A model generated the notes under the pieces. That model worked only from the letters and a program-made list of their open reading frames with translations, was not told the DNA's origin and searched no databases. Below, one piece after another: positions 1 through 44,495 of a stretch of DNA of 44,495 nucleotides (position 1 is its first letter; each line of letters starts with the position of its first letter). The DNA lies in IMG/VR virus record IMGVR_UViG_3300042879_001129, positions 1-44,495 of that record; one strand, written 5' to 3'. The DNA comes from a virus. The position numbers and the translations under genes are program-made.

Positions 1-22
1 CTCCGTTGATGCTGGCCTTCTC
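1..22. repeat. Left copy of 22-base terminal overlap (circular assembly)
   Basis: These 22 bases are identical to 44474-44495. A reading frame that begins at 44146 continues in frame across the join and ends at 149, so the overlap is best read as the closing overlap of a circular assembly and not as a biological terminal repeat. It gives a unit length of 44473 bases. The physical ends of the packaged DNA cannot be told from this. Confidence 0.9.
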
Positions 23-149
23 GGCTCCCGGCCTGCTGGTCGCTGCGGCCTACGACATCAACAAGCGGTTCGGTGGTCGCTGGACCGAGCGCGCCGAGTG
101 GATGACGGGCGCGATCTTCGGAGGCATAGTGTGGGCAGCGGCGTCGTGA
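1..149 (+). CDS. Small multi-TM membrane protein, C-terminal part (continues from 44146)
   Basis: This is the 3' part of a 158-residue protein that starts at 44146 and crosses the circular junction. The first complete codon here begins at base 3 and the stop is TGA at 147-149. The part encoded here carries hydrophobic segments at about residues 110-128 and 143-157 of the whole protein, separated by a basic stretch (NKRFGGRW). The family is not recognised. It sits between the receptor-binding tail gene and the coiled-coil/TM protein at 153, at the head of the lysis region, so a membrane role is likely. The next gene starts 3 bases after the stop. Confidence 0.75.
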   Translation, partial: PLMLAFSAPGLLVAAAYDINKRFGGRWTERAEWMTGAIFGGIVWAAAS

Positions 150-152
150 ACG

Positions 153-455
153 ATGTCGGACCTGGAGGACGAAAAGTGGACCATCGGATCTCCAAGATGG
201 AGCGACGCCAAGCCCCTCGTTCGTGGATGGATGTCGAAGGTGTCCGAGATTGATCCCCGCGAGTTCGGTCGCTTGGAGGCCGAAGTAAAGGCCCTGACCA
301 AGTGCGTCGAGGAGATGTCCGCCGACCTAAAGGCAGTCAGGAGCGCGCTTGACGCCGCTGGTGGAGGGTGGAGAGTATTGGTTGCCGTTGGCGGGTTAAG
401 CGGGGCTGTCACGGCTGTTGTGGTGAAGTGGATGCCATTCTTCCCGCTTCGTTAG
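153..455 (+). CDS. Coiled-coil protein with C-terminal TM, holin/XhlA-like
   Basis: The product has 100 residues. Residues about 37-70 form a heptad-rich helix (LEAEVKALTKCVEEMSADLK), followed by one hydrophobic segment at about 72-97 containing GGWRVLVAVGGLSGAV and ending in a short WMPFFPLR tail. This layout, soluble coiled coil then a single membrane helix, resembles XhlA/holin-associated phage proteins, but sequence identity to that family is only inferred. It sits upstream of the holin and endolysin in the same rightward run. The alternative start GTG at 146 is in another frame and closes quickly. Confidence 0.6.
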   Translation: MSDLEDEKWTIGSPRWSDAKPLVRGWMSKVSEIDPREFGRLEAEVKALTKCVEEMSADLKAVRSALDAAGGGWRVLVAVGGLSGAVTAVVVKWMPFFPLR

Positions 456-463
456 GAGGGACT

Positions 464-709
464 ATGGAGGGTCTTCTTTTCCTTGTGCAGGACAGCCAGC
501 CGCTGTGCCTGCCGCTGGACCGGATCGAAACGGTCCTCAAGGACTACCATGAGAGCGCCTTCGTCGCCGGGCGCATGGCAAATGGCAACGTGCTGGTGAT
601 CTACACTTCCCGCAGCGGCTCCTGGACGCTGGTCATCGTCGCCCCCAACGGCATCGCCTGCGTGGGGCCGATGGGCGGGGAGTTCCGCCTCATGGGCAGG
701 GGTGCCTGA
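464..709 (+). CDS. Hypothetical phage protein, 81 aa
   Basis: The start at 464 is chosen because TTAGGAGGG lies just before it; an earlier in-frame ATG at 368 would overlap most of the preceding gene's end and has no such site. The product is a small globular-looking protein with alternating beta-type segments (VLVIYTSRSGSWTLVIVAP) and no membrane helix. The stop overlaps the ATG of the metallophosphoesterase at 709, so the two are probably translationally coupled. No family recognised. Confidence 0.6.
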   Translation: MEGLLFLVQDSQPLCLPLDRIETVLKDYHESAFVAGRMANGNVLVIYTSRSGSWTLVIVAPNGIACVGPMGGEFRLMGRGA

Positions 710-1869
710 TGCCAAACCCCGGTATCGGCAAGGCAGAGGGCCTTCGCCGCGTAGAGATGATCGAACAATGCCTCCGGGAGGGATTCGTTCCCCCCGGCCA
801 CTACCCCAAGGTGGGCCAGAGGGCAGCGTTCGCGGAGGCCATGTCGCGCCTCGATCTCTTCATCCATGGGCGTCAGGACAACATCCGTGCCATTGAGCGG
901 GCAGCCGGTCGCAAGATCGACTGGTCGCTCTGCACGGAGGTCTCGCCTCCATCCCCACCGCTGGAGCCGCGCTACGACCCGCCCTTCATCCCCGCCTCGG
1001 ACATCCCGGTCGAGAAGCTGATCGACAAGCTGGCAGAGGGCTACGAGCGCAAGGCCCGGCATGAGGCTGCCAAGAAGTGGATGCGCTTCAACCTCCGCGA
1101 CGATGGCCCCTACATGCTGGCCGTGGTCGGGGATCCTCATCTGGATGATCCTGGCTGCAACTGGCCCCTGCTGAAGCGCGATGTGGAGTTGATGCGCCGA
1201 CCCCATGTCCACGCGATCTGCTTGGGAGACGTCACCAACAACTGGTCCGGGCGTCTGGTGAAGCTCTACGCGGAGCAGCCGACCACCCGCTCGCAGGCAT
1301 GGCAGTTGGCTGAATGGTTCTTCCGGGCCGTGCCGTGGATGGTCATCATCGCTGGCAACCATGACTTGTGGTCGAGTTCTCACGGCAACGGAGACCCGCT
1401 TGACTGGATGGCTCGCGGCCATGCGGTGAAGGAGGACTGGATGGCCCAGTTTGAGGTCGCCACGCCCTCGGGCCATGCGCTCAAGGTGGATGCCCGGCAC
1501 GACTTCAAGGGATCGTCCATCTACAATCCCGTCCATGGGCTGATGCGGGCGCACAAGTTCTCCTCGGGCGAGGCCGACATCCTCTGTGCCGGTCACCAGC
1601 ACCATGCGGAGATCTATCAGGGGCAGGACGCTGACAAGGGGCACAAGCCCTTCTGGCTGGTCCGTGCGCGGGGCTACAAGCACATTGACAGCTTTGCCGC
1701 CATGCACCAGTACGCCTCGCAGGCGAGCAACTACGGCTCAACCGTGGGCATCGTCGTGGACCCGGCTCGGGGCAGCGTGAATGCCTACACGGACTTGGCA
1801 GAGGCGTCCGAGATCCTGGAGGCCAAGCGCGGGAGGGCCAATGCCAAGGCGTCGCGTAAAGTACGATGA
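709..1869 (+). CDS. Calcineurin-like metallophosphoesterase
   Basis: A 386-residue protein of the calcineurin-like phosphoesterase superfamily, which hydrolyses phosphomono- or diesters with a two-metal centre. The metal-binding blocks appear in the expected order: GDPHLD (141-146), GDVTNNW (173-179), GNHD (216-219), HDFKGSS (264-270) and GHQHH (295-299). The first ~130 residues are a basic, helical extension (MIEQCLREGFVPPGHYPKVG) that looks like a DNA-binding helix-turn-helix. The gene lies between tail and lysis genes; its substrate cannot be told from sequence. Its 3' end overlaps the next ORF (start 1841) by 29 bases. Confidence 0.85.
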   Translation: MPNPGIGKAEGLRRVEMIEQCLREGFVPPGHYPKVGQRAAFAEAMSRLDLFIHGRQDNIRAIERAAGRKIDWSLCTEVSPPSPPLEPRYDPPFIPASDIPVEKLIDKLAEGYERKARHEAAKKWMRFNLRDDGPYMLAVVGDPHLDDPGCNWPLLKRDVELMRRPHVHAICLGDVTNNWSGRLVKLYAEQPTTRSQAWQLAEWFFRAVPWMVIIAGNHDLWSSSHGNGDPLDWMARGHAVKEDWMAQFEVATPSGHALKVDARHDFKGSSIYNPVHGLMRAHKFSSGEADILCAGHQHHAEIYQGQDADKGHKPFWLVRARGYKHIDSFAAMHQYASQASNYGSTVGIVVDPARGSVNAYTDLAEASEILEAKRGRANAKASRKVR

Positions 1870-2050
1870 CCCCGACTGGCATGAGGTAGGGTCGCACCTT
1901 GGCGAAGCGTTCGCGGGCAACATCGCGGAACTCCGCTCGTCGGACCCGCCGGGGAGACCGTTTGAACCCCAGCGAGGCCCCCTCGGGTTCTGCGTGGACC
2001 CCGCTGCCTATCGGAAGAAGCGTCGTCGTAAGGTGGATTCCAAGGGATGA
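1841..2050 (+). CDS. Small basic hypothetical protein, 69 aa
   Basis: Starts inside the end of the phosphoesterase gene with GGGAGGG four bases before the ATG, and ends overlapping the next start at 2047 (ATGA). The N-terminus is basic (MPRRRVKYDDPDWHEVG) and the C-terminus ends in KKRRRKVDSKG, suggesting nucleic-acid contact, but there is no recognisable domain. An upstream in-frame ATG at 1781 lies deep in the phosphoesterase gene and lacks a ribosome site. Confidence 0.6.
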   Translation: MPRRRVKYDDPDWHEVGSHLGEAFAGNIAELRSSDPPGRPFEPQRGPLGFCVDPAAYRKKRRRKVDSKG

Positions 2051-2310
2051 CCCAACCCCTGATGGATGGCACGATCTCGCCGCCGACAACCGACACCACG
2101 GACGCCATAGCAGGCTCGTACAGAGGGCCGACGCTGGCGATGATCTACCCCTCCCACAACACGAAGACCCCCATTGCCGTGGCCGTGCAGCGCGACGGGG
2201 TGCTGGTCGTGGCGCAGATCACCCTCCAGCACGCAGCCGGTCTGGCGGCAACCCTCGCTCACCTCGTCGCAACCGAGATTGAAAGGAACCGTAATGGCAT
2301 TCGGACTTGA
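2047..2310 (+). CDS. Hypothetical phage protein, 87 aa
   Basis: Overlaps the preceding gene by ATGA and the holin gene (start 2294) by 17 bases, so it sits inside the lysis cluster. Residues about 1-25 are Thr/Pro rich and probably disordered. The middle (TPIAVAVQRDGVLVVAQITLQHAAGLAATLAHLVATEI) predicts beta strands followed by an amphipathic helix. No transmembrane helix and no family recognised. Confidence 0.55.
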   Translation: MTQPLMDGTISPPTTDTTDAIAGSYRGPTLAMIYPSHNTKTPIAVAVQRDGVLVVAQITLQHAAGLAATLAHLVATEIERNRNGIRT

Positions 2311-2686
2311 CGATGCAATAGCCGCTGGCCTCAAGGTCATCGACAAGTTCGTGCCCGACCCCGCCGCCAAGGCGAAGGCAGAGGCTGAACTGCGGGCTGA
2401 TCTTCTGGCCTCTGACAGGGCGCAGATGGAGGTCAACAAGGCGGAAGCGCAGACCGGCAGCCTGTTCATCGGCGGCTGGCGTCCTGCCATCGGGTGGGTG
2501 CTGGCGGCAGCCGTAGCGTACACCTACCTCATCGTGCCGGTGGGGATGTGGGTTGCCTTCGTGGTCGGCAAGCCCATCGCCAAGCCCCCGGTTCTGGACG
2601 CCAACCTCTGGGAACTAATGTTCGCCATGCTGGGCCTTGGGGGTCTCAGGACGTTCGAGAAGATCAAGGGAGTGGCAAGCAAGTGA
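2294..2686 (+). CDS. Holin, GTA-type 3-TM family
   Basis: A 130-residue protein matching the layout of the 3TM holins found in gene transfer agents and alphaproteobacterial phages. It has an N-terminal amphipathic/charged helix (PDPAAKAKAEAELRADLL), then the typical GGWRPAIGW motif at 60-68 leading into a membrane helix, a second hydrophobic segment (about 79-92) and a third short one (ELMFAMLGLGGL, 107-118). GAAAGGAACC precedes the ATG. It would form the inner-membrane lesion that releases the endolysin encoded immediately downstream with a GTGA overlap. Confidence 0.85.
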   Translation: MAFGLDDAIAAGLKVIDKFVPDPAAKAKAEAELRADLLASDRAQMEVNKAEAQTGSLFIGGWRPAIGWVLAAAVAYTYLIVPVGMWVAFVVGKPIAKPPVLDANLWELMFAMLGLGGLRTFEKIKGVASK

Positions 2687-3198
2687 GCCGGTTCGACGCC
2701 TGCCTGCGCGAGGTCCTGCGGCATGAGGGTGGGTGGTCAGACCACCCCAAGGACCCCGGCGGTGCGACCATGCAAGGGGTAACGCTCCGCACTTACTCCA
2801 AGTGGCTTGGCAGGGATGCGACCAAGGACGAGCTACGCAACATCCCGGCAGCGCATCGCGACACGATCTACCGCACCCAGTATTGGGATGCCGTGAGAGC
2901 GGGGGATCTGCCTCCGGGCGTGGATCTCGCGGTGTTCGACATGGCCGTGAACAGCGGCCCCTCCCGTGCGGCAAGGACGCTACAAGCTGCGCTTGGGGTA
3001 CAGGTGGACGGGAAGATCGGCCCCCAGACGATTCAAGCCGCCAAGGTTGTCCACCCCAGCGGCTTGATCTCGGACTACTGCGACTCGCGTCTGGCGTTCT
3101 TGCGGTCGATTGCGGGTTGGGAGACCTTCGGCAAGGGCTGGAAGAAGAGGGTGGAGGATGTGCGCTCAGTTGCCACCAAGATGGCTACTGAGGATTAA
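2683..3198 (+). CDS. Endolysin, GH108 muramidase with peptidoglycan-binding tail
   Basis: A 171-residue lysozyme of glycoside hydrolase family 108, cleaving the glycan backbone of peptidoglycan. The catalytic Glu is in HEGGW (residues 14-18), followed by the family pattern DPGGATMQGVTL. The C-terminal half carries the 'GVQVDGKIGPQT' type peptidoglycan-binding repeat. There is no signal peptide or SAR helix, so export depends on the holin. The start is GTG at 2683, overlapping the holin stop. The stop TAA at 3196-3198 is shared as a TTAA with the opposing minus-strand gene. No spanin gene was recognised nearby. Confidence 0.9.
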   Translation: MSRFDACLREVLRHEGGWSDHPKDPGGATMQGVTLRTYSKWLGRDATKDELRNIPAAHRDTIYRTQYWDAVRAGDLPPGVDLAVFDMAVNSGPSRAARTLQAALGVQVDGKIGPQTIQAAKVVHPSGLISDYCDSRLAFLRSIAGWETFGKGWKKRVEDVRSVATKMATED

Positions 3199-3593
3199 CC
3201 GAAATTCCACTTGAGGCCGCAGTCTTTGGAGACCTGTTGGGCGTTGAGAAGGAAGGCTGCTGTGAATTCCGACCCAGAGCCAGTTTCCTCTACCGCATCA
3301 TCGTGAGCATACTGGAGGGATTCCAGAATGTTCCGATTGTGGGCAAACGGCTTCATCCGGTTGTATGAATACACGGAAGGGCTTAGCTCCTTAACTGCTT
3401 TGCCGAATACGTGTTCCGGGCGCTTCTTGAAGTAGGCGTCGGGGATGAGCCAGCCCACCACGCACTTCAGGGTGGTGTCCCCCTTCTCCATGCGGTAGGC
3501 GCACCCCTTCTTGGGCCGGTAGGCGGGGCAGCCCTGCTTGATGACTTGGCGCACAGCGTAGTCAAATTGGCGCTGTATCTCAGCCTTGGACAT
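3195..3593 (-). CDS. Hypothetical phage protein, 132 aa (last gene of leftward block)
   Basis: A soluble 132-residue protein with conserved-looking features of a widespread phage family of unknown function: an N-terminal helix (AEIQRQFDYAVRQVIKQG), 'CAYR', 'KCVVGWLIPDAYF' and a C-terminal helical region with LQYAHDDAV. The role is unknown. It is the last gene of the leftward block and ends tail-to-tail with the endolysin, the two stops sharing TTAA at 3195-3198. Its base composition looks slightly lower in GC than that of its neighbours. It overlaps the upstream gene by 14 bases. Confidence 0.65.
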   Translation of the reverse strand: MSKAEIQRQFDYAVRQVIKQGCPAYRPKKGCAYRMEKGDTTLKCVVGWLIPDAYFKKRPEHVFGKAVKELSPSVYSYNRMKPFAHNRNILESLQYAHDDAVEETGSGSEFTAAFLLNAQQVSKDCGLKWNFG

Positions 3594-3852
3594 GCTTAGG
3601 ACTCCTCATGGTGGGGAACATCCCTAAGATTTGGGAGAGTTCCTTCTGGATTTCGGGAAGTTCCTTGACGTAATCAAGGAGGCGAGATCGCCCTAGGGCC
3701 GCCTGCACCTTGGGCATCAAGGTGGATAGGAGGTGGGCGAGGGCCTGAGTACGCTGGCGCTCGTTCTCCAACTGGAGTTCAATGTGACGCTTCGCCTCCT
3801 CCAGCCTAACGATCTGCGCCCACAGGTTTTCGATTTCTGACTTCTCCTTCAT
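3580..3852 (-). CDS. Coiled-coil hypothetical protein, 90 aa
   Basis: The start at 3852 is preferred over the in-frame ATG at 3864 because GGAGGG sits 4 bases before it and its ATG overlaps the upstream stop as ATGA. Residues about 1-45 form one long charged helix (EIENLWAQIVRLEEAKRHIELQ), the rest a second helical region ending in MFPTMRSPKHVQG. No membrane segment. Probably a small accessory protein of the early region; no family recognised. Confidence 0.6.
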   Translation of the reverse strand: MKEKSEIENLWAQIVRLEEAKRHIELQLENERQRTQALAHLLSTLMPKVQAALGRSRLLDYVKELPEIQKELSQILGMFPTMRSPKHVQG

Positions 3853-4121
3853 TGAACCCTCCACACCCTGATCCCAAGCCCATTGACCTTGGAAGCAACG
3901 AACCGCTTCCGGTGCCTCTTGGCGTAGTTGAAGGCCGCATTCCTGACCGACTGCTGCCGTGCCAGTTCCGTCGTCTTGACGAGGAACGACTGACCGATCT
4001 CCATCCTGTGAAAGGGATAGATCGCCGCCCGCCCCTCGCGATCCGGCGGGGGAACGGGCACCTCGTCAAAGACGATCTCAGATGCGTCCACGACTGTTCG
4101 CGCTTTGGGTTTGCCAGACAT
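3849..4121 (-). CDS. Small conserved phage protein (DUF7303-like), 90 aa
   Basis: Contains the pattern typical of a small phage family: IYPFHRMEIGQSFLVK, then RNAAFNYAKRHRKRFVASKV, then a terminal 'GIRVWRV'. The basic AAFNYAKRH helix suggests DNA or RNA contact, but the function is unknown. It overlaps the upstream gene by 44 bases and the downstream one by ATGA. A purine-rich GGAGAGAGAGAG precedes the ATG at some distance. The DUF assignment is from memory of the motif and should be confirmed by profile search. Confidence 0.6.
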   Translation of the reverse strand: MSGKPKARTVVDASEIVFDEVPVPPPDREGRAAIYPFHRMEIGQSFLVKTTELARQQSVRNAAFNYAKRHRKRFVASKVNGLGIRVWRVQ

Positions 4122-4398
4122 CTATCACTCTCTCTCTCCACGCGCGTTCATGCCTGAGCTTCTCTGCCAGGACGAACGCATCTCGCTTCTTCTTCATGAT
4201 CTCGGCGTAGGCAACGGAGGCTAGCGCCTCCGCCTCCTTGTCAGCCGCGCGAGGAAGTTCGGACTTGAGGTACTCTGCTGCGTACACGGTCTTCGCCATG
4301 TCTTGCAGGAACTCGTAATCCGCCCTCGCCTCGGCAGAGGCCACCCCGATGTCCTCCAGCTTGTCGAGGTGGGCCTGTATCTGGTCGTCACGGAACAT
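4078..4398 (-). CDS. Helical phage accessory protein, 106 aa
   Basis: Almost entirely charged helix: DKLEDIGVASAEARADYEFL, then KTVYAAEYLKSE, then EAEALASVAYAEIMKKKRDAF and a C-terminal WRERVIDVWQTQSANSRGRI. Proteins of this kind, with an alternating A/E/K coiled coil and a final 'RTQAA'-like segment, commonly sit beside ERF-type annealing genes in phages. No enzymatic motif is seen. The start overlaps the stop of the SSB-tail protein. A role in the recombination module is inferred from position only. Confidence 0.6.
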   Translation of the reverse strand: MFRDDQIQAHLDKLEDIGVASAEARADYEFLQDMAKTVYAAEYLKSELPRAADKEAEALASVAYAEIMKKKRDAFVLAEKLRHERAWRERVIDVWQTQSANSRGRI

Positions 4399-4661
4399 CA
4401 GAACGGCATCTCGTCGTCCATGTCATTCCTTCCCCTCTGCTGGCGCTGGGGCTGGGGACGACCGCCGCCGCCAGCATCCCGCTCCTTCGGCTCGGAGAGG
4501 ACGATCACGACCTTGCCATCCTCGCTGCGGTGGAGCGGGAGGTAGTCGAGGAACAGCGTGTAGCCGCTCCCGGACTTGGACGGGAAGGCGCTCCCGATCT
4601 TCGTCCAGTAGGTCTTCTGCTTGTCCTTGCCGGGCACCCCGGCGATTGCGTCGAGCCTCAT
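4398..4661 (-). CDS. Small protein with SSB-like acidic tail, possible ssDNA-binding protein
   Basis: An 87-residue protein with a compact N-terminal region (YWTKIGSAFPSKSGSGYTLFLDYLPL ... KVVIVLSEPKE) followed by a Gly/Gln/Arg linker and the terminal sequence DMDDEMPF. Bacterial SSB proteins end in a DDDIPF-type acidic tip that recruits partners, so this tail is suggestive. The folded part belongs to a small family widespread in plasmids and phages but lacks a clear OB-fold signature by eye. It lies between the helical protein and ERF, consistent with a role in strand annealing. Confidence 0.55.
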   Translation of the reverse strand: MRLDAIAGVPGKDKQKTYWTKIGSAFPSKSGSGYTLFLDYLPLHRSEDGKVVIVLSEPKERDAGGGGRPQPQRQQRGRNDMDDEMPF

Positions 4662-4665
4662 GTTC

Positions 4666-5316
4666 TCACTCCTCTTCCTTGCTGTTGAACGAAGCGATGA
4701 GCCGATCCTTGACGGCCATCAACTCGGTGTAGCCAGCCTCGCTGGCCTCCTTGACGGCTAGGATAGCCGCCTTGTTGGAGAGCATGACCTCGGCCAGTTC
4801 CGTCGCGTCCTTGGCAGCGTTCATGGCGTCGCGGACACGCTTGAACTCCGACCGGGCATCCGGCTTGGCGGGCGGGCGGTCCTTCATCGACTGCACGGTG
4901 TTGCCGTCAGCGCCGTTCGCGTCGTCATCCTCCTCGGCAGCGAGGCCAAAGAAGGACGCGATCTGGTAGCGCCGGGCGAAGGTCATCAGACTGCCCATCT
5001 CCTGCATCTTGACGATGCGGCTTTGATCGAGCGGCATGCAGGTGCTGACCATGCCACCCCCACCGTGGAAGAGGCGCAGGCACATGACCATGCCATCCTC
5101 GCGCTTCTCCAGCGTCTGTGTGAAGGCCAGCCCATTGGCCGACAGGGCGGGCCTCACGATGTCTAGGATCGCGTCCAAGGTCGCATACGCGAACTTGTAG
5201 CTGCCACGGTCGCTCTTGACCGCAACCTCGCGGTTCTTGACCGGGTTCGCCATGCCACCCTGGGCCTTTGCCAGCGCAGCGTAGAGCAAGCCCTGCTTGT
5301 CGATGTTCTCGTCCAT
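4666..5316 (-). CDS. erf: ERF family single-strand annealing protein
   Basis: A 216-residue protein of the ERF superfamily of phage recombinases, which anneal complementary single strands. Visible family blocks are 'FAYATLDAILDIVRPALSANGL' near residue 45 and 'MGSLMTFARRYQIASFFGLA' followed by an acidic EEDDDAN. The C-terminal ~70 residues are a helical tail with A/E/K repeats. The start at 5316 is chosen because GGAGGG lies 6 bases upstream; the ATG two codons earlier abuts that site. It follows the YqaJ exonuclease gene directly, forming an exonuclease/annealase pair like lambda exo/bet. Confidence 0.88.
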   Translation of the reverse strand: MDENIDKQGLLYAALAKAQGGMANPVKNREVAVKSDRGSYKFAYATLDAILDIVRPALSANGLAFTQTLEKREDGMVMCLRLFHGGGGMVSTCMPLDQSRIVKMQEMGSLMTFARRYQIASFFGLAAEEDDDANGADGNTVQSMKDRPPAKPDARSEFKRVRDAMNAAKDATELAEVMLSNKAAILAVKEASEAGYTELMAVKDRLIASFNSKEEE

Positions 5317-5318
5317 GT

Positions 5319-6140
5319 TCATCCCTCCTTATTCTGTCTGACGATATCTTGTATGAAAAGAAGCCCGCCGCTGACGCGGAGGTAACCCCGCTTGTCTCGC
5401 GTGACTTTGATCCCATGACCAGACGCCGACCGAACATCGGCTGGGATCAACTTCTTGATGGCCTTGTCGGCCTTCTCAAATCGGTCGGCGTGGTCCTTGG
5501 TTGTCCACCATTCGTGAGCCAAGTCGGCCCACTCGTTATTCCCGGTCATGTCCACCGTGCGGGTGGCTGCTGGCGGCGCGACAATGGCGATCTCTCCGGG
5601 TGGCATCTTCAGACGGACGCACTCCCAGAACTCGCGTTCGGCTTCGATCAGCTTGCCCGCGTACTCCAGGTCGTAGTCCACCTCGACGTAGTCGTACTCG
5701 TTGCCGCTAATGACCGAGAGGTATGCCTTCGTCACGCGCGCGCAGATCATGTTGTGGTGAAGCTGCGGCTGATACTTCGCCAGCGTCGCGGCGATGCCAA
5801 AGCGATGGCTAACGTGCTTCGCCTCAACGATGCATCCGATCCCGGCGCCATCCAGCGTCGCCGTCATCGGCACGGAGTAGGCGTCGTTGGCGCAGGACAC
5901 TCCGCGCTCCAGAGCGATCCCGGTCTTCTTCTCGAACCAGGAGAGGTTGAAGTCCTCGGTGACGGTGCCAAGCTGCACCGCAAAGACATCCGATAGATCT
6001 TCCGGCTCTCCGCCGGTCTTGAACTTCCACAGGTCGAGGATCTTCTCGCGATCCCCCGACATGATGATGTTGGCATCCGACCCGCCGATGCTTGACCGGC
6101 GTCTGGCGTGCCATTCCGCGCCCTTCTGTGCTGGCAACAT
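5319..6140 (-). CDS. YqaJ-type viral recombinase exonuclease (lambda-exo fold)
   Basis: A 273-residue nuclease of the PD-(D/E)XK superfamily, lambda exonuclease/YqaJ type, expected to resect double-stranded ends for the ERF protein downstream. It shows the N-terminal EWHARRRSSIGGSDA block (residues 9-23) and the catalytic region with D97 (ATLDG) and E106-A-K108 (IVEAKH). The start at 6140 has GGAGGG four bases upstream; a longer in-frame start at 6194 has no site and adds a poorly conserved segment. Its stop overlaps the ERF ribosome site. Confidence 0.85.
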   Translation of the reverse strand: MLPAQKGAEWHARRRSSIGGSDANIIMSGDREKILDLWKFKTGGEPEDLSDVFAVQLGTVTEDFNLSWFEKKTGIALERGVSCANDAYSVPMTATLDGAGIGCIVEAKHVSHRFGIAATLAKYQPQLHHNMICARVTKAYLSVISGNEYDYVEVDYDLEYAGKLIEAEREFWECVRLKMPPGEIAIVAPPAATRTVDMTGNNEWADLAHEWWTTKDHADRFEKADKAIKKLIPADVRSASGHGIKVTRDKRGYLRVSGGLLFIQDIVRQNKEG

Positions 6141-6190
6141 GGTTCCCTCCTGTTGTTGCGTGTGCAGAATGTATGTGCGTTTGCGAGAAG

Positions 6191-6838
6191 TCAAGCGTCT
6201 TTCTGCATTCGCACGATGGTCTCGGCGCTGAGTTCATACGGGCGAGACGCCAGCATCCTCGCGCGGGTCTCGTAGCGTTCCTTGCCGCTGATCCAATGCT
6301 CTCGGTCGATGGAAAGGGCCTCCGGGATCGGACGCTGCAACACGATGCACCTCGCCGTCGTCAGCCACGCCCTGCGCTCGAATCCATCAAGTCCAGAGTG
6401 CATGCAGTCCCATAGCTCTGGCTCTGTCGCTCCCAGGCGTCGTGCGGCTTCCTGCAAGCTGGCCGCATGGAACTCTCGGGTTCGCGCAAGCAGCCGCCGC
6501 TTCTCGATCTGGATCTCTTTGTTGTTCTCCACATCCTGCACCGCTTCGGAGTCCACCTTGTGCGGGACTTCCTCCGATTGTGCGTTGGTCTCGTCGTCGT
6601 CCAGCCACCGCTGTGCGTTGATCCAGGTCGCGGCGTGTGCGATGTATTGCTTGTCCGTGCCTCTCTTGGCGGCAGCGTAGCGCCTCGCGCCCTCTAAGAT
6701 GTCGGTGGGGCGCATCTTGAGCTTCTCGACTGCCTTGGCCCATGCCTTCTTGGCGGCCTCCTTGCTCTTGCGAAGCGGGTAGACGGCCCAGAAGGCGTCG
6801 AAGTCAGGCTCAATGGCCTGTCCGGTGAGATCCTTCAT
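6191..6838 (-). CDS. FWxxYP-type phage replication protein
   Basis: A 215-residue protein whose N-terminus carries the motif 'FDAFWAVYPLRKSKEAAKKAWAKA' followed by 'GARRYAAAK...QYIAHAATWINAQRWLDD', a domain common in phage replication initiators and helicase-loader-like proteins. The rest is helical (EIQIEKRRLLARTREFHAA) and unfamiliar, so a partner-recruiting role such as loading host replication proteins is an inference. The start at 6838 has GAAGGA upstream; the longer frame to 6955 overlaps the upstream gene. It heads the recombination set. Confidence 0.65.
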   Translation of the reverse strand: MKDLTGQAIEPDFDAFWAVYPLRKSKEAAKKAWAKAVEKLKMRPTDILEGARRYAAAKRGTDKQYIAHAATWINAQRWLDDDETNAQSEEVPHKVDSEAVQDVENNKEIQIEKRRLLARTREFHAASLQEAARRLGATEPELWDCMHSGLDGFERRAWLTTARCIVLQRPIPEALSIDREHWISGKERYETRARMLASRPYELSAETIVRMQKDA

Positions 6839-6839
6839 G

Positions 6840-7127
6840 TCACATCCTTCCTGCGAGGAGATCGCGGGCGAGGGAGGGTGCATCCCAGAAGCCGTCGCCC
6901 TCCACGATGCGCTGGAGACCGGCGCGGAGGCGGGCGATCTCCTCACGAAGGGCATCTCCTCCTGCCAGAGCGTCGCTCCGTGCCTGCTTGAGATGATCGT
7001 TCTCGACGCGCAACGTCACGATCTCGGATGCAGCTTTCCACTCAAGCTGGATGTCAGCGGAGTCGCCGAATTTCTTGGCCTCGATTGTTGCCTGCTGTCG
7101 CAACCGTTCCACGATGTCGTCGCTCAT
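6840..7127 (-). CDS. Coiled-coil hypothetical protein, 95 aa
   Basis: The start at 7127 has GGGAGGCC before it and overlaps the upstream stop (ATGA); the longer frame is only the Gly-rich shadow of the Ala-rich gene. The residue pattern IVTLRVENDHLKQARSDALAG...LREEIARLRAGLQRIV is a typical phage coiled-coil protein of unknown function. The C-terminus reads DAPSLARDLLAGRM. It ends two bases before the replication gene start. Confidence 0.6.
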   Translation of the reverse strand: MSDDIVERLRQQATIEAKKFGDSADIQLEWKAASEIVTLRVENDHLKQARSDALAGGDALREEIARLRAGLQRIVEGDGFWDAPSLARDLLAGRM

Positions 7128-7681
7128 GGCTTGGCCTCCCTCATCTCGCGGCAGATACGCCGCAGTTCCTCGACTTGCGCTGCGCGCTCGGTGTCGCGGT
7201 CCATCCCAGCCGCCCGCGCCGCACACTCCGCCCACTCCGCCACCCGCCCCGCCGCCGCCCGCCCCGCCGCCGCCCACAACGCCGCCCACGACTCCGCCGC
7301 CTCACACGCCGCCGCCGCCGCCGCCCGCCCCGCCGCCGCCCACGCCGCCGCCGCCAGCGAACGCGCCGCATTCAACTCCTTGTCGCTCGCTTCGCCGCGC
7401 GCATGACGCTCCGCGACATCGAGAGCGGCGACACTGCGCGGATCGGTCATCAGATGCTGGACCCGCCGCGCGCACCAGACCGCATAGAGCCGGATCTCCC
7501 GGTCGCAGCCCTCCGCGGCGCGCAGGCACCACAGCGCGTCGTCTAAGCCGTTGTAATCGAGGATGGTGTCGATCCACAGAGGCTCGTCGTCGGCTGCGGT
7601 TTTCCCCAGACGGCGCAGCAGTTTCTCCCATCCGTCTCGGCATGGGCCATAGGTGCGGATTTGGTTGAGCGTGGTCCTCAT
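7124..7681 (-). CDS. Alanine-rich repeat hypothetical protein, 185 aa
   Basis: The N-terminal ~95 residues are well ordered and typical of a phage family seen in many genomes: 'NQIRTYGPCRDGWEKLLRRLGK', 'DDEPLWIDTILDYNGLDDALWCLRA', 'REIRLYAVWCARRVQHLMTDPRSVAALDVAERHARGEAS'. This is followed by a low-complexity stretch of A-A-A/W/R/E units (about residues 108-160), encoded by GCC/GCG-rich DNA at roughly 7200-7370, and a charged end with QVEELRRICREM. The Ala-rich part probably makes a helical rod and varies in length among relatives. Function unknown. Confidence 0.75.
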   Translation of the reverse strand: MRTTLNQIRTYGPCRDGWEKLLRRLGKTAADDEPLWIDTILDYNGLDDALWCLRAAEGCDREIRLYAVWCARRVQHLMTDPRSVAALDVAERHARGEASDKELNAARSLAAAAWAAAGRAAAAAACEAAESWAALWAAAGRAAAGRVAEWAECAARAAGMDRDTERAAQVEELRRICREMREAKP

Positions 7682-7890
7682 GGCCCATCCTCCTCGCGCA
7701 TGGCCCGCACCACTTGCAGAAGATCCTCGTTGTTGGCCGCACCAAACGAGAGCATGCGCTCCAAGTCTACGGAGTGAGCGAGCATCTTCTCGTTGTGTGC
7801 GCGGACGCGGATGATCTCGTCCACGGCATCGTCCATGACCTCAATCCGCATCTTCTGCATGAAGTTCAGTTTTCGAAAGATATCGTTCAT
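7678..7890 (-). CDS. Small helical hypothetical protein, 70 aa
   Basis: The start at 7890 is preferred over 7932 because GAGGGGG precedes it and it overlaps the upstream stop. The product is an amphipathic helical protein (MDDAVDEIIRVRAHNEKMLAHSVDLERML) with an acidic end REEDGP. No family recognised. Like its neighbours it is coupled by ATGA overlaps. Confidence 0.55.
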   Translation of the reverse strand: MNDIFRKLNFMQKMRIEVMDDAVDEIIRVRAHNEKMLAHSVDLERMLSFGAANNEDLLQVVRAMREEDGP

Positions 7891-8165
7891 CGCCCAGCCC
7901 CCTCGTTGATCTTGCTGACGGCATCCCAGCACTCCTCGGACACCAGATCGTCGATGCGATCTAGGGTCGCCTGCCAGTCGTCCGCGATGTCGCCCTCGCC
8001 CACCTCGTCCACCTCGCCAGCGATGGCATCACGCAGGCGGGCCATGGTCGCGGAGAGTTCGCGCTTGGCGATGGCCTTGGCCTTGTCGATCCGCTCGGCA
8101 GCGCGCAGGCACTCGGTCTGGTGCTGCTCGGCGTCGCACACTCGGTAGTATTCCTTCAAGTGCAT
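7887..8165 (-). CDS. Helical hypothetical protein, 92 aa
   Basis: Begins with MHLKEYYRVCDAEQ after a strong GAGGAGGGG site. The middle is a charged helix (RAAERIDKAKAIAKRELSATMARLRDAI) and the end is acidic (EVDEVGEGDIADDW). No catalytic motif or membrane helix. One of a series of small coupled early genes. Confidence 0.6.
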   Translation of the reverse strand: MHLKEYYRVCDAEQHQTECLRAAERIDKAKAIAKRELSATMARLRDAIAGEVDEVGEGDIADDWQATLDRIDDLVSEECWDAVSKINEGAGR

Positions 8166-8175
8166 ATTCCCCTCC

Positions 8176-8244
8176 TCACATGAACAGTCCCAAGGCGATG
8201 AGCAGGGCGCTCATCACCAGCATCAGCCAATGGACTTCGCGCAT
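8176..8244 (-). CDS. 22-residue membrane micropeptide
   Basis: A very short ORF with a good ribosome site (GGAGGCGAC before the ATG) lying within the end of the upstream gene. The product, MREVHWLMLVMSALLIALGL plus two residues, is a single predicted membrane helix with a charged N-terminus. Many phages encode such micropeptides; the function is unknown. It is supported by the Shine-Dalgarno sequence and the hydrophobic composition only. Confidence 0.45.
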   Translation of the reverse strand: MREVHWLMLVMSALLIALGLFM

Positions 8245-8390
8245 GTCGCCTCCAGCAGCTTCTGCTGCGTAGCCACGATCTCGCGCAGGATCTCGTTGGC
8301 CGCGCGATGAACGGCGAGTTCGCGCTGGTCGTCCATCCGCAAGAGGATCTGCTTGGCGAGCATATCTCGAAGCACTCCCTCGGCGCTCAT
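8223..8390 (-). CDS. Small helical hypothetical protein, 55 aa
   Basis: The start at 8390 is set by GGAGGCGGGGGC just upstream; the longer frame to 8672 is a shadow of other genes. The product is one amphipathic helical protein (LRMDDQRELAVHRAANEILREI) ending LLEATCAKSIG. The stop lies inside the micropeptide gene start region. No family recognised. Confidence 0.5.
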   Translation of the reverse strand: MSAEGVLRDMLAKQILLRMDDQRELAVHRAANEILREIVATQQKLLEATCAKSIG

Positions 8391-8566
8391 GCCCCCGCCT
8401 CCTTCGCGGCCTGCGCGGCAACCTCGGCCAGTCGCTTGGCCTGCTCCGGGTCCATCATCAGCGAGAGTTGCCCCACGTTGACGCTCACGAACGCGCGGCG
8501 GTCCTCGGCAGCCGGATGCACTCGGCTGCTGATCTCTTCCTTGTAGATGCTCACCATGATCTGCAT
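8387..8566 (-). CDS. Small hypothetical protein, 59 aa
   Basis: The start at 8566 is favoured over the in-frame ATG at 8572: GGAGGG lies 6 bases before 8566 but touches 8572. The sequence MQIMVSIYKEEISSRVHPAA then FVSVNVGQLSLMMDPEQAKRLAEVAAQAAKE has a beta-rich start and a C-terminal Ala/Glu helix. No family recognised; coupled to the upstream gene by overlap of its ribosome site with that gene's last codons. Confidence 0.55.
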   Translation of the reverse strand: MQIMVSIYKEEISSRVHPAAEDRRAFVSVNVGQLSLMMDPEQAKRLAEVAAQAAKEAGA

Positions 8567-8568
8567 GG

Positions 8569-8742
8569 TCATCCCTCCATCTTCTGAAGCTGGCGCTCAA
8601 GGTCGGCAATGCGCTGGTGCGCCAGCAAATGATCCAGCGACTGCGGGTCCAGATCCCGTGCGAGTTCCACACGCAGAGCGATGCGCGTGCGAAGCGTTCC
8701 AGGGGTCTGGGTGATTGTTGACTTGTAGCCGTTGCTCTTCAT
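8569..8742 (-). CDS. Small hypothetical protein, 57 aa
   Basis: The start at 8742 overlaps the methyltransferase stop as ATGA, with GGAGGG at the right distance. The product has a Thr-rich N-terminus (KSTITQTPGTLRTRIALRVEL) and a short coiled-coil end (HQRIADLERQLQKMEG). Unknown role. Confidence 0.55.
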   Translation of the reverse strand: MKSNGYKSTITQTPGTLRTRIALRVELARDLDPQSLDHLLAHQRIADLERQLQKMEG

Positions 8743-9719
8743 GGTCCCTCCTTCGTTTCGATTGCGTTGATCCTGCGTCCTATCCAGGACATCACCGGCA
8801 CGGCCATGCTGTTCCCCAGCGCCCGATAGCGCGGCCCATCTGGACACTCGCTCGCCACCCTGCCGCGCCATGGGATTGCGGTGTAATCGCCAGAGAAGCC
8901 TTGCAGCCTTTCGCACTCGCGCACAGTAAGCCTTCTAGGGCGTCCGCAATGAACAAGTATCCTGCCGCTCGTTGCATCCTGTCCGTTTAGGCCCCCGCCC
9001 ATGTGCGCGCCATCGCTCAACGTCCCGCAGATCGTATCGCACCACGAGGGCGGCGCGCCGCACTTTGGGCAATTCTCACTTGGCCCGTCCTGCTCCCATG
9101 CCACTCCACATCCGAGACAGCGGATCTCATCCAGTAAGTCAGCCGCCAATCCATCTTTTGCTTGGACCTTCGCAGGAATCCTCGACATGCCTTCTCGCTC
9201 AAGAAGAACCGATGCGGCACGACGCCAGTCTCCAAGATGTCCCACAAGGAACACGCGACGGCGCCGCTGTGGAACTCCGAAGTATTGAGCGTCCAGCACT
9301 CGGTAAGCGAACCCATACCCGAGTTCTGCCATGCCCCCGACGATGGAGCCAAAGTCTCGTCCGCCAGACGACGACAGGACACCGGGGACGTTCTCCCAGA
9401 CCAGCCATCGGGGCCGTGCTCGTTGAGCAAGGCGAAGAAACTCAAGTGCCAGGTTGCCACGATCATCTGCCAGTCCGCCTCGCAGTCCCGCGACGCTGAA
9501 GCTCTGGCAGGGGGTTCCTCCGACAAGAAGGTCAATTGGGCCATACTCGTCTCCCTTGATCGTCGTGAAGTCACCGTGGCAGGGAACATGAGGGTAGTGA
9601 TGCGCCAGCACGGCGCGCGGGAACTTCTCGATCTCGCTGAAGAAGGAAGGCTCCCAGCCAAGCGGGTGCCATGCGACCGTGGCCGCTTCGATCCCGCTGC
9701 ATACCGATCCGTACCTCAT
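8739..9719 (-). CDS. C5-cytosine DNA methyltransferase with zinc-ribbon insert
   Basis: A 326-residue Dcm-type enzyme that methylates cytosine C5 using SAM. Motifs in order: GSVCSGIEA (4-12, SAM binding), GGTPCQSFSVAG (67-78, catalytic Cys71), WENVPG (108-113), QRRRRVF (151-157) and RYRALGNSMAVPV (297-309). Between the catalytic half and the C-terminal motifs is a four-Cys zinc ribbon (CLGC at 201-204 and CPKC at 217-220) in the place of the target-recognition region. The start at 9719 has GAGGAGGG upstream. No cognate restriction endonuclease is adjacent, so it is probably an orphan enzyme protecting phage DNA. Confidence 0.9.
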   Translation of the reverse strand: MRYGSVCSGIEAATVAWHPLGWEPSFFSEIEKFPRAVLAHHYPHVPCHGDFTTIKGDEYGPIDLLVGGTPCQSFSVAGLRGGLADDRGNLALEFLRLAQRARPRWLVWENVPGVLSSSGGRDFGSIVGGMAELGYGFAYRVLDAQYFGVPQRRRRVFLVGHLGDWRRAASVLLEREGMSRIPAKVQAKDGLAADLLDEIRCLGCGVAWEQDGPSENCPKCGAPPSWCDTICGTLSDGAHMGGGLNGQDATSGRILVHCGRPRRLTVRECERLQGFSGDYTAIPWRGRVASECPDGPRYRALGNSMAVPVMSWIGRRINAIETKEGP

Positions 9720-9748
9720 GGTCCCTCCTCTAAAGCAGCGCCCGTGTA

Positions 9749-9814
9749 TCACGTTGTGGCTATGTGTGTCTTGCGTTTATTGCAGGGCGTCATGCAGGGG
9801 GTGCATACCGGCAT
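9749..9814 (-). CDS. Possible Cys-containing micropeptide, 21 aa
   Basis: A 21-residue frame starting on the HNH stop (TGATG overlap), beginning MPVCTPCMTPCNKRK. The C-x2-C-x3-C spacing is unusual for so short a frame, but there is no Shine-Dalgarno sequence and it could be chance. It fills most of the gap between the HNH gene and the methyltransferase. Confidence 0.25.
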   Translation of the reverse strand: MPVCTPCMTPCNKRKTHIATT

Positions 9815-10335
9815 CACTTGCCGCGCCAGTCGATCTGGTCGCTGTTGCCCTTGCCCAGGTTGCAGGGCGCGCAGAGGATCTGGAGGTTGTCGAGCGATAG
9901 CTGGAGGTTGGGGTACAGCGAGCGCGGCTTGATGTGGTCAACGTGCATCTGGACGTTGTTCGCCGGTGTCGCGCCACACACGGCGCATCTGCGACCGTGC
10001 TTCTTGAGTGCCTCGTACCTGACGCAAAGCCACTCAGGGCTGTTGTAGAACCCCTTCCTCTTGTGCTTCGGATTGCGTCGCTTCTTGCCGCGAAACTTGT
10101 TTTTCAACTTGCTGCTCGGGTCCGCGTAGTCGGCAACCGTTCTCCAGTCCACGGACAGGGGATCAAGCATCACGATGCTATCGGGAAGGTTCCAGCGCCT
10201 CTTGCATATCTCGGCAAGCAAGGCGGGGTTGGCGGCTAGCTTGCTCGACATCGCCACATCGTAGCCCGCTCGCTCCAGGGAAGTGATGATGCGGTAGCGA
10301 TGCTCATGCTCAGAATTCTTGAGTCTTTTCAGCAT
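9814..10335 (-). CDS. HNH endonuclease
   Basis: A 173-residue protein whose last ~80 residues form an HNH nuclease: a CAVCG zinc knuckle near residue 118, the H-N-H core 'HVDHIKPRSLYPNLQLSLDNLQILC', and a second CxxC-type pair closing in 'CAPCNLGKGN'. The N-terminal part is basic (NKFRGKKRRNPKHKRKGFYNSPEW) and likely binds DNA. AGAGGG precedes the ATG. It lies next to a 509-base gene-free stretch, so it may be a free-standing homing endonuclease, or a packaging/recombination HNH. Nothing decides between these. Confidence 0.82.
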   Translation of the reverse strand: MLKRLKNSEHEHRYRIITSLERAGYDVAMSSKLAANPALLAEICKRRWNLPDSIVMLDPLSVDWRTVADYADPSSKLKNKFRGKKRRNPKHKRKGFYNSPEWLCVRYEALKKHGRRCAVCGATPANNVQMHVDHIKPRSLYPNLQLSLDNLQILCAPCNLGKGNSDQIDWRGK

Positions 10336-10370
10336 CTTAAACCCTCTATTCGGTTGGTGAGCGGACGCAG

Positions 10371-10416
10371 TTAGCCCCCCTACTCCAAAGGGTGTTCTCT
10401 GAAGTAGGGGAGCTAA
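10371..10416. repeat. Imperfect inverted repeat, 16-base arms
   Basis: Arms 10371-10386 (TTAGCCCCCCTACTCC) and 10401-10416 (GAAGTAGGGGAGCTAA) pair at 14 of 16 positions around a 14-base loop. A direct repeat CTATTCGGTyGG flanks it on both sides. On the minus strand it lies just ahead of the HNH gene, so it could be a terminator-like or regulatory hairpin, or a DNA element such as an origin. No U-tract follows. Confidence 0.55.
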
Positions 10417-10779
10417 TTCTGCTATTCGGTCGGAGCCGCATCAGCAGATCGAAACGAGGGCCAACTTTTCATTGGCGGGCGGGTTAGGTTCTCCCATTGC
10501 TCCTCGTAGCCCAGGCCTCTCAGCCTCTAACGGGTGACCATGCGACCTTTCGATCAGCCGCATGGTTCATCGGATCTTTATCCATCACTTTCCCCGGCAG
10601 ACCATTTCTGGTGGCACAAGGTGATCCCGCAGTCCTGCTGTCTAACCCTATCGGGCGCAGAGCGGAGCCGGTGGACGGCCATCCTTGCATGGTTTGGATC
10701 ACGGGTGTATCTACACCGCATGACCAAGCCGTGCGAGGCTATGGTCCGCGACGCTGGAGGGGTCAACCTCGCAACGTCA

Positions 10780-10810
10780 GGGAGCCGGTGGCGACGAACC
10801 ATCGGCTCCC
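10780..10810. repeat. Strong hairpin, 8 bp plus 3 bp stem
   Basis: GGGAGCCG at 10780-10787 pairs perfectly with CGGCTCCC at 10803-10810. After one mismatch, TGG pairs with CCA, leaving a 7-base loop. It sits about 35 bases downstream of the DnaA-like stop in the leftward direction and may mark the 3' end of that transcript, although no T-run follows. Confidence 0.5.
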
Positions 10811-10841
10811 ACACCCTACACAACGGCCCGGATCGGTCAAC

Positions 10842-10864
10842 CCCCTATCGCGGCAGTCCGATGT
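10842..10864. repeat. 23-base direct repeat, copy 1
   Basis: Matches 11166-11188 at 21 of 23 positions (core CGCGGCAGTCC). This copy covers the stop codon and last residues of the DnaA-like gene; the other lies just upstream of its start. It may be a recognition site for the product, or a scar of duplication. Confidence 0.6.
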
Positions 10865-11147
10865 CACGGTCCAGCACCTCGCGCAGGCGCGCATAGATCT
10901 CAGCCTCCTTGGGCTTGCGGCAGACGCGCAGGCTATTGGCGACCGTGGAGTGTTGGGTCTTCCCCATCAACTGCGCGATCTCGGGCACGGTCAGGGCTGG
11001 CAAGAACTCGTAGGCCAGGGCAGTCGCGAGGTGCCTAGCTTGCAGCACCTCACGGGTTCTGCGCCTTCCACGGATTGCCTCTGCCGGGACGCCCTGGTCG
11101 GCGGCGACGGCTGCGACGATGGCGGATAGCTTCTGTTCTTCTGTCAT
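10845..11147 (-). CDS. Stand-alone DnaA domain IV-like DNA-binding protein
   Basis: A 100-residue protein resembling the C-terminal (domain IV) DnaA-box-binding region with none of the ATPase domains. Residues 27-73 follow the DnaA pattern: GRRRTREVLQARHLATALAYE, then the helix-turn-helix TVPEIAQLMGKTQHSTVANSL, where QHSTV (65-69) replaces the usual DHTTV. The start at 11147 has GAGGG upstream; the longer frame through the GC-rich leader is not credible. It could direct host DnaA or replisome to a phage origin, or act as a regulator. A 23-base near-identical repeat flanks the gene (10842-10864 and 11166-11188). Confidence 0.75.
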   Translation of the reverse strand: MTEEQKLSAIVAAVAADQGVPAEAIRGRRRTREVLQARHLATALAYEFLPALTVPEIAQLMGKTQHSTVANSLRVCRKPKEAEIYARLREVLDRDIGLPR

Positions 11148-11165
11148 TGGTCCCTCGGATGCGAT

Positions 11166-11188
11166 CCCCTTTCGCGGCAGTCCCATGT
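11166..11188. repeat. 23-base direct repeat, copy 2
   Basis: Second copy of the repeat at 10842-10864, differing at two positions, located about 20 bases upstream of the DnaA-like start codon. Its place in the leader would suit autoregulation. Confidence 0.6.
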
Positions 11189-11231
11189 AAGGGGCGGCTG
11201 CTCGCGCGCGGGAAACGCCTTTTTCGCGTGT

Positions 11232-11300
11232 GGGGTGGGGTGGACGGGCAGGGCCATGGGGCGACCCTGTCCATTGGGCGGCTGGGGCGGGGGATAGGGG
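11232..11300 (+). other. Two G-quadruplex motifs in the leader of the DnaA-like gene
   Basis: The plus strand has G-runs at 11232-11235, 11237-11240, 11246-11248, 11251-11253 and 11258-11261, then again at 11276-11278, 11284-11287, 11289-11293 and 11297-11300. Each group meets the four-run, short-loop pattern. The transcribed strand for the leftward genes is this G-rich strand, so a quadruplex would form on the template. Confidence 0.45.
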
Positions 11301-11340
11301 CGCGTTGCCGCGCCCCCTGCCCGTTAGCGCCCCCAGCCGC
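11278..11340. repeat. Large GC-rich double hairpin at a gene end
   Basis: Outer arms GCGGCTGGGG (11278-11287) and CCCCAGCCGC (11331-11340) are perfectly complementary, and inside them GGGGCGCG (11297-11304) pairs with CGCGCCCC (11309-11316) around a 4-base loop. It covers the last codons of the gene 11324-11608 and could act as a transcript end or pause. No T-run is present. Confidence 0.5.
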
Positions 11341-11608
11341 GAAGGCGAACCGCGCCAGCATTTGGGTCTTTCCATCCGGCGGTCGCGGCGATGTTCGCGG
11401 CGTCTTCCGCATCGCGCCATGCGCTTGCTAGCTCGCCCCAAGCGGCCTCGCCTTCGCGCGCCATGTCCGCCAGGTGATGCGCCGCTTCATAGTCCCATGG
11501 ATACACGTCAGCCTTGTGGAGGCTTTCATACGCCGCTTTCCGCGCCCGTTCCGTATCTTCCTGCGAGGCGAACGCGCCACCATCAATCCATTCAATCGAA
11601 AGACCCAT
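11324..11608 (-). CDS. Hypothetical protein, 94 aa
   Basis: The start at 11608 is chosen because GGAGGG lies 4 bases upstream; the in-frame ATG at 11632 lies in the hairpin leader. The product is helical and acidic: MGLSIEWIDGGAFASQ, RARKAAYESLHKADVYPWDYEAAHHL, then AWGELASAWRDAEDAANIAA. No family recognised. Its leader holds the CCGGA-CATCCGG palindrome shared with the first gene of the block. Confidence 0.55.
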   Translation of the reverse strand: MGLSIEWIDGGAFASQEDTERARKAAYESLHKADVYPWDYEAAHHLADMAREGEAAWGELASAWRDAEDAANIAATAGWKDPNAGAVRLRGWGR

Positions 11609-11622
11609 TCTTCCCTCCAATA

Positions 11623-11637
11623 CCCGGACCATCCGGG
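11623..11637 (-). promoter_or_regulatory. Leader palindrome just upstream of a ribosome site (copy 2)
   Basis: CCCGGACCATCCGGG lies 4 bases upstream of the GGAGGG site of the gene starting at 11608. As RNA it gives a 5-bp CCCGG/CCGGG stem with loop AUGGU. A related element sits at the same place before the gene at 12615 (12627-12641) with a compensating base-pair change at the stem base. Confidence 0.5.
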
Positions 11638-11652
11638 CTTCCTAACGCCCTA

Positions 11653-11681
11653 AGCCCGGCCCGCGATTGCGGGTCCGGGCT
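11653..11681. terminator. Hairpin between two leftward genes, possible terminator
   Basis: AGCCCGGCCCGC (11653-11664) pairs with GCGGGTCCGGGCT (11669-11681) with one bulged base and a 4-base loop, a very stable stem in the 91-base gap between genes 11700-11891 and 11324-11608. No T-run follows on the minus strand, so it may instead be a pause or processing site. Confidence 0.4.
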
Positions 11682-11699
11682 GGCGGGGCGCTGGGGCGG

Positions 11700-11891
11700 C
11701 TAGTCTATGGCGCGATCCAGCGTCAGCCCGTGGTTCTCAGCGCAGAGTTTGATGCGCGGAACGGACTGTAGCCATGTCGCCTCGAGCATGCGCAAGTAGC
11801 CGTCATGGTCAGTCAGTTCCCATGCGCCGAAGCGCCGGGCAACGTCCCATACGTGCGGCTTTCCGGTTTCGTCTTTGAGGCGAATCTTCAT
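11700..11891 (-). CDS. Hypothetical protein, 63 aa
   Basis: Starts after GGAGGGAAACC. The sequence KIRLKDETGKPHVWDVARRFGAWELTDHDGYLRMLEATWLQSVPRI looks like a compact beta/alpha protein. No family recognised. A perfect 6-bp hairpin (11909-11923) precedes its ribosome site within the end of the upstream micropeptide gene. Confidence 0.5.
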   Translation of the reverse strand: MKIRLKDETGKPHVWDVARRFGAWELTDHDGYLRMLEATWLQSVPRIKLCAENHGLTLDRAID

Positions 11892-11903
11892 GGTTTCCCT
11901 CCA

Positions 11904-11978
11904 CTAGCTGGCGCAGCGCGCCAAGATCAGCAGCGCGATAACGACGTAGAGCGCGAGATTGGCGGCGACGCGGATCAT
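11904..11978 (-). CDS. 24-residue membrane micropeptide
   Basis: MIRVAANLALYVVIALLILA plus RCAS: a single membrane helix with a positive N-terminus. The ATG overlaps the stop of the upstream gene as ATGA, so translation is probably coupled; its own ribosome site is weak. The end contains the TGGCGC-AGC-GCGCCA hairpin at 11909-11923. Function unknown. Confidence 0.45.
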   Translation of the reverse strand: MIRVAANLALYVVIALLILARCAS

Positions 11979-12292
11979 TGGTTTGCCGCTTTCGAATAGT
12001 CGAGGCCCGGCGCGGGCGTCATGTCCCGCGTCACGCTATCGAGGAACGGATCATGCGCGCCTCGCCGGAACGATACGGCCCGGCATCCATGTTCGGCGCT
12101 CCACGCGGAACAGTTCCGCTTGATGGCCATTTCGTCGCCGCCATCGCGCAAGCGTTCCATGATCCATTCGAAGTCGGAATTTTCCATGTGATAGACGGCA
12201 CGAACGGCTGCGGCGATAGCGTCGCCAAGCGTGTCGCCTTCAAAGTATGCCGGGCGGTATTGCCCGAGAAAGGAAATCCCTACTGTGAACAT
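11975..12292 (-). CDS. Hypothetical protein, 105 aa
   Basis: Begins MFTVGISFLGQYRPAYFEGDTLGDAIAAAVRAVYHMENSDFEW after a GGGGG site, with beta strands followed by an amphipathic helix. The second half contains cysteines (KRNCSAWSAEHGCRAV) and a SFRRGAHDPFLDSV region. No signal peptide and no recognised family. Linked by ATGA to the micropeptide gene downstream. Confidence 0.55.
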   Translation of the reverse strand: MFTVGISFLGQYRPAYFEGDTLGDAIAAAVRAVYHMENSDFEWIMERLRDGGDEMAIKRNCSAWSAEHGCRAVSFRRGAHDPFLDSVTRDMTPAPGLDYSKAANQ

Positions 12293-12304
12293 GGTTTGTC
12301 CCCC

Positions 12305-12472
12305 TTACAGGATTGCGTTGATCACGAAAGCGGCGATGCCAGCGCCAGTTGCCGCGAACCCGGCGGCGATGAACGGCGCGCCGAGACGCCAAGCCTCCAC
12401 CGCCCAGCGCAGCGAGAGGCTGGCGATCAGGGCGGGGGCGATTAGGGCCAGGGCGAGGGTCAGGGCGCTCAT
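12305..12472 (-). CDS. Small two-TM membrane protein, 55 aa
   Basis: A hydrophobic 55-residue protein: first segment SALTLALALIAPALIASLSL (2-21), a short polar turn RWAVEAWRLG, then a second segment PFIAAGFAATGAGIAAFVIN (33-52). The ATG overlaps the stop of the first gene of the block (ATGA). Its position near the promoter suggests early expression, for example superinfection exclusion or membrane takeover, but that is a guess. Confidence 0.5.
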   Translation of the reverse strand: MSALTLALALIAPALIASLSLRWAVEAWRLGAPFIAAGFAATGAGIAAFVINAIL

Positions 12473-12615
12473 TGGCGCAGCGCCGCAATGAGGCGACGGG
12501 CCATGTCCAAGGCCTCGGCGCGAGATATTGCCGGAACCGCGCTTGCGATCGTGGCGGCTATTTCCGCCTGCGCCCGAGCTACGCGATCGTGCTGGTTGAT
12601 TGTCCTAGTTTCCAT
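12469..12615 (-). CDS. First gene of leftward block, 48-aa hypothetical protein
   Basis: METRTINQHDRVARAQAEIA followed by an Ala-rich helix and RRLIAALRQ. GGAGGAAAG precedes the ATG at 12615, and the leader hairpin 12627-12641 lies directly before that site. The helical, charged composition gives no function. It is the promoter-proximal gene of the early block. Confidence 0.5.
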   Translation of the reverse strand: METRTINQHDRVARAQAEIAATIASAVPAISRAEALDMARRLIAALRQ

Positions 12616-12626
12616 CTTTCCTCCAG

Positions 12627-12641
12627 GCCGGATCATCCGGC
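12627..12641 (-). promoter_or_regulatory. Leader palindrome just upstream of a ribosome site (copy 1)
   Basis: GCCGGATCATCCGGC is a perfect 15-base palindrome located between the putative leftward promoter and the GGAGG of the gene starting at 12615. It could be a repressor operator near +1 or an RNA hairpin (5-bp stem, loop AUGAU). A second copy stands at 11623-11637. Confidence 0.5.
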
Positions 12642-12650
12642 TACACGCGC

Positions 12651-12679
12651 GTGATATAGAGTGTATGGGCGTGGTGCAA
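12651..12679 (-). promoter_or_regulatory. Candidate early leftward promoter
   Basis: Read on the minus strand: TTGCAC (12679-12674), a 17-base spacer, then TATCAC (12656-12651); a TATATC with a 15-base spacer overlaps it. It is the only promoter-like sequence close to the start of the leftward block. The predicted start would fall next to the 12627-12641 palindrome. Confidence 0.45.
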
Positions 12680-12742
12680 GTGTTTAGTGTTGAAGGGCGT
12701 CGGTTTCCTGCCTTGCGCTAGCTCATAGCTTCGGGCCGCATC

Positions 12743-12759
12743 TTGGCACGGGCATTGCA
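12743..12759 (+). promoter_or_regulatory. Sigma-54 type -24/-12 promoter match, rightward
   Basis: TTGGCACG-GGCA-TTGCA fits the RpoN consensus (YTGGCACG-N4-TTGCW) at every conserved position. It points toward the terminase gene 550 bases downstream. No enhancer-binding protein is encoded by the phage, so it would rely on a host activator. Function is unproven; the match is far better than chance in a window of this size. Confidence 0.4.
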
Positions 12760-13077
12760 AGGGGCGGATGGCGGTCGAGGATGGCGGGGGGCGCGGTAGA
12801 GAAAAGGACCACAAAGGCCCGCTACCTCTACGTCCTACAGGGGATAGATAGAGGGGAGCTACGCTAGGGGGCGCTGGCCCCAATAGCGGCCCGTGCCGCC
12901 AGACAGTAGCTGACAACGCAGGATCGGGAGACCCTTGAAAAGCACTCCACCCCCAATCGTCCCCGTCCCTGTCCCACCACGTTACACTATAACTCGGCCT
13001 CCTAACCTTCCGCACCGCAGCTACCGCACCGCAGCAGGGCCCGGCCCAGATCGCGGCCCATGGCGACCGGCATCATG

Positions 13078-13095
13078 GCGACAGGCCGGGTAGCT
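13078..13095. repeat. 18-base direct repeat, copy 1
   Basis: GCGACAGGCCGGGTAGCT, repeated with one change at 13129-13146 (51 bases apart, about five helical turns). Additional CCATGGCG units surround both copies. Such spaced repeats in a control region can be protein-binding or packaging sites. Confidence 0.55.
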
Positions 13096-13128
13096 CACCG
13101 CGGCGGGCCATGGCGTGCTGGCGTCCTA

Positions 13129-13146
13129 GCGACAGGCCGGGCAGCT
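13129..13146. repeat. 18-base direct repeat, copy 2
   Basis: Second copy of the repeat at 13078-13095 (17 of 18 identical). Confidence 0.55.
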
Positions 13147-13273
13147 AGCGGCGCTGGCATCAGGGGGCGGGGGGCGGCTTCGAGCGGCAGGCGGACGAGA
13201 CCCCCCCGGCTTGGGGTTTTCGCGATCTCACACGCGGGCGCGAAGGCCATGCCCCCACGCGCCTAACTGGGTG

Positions 13274-13303
13274 CTTGCTGGCTCCACCAGAAAAAAATAC
13301 CCT
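13274..13303 (+). promoter_or_regulatory. Candidate rightward promoter at the terminase start
   Basis: TTGCTG (13274-13279), a 17-base spacer ending in seven A, then TACCCT (13298-13303). The predicted +1 would lie at or next to the ATG at 13309, giving a leaderless transcript, which would explain why that ATG has no ribosome site. The -10 lies inside the 13297-13310 palindrome. Confidence 0.35.
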
Positions 13304-13310
13304 AGGGTAT
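13297..13310. promoter_or_regulatory. 14-base perfect palindrome on the terminase start codon
   Basis: ATACCCTAGGGTAT is a perfect palindrome that covers the putative -10 box and the first two bases of the ATG at 13309. It is a good candidate operator for a dimeric repressor of the structural block. Confidence 0.5.
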
Positions 13311-14058
13311 GCCCCTGACTGTGCAGGACTCCGAACCTCTCCCCTCTGAGCGGATGCCTGCCTTGGATGAGGGGGTGGTGCGGATGCTGTGGGAGGCTGG
13401 GGCGTCTTGGACGTACATCTCCAAGCGGCATCCTGTGACGAGGAGGAGGTTGAGGGAATTGAGCGAGGATTGGGACGGGGAGAAGAGGGCGGCTTCCTTG
13501 GTAGCAAGGGGGCATACGAACTCTGCGCCTGTTGGGACGGTTCCCGAGGCGAGGACGGCTGACACCAGCACGGTGGAGACTTGGCTGGCGGCCATAGGGA
13601 AGATTGTGAAGCCTAGGTGGGATGAGGCTTCTTTTCCGCTGCTGGAGGTTGCGGAGGCTTTGCACAACATCACCCGTGGGATGCCGGTTGCCTTGGCTTG
13701 CGAGGCGGCGGGGCTGACGGATCGGGTGGTGCAGAAGTACCGCAACCAGGAGCCGCGTCTTGAGGGCTATTTCCGGCGGGCGAGGGCGCTGAGTGCGAAG
13801 CCGCTGGTCGAGAAGATCATGGGGAACCCGGACTGGCGCGCGGCGGCTTGGCTGCTGGAGCGGGGGATCGCGAAGTCGGAGTTCAAGGCCGAGGCCGTTG
13901 GCAAGGAAGACAAGCTGACGATTGAGATCATGGTGAACCGCGAGGACAAGGACGCCTTGCGCGGGGTCATCGATGTGACGGAGAGCGCGAATGGCGCAAT
14001 GGTCATTGGGCTACCAGCCGAGCGAGAAGCAGAGGATCTTCCACGCGGTCAAGGCTAG
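13309..14058 (+). CDS. terS: Terminase small subunit (likely)
   Basis: A 249-residue protein directly upstream of the large terminase. Residues about 20-48 form an N-terminal helix-turn-helix (DEGVVRMLWEAGASWTYISKRHPV), a second one lies near residues 107-145 (EVAEALHNITRGMPVALACEAAGLTDRVVQKY), and the rest includes WRAAAWLLERGI and a C-terminal beta segment typical of Terminase_1-like small subunits. The small subunit recognises packaging DNA. The start is uncertain: the ATG at 13309 lacks a ribosome site, and an ATG at 13384 has GAGGGGG upstream but would remove part of the first helix-turn-helix. The gene overlaps terL by 68 bases. Confidence 0.72.
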   Translation: MPLTVQDSEPLPSERMPALDEGVVRMLWEAGASWTYISKRHPVTRRRLRELSEDWDGEKRAASLVARGHTNSAPVGTVPEARTADTSTVETWLAAIGKIVKPRWDEASFPLLEVAEALHNITRGMPVALACEAAGLTDRVVQKYRNQEPRLEGYFRRARALSAKPLVEKIMGNPDWRAAAWLLERGIAKSEFKAEAVGKEDKLTIEIMVNREDKDALRGVIDVTESANGAMVIGLPAEREAEDLPRGQG

Positions 14059-15481
14059 GCAGGTCCTCTACGGGGGCGCGGCGGGGGGCGGGAAGAGCCA
14101 TGCGATCCGCATGGATGGGATCATCTCCTGCCTGCAAAACCCCGGCTTGCAGGCCTACCTCTTCCGCCGGACCTACCCGGAACTCAAGGACAACCACCTC
14201 ATTCCCATCCAGCAGATGGCGATCCCTCCCGAGGTGGCGATTTGGAAGGAAACCGACCGGAAGCTGACGTTCTACAACGACGCCTTCCTCCAGTTCTGCT
14301 TTGCCGAGGACTTGGCCGACATCTTCAAGTACCAGGGCGCGGAGATGCATTGGCTGGGCATTGACGAGGGGGCGCTCTTCCTCCCGGATCAGTTGAAGTT
14401 CCTCCGCACCCGGGTGCGCCTTGGCCGCTACAAGGCGGCTCAGGAGGAGGTCTTCCCCCGCATCGTGATCGGCAGCAATCCCGGAGGCCCGTCCCACAAC
14501 CTCCTGCGGGACATCTTCATCGAACAAGCCCCGCCGATGCACTTCTTCCACGACAAGACGACCAAGACCAAGAACTCGCCGGGCTGGAGGAGCATCTACA
14601 TCCCCGCGAAGATGGACGACAACCCGCACCTGGATGTGGACAGCTATGAAGGATCGTTCACCGCCCTCTCCCCCGAGCGGGCCAAGGCACTACGGGACGG
14701 CGACTGGGATGTGGTTTCGGGAGCAGCCCTATCCATGCTCGACAGGGGGAGGCACATGGTACGGAGCTTCAAGCCCCCACGACATTGGACCCATCTCATG
14801 GCTATGGACTGGGGCACAGCCAAGCCCTTCTCCGTTGGATGGTACTGCATATCAGAGGGAGCAACTCTGAAGGCCAAGGACGGCTTCCCGGATGTCTACC
14901 TCCCTCCGGGCGCGAAGATCCGCTTTGCCGAGTGGTATGGCTGGAACGGCGAGGCGGACATGGGGGCGAGGATGTCGGCGGGGGCCGTGGCGCGGGAGAT
15001 CCTGCGCCTTGAGCATGAGATGGAGCTACCGCCCGTGGACATCCGCGTGGCCGACCCGCAGATGTGGGCGAGCCAGGATGGTCCCTCCCCGCAGGACAAC
15101 ATGAGGACCGCTACCGGAGGGCGCTTCATCCTCCGTCAGGGCAGGCGAGATCGGAAGGCCAACTACACGACCATCGTGGAGCATCTCGTTGGCGAGCAGG
15201 CCAATGACGGGGCGTACCACCCGATGTTCTTCGTGACCAAGAACTGCCAGCACTTCTGGCGCACTTGCCCCGGCCTGACGCTGGACGAACTGGAACCCGA
15301 CAAGGGACCGGCCACTCGGAGGCAAGAGGACCATGTTTACGACGAGACCGGCTTCGCCCTGAGCGCCCACTCTCGGGTGACCACCGAGAAGGACCGGGTC
15401 AACGACGAGTTGATGGAACTTGCCCGCGAACTTGGGGGCGTGGTATCGGATCCCTACGCAGTCAGACGCAGGAGGGCGTGA
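13991..15481 (+). CDS. terL: Terminase large subunit
   Basis: A 496-residue packaging motor. Walker A GGAAGGGKS at 28-36, Walker B ending in LGIDEG with D125/E126, and a coupling motif GSNPGG at 161-166 form the ATPase. The C-terminal RNase H-like nuclease shows MDWG (D273), VADPQMW (D355) and HVYDETGFAL (D451). It pumps DNA through the portal. GGAG lies 7 bases before the ATG within the end of terS, so the start at 13991 is well supported despite the long overlap. The stop shares a base with the next start. Confidence 0.95.
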   Translation: MAQWSLGYQPSEKQRIFHAVKARQVLYGGAAGGGKSHAIRMDGIISCLQNPGLQAYLFRRTYPELKDNHLIPIQQMAIPPEVAIWKETDRKLTFYNDAFLQFCFAEDLADIFKYQGAEMHWLGIDEGALFLPDQLKFLRTRVRLGRYKAAQEEVFPRIVIGSNPGGPSHNLLRDIFIEQAPPMHFFHDKTTKTKNSPGWRSIYIPAKMDDNPHLDVDSYEGSFTALSPERAKALRDGDWDVVSGAALSMLDRGRHMVRSFKPPRHWTHLMAMDWGTAKPFSVGWYCISEGATLKAKDGFPDVYLPPGAKIRFAEWYGWNGEADMGARMSAGAVAREILRLEHEMELPPVDIRVADPQMWASQDGPSPQDNMRTATGGRFILRQGRRDRKANYTTIVEHLVGEQANDGAYHPMFFVTKNCQHFWRTCPGLTLDELEPDKGPATRRQEDHVYDETGFALSAHSRVTTEKDRVNDELMELARELGGVVSDPYAVRRRRA

Positions 15482-15825
15482 TGGCAGGCGAGACAACCGA
15501 AGCAATCCGGCAAGTCGTGCGGTCCATGGACGGCGAATGGACGGTCCACGACATAGCCAAGATGATCCCCGGCGCGACCGTGGCGCGGGTTTCCTACGTC
15601 CTGAACTTCATGAAGTCGCGCGACCTCATCCGTCGCGTCGGAGGCAGGATGCAGAACAAGACCTTCGTGGCGATCTACGTCACGGCAGAGCCTGATGAGC
15701 CGACTCCCAGCATGTCATACGAGGAAATGGACCGCATCTTCGCGCGGCGCATGGGCAACCGGCGCTACGAGGACTCTTCCATCTCCATGACGGGGAAGTT
15801 CAGCCTTCTCGGGGCGTATAGGTGA
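15481..15825 (+). CDS. Winged-helix-like DNA-binding protein, 114 aa
   Basis: The start at 15481 follows AGGAGGG and overlaps the terL stop by one base. Residues about 5-60 look like a winged helix: AIRQVVRSMDGEWTVHDIAK, ATVARVSYVLNFMKSRDLI, then a RRVGGRMQ wing. The C-terminal part contains YEEMDRIFARRMGNRRYED and is unfamiliar. It could be a regulator of the following island or a terminase accessory protein. Confidence 0.6.
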   Translation: MAGETTEAIRQVVRSMDGEWTVHDIAKMIPGATVARVSYVLNFMKSRDLIRRVGGRMQNKTFVAIYVTAEPDEPTPSMSYEEMDRIFARRMGNRRYEDSSISMTGKFSLLGAYR

Positions 15826-15826
15826 C

Positions 15827-16609
15827 ATGGACATCAAGTTCTTCGCGCCGACAAAGGCTCCCCACCCGCTGGGCGAGAACCTTGCGCGCAATTTCTGCAA
15901 GGGCGAGTACCTTGCAACCCACGGAGAGCCACTCGCTCGCATAAACTTGCACTACGGCATCCTCTACGGGGGTGCGGAAATGCATGAAAAAGCGCGCCAG
16001 GAGGGCAAGAACTTCGTCCACGTTGACCACGCCTTCTTCGGGCGCAACGAGGACCTATGGAAGGAGCAGGGATACTTCCGCTTCTCCCTGAACCACCAGT
16101 CCAACGGCCAAGTCTACTCGAAAGAGATCGACCAGCCTCGTCTGGCAGCCCTTCAGTCGCGTGGATTGCTCAAGCTGGAGCCTCGCCAGAACCTCCAGAA
16201 GCGCCAGATCATCGTCTACCAGCCGCCAAGCCACTTCATGGTGGAGTATTTCAAGCTCCCGGCTGACTTTGACGCCAAGTGGCGCGCGGAAATCCGCACC
16301 CGCTTCCCCGGAATGATGGTCGTTACCCTCCACAAGAGCCCGAAGGACGAAACCTTCTGGGAGAACACGGCAATCGTGGCCTCGTTCAACTCCGGTCTTG
16401 GTTTCGAGGCGCTCAGAAGGGGAAAAGAGGCAATCATGACCGCTCCGCGCACCCTCTGGCCCTACATGCCGGGCGATCTTGCTGAACTGAAGTGGGCGGA
16501 ACGTCGCTTTGAGGCGTTCTGCACCATCGCCGGGCGCATGTGGAACTTTCAGGAGATGCGAAACGGCAAGGCGCTTGAGCATATGCAGCGCAATGGAGAG
16601 ATCCCGTGA
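15827..16609 (+). CDS. Glycosyltransferase-like protein (capsule-synthesis / Kdo-transferase-like)
   Basis: A 260-residue protein. The N-terminal half has YGILYGGAEMHEKARQEG and NFVHVDHAFFGR...YFRFSLNH, a pattern of bacterial proteins in polysaccharide clusters. The C-terminal half reads 'VVTLHKSPKDETFWENTAIVASFNSGLGFEALRRGKEAI', matching the nucleotide-sugar-binding 'xStxGfEAlxxGkpv' block of GT-B folds such as capsule Kdo transferases. No signal peptide or membrane helix; it should act in the cytoplasm. It opens the glycan island and overlaps the resolvase gene. The exact sugar and acceptor cannot be told. Confidence 0.6.
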   Translation: MDIKFFAPTKAPHPLGENLARNFCKGEYLATHGEPLARINLHYGILYGGAEMHEKARQEGKNFVHVDHAFFGRNEDLWKEQGYFRFSLNHQSNGQVYSKEIDQPRLAALQSRGLLKLEPRQNLQKRQIIVYQPPSHFMVEYFKLPADFDAKWRAEIRTRFPGMMVVTLHKSPKDETFWENTAIVASFNSGLGFEALRRGKEAIMTAPRTLWPYMPGDLAELKWAERRFEAFCTIAGRMWNFQEMRNGKALEHMQRNGEIP

Positions 16610-16935
16610 TCAAGGCGAAGTCCGCGAAGGCCAAGGGCCGGAAGCTGGAGCAATGGATCGTCAAGCAGTTCGAATCACTCGGCTTGACCGCTCGTCGGCA
16701 GCCGGGATCGGGCGCGTTTGACGCCTTCCCCCACGATGTCGAGGCAGTCCTCAAGGACGGCAAGCGAGTCCTCGTAGAGGCCAAGCAGCGCAGGAAGGAT
16801 GCGTGGGCTACCGGGGAGCGATGGATCGGAAGTGCCGACATCCTCGTCGTGCGGATCGACCCGGAGCCGTTTAAGCCCGAGAACGAGCCGCGCGTCTACA
16901 TGAAGTGGTCCACTTTCGAGAGGCTGGTCAAGTGA
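16606..16935 (+). CDS. Holliday-junction-resolvase-like PD-(D/E)XK nuclease
   Basis: A 109-residue protein with KGRKLEQWIVKQFESLGL (10-27), GSGAFDAFPHDVE (34-46) and the catalytic VEAKQR (57-62), matching small archaeal-type/phage resolvases and VRR-like nucleases. It would cut branched DNA before packaging or during recombination. The start is GTG overlapping the upstream stop, with GGAGAG before it. It has no other partner in the island, where it is flanked by glycan genes. Confidence 0.7.
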   Translation: MIKAKSAKAKGRKLEQWIVKQFESLGLTARRQPGSGAFDAFPHDVEAVLKDGKRVLVEAKQRRKDAWATGERWIGSADILVVRIDPEPFKPENEPRVYMKWSTFERLVK

Positions 16936-17381
16936 CTCATAGATTGAGTCTTGCTCCAATCTCGTTGACTGAGGCCAACGCATTTGTTGATGCGTTGCAC
17001 AGGCATCACAAGAAGGTAGTTGGTCACAAGTTTTCTCTTGCTGCAATTTGCGAAGAAGAAGTGGTCGGGATAGCTATTGTTGGTAGGCCGGTATCTAGGC
17101 ATAGGGACGATGGCGAAACCCTTGAAGTCACGCGCCTATGCACGAAAGGCCACAAGAACGCTTGTTCGTTTTTGTACGGTGCTGCGGCAAGAGCGGCATT
17201 TGCACTCGGATACAAAAGAATCGGGACATACACGCTTCCTGTCGAAGGTGGAGTTTCGTTGCGGGCTTCTGGATGGAAGTTGATCGGTGAGCGCGGCGGC
17301 GGTTCCTGGTCTTCTCCATCGCGGCCTCGCGTTGACAAGCACCCATTGGAAGCAAAACTTCTCTGGGAGAAAGAGGCATGA
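16932..17381 (+). CDS. XF1762 family protein (GNAT-like)
   Basis: A 149-residue protein that follows the XF1762 pattern: 'SLTEANAFVDALHRHHKKVVGHKFSLAA', 'VVGIAIVGRPVSRHRDDGETLEVTRLCTKG', 'NACSFLYGAAARAAFALGYKRIGTYTL' and 'SLRASGWKLIGE'. The fold resembles GNAT acetyltransferases, but no activity is established that I know of. The start is GTG at 16932 (GTGA overlap); an ATG at 16905 lies inside the resolvase gene. Local GC is near 43-53 % in the first 180 bases, clearly lower than around it, suggesting recent acquisition. Confidence 0.8.
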   Translation: MTHRLSLAPISLTEANAFVDALHRHHKKVVGHKFSLAAICEEEVVGIAIVGRPVSRHRDDGETLEVTRLCTKGHKNACSFLYGAAARAAFALGYKRIGTYTLPVEGGVSLRASGWKLIGERGGGSWSSPSRPRVDKHPLEAKLLWEKEA

Positions 17382-17680
17382 CTAGCCAAGTGATGACCCC
17401 AGCCCGTCTGATGGGCTACCGGCGCATGGCCGACAAGAGGCGCGGTCGCCGCTGCGGAAAGCTCCGCATTGAAGGCAACATGCATCCTCTCGTTCGCGAG
17501 TTCTTTGAACTGGTGAACAAGGACGAGTTCCTGACGATGAAGTCGCTCCGGGACAAGTCCGGCCTTGAGATCGACACGATCAGCCAATGGCGATACCAGC
17601 ACTCGCCGCAGCTTGTGTCTTTCGAGGCGGCACTCAACGCAGCGGGATATGAACTCTGCATCCGAAGGAGGAAGCAATGA
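17378..17680 (+). CDS. Helix-turn-helix protein, 100 aa
   Basis: After a basic N-terminus (RRMADKRRGRRCGKLRIEG) comes a putative helix-turn-helix: 'FFELVNKDEFLTMKSLRDKSGLEIDTISQWRYQHSPQLVSFEAALNAAGYEL'. The ending 'VSFEAALNAAGYEL' is common in phage proteins related to Cro/CI-type regulators. It may regulate the island or late genes. It overlaps both neighbours by ATGA. It is too isolated to be called a lysogeny repressor. Confidence 0.6.
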   Translation: MTSQVMTPARLMGYRRMADKRRGRRCGKLRIEGNMHPLVREFFELVNKDEFLTMKSLRDKSGLEIDTISQWRYQHSPQLVSFEAALNAAGYELCIRRRKQ

Positions 17681-18195
17681 GCAACCTCGCGTACTACAAG
17701 CAGATGCACGCCGAAGGGAAGTTCCCCGGACACTCCACCGAGAAGTGGAGCGACCAGATCGCGAAGATCATCAAGGAGTTCAACATCAAGACCATCCTCG
17801 ACTTCGGCAGCGGCAAGGGGATGCAATACACGGAACTCAAGCTGCATGAGAAATGGGGCGTGGAGATGCCCACCCTCTACGATCCTGCCGTGCCGGGCTT
17901 GGACAAGATCCCCAACATCATGTTGCCGTTTGACATGGTCATCTGCTGCGATGTGCTGGAGCATCTTGAGGACGAAGAACTTCGCCAAGCTGTGTTCAAC
18001 GCCACGATCCGCGCGCGCAAGTTTTGCTTCTTTGGCATCGCGACCTTCCCCGCCAAGAAGACGCTGCCCGATGGGCGCAACGCACACCTGACGCTCTGGT
18101 CGCGGGATGTGTGGATGCGCTTCATCACGGATGTGCGCTTCCAGGGGGATGCATACGTCCGGGTCGAGTTCGATGGAGGCGAGGATGGACGTTAA
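17677..18195 (+). CDS. Class I SAM-dependent methyltransferase
   Basis: A 172-residue protein with the SAM-binding motif I ILDFGSGKG (40-48) and the motif 'MVICCDVLEHLEDEEL' (87-102), followed by a beta strand FCFFGIATFP. The lid is short and the substrate unclear. With glycosyltransferases on both sides it most likely methylates a sugar or a small precursor. Starts with GAGGAAG before the ATG and overlaps the following gene by 11 bases. Confidence 0.75.
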   Translation: MSNLAYYKQMHAEGKFPGHSTEKWSDQIAKIIKEFNIKTILDFGSGKGMQYTELKLHEKWGVEMPTLYDPAVPGLDKIPNIMLPFDMVICCDVLEHLEDEELRQAVFNATIRARKFCFFGIATFPAKKTLPDGRNAHLTLWSRDVWMRFITDVRFQGDAYVRVEFDGGEDGR

Positions 18196-18928
18196 CCCGC
18201 TCCCGTACTGGATAGGCTTCGACGCTCGCGAGGTGGATGCGTTCGATGTCTGCTCGTTCTCGGCCCAGCGCAAGAGCAGCATTCCGCTTCATGTCCGTGC
18301 GCTCAATCACAAGCAACTGCGCGCGCGTGGCATGTTCTCTCGCGAATGGGGCGTGAACCCGAAGACCGGGCAGATGTTCGATGTCCTTGACGGGCGTCCC
18401 TTCTCGACGGAGTTCGCATTCACTCGCTTCCTCGTCCCCGCGCTCCAGAACTACCAAGGCTGGGCGCTCTTCACCGACTGCGACATCCTCTGGCTAGACG
18501 ACATCGCTGGCCTGTATGCCGAGCGGGACGACAAGTTCGCGGTGCAAGTGGTGAAGCAGAACCACATCCCTCAGAACGACATCAAGATGGACGGTCAGGT
18601 CCAGCAGCAGTACCCGCGCAAGAACTGGTCGTCCGTGATCCTGTTCAACTGCTCCCACCCGGCCAACAAGTACCTCACGCCGAGCTACGTCAACACGATC
18701 CCCGGCAAGGAACTGCACACATTCGCGTGGTTGCGTGACCATGAGATCGGTGACCTGTCGCCAGGATGGAACTTCCTCGTCGGCCACACCAAGCACACGG
18801 TGAAGCCGCGCGCCATGCACTTCACCGATGGCGGGCCATGGTTCGAGCATTTGCGCGACGTTCCATTCGGCGGATGGTGGACCAACGAGTACGACCACAT
18901 GATGAAGACCAAGGGGAGGTTTGAGTGA
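18185..18928 (+). CDS. GT-A type glycosyltransferase
   Basis: A 247-residue protein. The start at 18185 has GGAGG 5 bases upstream; longer frames run back into the methyltransferase gene. Features: 'YWIGFDAREVDAFDVC' (N-terminal strand), 'FAFTRFLVPAL', then the DxD-type metal/nucleotide-sugar motif 'ALFTDCDILWLDDI' (DCD at 98-100), 'WSSVILFNC', and a late 'MHFTDGGPWF', the arrangement seen in GT8-like enzymes. Cytoplasmic. It probably adds one sugar to a growing glycan. GTGA overlap with the FkbM gene. Confidence 0.75.
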   Translation: MDVNPLPYWIGFDAREVDAFDVCSFSAQRKSSIPLHVRALNHKQLRARGMFSREWGVNPKTGQMFDVLDGRPFSTEFAFTRFLVPALQNYQGWALFTDCDILWLDDIAGLYAERDDKFAVQVVKQNHIPQNDIKMDGQVQQQYPRKNWSSVILFNCSHPANKYLTPSYVNTIPGKELHTFAWLRDHEIGDLSPGWNFLVGHTKHTVKPRAMHFTDGGPWFEHLRDVPFGGWWTNEYDHMMKTKGRFE

Positions 18929-19551
18929 AGAAGGTTGGAGACTGGTGGCTGCCGGAAACGGACCACCACTTTGTCGGTGATCTCAGCCAGTACCAGATGG
19001 CTGCGTATCAGTCCGCCATGAAGCATGTGAAGAAGGTCTGCACGGCCATCGATGTCGGCGCGCATGTGGGGATCTACTCCGCTCGCATGGCCGCGCAGTT
19101 CGAAACGGTGCTCTCCTTTGAGCCTGACTCGGCCAACTACGCATGCCTCGTCCGCAATACGCAGGCCCTTTGCGCGCTGCATGGTTGGCTTAACGTGAAA
19201 ACCGTGATCCCGATCTACGGTGCCGCTGGCGCGCAGAGGGGGGTCGGTTCCGTGCGCGTGGACGCCATCGCCAATACCGGAGCAAGAGGATTTGAAGTTG
19301 GTGGTCAGGGACGCGTGCCGATGTACGCCATTGATGAGTTTGAATACACACTCCTTGGTCTGGTGAAGATCGACACGGAGGGTTTCGAGCATCGTGTGCT
19401 TGTCGGTGCCATGGAGACCCTCAAGCAACACAAGCCGGTCCTCATCATCGAACGGCCCAAGGAGGACTCGATCAACGTCCTTCGGCTGCTCAACTACAAG
19501 CTGGTCGATGTCGTGAACAAGGACAGCATCTTCGTGGAGAAGTCCCAATGA
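18925..19551 (+). CDS. FkbM family O-methyltransferase
   Basis: A 208-residue protein of the FkbM family, which O-methylates sugars and related compounds. It has motif I AIDVGAHVGIYSARMA (41-56), LSFEPDSANY (63-72), and the family hallmark 'VKIDTEGFEHRVLVGA' (147-162), followed by LIIERPK. The start is GTG overlapping the upstream stop; the stop overlaps the next ATG. Its place between two glycosyltransferases fits methylation of the glycan being built. Confidence 0.85.
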   Translation: MKKVGDWWLPETDHHFVGDLSQYQMAAYQSAMKHVKKVCTAIDVGAHVGIYSARMAAQFETVLSFEPDSANYACLVRNTQALCALHGWLNVKTVIPIYGAAGAQRGVGSVRVDAIANTGARGFEVGGQGRVPMYAIDEFEYTLLGLVKIDTEGFEHRVLVGAMETLKQHKPVLIIERPKEDSINVLRLLNYKLVDVVNKDSIFVEKSQ

Positions 19552-21521
19552 AGCGCAAGGTCATGGTCGCCAGCAGTTGGTCCCCCGCTGGCGAGGAACT
19601 CTACGGCAGGCGCTGGCTGGAGACGGCCAAGCAGTATTGGGGCGATCTGCTGGAGCCGAACGTCATCACGGACGCCAAGCTCGCCATGGACTTCGGCTTC
19701 CGGGGGTTCATGGAGCGCCACGCCGCGCGCCGCCTTGACCCCTCCCAGCCGGGCTATGACTACCGCCAGGATCTGCTGCGGTTCGCCCACAAGGTTTTCG
19801 CGCTCAAGATCGCCCTTCAGGAGGCCGAAGAGGACGGCTTCGACTGGCTTGTCTGGCTAGACGGAGATGTGGAGACCAAGGCCCCGATCACGGAAGCCTT
19901 CCTCGACGTAATCCTCCTTGACGACCACGACGGCGTCCTTCTCTCCCGCGCCCAGAGCGCCCCGCATCCCGAGTGCGGGTTCATGGCCTTCAACCTCAAG
20001 CTCAAGGGCGGGGACTTCCTGCGGAAGTTCGTGGGGATGTACCTCAAGGACGATGTCCTGAAGCTCTCCGAACTCCACGACAGCTACGTCTTCATGGTCT
20101 GCGTCATCGCCCACATGGAGCAGGAGAAGAGCAACTGGCACGATCTTTGCAGCATTGGGGATGGGCCGTATGGTCTGGACGCTTTCGAGGCGTCGTACCT
20201 GGATGGGGTCTTCGTCCACAAGAAGGGCAACCGCAAGTTCGGGATGACCAATGCGGAGATCGTGGAGCGCCTGCTTGCCGGTCGCCCCCATGTCCGAATC
20301 AATCCCCGCGACTTCGACGGCGAGGTGCCAGAGGACGCGGTGCCGGTCATCGACTGCGACAACGTGTCGGTCGAGAACATCCGCCGGGCGCTGCTGGCGG
20401 TAGAGGACAAGCCGTTGATATTCATCGGCTTTTACTCCTCCGACGAGGACGGCAAGCACATCGACACCTCGCGCTATGGCATCAATGCCGTGCGGACGGA
20501 CACGATTGCCTTTGAGTCGGTCGAGCGGGCGGTGGATGGGCTGGGGTTCGTCCATGTCGCCGTGACGAGGGATTGGAAGGACATCCCGGACGATCTTCCG
20601 GTGTTCCATGTGCGGCAGATGGCTCAGGCCAAGAAGGAGCAGATCAAGGCCATCACCAACAACTCCTACCAGACCAACATGCTGGTGCAGACGCAGAACT
20701 GCGTCCCGGAGGAGACCATCCGCGCCAACATCGTGGCGAACCTTGCCCAGATCCCGGAGTGGGTGCGCTACAGCCGCCACCACATGAAGCGGGCGGTCAT
20801 CGTCTCTGCCGGGCCGTCCCTCGACCTCCCCGAGACCATGGATGCCATACGCAAGGAAGTGGAGAACGGATCAATCCTCTTCTGCGTCAAGCACAGCCAC
20901 AACAAGCTGATCGCAGCCGGGCTGGTGCCGTGGGGGTGCGTCCTCCTAGACCCCCGCCCCCATGAGGGCATCTCCACCCATGGCAAGCCCCGCGCCGAGC
21001 TTCTCCCGGCAGCCTATCCGGGGGTGCGGTACTTCTGCGCCTCCATGGTGGACCCTTCTACGGTGAAGCGCCTCATGGACACGGGCGGCAAGGTCTATGG
21101 CTGGCATGCAGCCGTGGGCGCGGACGAGAAGTCCGTCCTCCCGCCCGAGCATCAGAAGTTCCTGATGGGGGGTGGGTCTTCTTCTGCCGGTCGCGCTATG
21201 ATACTTGCATGGCAATACATGGGCTTCCAGTCCATCGGCCTCTACGGCTTCGACTCCTGTCACCTTGACGAGAGCAAGCTGGACAAGGACGCGCGCCACC
21301 AGGATGGCACACCCAAATACATCCTGATGGACATGGCGGCTGGAGGCAGGAACAAGAGGTTCTGGACCGACAGGGACATCCTTTGTCAGGCGCAGGACTT
21401 CACAAGGTTCTTGCAGGAAAGCCCGTGGATTCAATGGGACGCCCACGGTCCCGGCATGGTTGCGTGGTTGTGGGAGAACACGCGCGGCAACTTGCCGAGA
21501 CTTGAGGAGACCTACGGATGA
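19548..21521 (+). CDS. Large fusion: GT-A glycosyltransferase plus MptE/DUF115-like domain
   Basis: A 657-residue protein in three parts. Residues about 1-225 form a GT-A glycosyltransferase with the DxD motif WLDGDVET (103-110). Residues about 245-400 are a linker region with Rossmann-like strands (IFIGFYSSDE, VRTDTIAFESVERAV). Residues about 413-640 match the MptE-like/DUF115 fold, starting AVIVSAGPSLD (416-426) and with 'GGGSSSAGRAMILAWQYMGFQSIGLYGFDSC'. This domain also occurs in MAF-type proteins that transfer nonulosonic acids to flagellin. It suggests a single enzyme handling donor and acceptor. Directly upstream of the portal with an ATGA overlap. Confidence 0.7.
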   Translation: MKRKVMVASSWSPAGEELYGRRWLETAKQYWGDLLEPNVITDAKLAMDFGFRGFMERHAARRLDPSQPGYDYRQDLLRFAHKVFALKIALQEAEEDGFDWLVWLDGDVETKAPITEAFLDVILLDDHDGVLLSRAQSAPHPECGFMAFNLKLKGGDFLRKFVGMYLKDDVLKLSELHDSYVFMVCVIAHMEQEKSNWHDLCSIGDGPYGLDAFEASYLDGVFVHKKGNRKFGMTNAEIVERLLAGRPHVRINPRDFDGEVPEDAVPVIDCDNVSVENIRRALLAVEDKPLIFIGFYSSDEDGKHIDTSRYGINAVRTDTIAFESVERAVDGLGFVHVAVTRDWKDIPDDLPVFHVRQMAQAKKEQIKAITNNSYQTNMLVQTQNCVPEETIRANIVANLAQIPEWVRYSRHHMKRAVIVSAGPSLDLPETMDAIRKEVENGSILFCVKHSHNKLIAAGLVPWGCVLLDPRPHEGISTHGKPRAELLPAAYPGVRYFCASMVDPSTVKRLMDTGGKVYGWHAAVGADEKSVLPPEHQKFLMGGGSSSAGRAMILAWQYMGFQSIGLYGFDSCHLDESKLDKDARHQDGTPKYILMDMAAGGRNKRFWTDRDILCQAQDFTRFLQESPWIQWDAHGPGMVAWLWENTRGNLPRLEETYG

Positions 21522-23644
21522 ACGACCGCAAATGGCGAGGGGACAACGAGAAGATCCGGCGCAAGAAGCGTCAGGCCCTCAACGCGCTCCTCGTCAACAT
21601 TGCGGACAGTCTCTCCGAGCAAGAACGCGAGTCCATCGCCCAGGTCTGCCTTGAGGACTTCAGGTCGGACATGGAGAGCCGCACCGAGTGGGATGCCATG
21701 CATGCCGACTGGGTCGCGGTCTACAACCAGCAGGACGCGCCGATCAACCGCCCGTGGCCCAACTCCTCGGACGAGAGCCTTGGCCTGCTGACGGAAGCTT
21801 GCAACAGCTTCCAGAGCCGCGCCTACAAGGCATTCTTCGCGAGCCGGATGCCGGTCGCCGCGATCTCGACCAACCCCTCCGTTCCGGGTTCTTCCGAGCG
21901 CGCCAAGAGGGTCAGCCAGTTCCTCCAATGGTCCCTGTTCTTCAAGGACCAGACCTACAAGGAGGACAAGTCGGCCATGCTGCTGCGGGTTGCGGTGCAT
22001 GGGTCGGACTTCACGAAGACGTACTTTGACCCGGTGATGAACAAGATCGTCACCCGCGCCGTCCGTGCCGAAGACCTCTACGTCCCGTACCACATCGGGC
22101 CGATCAACATAGAGGATGTGCATCGCAAGACGGAGTTGATCTACCTCAACCTCAACGATGGACGCATCCGCGCCTCGGAGGGCTACTTCCTCGTCCCGCC
22201 CGAGCCGATGATGATCGGGCAGTTGTCGTCGCCCATCCAGGAGCAGAACGACAGGGACAACGGCATCCATGCCTCTGCCACGCAGAGCGAGGACATGGCC
22301 CAGATTATTGAGCAGCATTGCCACCTTGACCTCGACGGGGACGGGATCGCGGAGCCGTACAAGATCTGGATCGACGTTACCTCGGAGAAGCTGCTCCGCA
22401 TCGAAGTGCGGTACGAGGTTGACCAGACCGGGCGTCCGCTCAACGGTCGCCTGCCGATTGAGGAATACACGCACTACCGCTTCCTTGTGAACCCGGACGG
22501 CTTCTACGGGTACGGGCTTGGCTTCCTGCTGGGCAAGACGAACATCGCCGTCAACAAGCTCTTGCGCCAGTTCATCGACGCAACCACGCTGTCGATCCAC
22601 GGCAACATGAGCGGGTTCATCTCGGAGGCCCTGAACATCAGCAAGGGGCCGGTGAAGATCGAACTCGGCAGCCTGAAGACGGTCTCGGCCAGCACGGACG
22701 ATATCCAGAAGGGCATCAAGACGCTGTCCTTCCCCGCCCCGCCGCCCACCCTCATGCAGGCCATTGCCCAGCTTGAGACACGCGCCCAGCGCATCGGAGC
22801 GACCACGGATGCCGCTGCGGGCGACATCAACAAGGTCTTCCAGCCCACGACCATGCAGACGATGGTCGAGCAGTCGCTGGTGATGTTCACCTCGGTGCAG
22901 GAGTTCCTGCTGCATTCGTGGTCGAAGGAACTGAACAAGATCTATCGCCTCCACGGGATCTACTTCCGTGGAATCGAGAGCTTCATCTCGGTCAGCCCGG
23001 AGGGACCGGAGGAGATGGTGGTCAGCGACCAGGACTTCATGGACGACATGCTCATCATGCCCGTGGCTGATCCCCGGATGATGAACCAGCAGAGCCGCCT
23101 CCAGAAGGCACAGTTCCTGTTCGACTTCGCCACGAAGAACCCCCTTGTCGCGAACAATCCGGAAGTCCTGCTCGCGGTGTCGAGGAGGCTGCTAGAGGAG
23201 ATGGAAATTGACGGGATTGACAGCATTCTTCCGCGATCTGTGGACCAACTACCGGAGCCTGCGCCAGATCCGAAGGCCATGGCTGAGCAGGCGAAGGTCC
23301 AGGTCGAGCAGCAGAAGCTCCAGCTAGAGGCGCAGTCGGCGCAGCAGCAGTTGCAGATCGAAGCGCAGAAGATGCAAGTCGATCAGCAGATGAAGCAGGC
23401 GCAGATGGTCGGAGACCAGCAGCTTCAGCAGCTTCGCATCGAAAACGAGCGGATGTTGCAGGAGATGCGAATCCAGAACGAGGCCGAGATCGCGCGCATG
23501 AAGCAGGAATACGAGAACGTGCGCGTCCAGCAGGAGCTTGCCGCCAAGCAGTCCATGGAGGCCCAGAAGGCCAAGATGGAGTCTGACACGAAGATCATGG
23601 TGGCGCGCATCGGTGCTGCCGGTGCGGATGTCCCCGGCATCTAA
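21518..23644 (+). CDS. Portal protein
   Basis: A 708-residue dodecameric portal through which DNA is packaged and ejected. It has typical podovirus portal blocks: 'RTEWDAMHADWVAVYNQQ', 'PWPNSSDESLGLLTEACNSFQSRAYKAFF', 'PEDLYVPY'-like 'AEDLYVPYHIG', 'HCHLDLDGDGIAEPYKIWID', and 'NPDGFYGYGLGFLLG...INKLLRQF'-type stem sequence. Residues about 580-700 are a Gln/Glu/Met-rich coiled coil (QQLQIEAQKMQVDQQMKQ), likely the barrel. ATGA overlap with the fusion gene. Confidence 0.88.
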   Translation: MNDRKWRGDNEKIRRKKRQALNALLVNIADSLSEQERESIAQVCLEDFRSDMESRTEWDAMHADWVAVYNQQDAPINRPWPNSSDESLGLLTEACNSFQSRAYKAFFASRMPVAAISTNPSVPGSSERAKRVSQFLQWSLFFKDQTYKEDKSAMLLRVAVHGSDFTKTYFDPVMNKIVTRAVRAEDLYVPYHIGPINIEDVHRKTELIYLNLNDGRIRASEGYFLVPPEPMMIGQLSSPIQEQNDRDNGIHASATQSEDMAQIIEQHCHLDLDGDGIAEPYKIWIDVTSEKLLRIEVRYEVDQTGRPLNGRLPIEEYTHYRFLVNPDGFYGYGLGFLLGKTNIAVNKLLRQFIDATTLSIHGNMSGFISEALNISKGPVKIELGSLKTVSASTDDIQKGIKTLSFPAPPPTLMQAIAQLETRAQRIGATTDAAAGDINKVFQPTTMQTMVEQSLVMFTSVQEFLLHSWSKELNKIYRLHGIYFRGIESFISVSPEGPEEMVVSDQDFMDDMLIMPVADPRMMNQQSRLQKAQFLFDFATKNPLVANNPEVLLAVSRRLLEEMEIDGIDSILPRSVDQLPEPAPDPKAMAEQAKVQVEQQKLQLEAQSAQQQLQIEAQKMQVDQQMKQAQMVGDQQLQQLRIENERMLQEMRIQNEAEIARMKQEYENVRVQQELAAKQSMEAQKAKMESDTKIMVARIGAAGADVPGI

Positions 23645-23647
23645 GCC

Positions 23648-23863
23648 GTGACTTCGTCCACGCAGCAGCTTGCGACGAGCATGGGCGATGATGTGCGCCT
23701 GATGATCTCGCAGATGGAAGCCCAGAACGCTGCCCGCGACCAGCGCATGATGCAGATCATCCAGTCCCTCATGCAGTCCATGGGCGCTCCGCGAAGGATC
23801 ATCCGTGGTGCCGATGGAAGGGCAGAGGGCGTAGAGGTCGTACCCGGAGGGATGATGAAATGA
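23648..23863 (+). CDS. Small hypothetical structural-region protein, 71 aa
   Basis: A helical protein (VRLMISQMEAQNAARDQRMMQIIQSLMQSM) with a short glycine-rich C-terminus VEVVPGGMMK. The start is GTG four bases after the portal stop; ATG at 23681 is an alternative. Overlaps the next start by ATGA. It may be a head-completion or portal accessory protein, judged from position only. Confidence 0.5.
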   Translation: MTSSTQQLATSMGDDVRLMISQMEAQNAARDQRMMQIIQSLMQSMGAPRRIIRGADGRAEGVEVVPGGMMK

Positions 23864-24243
23864 AGCAGCCAGCGATACCCCAGAAGTTCCAGCGGTGGGC
23901 GTCCTATCAGAAGATTCAGGGATCGTTCATCCGTCAGGTCTCGCCCGGCGTCTACCTCCGCGTCACGCCCGAGAACCTTGACCCACAGGTGGTGGTCAAT
24001 GAGCAAGTCATCGCGCCCGCCGCCACGATCAGCACCAACATCCTTGCCAAGCAGATCCTTGGCGACCGTGCCGTCAGGAAGATCCGCAAGGAACTGAGGC
24101 GGGTCAACGAACTGGAAGCCCGCCTTGCCGAGCAGGAGCGCCTGTCCCGAGCCGTCAACGCCAAGCTGCGCGCGACGCTGGACAGGGAGATTGCCCTTCG
24201 CGAGGATGACGAGGATGTCGTCTTCCTCCTTCTCAACTCATAG
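23860..24243 (+). CDS. Hypothetical structural-region protein, 127 aa
   Basis: The N-terminus is beta-rich (SFIRQVSPGVYLRVTPENLDPQVVVNEQVI), and the rest is a long coiled coil (RKIRKELRRVNELEARLAEQERLSRAVNAKLRATLDREIALR) ending in an acidic stretch EDDEDVVFLLLNS. No family recognised. It lies between the portal and three small basic proteins. Confidence 0.55.
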   Translation: MKQPAIPQKFQRWASYQKIQGSFIRQVSPGVYLRVTPENLDPQVVVNEQVIAPAATISTNILAKQILGDRAVRKIRKELRRVNELEARLAEQERLSRAVNAKLRATLDREIALREDDEDVVFLLLNS

Positions 24244-24252
24244 GAGTGACTG

Positions 24253-24501
24253 ATGCCGAAGACCCCCGCATGGCAGCGAAAGGCCGGGCAGAACCCAAAG
24301 GGCGGCCTCAACGCTAGGGGCAGGGCCAGCTACAAGGCCGCAACGGGGGGGACGCTCAAGCCCCCGCAGCCGGAAGGGGGGCCGCGCAAGAGGTCGTTCT
24401 GTGCGAGGATGCAAGGCATGAAGAAGAAGCTCACCTCGGCCAAGACGGCCAACGACCCCAACTCCCGTATCAACAAGTCCCTCCGTGCATGGAAGTGCTG
24501 A
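24253..24501 (+). CDS. Basic phage protein, DUF6321-like, 82 aa
   Basis: The N-terminus 'PKTPAWQRKAGQNPKGGLNARGRASYKAATGGTLK' is a recurring phage signature in this part of short-tail phage genomes. It is followed by KRSFCARM and a Lys-rich middle, ending in INKSLRAWKC. Strongly basic and likely DNA- or capsid-associated. The DUF name is from memory of the motif. Confidence 0.6.
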   Translation: MPKTPAWQRKAGQNPKGGLNARGRASYKAATGGTLKPPQPEGGPRKRSFCARMQGMKKKLTSAKTANDPNSRINKSLRAWKC

Positions 24502-24502
24502 C

Positions 24503-24664
24503 ATGAAGAAGCCCATCTGGGACCGCGCCCGCCCGAAGTCCCTTGGCAAGCCCAAGGCCCTGTCCCCGGCGCAGAAGGCATCCGCCAAGGCGGCAGCCAA
24601 GAAGGCTGGTCGCCCCTACCCCAACCTCGTTGACAACATGAGGGCGGCGAGGAAGAAACGATGA
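24503..24664 (+). CDS. Small basic phage protein, 53 aa
   Basis: A 53-residue Lys/Ala-rich protein (KPKALSPAQKASAKAAAKKA then GRPYPNLVDNMRAARKKR). The 'GRPYPNLVDN' ending recurs in small proteins beside portal and capsid genes in many phages. No enzyme motif. The stop overlaps the next ATG. Confidence 0.6.
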   Translation: MKKPIWDRARPKSLGKPKALSPAQKASAKAAAKKAGRPYPNLVDNMRAARKKR

Positions 24665-24867
24665 TCCATCGCCTCGACCCGGATGAGGTGGAGAACTGGC
24701 GTCGCCACCCGGTGACGCAGTACCTCGTCCAGGAGATCCGCAAGCAGAACGTCCACCACCGCTACCGCATGGCGCAGGACTTGCTGGCGATGGGCCGCGC
24801 GCAGGGCTTTGACGAGGCCCTTCAACTCGTAGGGAGGTTGCTTGATTCCCCCGGAATCATAGAGTGA
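24661..24867 (+). CDS. Hypothetical protein, 68 aa
   Basis: A soluble helical protein: LDPDEVENWRRHPVTQYLVQEIRKQNVHHRYRMAQDLLAM, then GFDEALQLVGRLLDSPGIIE. The W-R-x-H-P-V-T-Q motif resembles small phage proteins between portal and scaffold. Function unknown. Confidence 0.55.
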   Translation: MIHRLDPDEVENWRRHPVTQYLVQEIRKQNVHHRYRMAQDLLAMGRAQGFDEALQLVGRLLDSPGIIE

Positions 24868-24886
24868 CCGCAAAACGGAGAGCCGC

Positions 24887-25840
24887 ATGATCCGCCGCCA
24901 GAACCGCATGAAGACCTCGCCCGGTGCCGCCGCCATGGAGATCCTCCGCAAGCAGGGTCGCTACGGGGACACCGAGCTTGCCCATGTGAACCCGCGCGAG
25001 AAGGCTCTCCTGAAGGCGCTTGGCGGCGCTGGCAGCCGCAACCCCCGCACGGGCCTGCGGGAGTATTTTGATGGATCAATGGAGGGTGGGTTTGGATCGG
25101 CTGGCGAAAGGTCTGGAGACGTTTCAGCCGGCACACCGGGCGATTCTGGGGGCGGAGGCCAGATTGCAGACCTGTCCCAGCAAGACCAGCAGGCGATTCA
25201 GAGCGGCGGCTTGATAGCCGGTCAGAACGAGGTTGCGTTGTCTGGGCTTGGCGCATTGGGACGTAGTGCTGGGCGCGCGCTTGATATCGGCGATTACGCT
25301 CCGGGGGTTGGGATTGTTTCGCTTCTTGGGGCCGGGATGGCAGAACTCGGCAGGCAGGCCCGTTCTGCTTACGGTCCAGATGCCGTTGCAGACCCTACGT
25401 TTGAGGGCGGTCGCCAGATGGAAGCGTTCATGGGTGGCCCGGATTTCCCCGGCAACCTCGGCACCGGCCTTGGTGAGATGCGGAACGAGGCATTCGTCCC
25501 CGTCTCCAACCCCACGCCCCGCTACCTCCGTGGCGGCGAGATGGCCCCGCCGCAGGAGATCAGTTCCTTCATCGGCCCCGGCATGAGCGACATCCAGCAG
25601 CGCGCGCTCATCTCCACCTACGGGACGCAGGGCGTGAACTCCGCTTTCCGTACCGATCCGGTACGCCGGTACTACGCCAACCTCCTCTCGCGGGGGCTGA
25701 TTTCTGACGCTGGCGCGCCCGTGCAGAATCCCTATGTTCTTCCCATCGAACAGCAGTATGCTTCTTCGGTTCTCGGTCGCCCATTCGCCAATCCGGCTGA
25801 TGCAGCGGCAACCTACGAGTCCATTCGAGGGTTCCTGTAA
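24887..25840 (+). CDS. Hypothetical virion-region protein, 317 aa
   Basis: The N-terminal motif 'ELAHVNPREKALLKALGGAGSRNPRTGLREY' recurs in short-tail phages. It is followed by a Gly/Ser-rich linker (about 65-95), a weakly hydrophobic helix-rich part (GIVSLLGAGMAELGRQ) and a C-terminal region with SIGPGM/FRTDPVRRYYANLLSRGLI. It probably is a virion or morphogenesis protein, by position. The stop TAA is the first part of the ribosome site of the micro-ORF. Confidence 0.55.
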   Translation: MIRRQNRMKTSPGAAAMEILRKQGRYGDTELAHVNPREKALLKALGGAGSRNPRTGLREYFDGSMEGGFGSAGERSGDVSAGTPGDSGGGGQIADLSQQDQQAIQSGGLIAGQNEVALSGLGALGRSAGRALDIGDYAPGVGIVSLLGAGMAELGRQARSAYGPDAVADPTFEGGRQMEAFMGGPDFPGNLGTGLGEMRNEAFVPVSNPTPRYLRGGEMAPPQEISSFIGPGMSDIQQRALISTYGTQGVNSAFRTDPVRRYYANLLSRGLISDAGAPVQNPYVLPIEQQYASSVLGRPFANPADAAATYESIRGFL

Positions 25841-25853
25841 GGGGGTGATCCAG

Positions 25854-25892
25854 ATGAAGAAGAAGCCGAAAAAGGGTGGTCGCGGCTGCTAA
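25854..25892 (+). CDS. Lys-rich 12-residue micro-ORF with near-perfect ribosome site
   Basis: Encodes MKKKPKKGGRGC. The 13 bases TAAGGGGGTGATC directly upstream (25838-25850) match the complement of the 16S rRNA 3' end at 12 of 13 positions, a far stronger site than any neighbour has. Very short frames with Lys runs just ahead of structured leaders can be leader peptides; alternatively it is a basic micropeptide. It is followed by two hairpins and then the GroES-like gene. Confidence 0.5.
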   Translation: MKKKPKKGGRGC

Positions 25893-25917
25893 TCAGCCTG
25901 CCAGTCGTGAACACCCT

Positions 25918-25957
25918 GGAAGGGGGGATCCGTCCCCCTCCTCTGATCCCCCCTTCC
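25918..25957 (+). terminator. Perfect 13-bp inverted repeat, terminator or attenuator candidate
   Basis: GGAAGGGGGGATC at 25918-25930 pairs perfectly with GATCCCCCCTTCC at 25945-25957 around a 14-base loop. It lies between the micro-ORF and the GroES-like gene. There is no T-run after it, so a pause, processing or anti-termination site is as likely as a true stop. Confidence 0.6.
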
Positions 25958-25978
25958 GCCTCCCTGCCGATCCGCTAG

Positions 25979-26010
25979 TTTCCTCTCGGGCATTCCGCCC
26001 AAAGAGGAAA
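25979..26010 (+). promoter_or_regulatory. Hairpin that sequesters the ribosome site of the GroES-like gene
   Basis: TTTCCTCT (25979-25986) pairs perfectly with AGAGGAAA (26003-26010). Inside, GGGC pairs with GCCC around a 5-base loop. The right arm is the Shine-Dalgarno of the gene starting at 26013. Its A/U-rich lower stem and buried ribosome site resemble heat-responsive leader hairpins. Confidence 0.5.
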
Positions 26011-26012
26011 GC

Positions 26013-26330
26013 ATGAGCAAGAAACTACGACCCCTCTTCGCGAGGGTTGTCGTCCGTGCAGAGACGCTACAGGCGTCCATCGGCACCAAGTACTCGGCCC
26101 TTAACAAGATGGGTTTCGAGATCCCCAAGACCGTCGAAGAGAAGATGATCCCCGACGAGGGCGTAGTCGTCTCCGTGGGCGAAGCCTGCGAGGTGATGAA
26201 GGCTGGTGACCGGGTTCTCTTCGGCAAGTGGGCGGCCAAGCCCATCGCCTTTGAGCCGGGCCTGTACGTCATGCAGGAGGAAGACATCATCGGTGTCATC
26301 GAGGATGACGCCAAGGCTGTCGCCGCATGA
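26013..26330 (+). CDS. GroES-like co-chaperonin
   Basis: A 105-residue Cpn10/GroES-type protein. It has LRPLFARVVVRAE at the start, EGVVVSVGEA (49-58), MKAGDRVLFGKWAAKPI (62-78) and YVMQEEDIIGVIE (85-97), the four strands of the GroES barrel. The segment between the first strand and EGVV (about 17-48), corresponding to the mobile loop, is longer than in host GroES, and the roof hairpin after VGEA is absent, as in phage T4 gp31. It likely works with host GroEL to fold the capsid protein encoded 2 kb downstream. Confidence 0.75.
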   Translation: MSKKLRPLFARVVVRAETLQASIGTKYSALNKMGFEIPKTVEEKMIPDEGVVVSVGEACEVMKAGDRVLFGKWAAKPIAFEPGLYVMQEEDIIGVIEDDAKAVAA

Positions 26331-27250
26331 CCGAGAGGATCGGAAATCGCGTGGAGGTCACCGATGACGAGGTTCCTGTCGCGCCTGCGAAAGCTCCTGT
26401 CGCGAAGCCCGAAGCCGCAGCCCCCAAGGCCGCGCCGAAAGCTGTCGATCAGGAACCCGAAGAGAAGGGAACGGATTGGGTCGAGATCGAAGACCCCAAG
26501 CTGAAGGCCCGCTTCAATCGCCTCTATCGCCACACCAAGGAGGCGAACGAGCGAGCGGAGAAGACCGAGCGGCAGATCTCCCTGCTTGCCGAGCAGAACA
26601 CCAAGCTCCAGAAGGCCCTTGAGACCATCGCCGGGGGCATGCGGGACAAGGAGATGCAGGCCGAACTGGCGACCCTCAAGAAGGACGCCAAGGAAGCCCT
26701 CGCCACGGGTGACACGGAGGCCTTCATGGAGGCCAACGAACGCCTGCTGGAGATGAAGCAGGCCGCGAAGGCCCCGCCAGAGAAGCCCGCGCAGTCGGAG
26801 TCGGTGATCTCCCAGACGGAGGTCAACGTCATAAATGCGTGGCAGGGGCAGAAGGACGACGACGGCGAACCGCTGCGTCCTTGGGCCATGCCGAACCATC
26901 CCGAGTTCGCGTCTACCCAGGACCTGATCCAGCGTGTCGCGCGCACGATGCCAGATGCGCCCGTCCGGGAGATCCTGGGCGAGGTGGATCGGCGGATGGA
27001 GAAGCTGCTCGCGACGGACGATGACGAGGACGAGCGTCCAAACCCAGTCCGCCGAGCGTTCTCGTCTCCCCGTGGCCGACCGGCCCCGCAGGAGCGTGAG
27101 CGCACGAGCCTGAGCAATCAGGAGCGAGTCATCGCAGAGGCGATGTTCATGGGTGGGCGCGGTTCGCTCGCCAAGACCAGCAAGGAAGCACACGAACTCT
27201 ACCTCAAGCAGAAGAAGGCTATGGGTAGGGTCGTTGCGGTGGAGGATTGA
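26327..27250 (+). CDS. Scaffolding protein (likely)
   Basis: A 307-residue, highly charged and mostly helical protein: Pro/Ala-rich start (APAKAPVAKPEAAAPKAAP), long coiled coil (RLYRHTKEANERAEKTERQISLLAEQNTKL...KEALATGDTEAFMEANERLLEMK), an acidic stretch DDDEDERPNPVRR, and a terminal GRGSLAKTSKEAHELYLKQKK helix. Position just before capsid genes and composition fit an assembly scaffold; the basic C-terminal helix would contact the capsid protein. ATGA overlap with the GroES-like gene. Confidence 0.7.
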   Translation: MTERIGNRVEVTDDEVPVAPAKAPVAKPEAAAPKAAPKAVDQEPEEKGTDWVEIEDPKLKARFNRLYRHTKEANERAEKTERQISLLAEQNTKLQKALETIAGGMRDKEMQAELATLKKDAKEALATGDTEAFMEANERLLEMKQAAKAPPEKPAQSESVISQTEVNVINAWQGQKDDDGEPLRPWAMPNHPEFASTQDLIQRVARTMPDAPVREILGEVDRRMEKLLATDDDEDERPNPVRRAFSSPRGRPAPQERERTSLSNQERVIAEAMFMGGRGSLAKTSKEAHELYLKQKKAMGRVVAVED

Positions 27251-27252
27251 CC

Positions 27253-27696
27253 ATGGCAGACATTGACAACGATTCCGCAGCCGGTGCGCTCGCGGAGAAG
27301 GGCCGGAAGAAGTCGGCAAAGAAGGGAAACCGTAGTTGGGTGCCCGCCGCTCCTCTCGGCATCAAGAGCAGGGACTCGTCCAGCAGGCTTCGCTGGGTCC
27401 ACGCCGAACCCGCCAACATGCTGAAGAAGCGTGCTGAAGGCTGGGAGCAGGCGAATGCTGGAGACGCTGTCCACGACCGCCCCAATGGGGTGGAGTCGGG
27501 GGCGGGAAGTTCAGCCGGTGTGCTGGAGTATCGGGACATGGTCCTCATGAAGATGCCCGAAGAAATGGCTCGGGAGCGCGAGGAGTACTACCGCAACGCA
27601 TCTCAGGAGCAGCTTACGGGCCTCAAGACGAGGACGAAGAGAGACATCCGCTCAAAGACGGGCGTTACCGTCGAGGGCGACATCACAATCGACTAA
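27253..27696 (+). CDS. Hypothetical virion-region protein, 147 aa
   Basis: The ATG at 27253 has GGAGG 7 bases upstream; TTG at 27247 is a poorer option. The sequence 'GNRSWVPAAPLGIKSRDSSSRLRWVHAEPANMLKKRAEGWEQA' is a conserved-looking block in short-tail phages between scaffold and capsid genes, followed by 'VLEYRDMVLMKMPEEMAREREEYYR' helices. Probably a minor head protein; function unknown. Confidence 0.6.
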   Translation: MADIDNDSAAGALAEKGRKKSAKKGNRSWVPAAPLGIKSRDSSSRLRWVHAEPANMLKKRAEGWEQANAGDAVHDRPNGVESGAGSSAGVLEYRDMVLMKMPEEMAREREEYYRNASQEQLTGLKTRTKRDIRSKTGVTVEGDITID

Positions 27697-27717
27697 CCCC
27701 TCCAGAAGGAGTCCAAC

Positions 27718-28311
27718 ATGACCGACGCTCCCTATGGCCTCCAGGCCATTCGGAACAAGGCTGCTGGCAACACCCTTCGCACGAAGCTCTATCGAGTGAC
27801 TGCGTCGGGCAATACCCAGGGCCTGTTCATCAACGACCCCGTCCGATTCAACTCGGCGGGCCTCGGCGTGATCCGCCTCTCGTCCAACGCTGCCGCGAAC
27901 ACCCGATGCCTCGGCGTGGTTTCGGAGCTGTTTGACGAGAACGGTCGCCCGCTCACGTTCAACCAGCCTAACCGTGGTCCCTTCCTCCCCGCCTCGACGG
28001 CTGGGTGGGCGGCGGTCTACGACAGCCAGCAGATCACGTTCATCTGTCAGGCCGACGCCTCCGCTGCGGAGACGATGGTCGGGCAGTACGTCTCGCTGAC
28101 GGCTGCGACGAACGGCAACACGGCTGCGGGCACCTCGGTGATGCAGATCCGTGCGGGTTCGGCGGATACGTCCGTGAAGACCTTCCAGGTGCTGGGTCTG
28201 GCTCCGACTGAGGCTCGCGGCCTCGGCTCGGTCGCCAACAACTCGGCTTGGGGCAATGCGTACATTGACCTTGAGGTCCGCATCGCCCTCCACTCCTACA
28301 CCTCGACCTGA
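27718..28311 (+). CDS. Head decoration-like structural protein, 197 aa
   Basis: A beta-rich protein (RVTASGNTQGLFINDPVRFNSAGLGVIRLS, then TRCLGVVSELFDENGRPLTF, and a C-terminal AYIDLEVRIALHSYTST) with few helices, lying immediately before the major capsid gene after AGAAGGAG. The composition and place fit a capsid decoration or head-stabilising protein. It has no membrane segment or enzymatic motif. Confidence 0.65.
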   Translation: MTDAPYGLQAIRNKAAGNTLRTKLYRVTASGNTQGLFINDPVRFNSAGLGVIRLSSNAAANTRCLGVVSELFDENGRPLTFNQPNRGPFLPASTAGWAAVYDSQQITFICQADASAAETMVGQYVSLTAATNGNTAAGTSVMQIRAGSADTSVKTFQVLGLAPTEARGLGSVANNSAWGNAYIDLEVRIALHSYTST

Positions 28312-28326
28312 TAGGGAGGACCGCAC

Positions 28327-29217
28327 ATGACGACCGGAACTGGCAATCTCCCTGAACTCCTGTGGCCCGGCATCTCCACGATCTGGGCCGACACCTACCG
28401 CCGCTACCCGCCGCTGTGGAACCGCTTCATGATCCTGCGTCGCTCGAACAAGGCGTTCGAGAAGGAGCAGGGCGTGACGGGCTTCGGCCTCGTCGGGCAG
28501 AAGGACGATGGTGACAGCGTCCCGTATGTGGACATGCTCCAGGGCTATCAGCGCGAGTACGTCAACCTGACCTACGGGCTGGGCACGACGATCACCCGCG
28601 AACTGATGGAAGACGAGCAGTACAACGTCATCAACAACGTGCCGAAGATGCTGGCTGAGTCGATGCGTCAGACGGAAGAGACCGTCGCCGCTTCGGTCTT
28701 CAACCTCGGCTTCAGCACGATGCTGACGGCGGATGGCAACGCCTTCTTCTCCTCGACGCACCCGAATGTCCGTGGTGGCACCCAGCGGAACATCCCCGCT
28801 GTCGCCTCGGACCTGACGCAGGCGTCGCTGGAGCAGGCGTACATCGACATCCACGACTTGCGCGACGACTCCGACCTGAAGATCAACCTTATGCCCGAGA
28901 AGCTGCTGGTCGCCCCGACCAACCGCTTCGTGGCTGAGAAGATCCTCGGGACGAAGTTCGCGGTGGGTTCGGCTGACAACGACATCAATCCGATGGCGGG
29001 CCAGCTTGACCTGATCGTGAACCCGTTCCTCACGGACCCGGATGCGTGGTTCATCATCACGAACGCCAAGGCGGGCGCGACGTTCTACCGTCGCCGCAAC
29101 GCCGAGATCACCCGTGACAACGAGTTCGACACGGAGATCCTCAAGACGAAGACGACGGCGCGCTTCTCGGTGGGTGCCACCGACTGGCGCTACGCCTACG
29201 CTTCGGCTGGCGCGTAA
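28327..29217 (+). CDS. Major capsid protein
   Basis: A 296-residue HK97-fold coat protein resembling the Mu-like head subunit type. It has 'NLPELLWPGISTIWADTYRRYPPLWNRFM', 'VTGFGLVGQKDDGDSVPYVDMLQGYQREYVNLTYGLGTTITRELMEDEQYNVI', and a strand-rich end 'AWFIITNAKAGATFYRR'. GAGGACC precedes the ATG. It is followed by an intrinsic terminator candidate, suggesting strong separate expression of the capsid gene set. Confidence 0.85.
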   Translation: MTTGTGNLPELLWPGISTIWADTYRRYPPLWNRFMILRRSNKAFEKEQGVTGFGLVGQKDDGDSVPYVDMLQGYQREYVNLTYGLGTTITRELMEDEQYNVINNVPKMLAESMRQTEETVAASVFNLGFSTMLTADGNAFFSSTHPNVRGGTQRNIPAVASDLTQASLEQAYIDIHDLRDDSDLKINLMPEKLLVAPTNRFVAEKILGTKFAVGSADNDINPMAGQLDLIVNPFLTDPDAWFIITNAKAGATFYRRRNAEITRDNEFDTEILKTKTTARFSVGATDWRYAYASAGA

Positions 29218-29240
29218 GACCGGCACATACCCGGCAAGGG

Positions 29241-29270
29241 AAGGGGCATCCGAGAGGGTGCCCCTTTCTC
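29241..29270 (+). terminator. Intrinsic terminator after the capsid gene
   Basis: AAGGGGCA (29241-29248) pairs with TGCCCCTT (29259-29266) around a 10-base loop and is followed by TCTC. A competing CCGGCAAGG/CCTTGCCCGG pairing spans it (about 29231-29302). Partial termination would lower the tail genes relative to capsid. Confidence 0.55.
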
Positions 29271-29334
29271 ATAGGGGCCTTCCCCGTCCTTGCCCGGTGG
29301 GTAGATTGGGGACGGATCAGCAAAGGATCTCTCC

Positions 29335-30771
29335 ATGACCCTCAAGACGCAGTTCTCCGGCCCCGTTGCCTCTGGCATCAACACGGGCAACATCCCCACG
29401 ACCAACAAGGGCTTCGGTCGGTTCACCGTGTGGACCCCGCTGACGACCCTTCCGATCACGGCCCAGCCCGTCGCGGTCCTGCCCTTTGATGCGGTCCTGC
29501 ATGAGATCAACATCTGGAAGACCGGGGCCTTCACGGGCGAGGCGGCCTTCAAGTTTGGCACCGGCCTGAATGGCTCGGACAACCTCGGCAGCGTCTCTAT
29601 CTCGGGCAACTCGGTCTACCGGGCATTCGTCAACTCGGCCACGGCCCAGACCACCCTGCCGTTCGCCCACGCGGGCGTTTCGGCCAACCCGACCCCGATC
29701 TACTTCTCCACGGGCGCGATCTCGGGCACGACGAGCGCACTCGCCTCGGCTGCCTTCGTGGAGGTCATCTACACCCGCATTTCCCTGACGGATCGCCCGG
29801 ATCTTGTTGCGGCGCACAAGGGCAACGACACGGCTTTTCAGGGGCCGGTTCGGTCTGGCGGCCAGGATGTCGGCATCCCGTCCCGGTCCACGGTCGGCAA
29901 CCTTGTCACCATCCAGCAGGCCACGGCAGCGTCCTCGCCGGTCAGCGGTCAGGTGGTGGGGATGATCCCCTACGGCGCTTACCTCAAGGAGATCAACTTC
30001 TACTGCCGCACGGCCCCGGCTGGCGAGGCGACGGTTCGCTTTGCCATCAACGGGGAGTCGGACAACCTCGGTAGCGTCTCGGTCTCTGCCGCTGGCGTCT
30101 ACTCGGTGGCCCTGACCTCTGCCGTCCGCGCCACGGTCCCGCTGGGCATCAACAGCGGCTCGGGCCAGCCGGTCAGGATGTCGGTCCTCGCGGCCTCCGG
30201 TTCCGTCGCGGCCCTTCAGGGCATGGGTGAGCTTGTCATGGTCCGCAGGGGCCAGTCGGACGGCTACCCCGGCCCCGGCCAGAAGGAGACGACCTTCCAG
30301 GGTCCCATCGCCACGGGCGTCAACAGCGGTCTGTGGGGCAACGCCAAGCCCGAGATCGGGTGGGGCCGGTTCTCCAAGCTGACGACCACGATCCCCTCGA
30401 CCAATGGTGTGGTTTCCGGCCTCCTCGTCGGCTACCTCCCCATCGGCGCGGCGCTGGTGGAGATCAACTACATCGCTGGCACGGCTGCTGCGGGAGAGGC
30501 GACGGTGCGGGCGGGTACGTCCCCCACGGCCTTCACCTCGGACACGCTGGGTGCGGTGTCGGTCTCTGCGGCTGGCATCTACAGCGTGATCTCCTCGACG
30601 GCAGTCCGGGCCTTCGATGACTCGGGCGTCAACCGCGCCAAGAGCGGGGCCACGGCGCAGGCCATCTACCTCAACGTCGCGGCTGCCTCGGGCAGCATCG
30701 CCACGCTGAGTGCAAACGCGGCGGTTGAGATCGTCTACACCCGCCTCGACCCCTCCACCTACGGAGTCTGA
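29335..30771 (+). CDS. Structural protein built of three tandem repeat domains
   Basis: A 478-residue beta-rich protein made of three related ~140-residue units at about 6-150, 167-305 and 320-471. Each begins FxGPxxSGxN-like, has 'LPxxAxLxEIN', a 'GEAxxxFG' segment, 'DNLGSVSVSAAGVYSV', and ends near 'VEVIYTR'. No enzymatic motif. The repeats suggest a trimeric-like or elongated head fibre or tail component. It follows the capsid gene after a terminator. Confidence 0.7.
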   Translation: MTLKTQFSGPVASGINTGNIPTTNKGFGRFTVWTPLTTLPITAQPVAVLPFDAVLHEINIWKTGAFTGEAAFKFGTGLNGSDNLGSVSISGNSVYRAFVNSATAQTTLPFAHAGVSANPTPIYFSTGAISGTTSALASAAFVEVIYTRISLTDRPDLVAAHKGNDTAFQGPVRSGGQDVGIPSRSTVGNLVTIQQATAASSPVSGQVVGMIPYGAYLKEINFYCRTAPAGEATVRFAINGESDNLGSVSVSAAGVYSVALTSAVRATVPLGINSGSGQPVRMSVLAASGSVAALQGMGELVMVRRGQSDGYPGPGQKETTFQGPIATGVNSGLWGNAKPEIGWGRFSKLTTTIPSTNGVVSGLLVGYLPIGAALVEINYIAGTAAAGEATVRAGTSPTAFTSDTLGAVSVSAAGIYSVISSTAVRAFDDSGVNRAKSGATAQAIYLNVAAASGSIATLSANAAVEIVYTRLDPSTYGV

Positions 30772-30772
30772 C

Positions 30773-31117
30773 ATGGCCCGCCCCAAGAACTGGATCGTGA
30801 CGCTGGCTAACGCCGAGTCCACGGTCATCTACTGGCCCACCGACACTTGGGTCTCCACGCAGGAATATGCGTTCAACTTCCGGGTCATCTCGGGATCGGG
30901 TTCGTTCCTCGCGGGGTGTTCCGCCTCCTCTACCATTGACCGGGTGCTTCAAACCGGCGTCACCTCGGCCCATTGGACGGAGCGTGTGGCGTTCAGCACG
31001 GGGACTGCCGCGACCTTCTTGGGTCCGGTGTCCTGCTGGCGGCTCACGGTGCGCTCCAGCGGCGCGGCGACCTACGACCTCATGGCGATGCAGTCCGGTC
31101 CTGAGCGGGTGGCCTGA
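30773..31117 (+). CDS. Hypothetical structural protein, 114 aa
   Basis: A small beta-rich protein (WIVTLANAESTVIYWPTDTWVSTQEYAFNFRVISGSGSFLAGC) with a C-terminal TYDLMAMQSGPERVA. The ATG at 30773 follows the previous stop by one base; the earlier in-frame start belongs to a shadow frame. Likely a virion component by position; no family recognised. Confidence 0.55.
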   Translation: MARPKNWIVTLANAESTVIYWPTDTWVSTQEYAFNFRVISGSGSFLAGCSASSTIDRVLQTGVTSAHWTERVAFSTGTAATFLGPVSCWRLTVRSSGAATYDLMAMQSGPERVA

Positions 31118-31491
31118 TGGGCCGGTGGACTGAGCGCAATCGCTGGCGGCGGGGCCAATGGCTCGTCCGCGACGACGAGAGCGGCTTTGTCCACTACGCC
31201 GATCAGGTCGTTCGGCGCTGGGATGGGATGTACGTCCGCAAGGACCAGGATGAGCCGATTGAGCCGCAATGGTTCATCACGGCTGAGTCCGACCCGACCA
31301 ACGTCCCGTTCGTCCGCCCCGACCAACCGGCTGGCCCAGCCTGCAAGACCGGGCCTGCCTACGATGCGGCGAACCGACCGATCAAGAGCTTCCCCGGCTA
31401 CAACCTCTATGTGGGCAGCAGCATCGGGAGCATGGAGATCGAGTGCAGCTTCATCGTGTTCCCCGACAGCGGCCCTTACCCTCCACGGTGA
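31117..31491 (+). CDS. Hypothetical structural protein, 124 aa
   Basis: Starts MGRWTERNRWRRGQWLVRDDESGFVHYADQVVRRWDGMYVRKDQ. The Trp/Arg-rich N-terminus and the statement-like 'PQWFITAESDPTNVPFVRPD' are a conserved-looking phage motif. Overlaps the previous gene by one base. Unknown role in the head-to-tail region. Confidence 0.6.
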   Translation: MGRWTERNRWRRGQWLVRDDESGFVHYADQVVRRWDGMYVRKDQDEPIEPQWFITAESDPTNVPFVRPDQPAGPACKTGPAYDAANRPIKSFPGYNLYVGSSIGSMEIECSFIVFPDSGPYPPR

Positions 31492-31494
31492 CCC

Positions 31495-32184
31495 ATGGCA
31501 CAGCAGGACAAGGCAACCCTCAAGCAGGCTTTCGAGACCGGAGACGCGCCCACGGGTAGCGATTTCGAGAACCTCATCGACAGCCAGTTGAACCTTGCCG
31601 AGACCACGGCGCAGACGATCAACGGCCCGGTCAACTTCGCGGGTGGCGTGACGTTCGCGGCGGTCTCTGCGGCTACCATCGGCGGCAGCACGGGCACCTT
31701 CGGGACCATCGCCGCTTCAGCGGGTACGTTCACCCAGGTTTCTGCCAACGGGATCTTCGGGCTTGCCAAGGCAGAATGCTACGCCACGGGAACGGGGTTG
31801 ATCTCCACGACTGCAATCAACTCCTACGTCGTTACCAACGTCGGAACGTCTGCGGAGTTCACCAACCAATTCACGCACAACGGCTCCGGTCGCCTCACCT
31901 ACACCGGCTCGCAGACCAAGACCTTCATGTTCGACGTTGACTTCACGGTCAGCGGAGTGACGGCAACGCAGAACGTCGCGGTGCGCCTCGGCAAGGATGG
32001 TTCCTCGCTTGCCAAGACCACGATGGAACTGCGGATGGCAGCCTCCTCCGCCCCCTATGCGGGCCATGTTGGCGGTATCGTGACGCTAACGGCCAACTCC
32101 TATGTCGAGGTCTACTCGACTGCAACGCTCAACGTGAGCAACATCCTCTTCGAGAAGCTGAACCTACGCGCAAGGGAGGTCTGA
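31495..32184 (+). CDS. Fibre-like virion protein with shared N-terminal anchor motif, 229 aa
   Basis: The N-terminus DKATLKQAFETGDAPTGSDFENLIDS (residues 5-30) matches in pattern the start of the gene at 41088, and is found on phage fibre-type proteins where it probably anchors to the virion. The rest is a Gly/Thr/Ala-rich beta protein (GVTFAAVSAATIGGSTGTFGT) with a C-terminal jelly-roll-like part containing FTHNGSGRLTYTGSQTKTFMFDVDFTV. No known catalytic site. Confidence 0.6.
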   Translation: MAQQDKATLKQAFETGDAPTGSDFENLIDSQLNLAETTAQTINGPVNFAGGVTFAAVSAATIGGSTGTFGTIAASAGTFTQVSANGIFGLAKAECYATGTGLISTTAINSYVVTNVGTSAEFTNQFTHNGSGRLTYTGSQTKTFMFDVDFTVSGVTATQNVAVRLGKDGSSLAKTTMELRMAASSAPYAGHVGGIVTLTANSYVEVYSTATLNVSNILFEKLNLRAREV

Positions 32185-32185
32185 C

Positions 32186-32899
32186 ATGGCCTCGCCCTAC
32201 CTCACGATTCTGGAGATCGTGAACGAGGTCTGCGACCGGATGAACATCCGCCGCGTGACCACCACGAACCAGAACGCATTCACGAAGAACTGCATCAACC
32301 TCCTGAACGACATCATGGAGGAGATGACGGACTTCGGGACTTGGAACGAGTTGCAGGCATCGGCCTCGGTGACGATGGTCTGCGGTCAGTCGATCTACAC
32401 CATCGACACCACGACGCTCGCCACGGCCAAGCAGTTCATCCACTCCATCCAGGAGGTCGCGGTGTCGGGTCGCGTCCCGCCGCTGGAGCCGATCTCGGAC
32501 AAGAACGAGTTCAGGATGCTTAACCGGGTCAACTCCATCGGCCAGCCGTCGCGCTACATCATCGAAGGAGTGGACACGCTCGGCAATCCTCGCCTCGGTA
32601 TCTTCCCGCGCCCCGGTGCGAACTACGCTGGCAACGAGGCTTTTGTGAAGTTCCAAGTGCTGCCGCCGAAGTATGTGGCTGGGTCCGATGACGCGGTGGT
32701 CGTGCCGTTCCCCGGTCGCGTGGTCATCCTCGGCCTCGTCGCTGCGGCGATCCTTGACGAGAGCGCGGGTGCAGAGACGCGCCAGTATCAGGCAGCGCAG
32801 TTGAAGTACCTTGCCGCGCGCAACAATGCCCTTGGACGCCAGACTGCCAAGACGGGCGAGTATGTGCGTGTCCAGCCGGGCGTGACGACGAGGTCGTGA
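32186..32899 (+). CDS. Head-tail adaptor / tail tubular protein A-like
   Basis: A 237-residue neck protein: N-terminal helices 'LTILEIVNEVCDRMNIRRVTTTNQNAFTKNCINLLNDIMEEMTDFGTWNEL', a beta region with 'GQSIYTIDTTTLATAKQFIHSIQEVAV', then 'RYIIEGVDTLGNPRLGIFPRPG' and a C-terminal helix RQYQAAQLKYLAARNNALG. This is the arrangement of T7 gp11-like adaptors, which bind the portal and start the tail tube. Placed correctly before the gp12/stabilisation protein. Confidence 0.75.
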   Translation: MASPYLTILEIVNEVCDRMNIRRVTTTNQNAFTKNCINLLNDIMEEMTDFGTWNELQASASVTMVCGQSIYTIDTTTLATAKQFIHSIQEVAVSGRVPPLEPISDKNEFRMLNRVNSIGQPSRYIIEGVDTLGNPRLGIFPRPGANYAGNEAFVKFQVLPPKYVAGSDDAVVVPFPGRVVILGLVAAAILDESAGAETRQYQAAQLKYLAARNNALGRQTAKTGEYVRVQPGVTTRS

Positions 32900-32900
32900 A

Positions 32901-34976
32901 GTGCCCGAGCGGTTCTACCAGATAGCGCGGCGCGGTCTCGCCACGAACTTCACCGAGACCGAGATCCCGCTCGACTACGCGCAGAGGTTCCGCAACCGCT
33001 TCATCAACGCAGCGGGTGGTGCCGAGAAGCGCCCCGGCTACGTCGCGCTCTCGGGTGCCCTGCCCACCAAGGGCATCGTCACGGGCCTGCACGAATACAT
33101 AGACCGAGACGGCACGGCCACGCTGTTCGCCTCCTCCGATGGCATCGTGTTCCGCTACAACGGCTCGTCGGCTTGGACACAGGTGTGGCAGGCGACCACG
33201 GCTGCGCGGCTGCGGTCGGTCCAGTTCGATGACAAGCTCGTTTTCTTCAATGGCGTGGACCGTCAGGTCTACATCGACAGCGCGACGGCACAGTTCCAGC
33301 GGTTGCAGCCGGTCATGGAGAACGGCACTTGCGGTGCGTCCACTTCGGCCAACGCGCTGACAGACGCCGCAGTCACGGACTGGACGGCGCAGACCTTCGT
33401 GGCTCCCGGCGACATCGTATTCAACGCCAAGCGCGGGGCATATGGCATCGTGACTGCCGTGACCTCGTCGCGGGTGAGCCACACGGCGATCTCGGGTGCG
33501 GCGCGTGGGTTCGGCTCCACCCTTGCCCCGATCTCTGGCGCTCCGGTTGGTGGCGATCCGACTGCGGGCGACGGCTACAAGATCTACGACAGCATCGAGT
33601 TAAACGTCGTTTCCTACGATGGCGTCCTTGACAACGTCGCGACCATCGTCTCGACCAGCACCAGCCCAACGCAGACCTACATCTCCGTCTCTGCCGACAA
33701 GGTGGCGAACTGGCTCAGCACCACCATGCGCGTGGGCGATGTCGTCCACAACACGACCAAGACGGCTGGCTCCTTCGTCTCCGAGATCCTGTCCTCTGGC
33801 TTCTACGTCGCGCCCGCGATTGCCACGACCTCGGCGGGTGACTCCATCGTCCTGTACCAGCCTGCCATGCCGGTCGCGAGTTGGATTCATGTCCACTACG
33901 GTCGCGCATGGATGATTGACTCCCGCGACCCGCGCAACGTCGTGGCCTCGGGTGCGAACGACATCCAGGACTTCACGGTGGACAGCCAGTCGCTTGAGAC
34001 CCGCACGGTGGCGATTGGCAGCCAGCAGCCCGGAGCCGATCCGGCGCGCACGATTGCCTCGTTCCAGACCTACCTCATCATCGGCACGGAGCGAGCGGTC
34101 TACGCCTATCGCGGCACGGCCCCGGCGGACCTTGAACCCGCTGGCTTGTTCCCGCAGGGCGTGGTCGCTGCGGATGGGTTCGTCAACACCGGCAACGACC
34201 TGTCCTTCATCGGGTACGATGGACTGCTGTCGATCAGCTTGCTCATCAATACGAACAACCTACAGCGGTCCAACATCTCGGAGCCGATCAAGAACACGCT
34301 GCGCGCAATCATCCGCGATGTGATCGAAAGCCCCAATCCGCAGATCCAGATCGTCAACTACCAGCGGCGCAGCTGGATCGTGATGAAGATCGCGAGCAAG
34401 CTCTACATCTACAACTACGCCAACTTCGTGCTGGATGACGGGAAGATCGTGGCCGGTGCGAGTTGGTCTGACTTCGACGGGCAGATCGGCCTCCAGAGCG
34501 TCCTCTACGTCCGTGCCAACTCCGACCTCCTTCTGGGCGGGGCGGATGGCAAGGTCTACGTCTTCGACCAGAACACCTTTACGGACGACGGGGCGTTGTA
34601 CCCGACCGAATACATGCCCGGCTGGCTGAACCTTGAGGAGCCGCGCCAGAGCAACCGGATCAAGACCGGGTCGTACATCGTGCCCAACTTCCAGGTTGGC
34701 GGCAGGGTGGTCTACGACATCGAGTCCACGGGCGACTTCAACCTCCAATCCTACGACCTTGTGTCGGTCACGGCGCAGGAGGAGATCGGTGGCCGGGGGA
34801 TCGGCACCTTCAGGATCGGCACGGACTTCGTGGGCATGGCCCGGACCACGGAGGGCAAGATCCCCCTCCGCTGGCGGGGCGCCCACTTCCGGGTCTCGTT
34901 CCGTACTCTTGACCAGTACGGGCCTGACGTACTGGCCGGATTCACGATATATGGGGACATCCACGGGAGACGCTGA
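32901..34976 (+). CDS. Tail tubular protein B / tail stabilisation protein
   Basis: A 691-residue beta-rich tail nozzle protein, similar in layout to T7 gp12 and P22 gp10-type stabilisation proteins: N-terminal 'QRFRNRFINAAGGAEKRPGYVAL', beta-propeller-like repeats (TATLFASSDGIVFRYNGSSAW ... VYIDSATAQFQRL), 'NGYDGLLSI'-like 'FIGYDGLLSISLLINTNN', and a C-terminal part with 'FRVSFRTLDQYGPDVLAGFTIYGDIHGRR'. The start is GTG at 32901, one base after the adaptor stop. Confidence 0.8.
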   Translation: MPERFYQIARRGLATNFTETEIPLDYAQRFRNRFINAAGGAEKRPGYVALSGALPTKGIVTGLHEYIDRDGTATLFASSDGIVFRYNGSSAWTQVWQATTAARLRSVQFDDKLVFFNGVDRQVYIDSATAQFQRLQPVMENGTCGASTSANALTDAAVTDWTAQTFVAPGDIVFNAKRGAYGIVTAVTSSRVSHTAISGAARGFGSTLAPISGAPVGGDPTAGDGYKIYDSIELNVVSYDGVLDNVATIVSTSTSPTQTYISVSADKVANWLSTTMRVGDVVHNTTKTAGSFVSEILSSGFYVAPAIATTSAGDSIVLYQPAMPVASWIHVHYGRAWMIDSRDPRNVVASGANDIQDFTVDSQSLETRTVAIGSQQPGADPARTIASFQTYLIIGTERAVYAYRGTAPADLEPAGLFPQGVVAADGFVNTGNDLSFIGYDGLLSISLLINTNNLQRSNISEPIKNTLRAIIRDVIESPNPQIQIVNYQRRSWIVMKIASKLYIYNYANFVLDDGKIVAGASWSDFDGQIGLQSVLYVRANSDLLLGGADGKVYVFDQNTFTDDGALYPTEYMPGWLNLEEPRQSNRIKTGSYIVPNFQVGGRVVYDIESTGDFNLQSYDLVSVTAQEEIGGRGIGTFRIGTDFVGMARTTEGKIPLRWRGAHFRVSFRTLDQYGPDVLAGFTIYGDIHGRR

Positions 34977-35626
34977 TGTTTGAGTTCCTAGCCCCGGCCC
35001 AGACGGCCCTGAACCTTGCCGGTGCCGGTGCTTCGGTCGCCAACCTGTTTGGCATGGGCCGGAACCGAGCCACCGAGAAGGCTGTCCGGGCGCAGGCAGA
35101 GCGGGCGGTCCAGCTTTCGGAAGCCCTTACCAACCCCAACAGCCCTTTGTTCCAGCAGATGTCGGCTGACGCCCTCCAGCAGCAGCGCACGGCGAGGCTC
35201 CAGGGCATCTCTGACTTTGTCCGGGAGCAGGAGAGGCAGGCGAGGCGCTTCCCCTCTTCCTCGGGCAACGTGAGCTTGTTTGCGCGCAATCCGCGCCGGG
35301 ACGAGGCCATCGCCCGCGCCATGATGATGGCAGGGCAGAACGAGCAGGCGCAGGCCAACCAGCAGGCCCGTCAGTTGATCTCCGGTGGCCTGAGCGCCCT
35401 TGGCACCTCCACGCAGGCCCTTGGGCGGGCCGGGCAGATGCAGGCCCAGAACCAGTTGATGCGTCAGGTTGGCGTTCCCTCTGGACTGTTCGGAGCCAGC
35501 CGCTTCCTCGGGGAGGCGGCGAAGACGCTCGCCCCCGGAACTCAAGGGCAGCCAGTAAACCCGTTTGTGCAGGGGTACAATCCCATTCTGGATGTGTACC
35601 GCACCGGCAATCCGGCCCCGAGCTAA
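34976..35626 (+). CDS. Internal virion / ejection protein, small (216 aa)
   Basis: A 216-residue protein: hydrophobic N-terminus (APAQTALNLAGAGASVANLFGMG), then a long amphipathic helix (AVRAQAERAVQLSEALTNP...LFQQMSADALQQQRTARLQGISDFV) and a Gln/Ala-rich C-terminus. Composition and place right after the tail nozzle match T7 gp14-type ejection proteins that enter the host envelope. The one-base overlap with the preceding stop supports the start at 34976. Confidence 0.65.
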   Translation: MFEFLAPAQTALNLAGAGASVANLFGMGRNRATEKAVRAQAERAVQLSEALTNPNSPLFQQMSADALQQQRTARLQGISDFVREQERQARRFPSSSGNVSLFARNPRRDEAIARAMMMAGQNEQAQANQQARQLISGGLSALGTSTQALGRAGQMQAQNQLMRQVGVPSGLFGASRFLGEAAKTLAPGTQGQPVNPFVQGYNPILDVYRTGNPAPS

Positions 35627-35635
35627 GAGGCTGAC

Positions 35636-37219
35636 ATGAGCGATCCAATCGGCATGGGCGACGAGGAAGAAGACGACATCCTTGATGGAGGTGAGGGTGG
35701 CTCCGAACCGCTAGCCCCATCTCCGATGGAACCCCGCGTCTCTGGTGGGGGTAGGCCGGATGCGATCCTCCAGTTGCTCGCGCAGGCGACGCGCACGGGA
35801 TCTCAAGGCGAGCCTCGTCCGTCCTACGCAGCGGACATCGCCGGGGCGCAGAACCGCATCTCCAGGATTCTTGCGTCTGGCTTGAGGGGTTTGGAAGAGA
35901 CCAGCGGGCTTGAGCGCATCGGTCAGGCCGCGATGCAGACCCTTGCCGGGCAGGGGCGCATCTCATTCCCGCAGGCAGAGGCGGCGGCGCAGCAGCAGGA
36001 TCTTTCGCGCGCGTACAACATCGCCAATGCGCTCTCCGGGCTGGCAAAGTCAGAGGGGACCGGAAGGTTGACGGCAGCGCAGGAATTGAACTTTCTGATG
36101 CGTGGTCAAGAGGGTGAACGTCGCGAGCGAACGAACTTCTCCAACAACACCATGACGATGATCCGCTCTGCGGTTGCAAATCTGGAGAACCCCGGCGAGG
36201 GAATTGCCTTCATCGACCGGCGGATGCGCGAGCTTGGCGCTAAGTCGGAAACTCCTCTTGACAAGCTTGCCGAGATCCGTGGTCAAGCGCTTGGGGAGTT
36301 GTCCTCCCAGAGGTTCCGCACGAAGAAGGAAGGCAAGGGTGGCGGCGGCGGGGCTGAGGCCATTGGATTCCCGCTCAATGAGGATGGGACGCCCAACTTC
36401 TTTGCAAGCATTGGAAGGCCCAAGAACGCCACGGAGCGAGCTTGGAATGCCGCGACCCCAGTCCAGCGCAGGATGATCCTTGAGCGCGCCATTGAGAAGG
36501 CGACTGGAGAGGGCGAGTCCGCTGGGTTTGACATTGAAGTCGGAGAAGGGGGCACAAGGGTTTCCTATGGCAAACCCGGTGAGAAGGCGTATGGCAAGGC
36601 AGTCGCAGAATACGAGGTCTCAAGGGAAGCGTTTGAAGCGGTCAAGCCGGTAATTTCTCGCATGAATGCTGCGATTGACCAGTTCGGCGCGGGTATCCTC
36701 GGACCAGTCGGGGCATTGAGCCAAAGCTACAGCGCGCTCTCTCAACAGGTTGGGGCGTTGTTTGGCGGAAACTTGCCAAAGGACTTGAGGGGCAGCGAGA
36801 GGGAGATTGCCTCTCGGTTCAATAGCGTGATGTCTCAGGCTGGCATGGCTGACACAAATCTCGCTCAAATATTGTCAACAAACAACTCTGCTGCCGCAGC
36901 GACGATGAAGACGAACCTCATCTTCCTGACCTACTACGTTGCAAAGATCCTCGATAGCCGTGGCGCAATCTCCAATGGAGACGTCAAGACAATCATGAGC
37001 GCGGTTGGGAATAGTTGGGGTTCTGCGACAGATGCAAAGGCATCTCTGAGTGCTGCGCTTCAGTTGCTTCAGGACAAGGTGGATGCAAAGGAGGCTGCGG
37101 TTAAGAGGTTGGCTCCAAGAAAGCGCGGAGAACCCGCCGCCCCAGCCCAGCCCGCCGCCCCCGCCGCTAGTGCGCCGCAGCAGCCCGCCGCTCCCTCTGA
37201 TCCAGCAGGCATACGCTGA
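35636..37219 (+). CDS. Internal virion / ejection protein, medium (527 aa)
   Basis: A 527-residue, mainly helical protein. The N-terminus is acidic (MGDEEEDDILDGG), and the middle has 'MTMIRSAVANLENPGEGIAFIDRRM'. Residues about 320-480 are a helical bundle containing an amphipathic/hydrophobic segment (FGAGILGPVGALSQSYSALS, then NLIFLTYYVAKILDSRG). The last ~30 residues are Pro/Ala/Gln-rich. By order this is the T7 gp15-like ejection protein. Overlaps the next start by one base. Confidence 0.65.
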   Translation: MSDPIGMGDEEEDDILDGGEGGSEPLAPSPMEPRVSGGGRPDAILQLLAQATRTGSQGEPRPSYAADIAGAQNRISRILASGLRGLEETSGLERIGQAAMQTLAGQGRISFPQAEAAAQQQDLSRAYNIANALSGLAKSEGTGRLTAAQELNFLMRGQEGERRERTNFSNNTMTMIRSAVANLENPGEGIAFIDRRMRELGAKSETPLDKLAEIRGQALGELSSQRFRTKKEGKGGGGGAEAIGFPLNEDGTPNFFASIGRPKNATERAWNAATPVQRRMILERAIEKATGEGESAGFDIEVGEGGTRVSYGKPGEKAYGKAVAEYEVSREAFEAVKPVISRMNAAIDQFGAGILGPVGALSQSYSALSQQVGALFGGNLPKDLRGSEREIASRFNSVMSQAGMADTNLAQILSTNNSAAAATMKTNLIFLTYYVAKILDSRGAISNGDVKTIMSAVGNSWGSATDAKASLSAALQLLQDKVDAKEAAVKRLAPRKRGEPAAPAQPAAPAASAPQQPAAPSDPAGIR

Positions 37220-40200
37220 TGACTAAGCTCCAAGAGTTCCGCCAAAAATATCAAGGCGCATACGACGACTTGGACGACCAGCAGCTTGCGGACGCACTCC
37301 ATCGCAAGTTCTATAGCGACATGCCGCGAGCGGAGTTTGACACCAAGATTGGACTGACCCCTGCTCAAGCGGCAGCCGCTCCCGAAGCGCCTCAGCAGCA
37401 GCCAGCTCAGTCATTTGCTGTTGAGGGTCCGCCAAGGCCGCAATTCCCCCTCCCAACCGCCATGGGGGCATACGAGTTCTTGAGGACCGGAGGTGGGGAT
37501 GCTGCCAAGAGGCAGCTTGAGTCGGAGAGTCAGGCTCTTGGCTCCAGCATCCAGATTGGAGAGGCTCCCTTTGCTGCTCGCGCCAAGGCAGCGTTTGGCA
37601 TGGAGGGTTCCAAGCCACTTGAGCAGTTGATGCCAGACTATGATTTCAGGACCATCGAAAGCGAAGGTCCACTCAAGGGCAAGCAACTGTACCGTCGCAA
37701 GAACTCGTCTGATCCGTGGTCAACGGTTGATAACCCGTACCTTGTTACCGGGACGGACGTTGGCGTGGCGCTTGGTGGCTCTGCTGCCCCGACGCTTGGC
37801 GGTATTGCCCTGTCGGTACTGACAAAAGGAAGGTTTCTTCCATTTGCGTCTGGGACTGGAAGTGGTGGTGGAGAGGTAATCCGCCAGAAGATTGGCGAGA
37901 ACATCTTTGGCTTATCGCCAACCCCTCCGGGCGTCGATACGAATGCACCTGAGTATCGTCAGGCACCCGGTTCAATGACTCGGGAGCAGATGACCTCTGT
38001 TGGGCGTGAGGCTCTTGTAGGCACGCTCTCACCCATTGTTGGCAATGCCGTAGTCAATGCCTACACCCGGATCTTTGGTGCCGGTGCCGCCCTGCCGACG
38101 TTGAACGTCGCTTCGTATGAGAAAGCATTCCGCGCCATTGAGCAGGAGCTTGTGAGGATTCTTGGGCCGGAAGAGGCGCGCAATGCGATGGCCCGTCTCT
38201 CTGCCTCAGACGTTGCCGCGTCTCTTGCACAGGGCGGCATCCTGGACGCGCAGATCAACCGCATTCGTGCGTCGGCTGGGGCTGGAAGCGAAGCGTTCCG
38301 CATTGCAGAGCTGAAGAAGCAGCAATACCTAGAGAGCCTTGGGCGCAGGCTCCTTGGCATGGATGGAAGCGAGGTCAGCCCGACCGAAGTTGGGCGTGGG
38401 GTTGCCGCCAATGCCCCTCAAGGCTCCCGCCCTTCCTCAAATGTTCTCTCGGCCTCCGAGATAGAGCAGAGGGCTGGGGCCATCCAATCCCTTGGAGAGG
38501 AGCGTCGAAACCAGCTTGGAATGCAAGCCGTTGAGTCGATGTCTGCCGGTCGCGCCGCTCCCGTCGCGGGGAACACGCAAAGCATCATGCAGACGGTTGA
38601 GGGGGCTGCGCCTGCTGGCACTTCGGTTACGGGGCAGCAGACCATCAATCCGCGCAGTCCGTGGGTTGGCGCGCAGATCAGGACTGCGATCAACGATGCC
38701 TACGAGCGTGTGACGGCTGATCTCGGGCTTGATTTCCGACGCATTGAGCAGGCGCTTGCGGGGCAAACCGTCGCTCCGACCTCTCTCCAGCAAGCCGTTG
38801 TCCGATATGAAGACATCCTCCAGCGTCGCACATTCCCCTCCCTGTCACCGGAAGACGACAGGGTTGTTCGCGACTTCATTGATCGTGCCTTTGAGCGTGA
38901 TGCCGAAGGGGCAATCATTGGGCTGCGTAACCGCTCCTACGAGGAACTGCGCCAGGATTCTTCCAATCTCAAGAAGGCAATCAGAGACTCCAACAAGGGC
39001 AACTGGTCTGGCGACATCCAGATGCTCCGTGACCTCGCGGATGCCATAGACAACGACATCTATCGGCTTGTTCGCGGCGCTCCGAATGGAGAGCAGCTTG
39101 CGGCTCGCCTTGAGGCGAACAATGGCGCTTGGCGCGAGGCCATGGACCTGTTTGAGCGTTCTGGCGCTGGAAAGGTCAGAAGGCTCCGCACGGGCGGCGC
39201 TGAGTTGATGCAGGACGAGCAGATCGCCTCGCGTGTAGCCAACGATGCAGAGTTCTCCAACAGCGTATTTGAGTCATTGCAGGGACCGGAAAACGCAGCG
39301 GTTCGGGCTACCATCGCCGCAACCCTACGGTGGGAACTCATCCGCCGCGCCGCTCCGGGGACTGGTCGCAATGTCAATCGCGAAGCTCTTGAGAACGTCA
39401 TCCGGGATAAGCAGTCGCAGTTGAACCAATGGCTTGGTCCAGATGAGATCAACGCCTTGCGAACAAATGCCGACGAGATCCTCCGCGTCAGGGACGCAAT
39501 GGGTGTCGGGCGCAACACCAGTTTTGAGGATTGGTTCGACAAGTCGTTCTGGAACGGCAACCCAGGCGATGTCGGCGTTGCCTTGCAGAGGCTTCGGACA
39601 GCCCTCCCCGCCGATGGCCCAGGAGGAAGCAGGCAGACCATTGAGACCTTGCAGGCCCTTACGAGGCAGAGGGTCTACTCGACCTACACCAAACTTGATG
39701 AGAACGGGCGTCGCGTGTTTGATCCCGACAGCTTCTTCAAGGACATGCTCGACAGCGAAGGAAAGCGCAACCAGTTCTTTTCCCAAGTTTTCGGACCAGA
39801 ATACGCTGCGCGAGCCAATGCAATAGCGGAGGGTATCTCCAAGTACGGCATTGCGATCAAGTCTCAGGCAGACGCTGCAAGGGCTAGGTACACGACTGAC
39901 GCGGCGCGTGGTCGCGCATCCAATGCCCTGAACGACTACCTCAACGCGCAAGACGACAGGGTGAAGGACTTCCTCGGAGTATCCAAGGACAACTTCAACG
40001 CGACCAAATGGTTTGACGAGCGATGGGGTGAGGCTGACGCCGGTCGCATTGAGAGGATCGTCAACTTCCTCGGCAAGGATTCGGAAACGGTCAAGAACAT
40101 CCAGAACCTTGCCCTGAACCGCATTTACCGTGAGATCACGACGCTCTCTAAGGGCATGAAGGGAAGCGCAACGGCTGGCCCAGAGTTCGCAATCAACGAG

Positions 40201-40728
40201 GAGGCCCTCGTCAATCTTGTCAGGGACCCCGCCCGGAAAGACTGGCTGGTTTCCTTGTTTGGGTCTCCCGATGCTGCATACGCCCAGCTTGACAAGCTCG
40301 CCACGACGGTTTCGCTCCTGTCTCCTGGTCAGTCTCGCACCATCCTGACGCAAGCCACCGATCCTGCGCTTGTCTCCATTGAGCAGTTGAGGCGTCTGAG
40401 GAACGTCGCGTTTGGGCCTTTGAACCCCAATAGCCGACTGATGACCCGTATGATGGAATGGGGCAGCGACCAGTTGAGGGATAGGGCGGCGCGAGCGTTG
40501 GTGTCGCCCGATGAGTTCCTTCGCCTACAGCAACTGCTCCAAAGGACGGAGGCTGGCGAGATAACTGCCGGTGTTGTTGCCAGACCGGCGGTTGAATGGA
40601 TGCTTCCCAACTCCACGGTCGGTGCGCTTGCCACGGTCAAGGAGCTTATCGGAGGCGCAATCTCTGGTGCCGCATCTGGCGTCCAGAACGTGATGGGAAG
40701 CCGTAACTCTGAGAGAGGAAACCGATGA
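37219..40728 (+). CDS. Internal virion / ejection protein, large (1169 aa)
   Basis: The largest protein of the genome, 1169 residues, helical. It starts with 'LQEFRQKYQGAYDDLDDQQLADALHRKFYSDMP', an N-terminal motif found on large phage internal proteins. There is a hydrophobic patch at about 172-205 (VGVALGGSAAPTLGGIALSV) and repeated charged helices thereafter. No lytic transglycosylase or protease signature was seen. By size and position it is analogous to T7 gp16. Codon use is slightly less GC-rich than the early block. Confidence 0.68.
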   Translation: MTKLQEFRQKYQGAYDDLDDQQLADALHRKFYSDMPRAEFDTKIGLTPAQAAAAPEAPQQQPAQSFAVEGPPRPQFPLPTAMGAYEFLRTGGGDAAKRQLESESQALGSSIQIGEAPFAARAKAAFGMEGSKPLEQLMPDYDFRTIESEGPLKGKQLYRRKNSSDPWSTVDNPYLVTGTDVGVALGGSAAPTLGGIALSVLTKGRFLPFASGTGSGGGEVIRQKIGENIFGLSPTPPGVDTNAPEYRQAPGSMTREQMTSVGREALVGTLSPIVGNAVVNAYTRIFGAGAALPTLNVASYEKAFRAIEQELVRILGPEEARNAMARLSASDVAASLAQGGILDAQINRIRASAGAGSEAFRIAELKKQQYLESLGRRLLGMDGSEVSPTEVGRGVAANAPQGSRPSSNVLSASEIEQRAGAIQSLGEERRNQLGMQAVESMSAGRAAPVAGNTQSIMQTVEGAAPAGTSVTGQQTINPRSPWVGAQIRTAINDAYERVTADLGLDFRRIEQALAGQTVAPTSLQQAVVRYEDILQRRTFPSLSPEDDRVVRDFIDRAFERDAEGAIIGLRNRSYEELRQDSSNLKKAIRDSNKGNWSGDIQMLRDLADAIDNDIYRLVRGAPNGEQLAARLEANNGAWREAMDLFERSGAGKVRRLRTGGAELMQDEQIASRVANDAEFSNSVFESLQGPENAAVRATIAATLRWELIRRAAPGTGRNVNREALENVIRDKQSQLNQWLGPDEINALRTNADEILRVRDAMGVGRNTSFEDWFDKSFWNGNPGDVGVALQRLRTALPADGPGGSRQTIETLQALTRQRVYSTYTKLDENGRRVFDPDSFFKDMLDSEGKRNQFFSQVFGPEYAARANAIAEGISKYGIAIKSQADAARARYTTDAARGRASNALNDYLNAQDDRVKDFLGVSKDNFNATKWFDERWGEADAGRIERIVNFLGKDSETVKNIQNLALNRIYREITTLSKGMKGSATAGPEFAINEEALVNLVRDPARKDWLVSLFGSPDAAYAQLDKLATTVSLLSPGQSRTILTQATDPALVSIEQLRRLRNVAFGPLNPNSRLMTRMMEWGSDQLRDRAARALVSPDEFLRLQQLLQRTEAGEITAGVVARPAVEWMLPNSTVGALATVKELIGGAISGAASGVQNVMGSRNSERGNR

Positions 40729-40892
40729 AGAAGATGAACAAAGGCCAGAAGAAGGTCGAGAAGGTGATGGGCGAATACAAGCGAGGTACGCTCAACAGCG
40801 GCTCCCCGCGCGGTCCCGTCGTCAAGAAGCGGGGGCAGGCCATCGCCATTGCCCTCTCGGAAGCAGGCATGTCCAAGAAGCGGAGGAAGTGA
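40725..40892 (+). CDS. Small basic DUF6496-like protein, 55 aa
   Basis: The protein reads KKVEKVMGEYKRGTLNSGSP then RGPVVKKRGQAIAIALSEAG, a near match to the DUF6496 pattern (KVMxEFKxGTLxSGS...QAIAIALSEAG), ending in KKRRK. Its function is unknown; it is found near phage tail and internal protein genes. The ATG overlaps the previous stop. Confidence 0.7.
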   Translation: MKKMNKGQKKVEKVMGEYKRGTLNSGSPRGPVVKKRGQAIAIALSEAGMSKKRRK

Positions 40893-41080
40893 TGCCCAGC
40901 CACTACAACCATGAGAAGACCGAGTCCAAGGCCGAGAAGGCCCGCGAGTACGGCGGCGGCAAGAAGTCCATGGCCTCCTGCAAGGTGAACTGCCAGTACC
41001 CAACTGGCACGATCCCCTCGGCCAAGGTATCCATGGGGGCGCAGAAGACGAACCCCGCCCGCCGGAACCGCAGCTACTGA
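40892..41080 (+). CDS. Small hypothetical protein, 62 aa
   Basis: Starts at 40892 after GGAGGAA, overlapping the previous stop. It is basic and polar: KTESKAEKAREYGGGKK, a CKVNC pair in the middle and PARRNRSY at the end. No domain. Similar small basic proteins accompany DUF6496-type genes in other phages. Confidence 0.55.
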   Translation: MPSHYNHEKTESKAEKAREYGGGKKSMASCKVNCQYPTGTIPSAKVSMGAQKTNPARRNRSY

Positions 41081-41087
41081 GGGTGCC

Positions 41088-41792
41088 ATGACTGCCCTGT
41101 CGAAGTCCGCGCTCAAGGCCCTCTGGAAGGCTTACTTCCAGCCGACAAGTGCGGACTTCTCCAACCTCATCGACTCCTGGGCTGACTACCAAGAGGCCCT
41201 CGCGGTGGCGACCAACCTCGTCTCGGCAGGGCAGACGGGCGTCCCGCGTTTCATCAGTTCCACCTCGGCAAGCATCCTCCCGGTCGGGGCCACGGGCATT
41301 GCCCTCCTCTCGGCAGCCACCACGACGGCAGCCCAAACGGCCATTGGGGCCGGGACGGTTGGGGCGAGGGTCTTCTCTGCTGCGACCACGGCAGCGGCCA
41401 TCACGGGCCTTGGGGCGGGGACGCTCGGCAGCGATGTCTTCGTCGCCGGTCAGGCCAACAGCGGTGCAGCGGTCTTCGGTGCCATCAACTCCATGGGCAC
41501 CACGGCTGGCACGATCACGCTGAACCTGAACACCGCGCTCAACCACCGCATGGTCCTCTCGGGTGCCGTGACGTTCAACGCCCCCACGGGTGCGGTGCCG
41601 GGTGCGACCGGGGTGATCGAGTGCATCCAGAACGCTTCGGGCAACCAAGCCGCGACGTTCACCAATTCGTGGATCTGGGAGGGCGGGTCGTTCCCCGGAT
41701 TGTCCACGACCGCATCGGCGCGTGACATGGTTGCGTACTTCGTCGCGGAGACGAGCGTGATCTACGCGCGCATCAGCACCGGATTTGCCTGA
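41088..41792 (+). CDS. Fibre-like tail protein with shared N-terminal anchor motif, 234 aa
   Basis: The N-terminus ALKALWKAYFQPTSADFSNLIDSWADYQEA follows the same pattern as the protein at 31495 (LKxxF...PTxxDFxNLIDS). It is followed by an Ala/Thr/Gly-rich repeated region (ATTTAAQTAIGAGTVGARVFSAATTAAAITGLGAGTLG) and a C-terminal beta part with 'NALNHRMVLSGAV'-type and 'WIWEGGSFPGLSTTASARDMVAYF'. A tail fibre or its adaptor. One-base overlap with the next gene. Confidence 0.6.
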   Translation: MTALSKSALKALWKAYFQPTSADFSNLIDSWADYQEALAVATNLVSAGQTGVPRFISSTSASILPVGATGIALLSAATTTAAQTAIGAGTVGARVFSAATTAAAITGLGAGTLGSDVFVAGQANSGAAVFGAINSMGTTAGTITLNLNTALNHRMVLSGAVTFNAPTGAVPGATGVIECIQNASGNQAATFTNSWIWEGGSFPGLSTTASARDMVAYFVAETSVIYARISTGFA

Positions 41793-44149
41793 TGTTCGGC
41801 GCGCATCCGATGTTCCGCATCGGTGGTGGTCAGGGCTACCAGATCACCAACTCGCTGCGCTTCCGCGCGAGCAACAGCGCGCACCTCACCCGCACCCCAG
41901 CAAGCGGAGGGAGCCAGACCACCTACACTTTCTCCTATTGGATGAAGAGGGGCGCTCTAGGGGCGCAGCAGACGCATTTCTCCGTAGCCACGAACTCCCA
42001 AAATTATTTTGTCTTGGGGTTTGGCTTCATAAACAACAACGATCAACTTGATTTTCTTTACGCTGAAAGCAACGTCATTACGGCGAGGAAGCAGACCTCT
42101 CGCGTCTTCAGGGACCCGTCTGCTTGGTATCATGTCGTGGCGGTCCTAGACACCACCAATGCAACCGCCGCAGATCGTCTTCGCATCTACATCAACGGAG
42201 TGCGGGAGACTTCATTTTCTGCGTCCACAGATCCGACGCAAAATACCAACCAGCACGGATGGAACACGGCAGTCGCAAACTACATCGGCGTTGCCAAGCC
42301 CACCTATGCGCTCTACCACGATGGATACCTCGCCAATGTCTACTTCATCGACGGCCAAGCCCTGACGCCCTCGTCGTTCGGCCAGACCGACGCCACCACG
42401 GGCGTGTGGGTGCCGAAGTCGTACTCTGGCACGTTTGGCACCAACGGCTTCTTCCTTCAGTTCAAGGACGCCGCCAGCACCACCACCATCGGCTACGACA
42501 CCTCTGGCAACTCCAACAACTTCACGACGAGCGGCATCTCGGTGACCTCGGGCGTGACGTTCGACCAGATGACCGACACGCCGACGAACAACTATGCGGT
42601 GTGGTCCCCGATTGATAGGGGGGACACGGGCCTTGATGTGACGAACGGAAATCTTGGCTACACGATCAGCAATGCAGCATCTGGGTTTTGCCGGGCATCT
42701 TTCTCTGCATCGACTGGCAAGTGGTATTGGGAACTCACGGCTGGAGCAAATTGGACGGCTTCCCCGCAGCATGGAATCTCGCCAGTAAGCGCAGTCAACA
42801 CTAGCGATGCTACCAGCGGTGGGGGATATGGTTTCGAGAGCGCCGCTACCTCTCGCTTGTTTGCCAACGGAGCGGCGACGGGAAATTACGGATCGCAGAT
42901 CAACTCTGGCGATGTGTTGATGATTGCGGTCGATTTCGACGCAGGGAAAATCTGGTACGGAAGGAACGGAACTTGGTTTGGTTCTCCAGCCGGTGATCCC
43001 GCTGCCGGGACCAACCAGTCCCAAACGATCTCAACCGGCGTGATTTACGCGCCGATGTTCGGCAGGGATAGTTCTAACGCGACGACCACGAATTACGTCA
43101 ACTTCGGTCAGCGCGCCTTCGCCTACACCCCGCCCAGCGGCTTCAAGGCGCTGAACACCGCGAACCTTTCTGTCCCGACGATCAAGAAGCCCTCGCTCTA
43201 CATGGACGCCACGCTGCGTACTGGCACGGGCGCGACGGCGAGCTTGTCTTCGCTGGGCTTCCAGCCGGACCTCGTGTGGATCAAGAGCCGCAGCGCGGCA
43301 ACCGATCATGGCCTCTACGATGCTGTTCGTGGCGTCCAGAAACAGCTTGAGAGCAATACGACGACCGCAGAAACAACTGAAACCACCGGCCTGACTGCGT
43401 TCAGCAGCAACGGCTACACAGTCGGCGCTCTGGCCCAACTTAACACCAACACCGCGACCTATGTGGACTGGGCGTGGAAAGAAAGCGTTACATCTGGATT
43501 TGACATCGTGACGTATGTTGGAAACGGGACCAACCGCACGATCAGCCATAATCTTGGCGCGGTCCCAAAGCTCATCATCGTTCGCTCTCGCGAGGCGACC
43601 AGCACCGGACGATGGCTTGTTCAGCACGGCACCTACGGAGCGGCGCGTTACGCCTACCTAAACGAGACTTTCGCCTTTGACACGGCAAATGCCAACCTTC
43701 GCTGGAACTCAACTGATCCGACAAGCAGCGTGTTTAGCCTTGGCACATCAAGCGACGGCAATCATACCGGCGACAACTACGTCGGCTATCTATTCGCCGA
43801 GATTGCGGGCTTCTCGCGCATCAGCTCGTACACAGGCAACGCCAGCGCGGACGGACCGTTTGTGTGGTGCGGATTTAGGCCCCGCTGGATTATGATAAAG
43901 GACGCAACGGCCGCAAATCTTGATTGGCGAATCTACGATACTGTCAGAGAGACATTCAACGAAATGGGTGGTGGTCTGGAGGCTGGAGACGCTGCCGCCG
44001 AAAACTATGCTACTTCCGTTCGTGCCATTGATGTTCTTTCCAATGGCTTCAAAATACGAGTGTCCGCATCAGGCTTGAACGGGTCTGGTGTGACATTTGT
44101 ATTTGCCGCGTTTGCCGAAGCTCCATTCAAGTATGCGAGGGCACGATGA
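41792..44149 (+). CDS. Receptor-binding-type tail protein: LamG-like, SPRY-like and DUF7483-like domains
   Basis: A 785-residue mosaic. Residues about 17-225 form a concanavalin/LamG sandwich (YTFSYWMKRG, DPSAWYHVVAVLDTTN, RLRIYINGVRETSF, 'DGYLANVYFIDGQALTPSSFG'). Residues about 275-460 are SPRY-like (GKWYWELT, 'GDVLMIAVDFDAGKIWYGRNGTW'). Residues about 460-785 match a phage tail domain with LGFQPDLVWIKSRS, 'GLYDAVRGVQKQLESNTTT', 'GFDIVTYVGNGTNRTISHNLG'. Such domain sets bind carbohydrates, so host recognition is likely. It ends with an ATGA overlap into the membrane protein at 44146. Confidence 0.72.
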   Translation: MFGAHPMFRIGGGQGYQITNSLRFRASNSAHLTRTPASGGSQTTYTFSYWMKRGALGAQQTHFSVATNSQNYFVLGFGFINNNDQLDFLYAESNVITARKQTSRVFRDPSAWYHVVAVLDTTNATAADRLRIYINGVRETSFSASTDPTQNTNQHGWNTAVANYIGVAKPTYALYHDGYLANVYFIDGQALTPSSFGQTDATTGVWVPKSYSGTFGTNGFFLQFKDAASTTTIGYDTSGNSNNFTTSGISVTSGVTFDQMTDTPTNNYAVWSPIDRGDTGLDVTNGNLGYTISNAASGFCRASFSASTGKWYWELTAGANWTASPQHGISPVSAVNTSDATSGGGYGFESAATSRLFANGAATGNYGSQINSGDVLMIAVDFDAGKIWYGRNGTWFGSPAGDPAAGTNQSQTISTGVIYAPMFGRDSSNATTTNYVNFGQRAFAYTPPSGFKALNTANLSVPTIKKPSLYMDATLRTGTGATASLSSLGFQPDLVWIKSRSAATDHGLYDAVRGVQKQLESNTTTAETTETTGLTAFSSNGYTVGALAQLNTNTATYVDWAWKESVTSGFDIVTYVGNGTNRTISHNLGAVPKLIIVRSREATSTGRWLVQHGTYGAARYAYLNETFAFDTANANLRWNSTDPTSSVFSLGTSSDGNHTGDNYVGYLFAEIAGFSRISSYTGNASADGPFVWCGFRPRWIMIKDATAANLDWRIYDTVRETFNEMGGGLEAGDAAAENYATSVRAIDVLSNGFKIRVSASGLNGSGVTFVFAAFAEAPFKYARAR

Positions 44150-44495
44150 TCTCCATTCTGTATGCGGCATGGTGCGCGTTCTGCTGGCGGTTGCGAGGGG
44201 GAATGATCAGCCAGATCACGCTTCAGCGTTTCGGCTATGCGCTCTCAACGGGCGAGACAAGGATGGCTTGCGCGTTCCTCATGGCGCTGCCGCTTGCCAT
44301 CTTCAATCCGTGGCTCCTATCGGTCGCTCCTGCGGCCTTCGCCGCCATGACCCTCGGTTACTTCGACAAGTCGATGGGGCTCGAGGAACCGGGCCGCGAC
44401 CATGCGTTCCTCGCGCTCTGGGGCGTCGCGGTGGTGGCGATCATGTTGGTGCCAATCGCGATCCTGCATCGCTCTCCGTTGATGCTGGCCTTCTC
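44146..44495 (+). CDS. Small multi-TM membrane protein, N-terminal part (continues at 1-149)
   Basis: Starts ATG at 44146 overlapping the previous stop (ATGA), runs off the right end and is completed by 1-149, giving 158 residues. Hydrophobic segments at about 41-71, 87-107, 110-128 and 143-157, with a conserved-looking GYFDKSMGLEEPGRDHAFLA between the first two. No known family recognised; a lysis or host-membrane role is inferred from its position at the head of the lysis genes. Confidence 0.75.
   Translation, partial: MISILYAAWCAFCWRLRGGMISQITLQRFGYALSTGETRMACAFLMALPLAIFNPWLLSVAPAAFAAMTLGYFDKSMGLEEPGRDHAFLALWGVAVVAIMLVPIAILHRSPLMLAF
44474..44495. repeat. Right copy of 22-base terminal overlap
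   Basis: Identical to bases 1-22. See the left copy for the reasoning that this is a circular closing overlap. Confidence 0.9.

Follow-up and report, generated by a model that had tools for sequence, protein, structure and literature searches.

A terL-portal operon of glycosyltransferase- and methyltransferase-like genes in an aquatic bacterial virus, with a possible role in virion glycosylation

A small, aquatic bacterial virus carries, between the genes for the large terminase subunit (terL) and the portal protein, a single operon of overlapping genes (15481-21521) that includes a cassette of predicted glycosyltransferases and methyltransferases. The window analysed here is the whole virus record IMGVR_UViG_3300042879_001129 (44,495 nucleotides), and this 44.5-kb record is probably complete. 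The balance of evidence leans slightly towards the cassette being a late, soluble system that O-glycosylates a virion protein and methylates the sugars, with host nucleotide sugars as donors. Virion glycosylation is known in tailed phages, having been shown for few of them. The initial annotation had proposed either virion decoration or a change of host surface sugars that blocks superinfection; the former is the best supported of the two purposes and the latter is less so.

The operon is bounded on the left by the genes for the small (13309..14058; phrog_4102, E 7.6e-6) and large (13991..15481; phrog_979, E 4e-33) terminase subunits and on the right by that for the portal protein (21518..23644; PF23899 SU10_portal, E 2e-11; phrog_1216). 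These genes, those of the operon and those of the candidate acceptors described below all lie on the plus strand. From the terL stop codon to the portal gene, neighbouring genes either share 1-31 nt or have a 1-nt spacer between them, and the last junction, between the fusion gene (19548-21521) and the portal gene, is an ATGA overlap. No promoter-like site was found within the terL-portal operon, and the coupling to the portal gene suggests that the cassette is expressed late. No cassette protein contains a transmembrane-like segment, a mean Kyte-Doolittle value >1.6 being taken to define a hydrophobic segment. The five proteins listed in the initial annotation were all recovered as open frames with the same coordinates; that list had overlooked a nuclease, a Mom-like protein and the small genes at 15481-15825 and 17378-17680.

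Four consecutive genes encode most of the predicted glycan and methyl enzymes. MT1 (17677..18195), in which the motifs DVxEH and LPDGRNAH are conserved, is a class-I SAM methyltransferase that matches phrog_24759 (E 7e-15) and, just under the Pfam cut-off, Methyltransf_23 (E 4.7e-5); a PDB sequence search returned general methyltransferases only. The third gene (18925..19551) encodes an FkbM-type O-methyltransferase (PF05050, E 5.8e-12, 46.5 bits versus a curated cut-off of 22.7; phrog_8156, E 6.6e-22; PDB 2py6 FkbM, E 0.006). Between them, GTA1 (18185..18928) is a DxD (DCD) glycosyltransferase of phrog_28018 (E 7e-60), in which both aspartates of the D-C-D motif are retained in 167-168 of 168 aligned sequences. 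The DCD motif stands as first described, the GT-A fold being predicted only; the match to Glyco_transf_8 (Pfam GT8, E 0.009) is below cut-off.

The last gene (19548..21521) encodes a fusion with a C-terminal MptE-like/DUF115 (Maf_flag10) domain. Residues 394-573 align with positions 2-169 of the 171 of PF01973 (E 1e-13, 51.9 versus a cut-off of 34.6 bits) and are followed by ∼80 residues, which bears out this half of the assignment made earlier. The N-terminal half is related to phage proteins referred to here as GTN (N-terminal GT domain), and its D-x-D is invariant in all 58 gap-free sequences. Since it has this motif but matches no Pfam family, its designation as GT-A is a prediction; kinship between this DxD domain and that of GTA1 was not detectable. 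A genome scan with narrow patterns found no bacterial homologue of the fusion. The proposed kinship with flagellin-sugar enzymes applies to the DUF115/MptE domain only, and no flagellin was present among the phage genes scanned. A defence system was also considered and rejected, the glyco genes having no PADLOC match.

The initial annotation described the cassette as an insertion, and named a mis-join among the observations that would undermine it. The terminase-portal junction is usually closed, and the phages whose portal proteins are closest to that of the window lack the cassette and have TerL directly abutting the portal; we therefore consider the ∼6-kb insertion real. The portal and major head proteins of these phages are homologous to those of the window, and homology between the TerL proteins was not detectable. 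Many distinct contigs share this TerL-to-portal order, with proteins that are 61-100% identical. As ∼20 other contigs share the core at the same place and the cassette genes are under purifying selection (dN/dS of 0.03-0.26 against relatives), an assembly artefact was rejected.

Every close TerL relative found has the cassette. The presence of the Mom-like gene, fkbM, the second HTH gene and an inserted gene pair varies among relatives, as would be expected if the operon were a loose set of late 'morons', each gene with its own unrelated function and no shared glycan product. However, all well-covered relatives have MT1, GTA1 and the fusion, and the same partners recur in unrelated phages, even as a single MT1-DUF115 protein; we regard the 'moron' explanation as quite unlikely.

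In the left-hand part of the operon, the first gene (15481..15825), the ATG of which overlaps the terL stop codon by 1 base, encodes a putative winged-helix protein of 114 aa with weak Pfam and PADLOC matches. It is followed by g260 (15827..16609), probably a GT-B-like, KpsC/KpsS-related transferase half, although this assignment, drawn from a motif-level profile match, is weak. Phage DSL-LC06 has a protein annotated as KpsC-like, and profile alignment with it gave 90.7% and an E of 1.3e-6, with negative controls; at another locus (L043), GTA1 is part of a fusion protein whose C-terminal part is homologous to g260. Of the earlier 'GT-B/capsule-like' label, the faint KpsC/S-type motif was retained, whereas no Pfam or PHROG match was obtained; g260 is therefore not assigned to PF05159 (Capsule_synth, KpsC/KpsS) but may function like a member. 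Iterated HMM extension added nothing, and a scan of five genomes with g260 gave nothing significant. PDB sequence searches with g260, GTA1 and the fusion were uninformative, and AlphaFold runs with 6-7 relatives yielded unusable models (pLDDT 38 for g260 and 44 for the fusion).

The next three genes encode a PDDEXK nuclease or Holliday-resolvase-like protein (16606..16935; phrog_244, E 2.5e-6; phrog_23036, E 9e-5), 82-99% identical across relatives; a predicted DNA-modification protein placed in the Mom family by its match to phrog_1384 (16905..17381; E 3.5e-37; PF25680 below cut-off, E 0.0013); and a small HTH-like protein of 100 aa without Pfam or PHROG family (17378..17680), which is missing from relative L007. 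The Mom-like gene is accessory, being found only in two contigs identical to the window, and two relatives (L011 and L012) carry an inserted pair consisting of a Vut_1 transporter and a queuine-transferase-like (DpdA-type) gene. The TerL-portal slot thus also accommodates predicted DNA-modification genes, for Mom here and for a DpdA-like protein in a relative.

These neighbours raise the alternative of DNA hypermodification, in which sugars and methyl groups would be placed on a modified base before packaging, beside Mom and the PDDEXK nuclease. Besides the Mom-like gene and the L011/L012 pair, a C5-cytosine methylase encoded at 8739-9752 is in line with this idea, and virus glycosyltransferases that hypermodify DNA are known from work cited in PMC12619734 (Pyle et al. 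2024). However, no hydroxymethylase, thymidylate-synthase-like or TET/JBP gene was seen among the larger proteins scanned. Moreover, Mom and the DpdA-like protein are accessory and differ between relatives, and the glycosyltransferase/methyltransferase core persists without either. Mom and DpdA act on bases, and glycosyltransferases are not known to be required for these changes. We consider DNA hypermodification quite unlikely; the PDDEXK and Mom proteins probably represent separate DNA-side functions in a shared late slot.

In unrelated phages, GTA1 adjoins MT1, FkbM and GTN, often amid head or tail genes, a location that is weaker evidence than it looks because small phage genomes are largely structural. 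Within 1.5 kb of GTA1, MT1, FkbM and GTN were found at 10, 13 and 19 of 74 phage loci, versus 0, 1 and 2 of 80 bacterial or archaeal loci. The gene order is TerL-portal-GTA1-GTN in L047, head protein-GTA1-[MT1-DUF115 fusion]-tail protein in L071 and head protein-TPR-nuclease-MT1-GTA1-SU10 adaptor in MW202512. TvV-S20 has a nine-gene run, mostly of glyco genes, ahead of head closure; the MT1-GTA1 pair (gp129-gp130, L022) lies after the tail genes in CcrColossus, and MT1 after the coat protein in CRP-9. In the T4-like phages Mosig and S-SCSM2R and in DLP_6, GTA1 relatives lie away from structural genes. The earlier impression of a novel pathway needs qualification: many other phages, isolates included, combine MT1 and GTA1 with FkbM and the N-terminal GT, and in the openly licensed literature we found no paper that describes the cassette or gives its enzymes a function.

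Since these partners rarely meet at GTA1 in bacterial and archaeal loci, a host-derived cluster acquired as a unit was rejected; a bacterial ancestry of single cassette genes is likely. It is possible, and we propose it tentatively, that MT1, GTA1, GTN/DUF115 and FkbM form a dedicated, horizontally shared phage module that marks virion proteins in unrelated phages, in an arrangement largely absent from bacteria. Here, the module would be part of a late terL-portal 'finishing' operon with DNA-marking enzymes (Mom, DpdA-like), customising progeny capsids and genomes just before packaging.

The same enzymes might instead act late on the host surface, changing precursors of the LPS core or the capsule at the face of the inner membrane, so that progeny avoid re-adsorbing to debris or rivals cannot superinfect. 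Surface-glycan pathways include proteins with a KpsC/S-like signature, such as that of g260, and with FkbM and DUF115 domains. Cytoplasmic glycosyltransferases build the LPS core and can also act on its intermediates. Moreover, alphaproteobacterial genomes commonly encode GTA1 relatives, and a GTA1 relative in S-SCSM2R lies near KdsA/KdsB. However, the cassette showed no gene for a membrane protein, a flippase or nucleotide-sugar synthesis, GTA1 is grouped with MT1, FkbM and GTN in phages but rarely in bacterial loci, and the late expression suggested by portal coupling would leave little to gain for the infected cell. This explanation seems unlikely. The cassette also differs from GtrABC serotype conversion, which involves a membrane flippase and a membrane glycosyltransferase, as its proteins showed no such hydrophobic segment.

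Virion glycosylation, the reading that we favour, has several counterparts. In the sources that cite Freeman et al. 2023 (PMC11256854 and PMC12619734), phage glycosyltransferases are linked to capsid and tail-tube glycans in Che8 and related mycobacteriophages. By these descriptions the likeness lies in the phage-encoded glycosyltransferases, the glycan product of the window being predicted. In one of these sources, the glycosyltransferase genes of Maravista lie close to the genome's 3' end, whereas the window has two DxD domains, DUF115, MT1 and FkbM between terL and portal. In PBCV-1, A064R and A061L cap the capsid glycan with two O-methyl groups; by description this virus likewise encodes glycosyltransferase domains and methyltransferases, but it is a eukaryotic virus with an N-glycan and other GT families (PMC9614988). 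Maf proteins share PF01973 with the fusion; this domain structurally resembles the sialyltransferase Cst-II, and the Maf enzymes O-glycosylate Ser/Thr of a self-assembling bacterial protein and accept CMP-Kdo (PMC11339370). Maf flagellin O-glycosyltransferases are defined by a Rossmann-like N-terminus, Maf_flag10, a helical C-terminus and a flagellin acceptor; the fusion has a DxD glycosyltransferase-like N-terminus and no flagellin context. FlmG is a soluble, cytoplasmic O-glycosyltransferase whose TPRs bind the acceptor flagellin (PMC7591256). By description, TPR proteins adjoining the MT1-GTA1 pair in L023 and L050 and GTA1 in L035 recall this arrangement, although no TPR protein was detected in the window and the GT domain of FlmG is a GT-B. 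In the marine Pelagibacter phage Mosig (L021), FkbM, GTN and GTA1 homologues are adjacent and overlapping, but they lie beside nucleotide-metabolism genes and no DUF115 match was found there.

In the scheme that we consider likely, a single message would yield the enzymes along with terminase and portal, and the enzymes would modify a structural protein of the phage in the cytoplasm, late in infection. The first sugar may be added to a head, decoration or tail-fibre protein by the DUF115 (Maf/sialyltransferase-like) domain, by a DxD glycosyltransferase or by both. Nucleotide sugars of the host, perhaps CMP-Kdo or CMP-nonulosonate, would be the donors. The glycan could then be lengthened by GTA1 and the KpsC/S-like protein, and MT1 and FkbM could cap it with O-methyl groups, as A064R and A061L do on the chlorovirus capsid glycan. 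The benefit might be altered adsorption or shielding of the virion.

If the module works in this way, the MT1-GTA1 pair and the DUF115 fusions would be a sequence signature that predicts glycosylated phages, of relevance to adsorption, particle stability and phage recognition. Isolates with the pair, such as Caulobacter phages, make this prediction open to experiment. The cassette also shows that the usually closed packaging-portal junction can house a stable, probably late operon.

Three predicted virion proteins of the window are possible acceptors: the major head protein (28327..29217; phrog_4523, E 4e-24; phrog_371), a tail-fibre-like protein with DUF7483 and SPRY-like domains (41792..44149; PF24299, E 5.6e-97; also phrog_19943 and phrog_24898) and a candidate decoration protein (29335..30771). 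The last of these, encoded immediately downstream of the head protein and singled out by repeat alignment and composition, comprises three tandem domains of ∼155 aa with 20% Ser+Thr.

Recombination genes of the Erf/YqaJ type and a gene for a C5-cytosine methylase run leftward in the genome. The morphogenesis genes run rightward and encode the small and large terminase subunits, the portal, the major head protein (28327-29217), tail proteins and a tail fibre with DUF7483. The window, an entire IMG/VR virus record of 44,495 bases, bears an exact 22-bp repeat common to both ends (1-22 and 44474-44495), as expected for a closed assembly, and a DNA-level search with the region matched no named phage.

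The cassette between terL and portal consists of a winged-helix-like gene (15481-15825, 114 aa), g260 (15827-16609), a PDDEXK/resolvase-like gene (16606-16935), a Mom-like gene (16905-17381), a 100-aa gene (17378-17680), the methyltransferase MT1 (17677-18195), the glycosyltransferase GTA1 (18185-18928), fkbM (18925-19551) and a GT-DUF115 fusion (19548-21521), after which portal begins at 21518. The initial annotation had positioned five of these correctly and overlooked the other four. Adjacent genes overlap by 1-31 nt, except for one pair with a 1-nt gap, and a sigma-70-type scan found no promoter-like site inside; the layout is therefore that of a single transcript shared with terL and portal. 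Terminator-like sites did not exceed chance.

The FkbM and DUF115/MptE matches exceed Pfam cut-offs, and GTA1 belongs to phrog_28018, both Asp of its DCD motif being conserved in 167-168 of 168 aligned sequences. The N-terminal domain of the fusion has a separate invariant DxD and could not be aligned with GTA1. MT1, a small class-I methyltransferase, has conserved DVxEH and LPDGRNAH motifs. Database searches with g260 gave no match. Contig L043, viral and with many glyco genes, encodes a protein (L043:5051-6751) that has GTA1 at its N-terminus, and the C-terminal part of this fusion is homologous to g260. A profile that takes in such relatives aligned with a KpsC-annotated protein (phage DSL-LC06) at an N-S-x-x-G-x-E-A-L-x-x-G signature, control proteins scoring near zero.

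The glycan/methylation island first noticed at this junction is real: the TerL-to-portal order, or the portion covered by each contig, was seen in 19 contigs found through the fusion and in three more divergent ones (L032-L034; GTA1 identity 66-69%), and all close TerL relatives found have the cassette. With dN/dS of 0.03-0.26, against 0.03-0.17 for terL and portal, its genes evolve under purifying selection. The proposed insertion was likewise borne out. Alcaligenes phage QDWS535 and MW202796 come closest to the window in portal protein, and both their portal and their head protein have homology to the window's counterparts. In these phages portal directly adjoins TerL, and the window junction therefore holds ~6.0 kb extra. 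Since their TerLs have no detectable homology to that of the window, the empty site is deduced from position rather than from an alignment of the flanks. No close relative lacking the cassette was found; the insertion is therefore old.

Similar combinations recur in unrelated phages. MT1 adjoins GTA1 in Caulobacter Ccr phages, Stenotrophomonas phage DLP_6 and MW202512, and Pelagibacter phage Mosig has fkbM, GTN (homologues of the fusion N-terminal domain) and GTA1 side by side. Gene order is TerL, portal, GTA1, GTN in L047, and head protein, GTA1, MT1-DUF115 fusion, tail protein in L071; in CRP-9, MT1 comes after the coat protein, and a TPR protein precedes GTA1 in three contigs (L023, L035, L050). 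TvV-S20 (NC_020840, Tetraselmis viridis virus S20) has a nine-gene, mostly glyco run ahead of head closure, between the head and tail modules. Its host on record is a green alga; with terminase, portal, head protease, tape measure and endolysin genes, it is a tailed bacteriophage by gene content. MT1, FkbM and GTN lie within 1.5 kb of GTA1 in 10, 13 and 19 of 74 viral loci, versus 0, 1 and 2 of 80 bacterial or archaeal loci (Fisher p 5e-4, 4e-4 and 2e-5, optimistic values as same-lineage loci are non-independent). The combination thus resembles a module of phages more than a gene cluster taken over from a host. In Synechococcus phage S-SCSM2R, KdsA and KdsB (CMP-Kdo synthesis) lie near a GTA1 relative, a hint that related glycans may draw on a Kdo-type donor.

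No cassette protein has a membrane-like segment, and neither a flippase nor a nucleotide-sugar synthesis gene was seen in the cassette. In the simplest model, the enzymes would use host donors in the cytoplasm to build a short glycan on an acceptor protein and cap it by methylation. Our guesses at the acceptor are the head protein, the fibre and the protein directly after the head protein (29335-30771), which has three tandem ~155-aa domains and 20% Ser+Thr; L035, and possibly L050, has a single-domain protein with a similar-looking motif after its head protein. The model has precedents. Maf enzymes (PF01973) attach sugars to Ser/Thr and can use CMP-Kdo or CMP-Neu5Ac (PMC11339370), and FlmG carries out O-glycosylation as a soluble enzyme (PMC7591256). 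In PBCV-1, a capsid glycan receives sugars and two O-methyl caps from A064R/A061L (PMC9614988), and glycans are reported on the capsids and tail tubes of mycobacteriophages (Freeman et al. 2023, cited by PMC12619734 and PMC11256854). Virion decoration, one of the two purposes initially proposed, is somewhat favoured as the likeliest reading; a change of the host surface is also possible, because LPS-core enzymes are cytoplasmic as well. The location among structural genes is partly a chance expectation in a small genome. Virion decoration would make the cassette a variation on known phage and virus virion glycosylation, and what is out of the ordinary is where it lies, a partnership of enzymes that is specific to phages, and the admixture of DNA-marking genes.

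Such genes could instead mean that the cassette hypermodifies DNA. The Mom-like gene lies within the operon, and in L011/L012 fkbM is separated from the fusion by genes for a Vut_1 (YhhQ-like) transporter and a DpdA-type, queuine-transferase-like protein (L011:5571-6817), which suggests that a relative modifies its DNA with 7-deazaguanine. However, no base-hydroxymethylating gene was present among the genes scanned, and it is the glycosyltransferase/methyltransferase core that persists, the genes for DNA modification being accessory. The Mom-like gene occurs only in the window and two contigs identical to it, and is a recent accessory gain; L034 lacks fkbM and carries a different methyltransferase.

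The C5-cytosine methylase (8739-9752, minus strand) has a mid-protein rubredoxin-like zinc-ribbon match below the cut-off (PF21349, E 2e-4). In two relatives, TerL (L006:4014-6356, and that of L016) contains an in-frame Hint/intein-like insert (CFVAGT...VHNC; PF13403, E 4e-8), within which an HNH endonuclease ORF (5648-6208; PF13392, E 7e-20) is nested in another reading frame.
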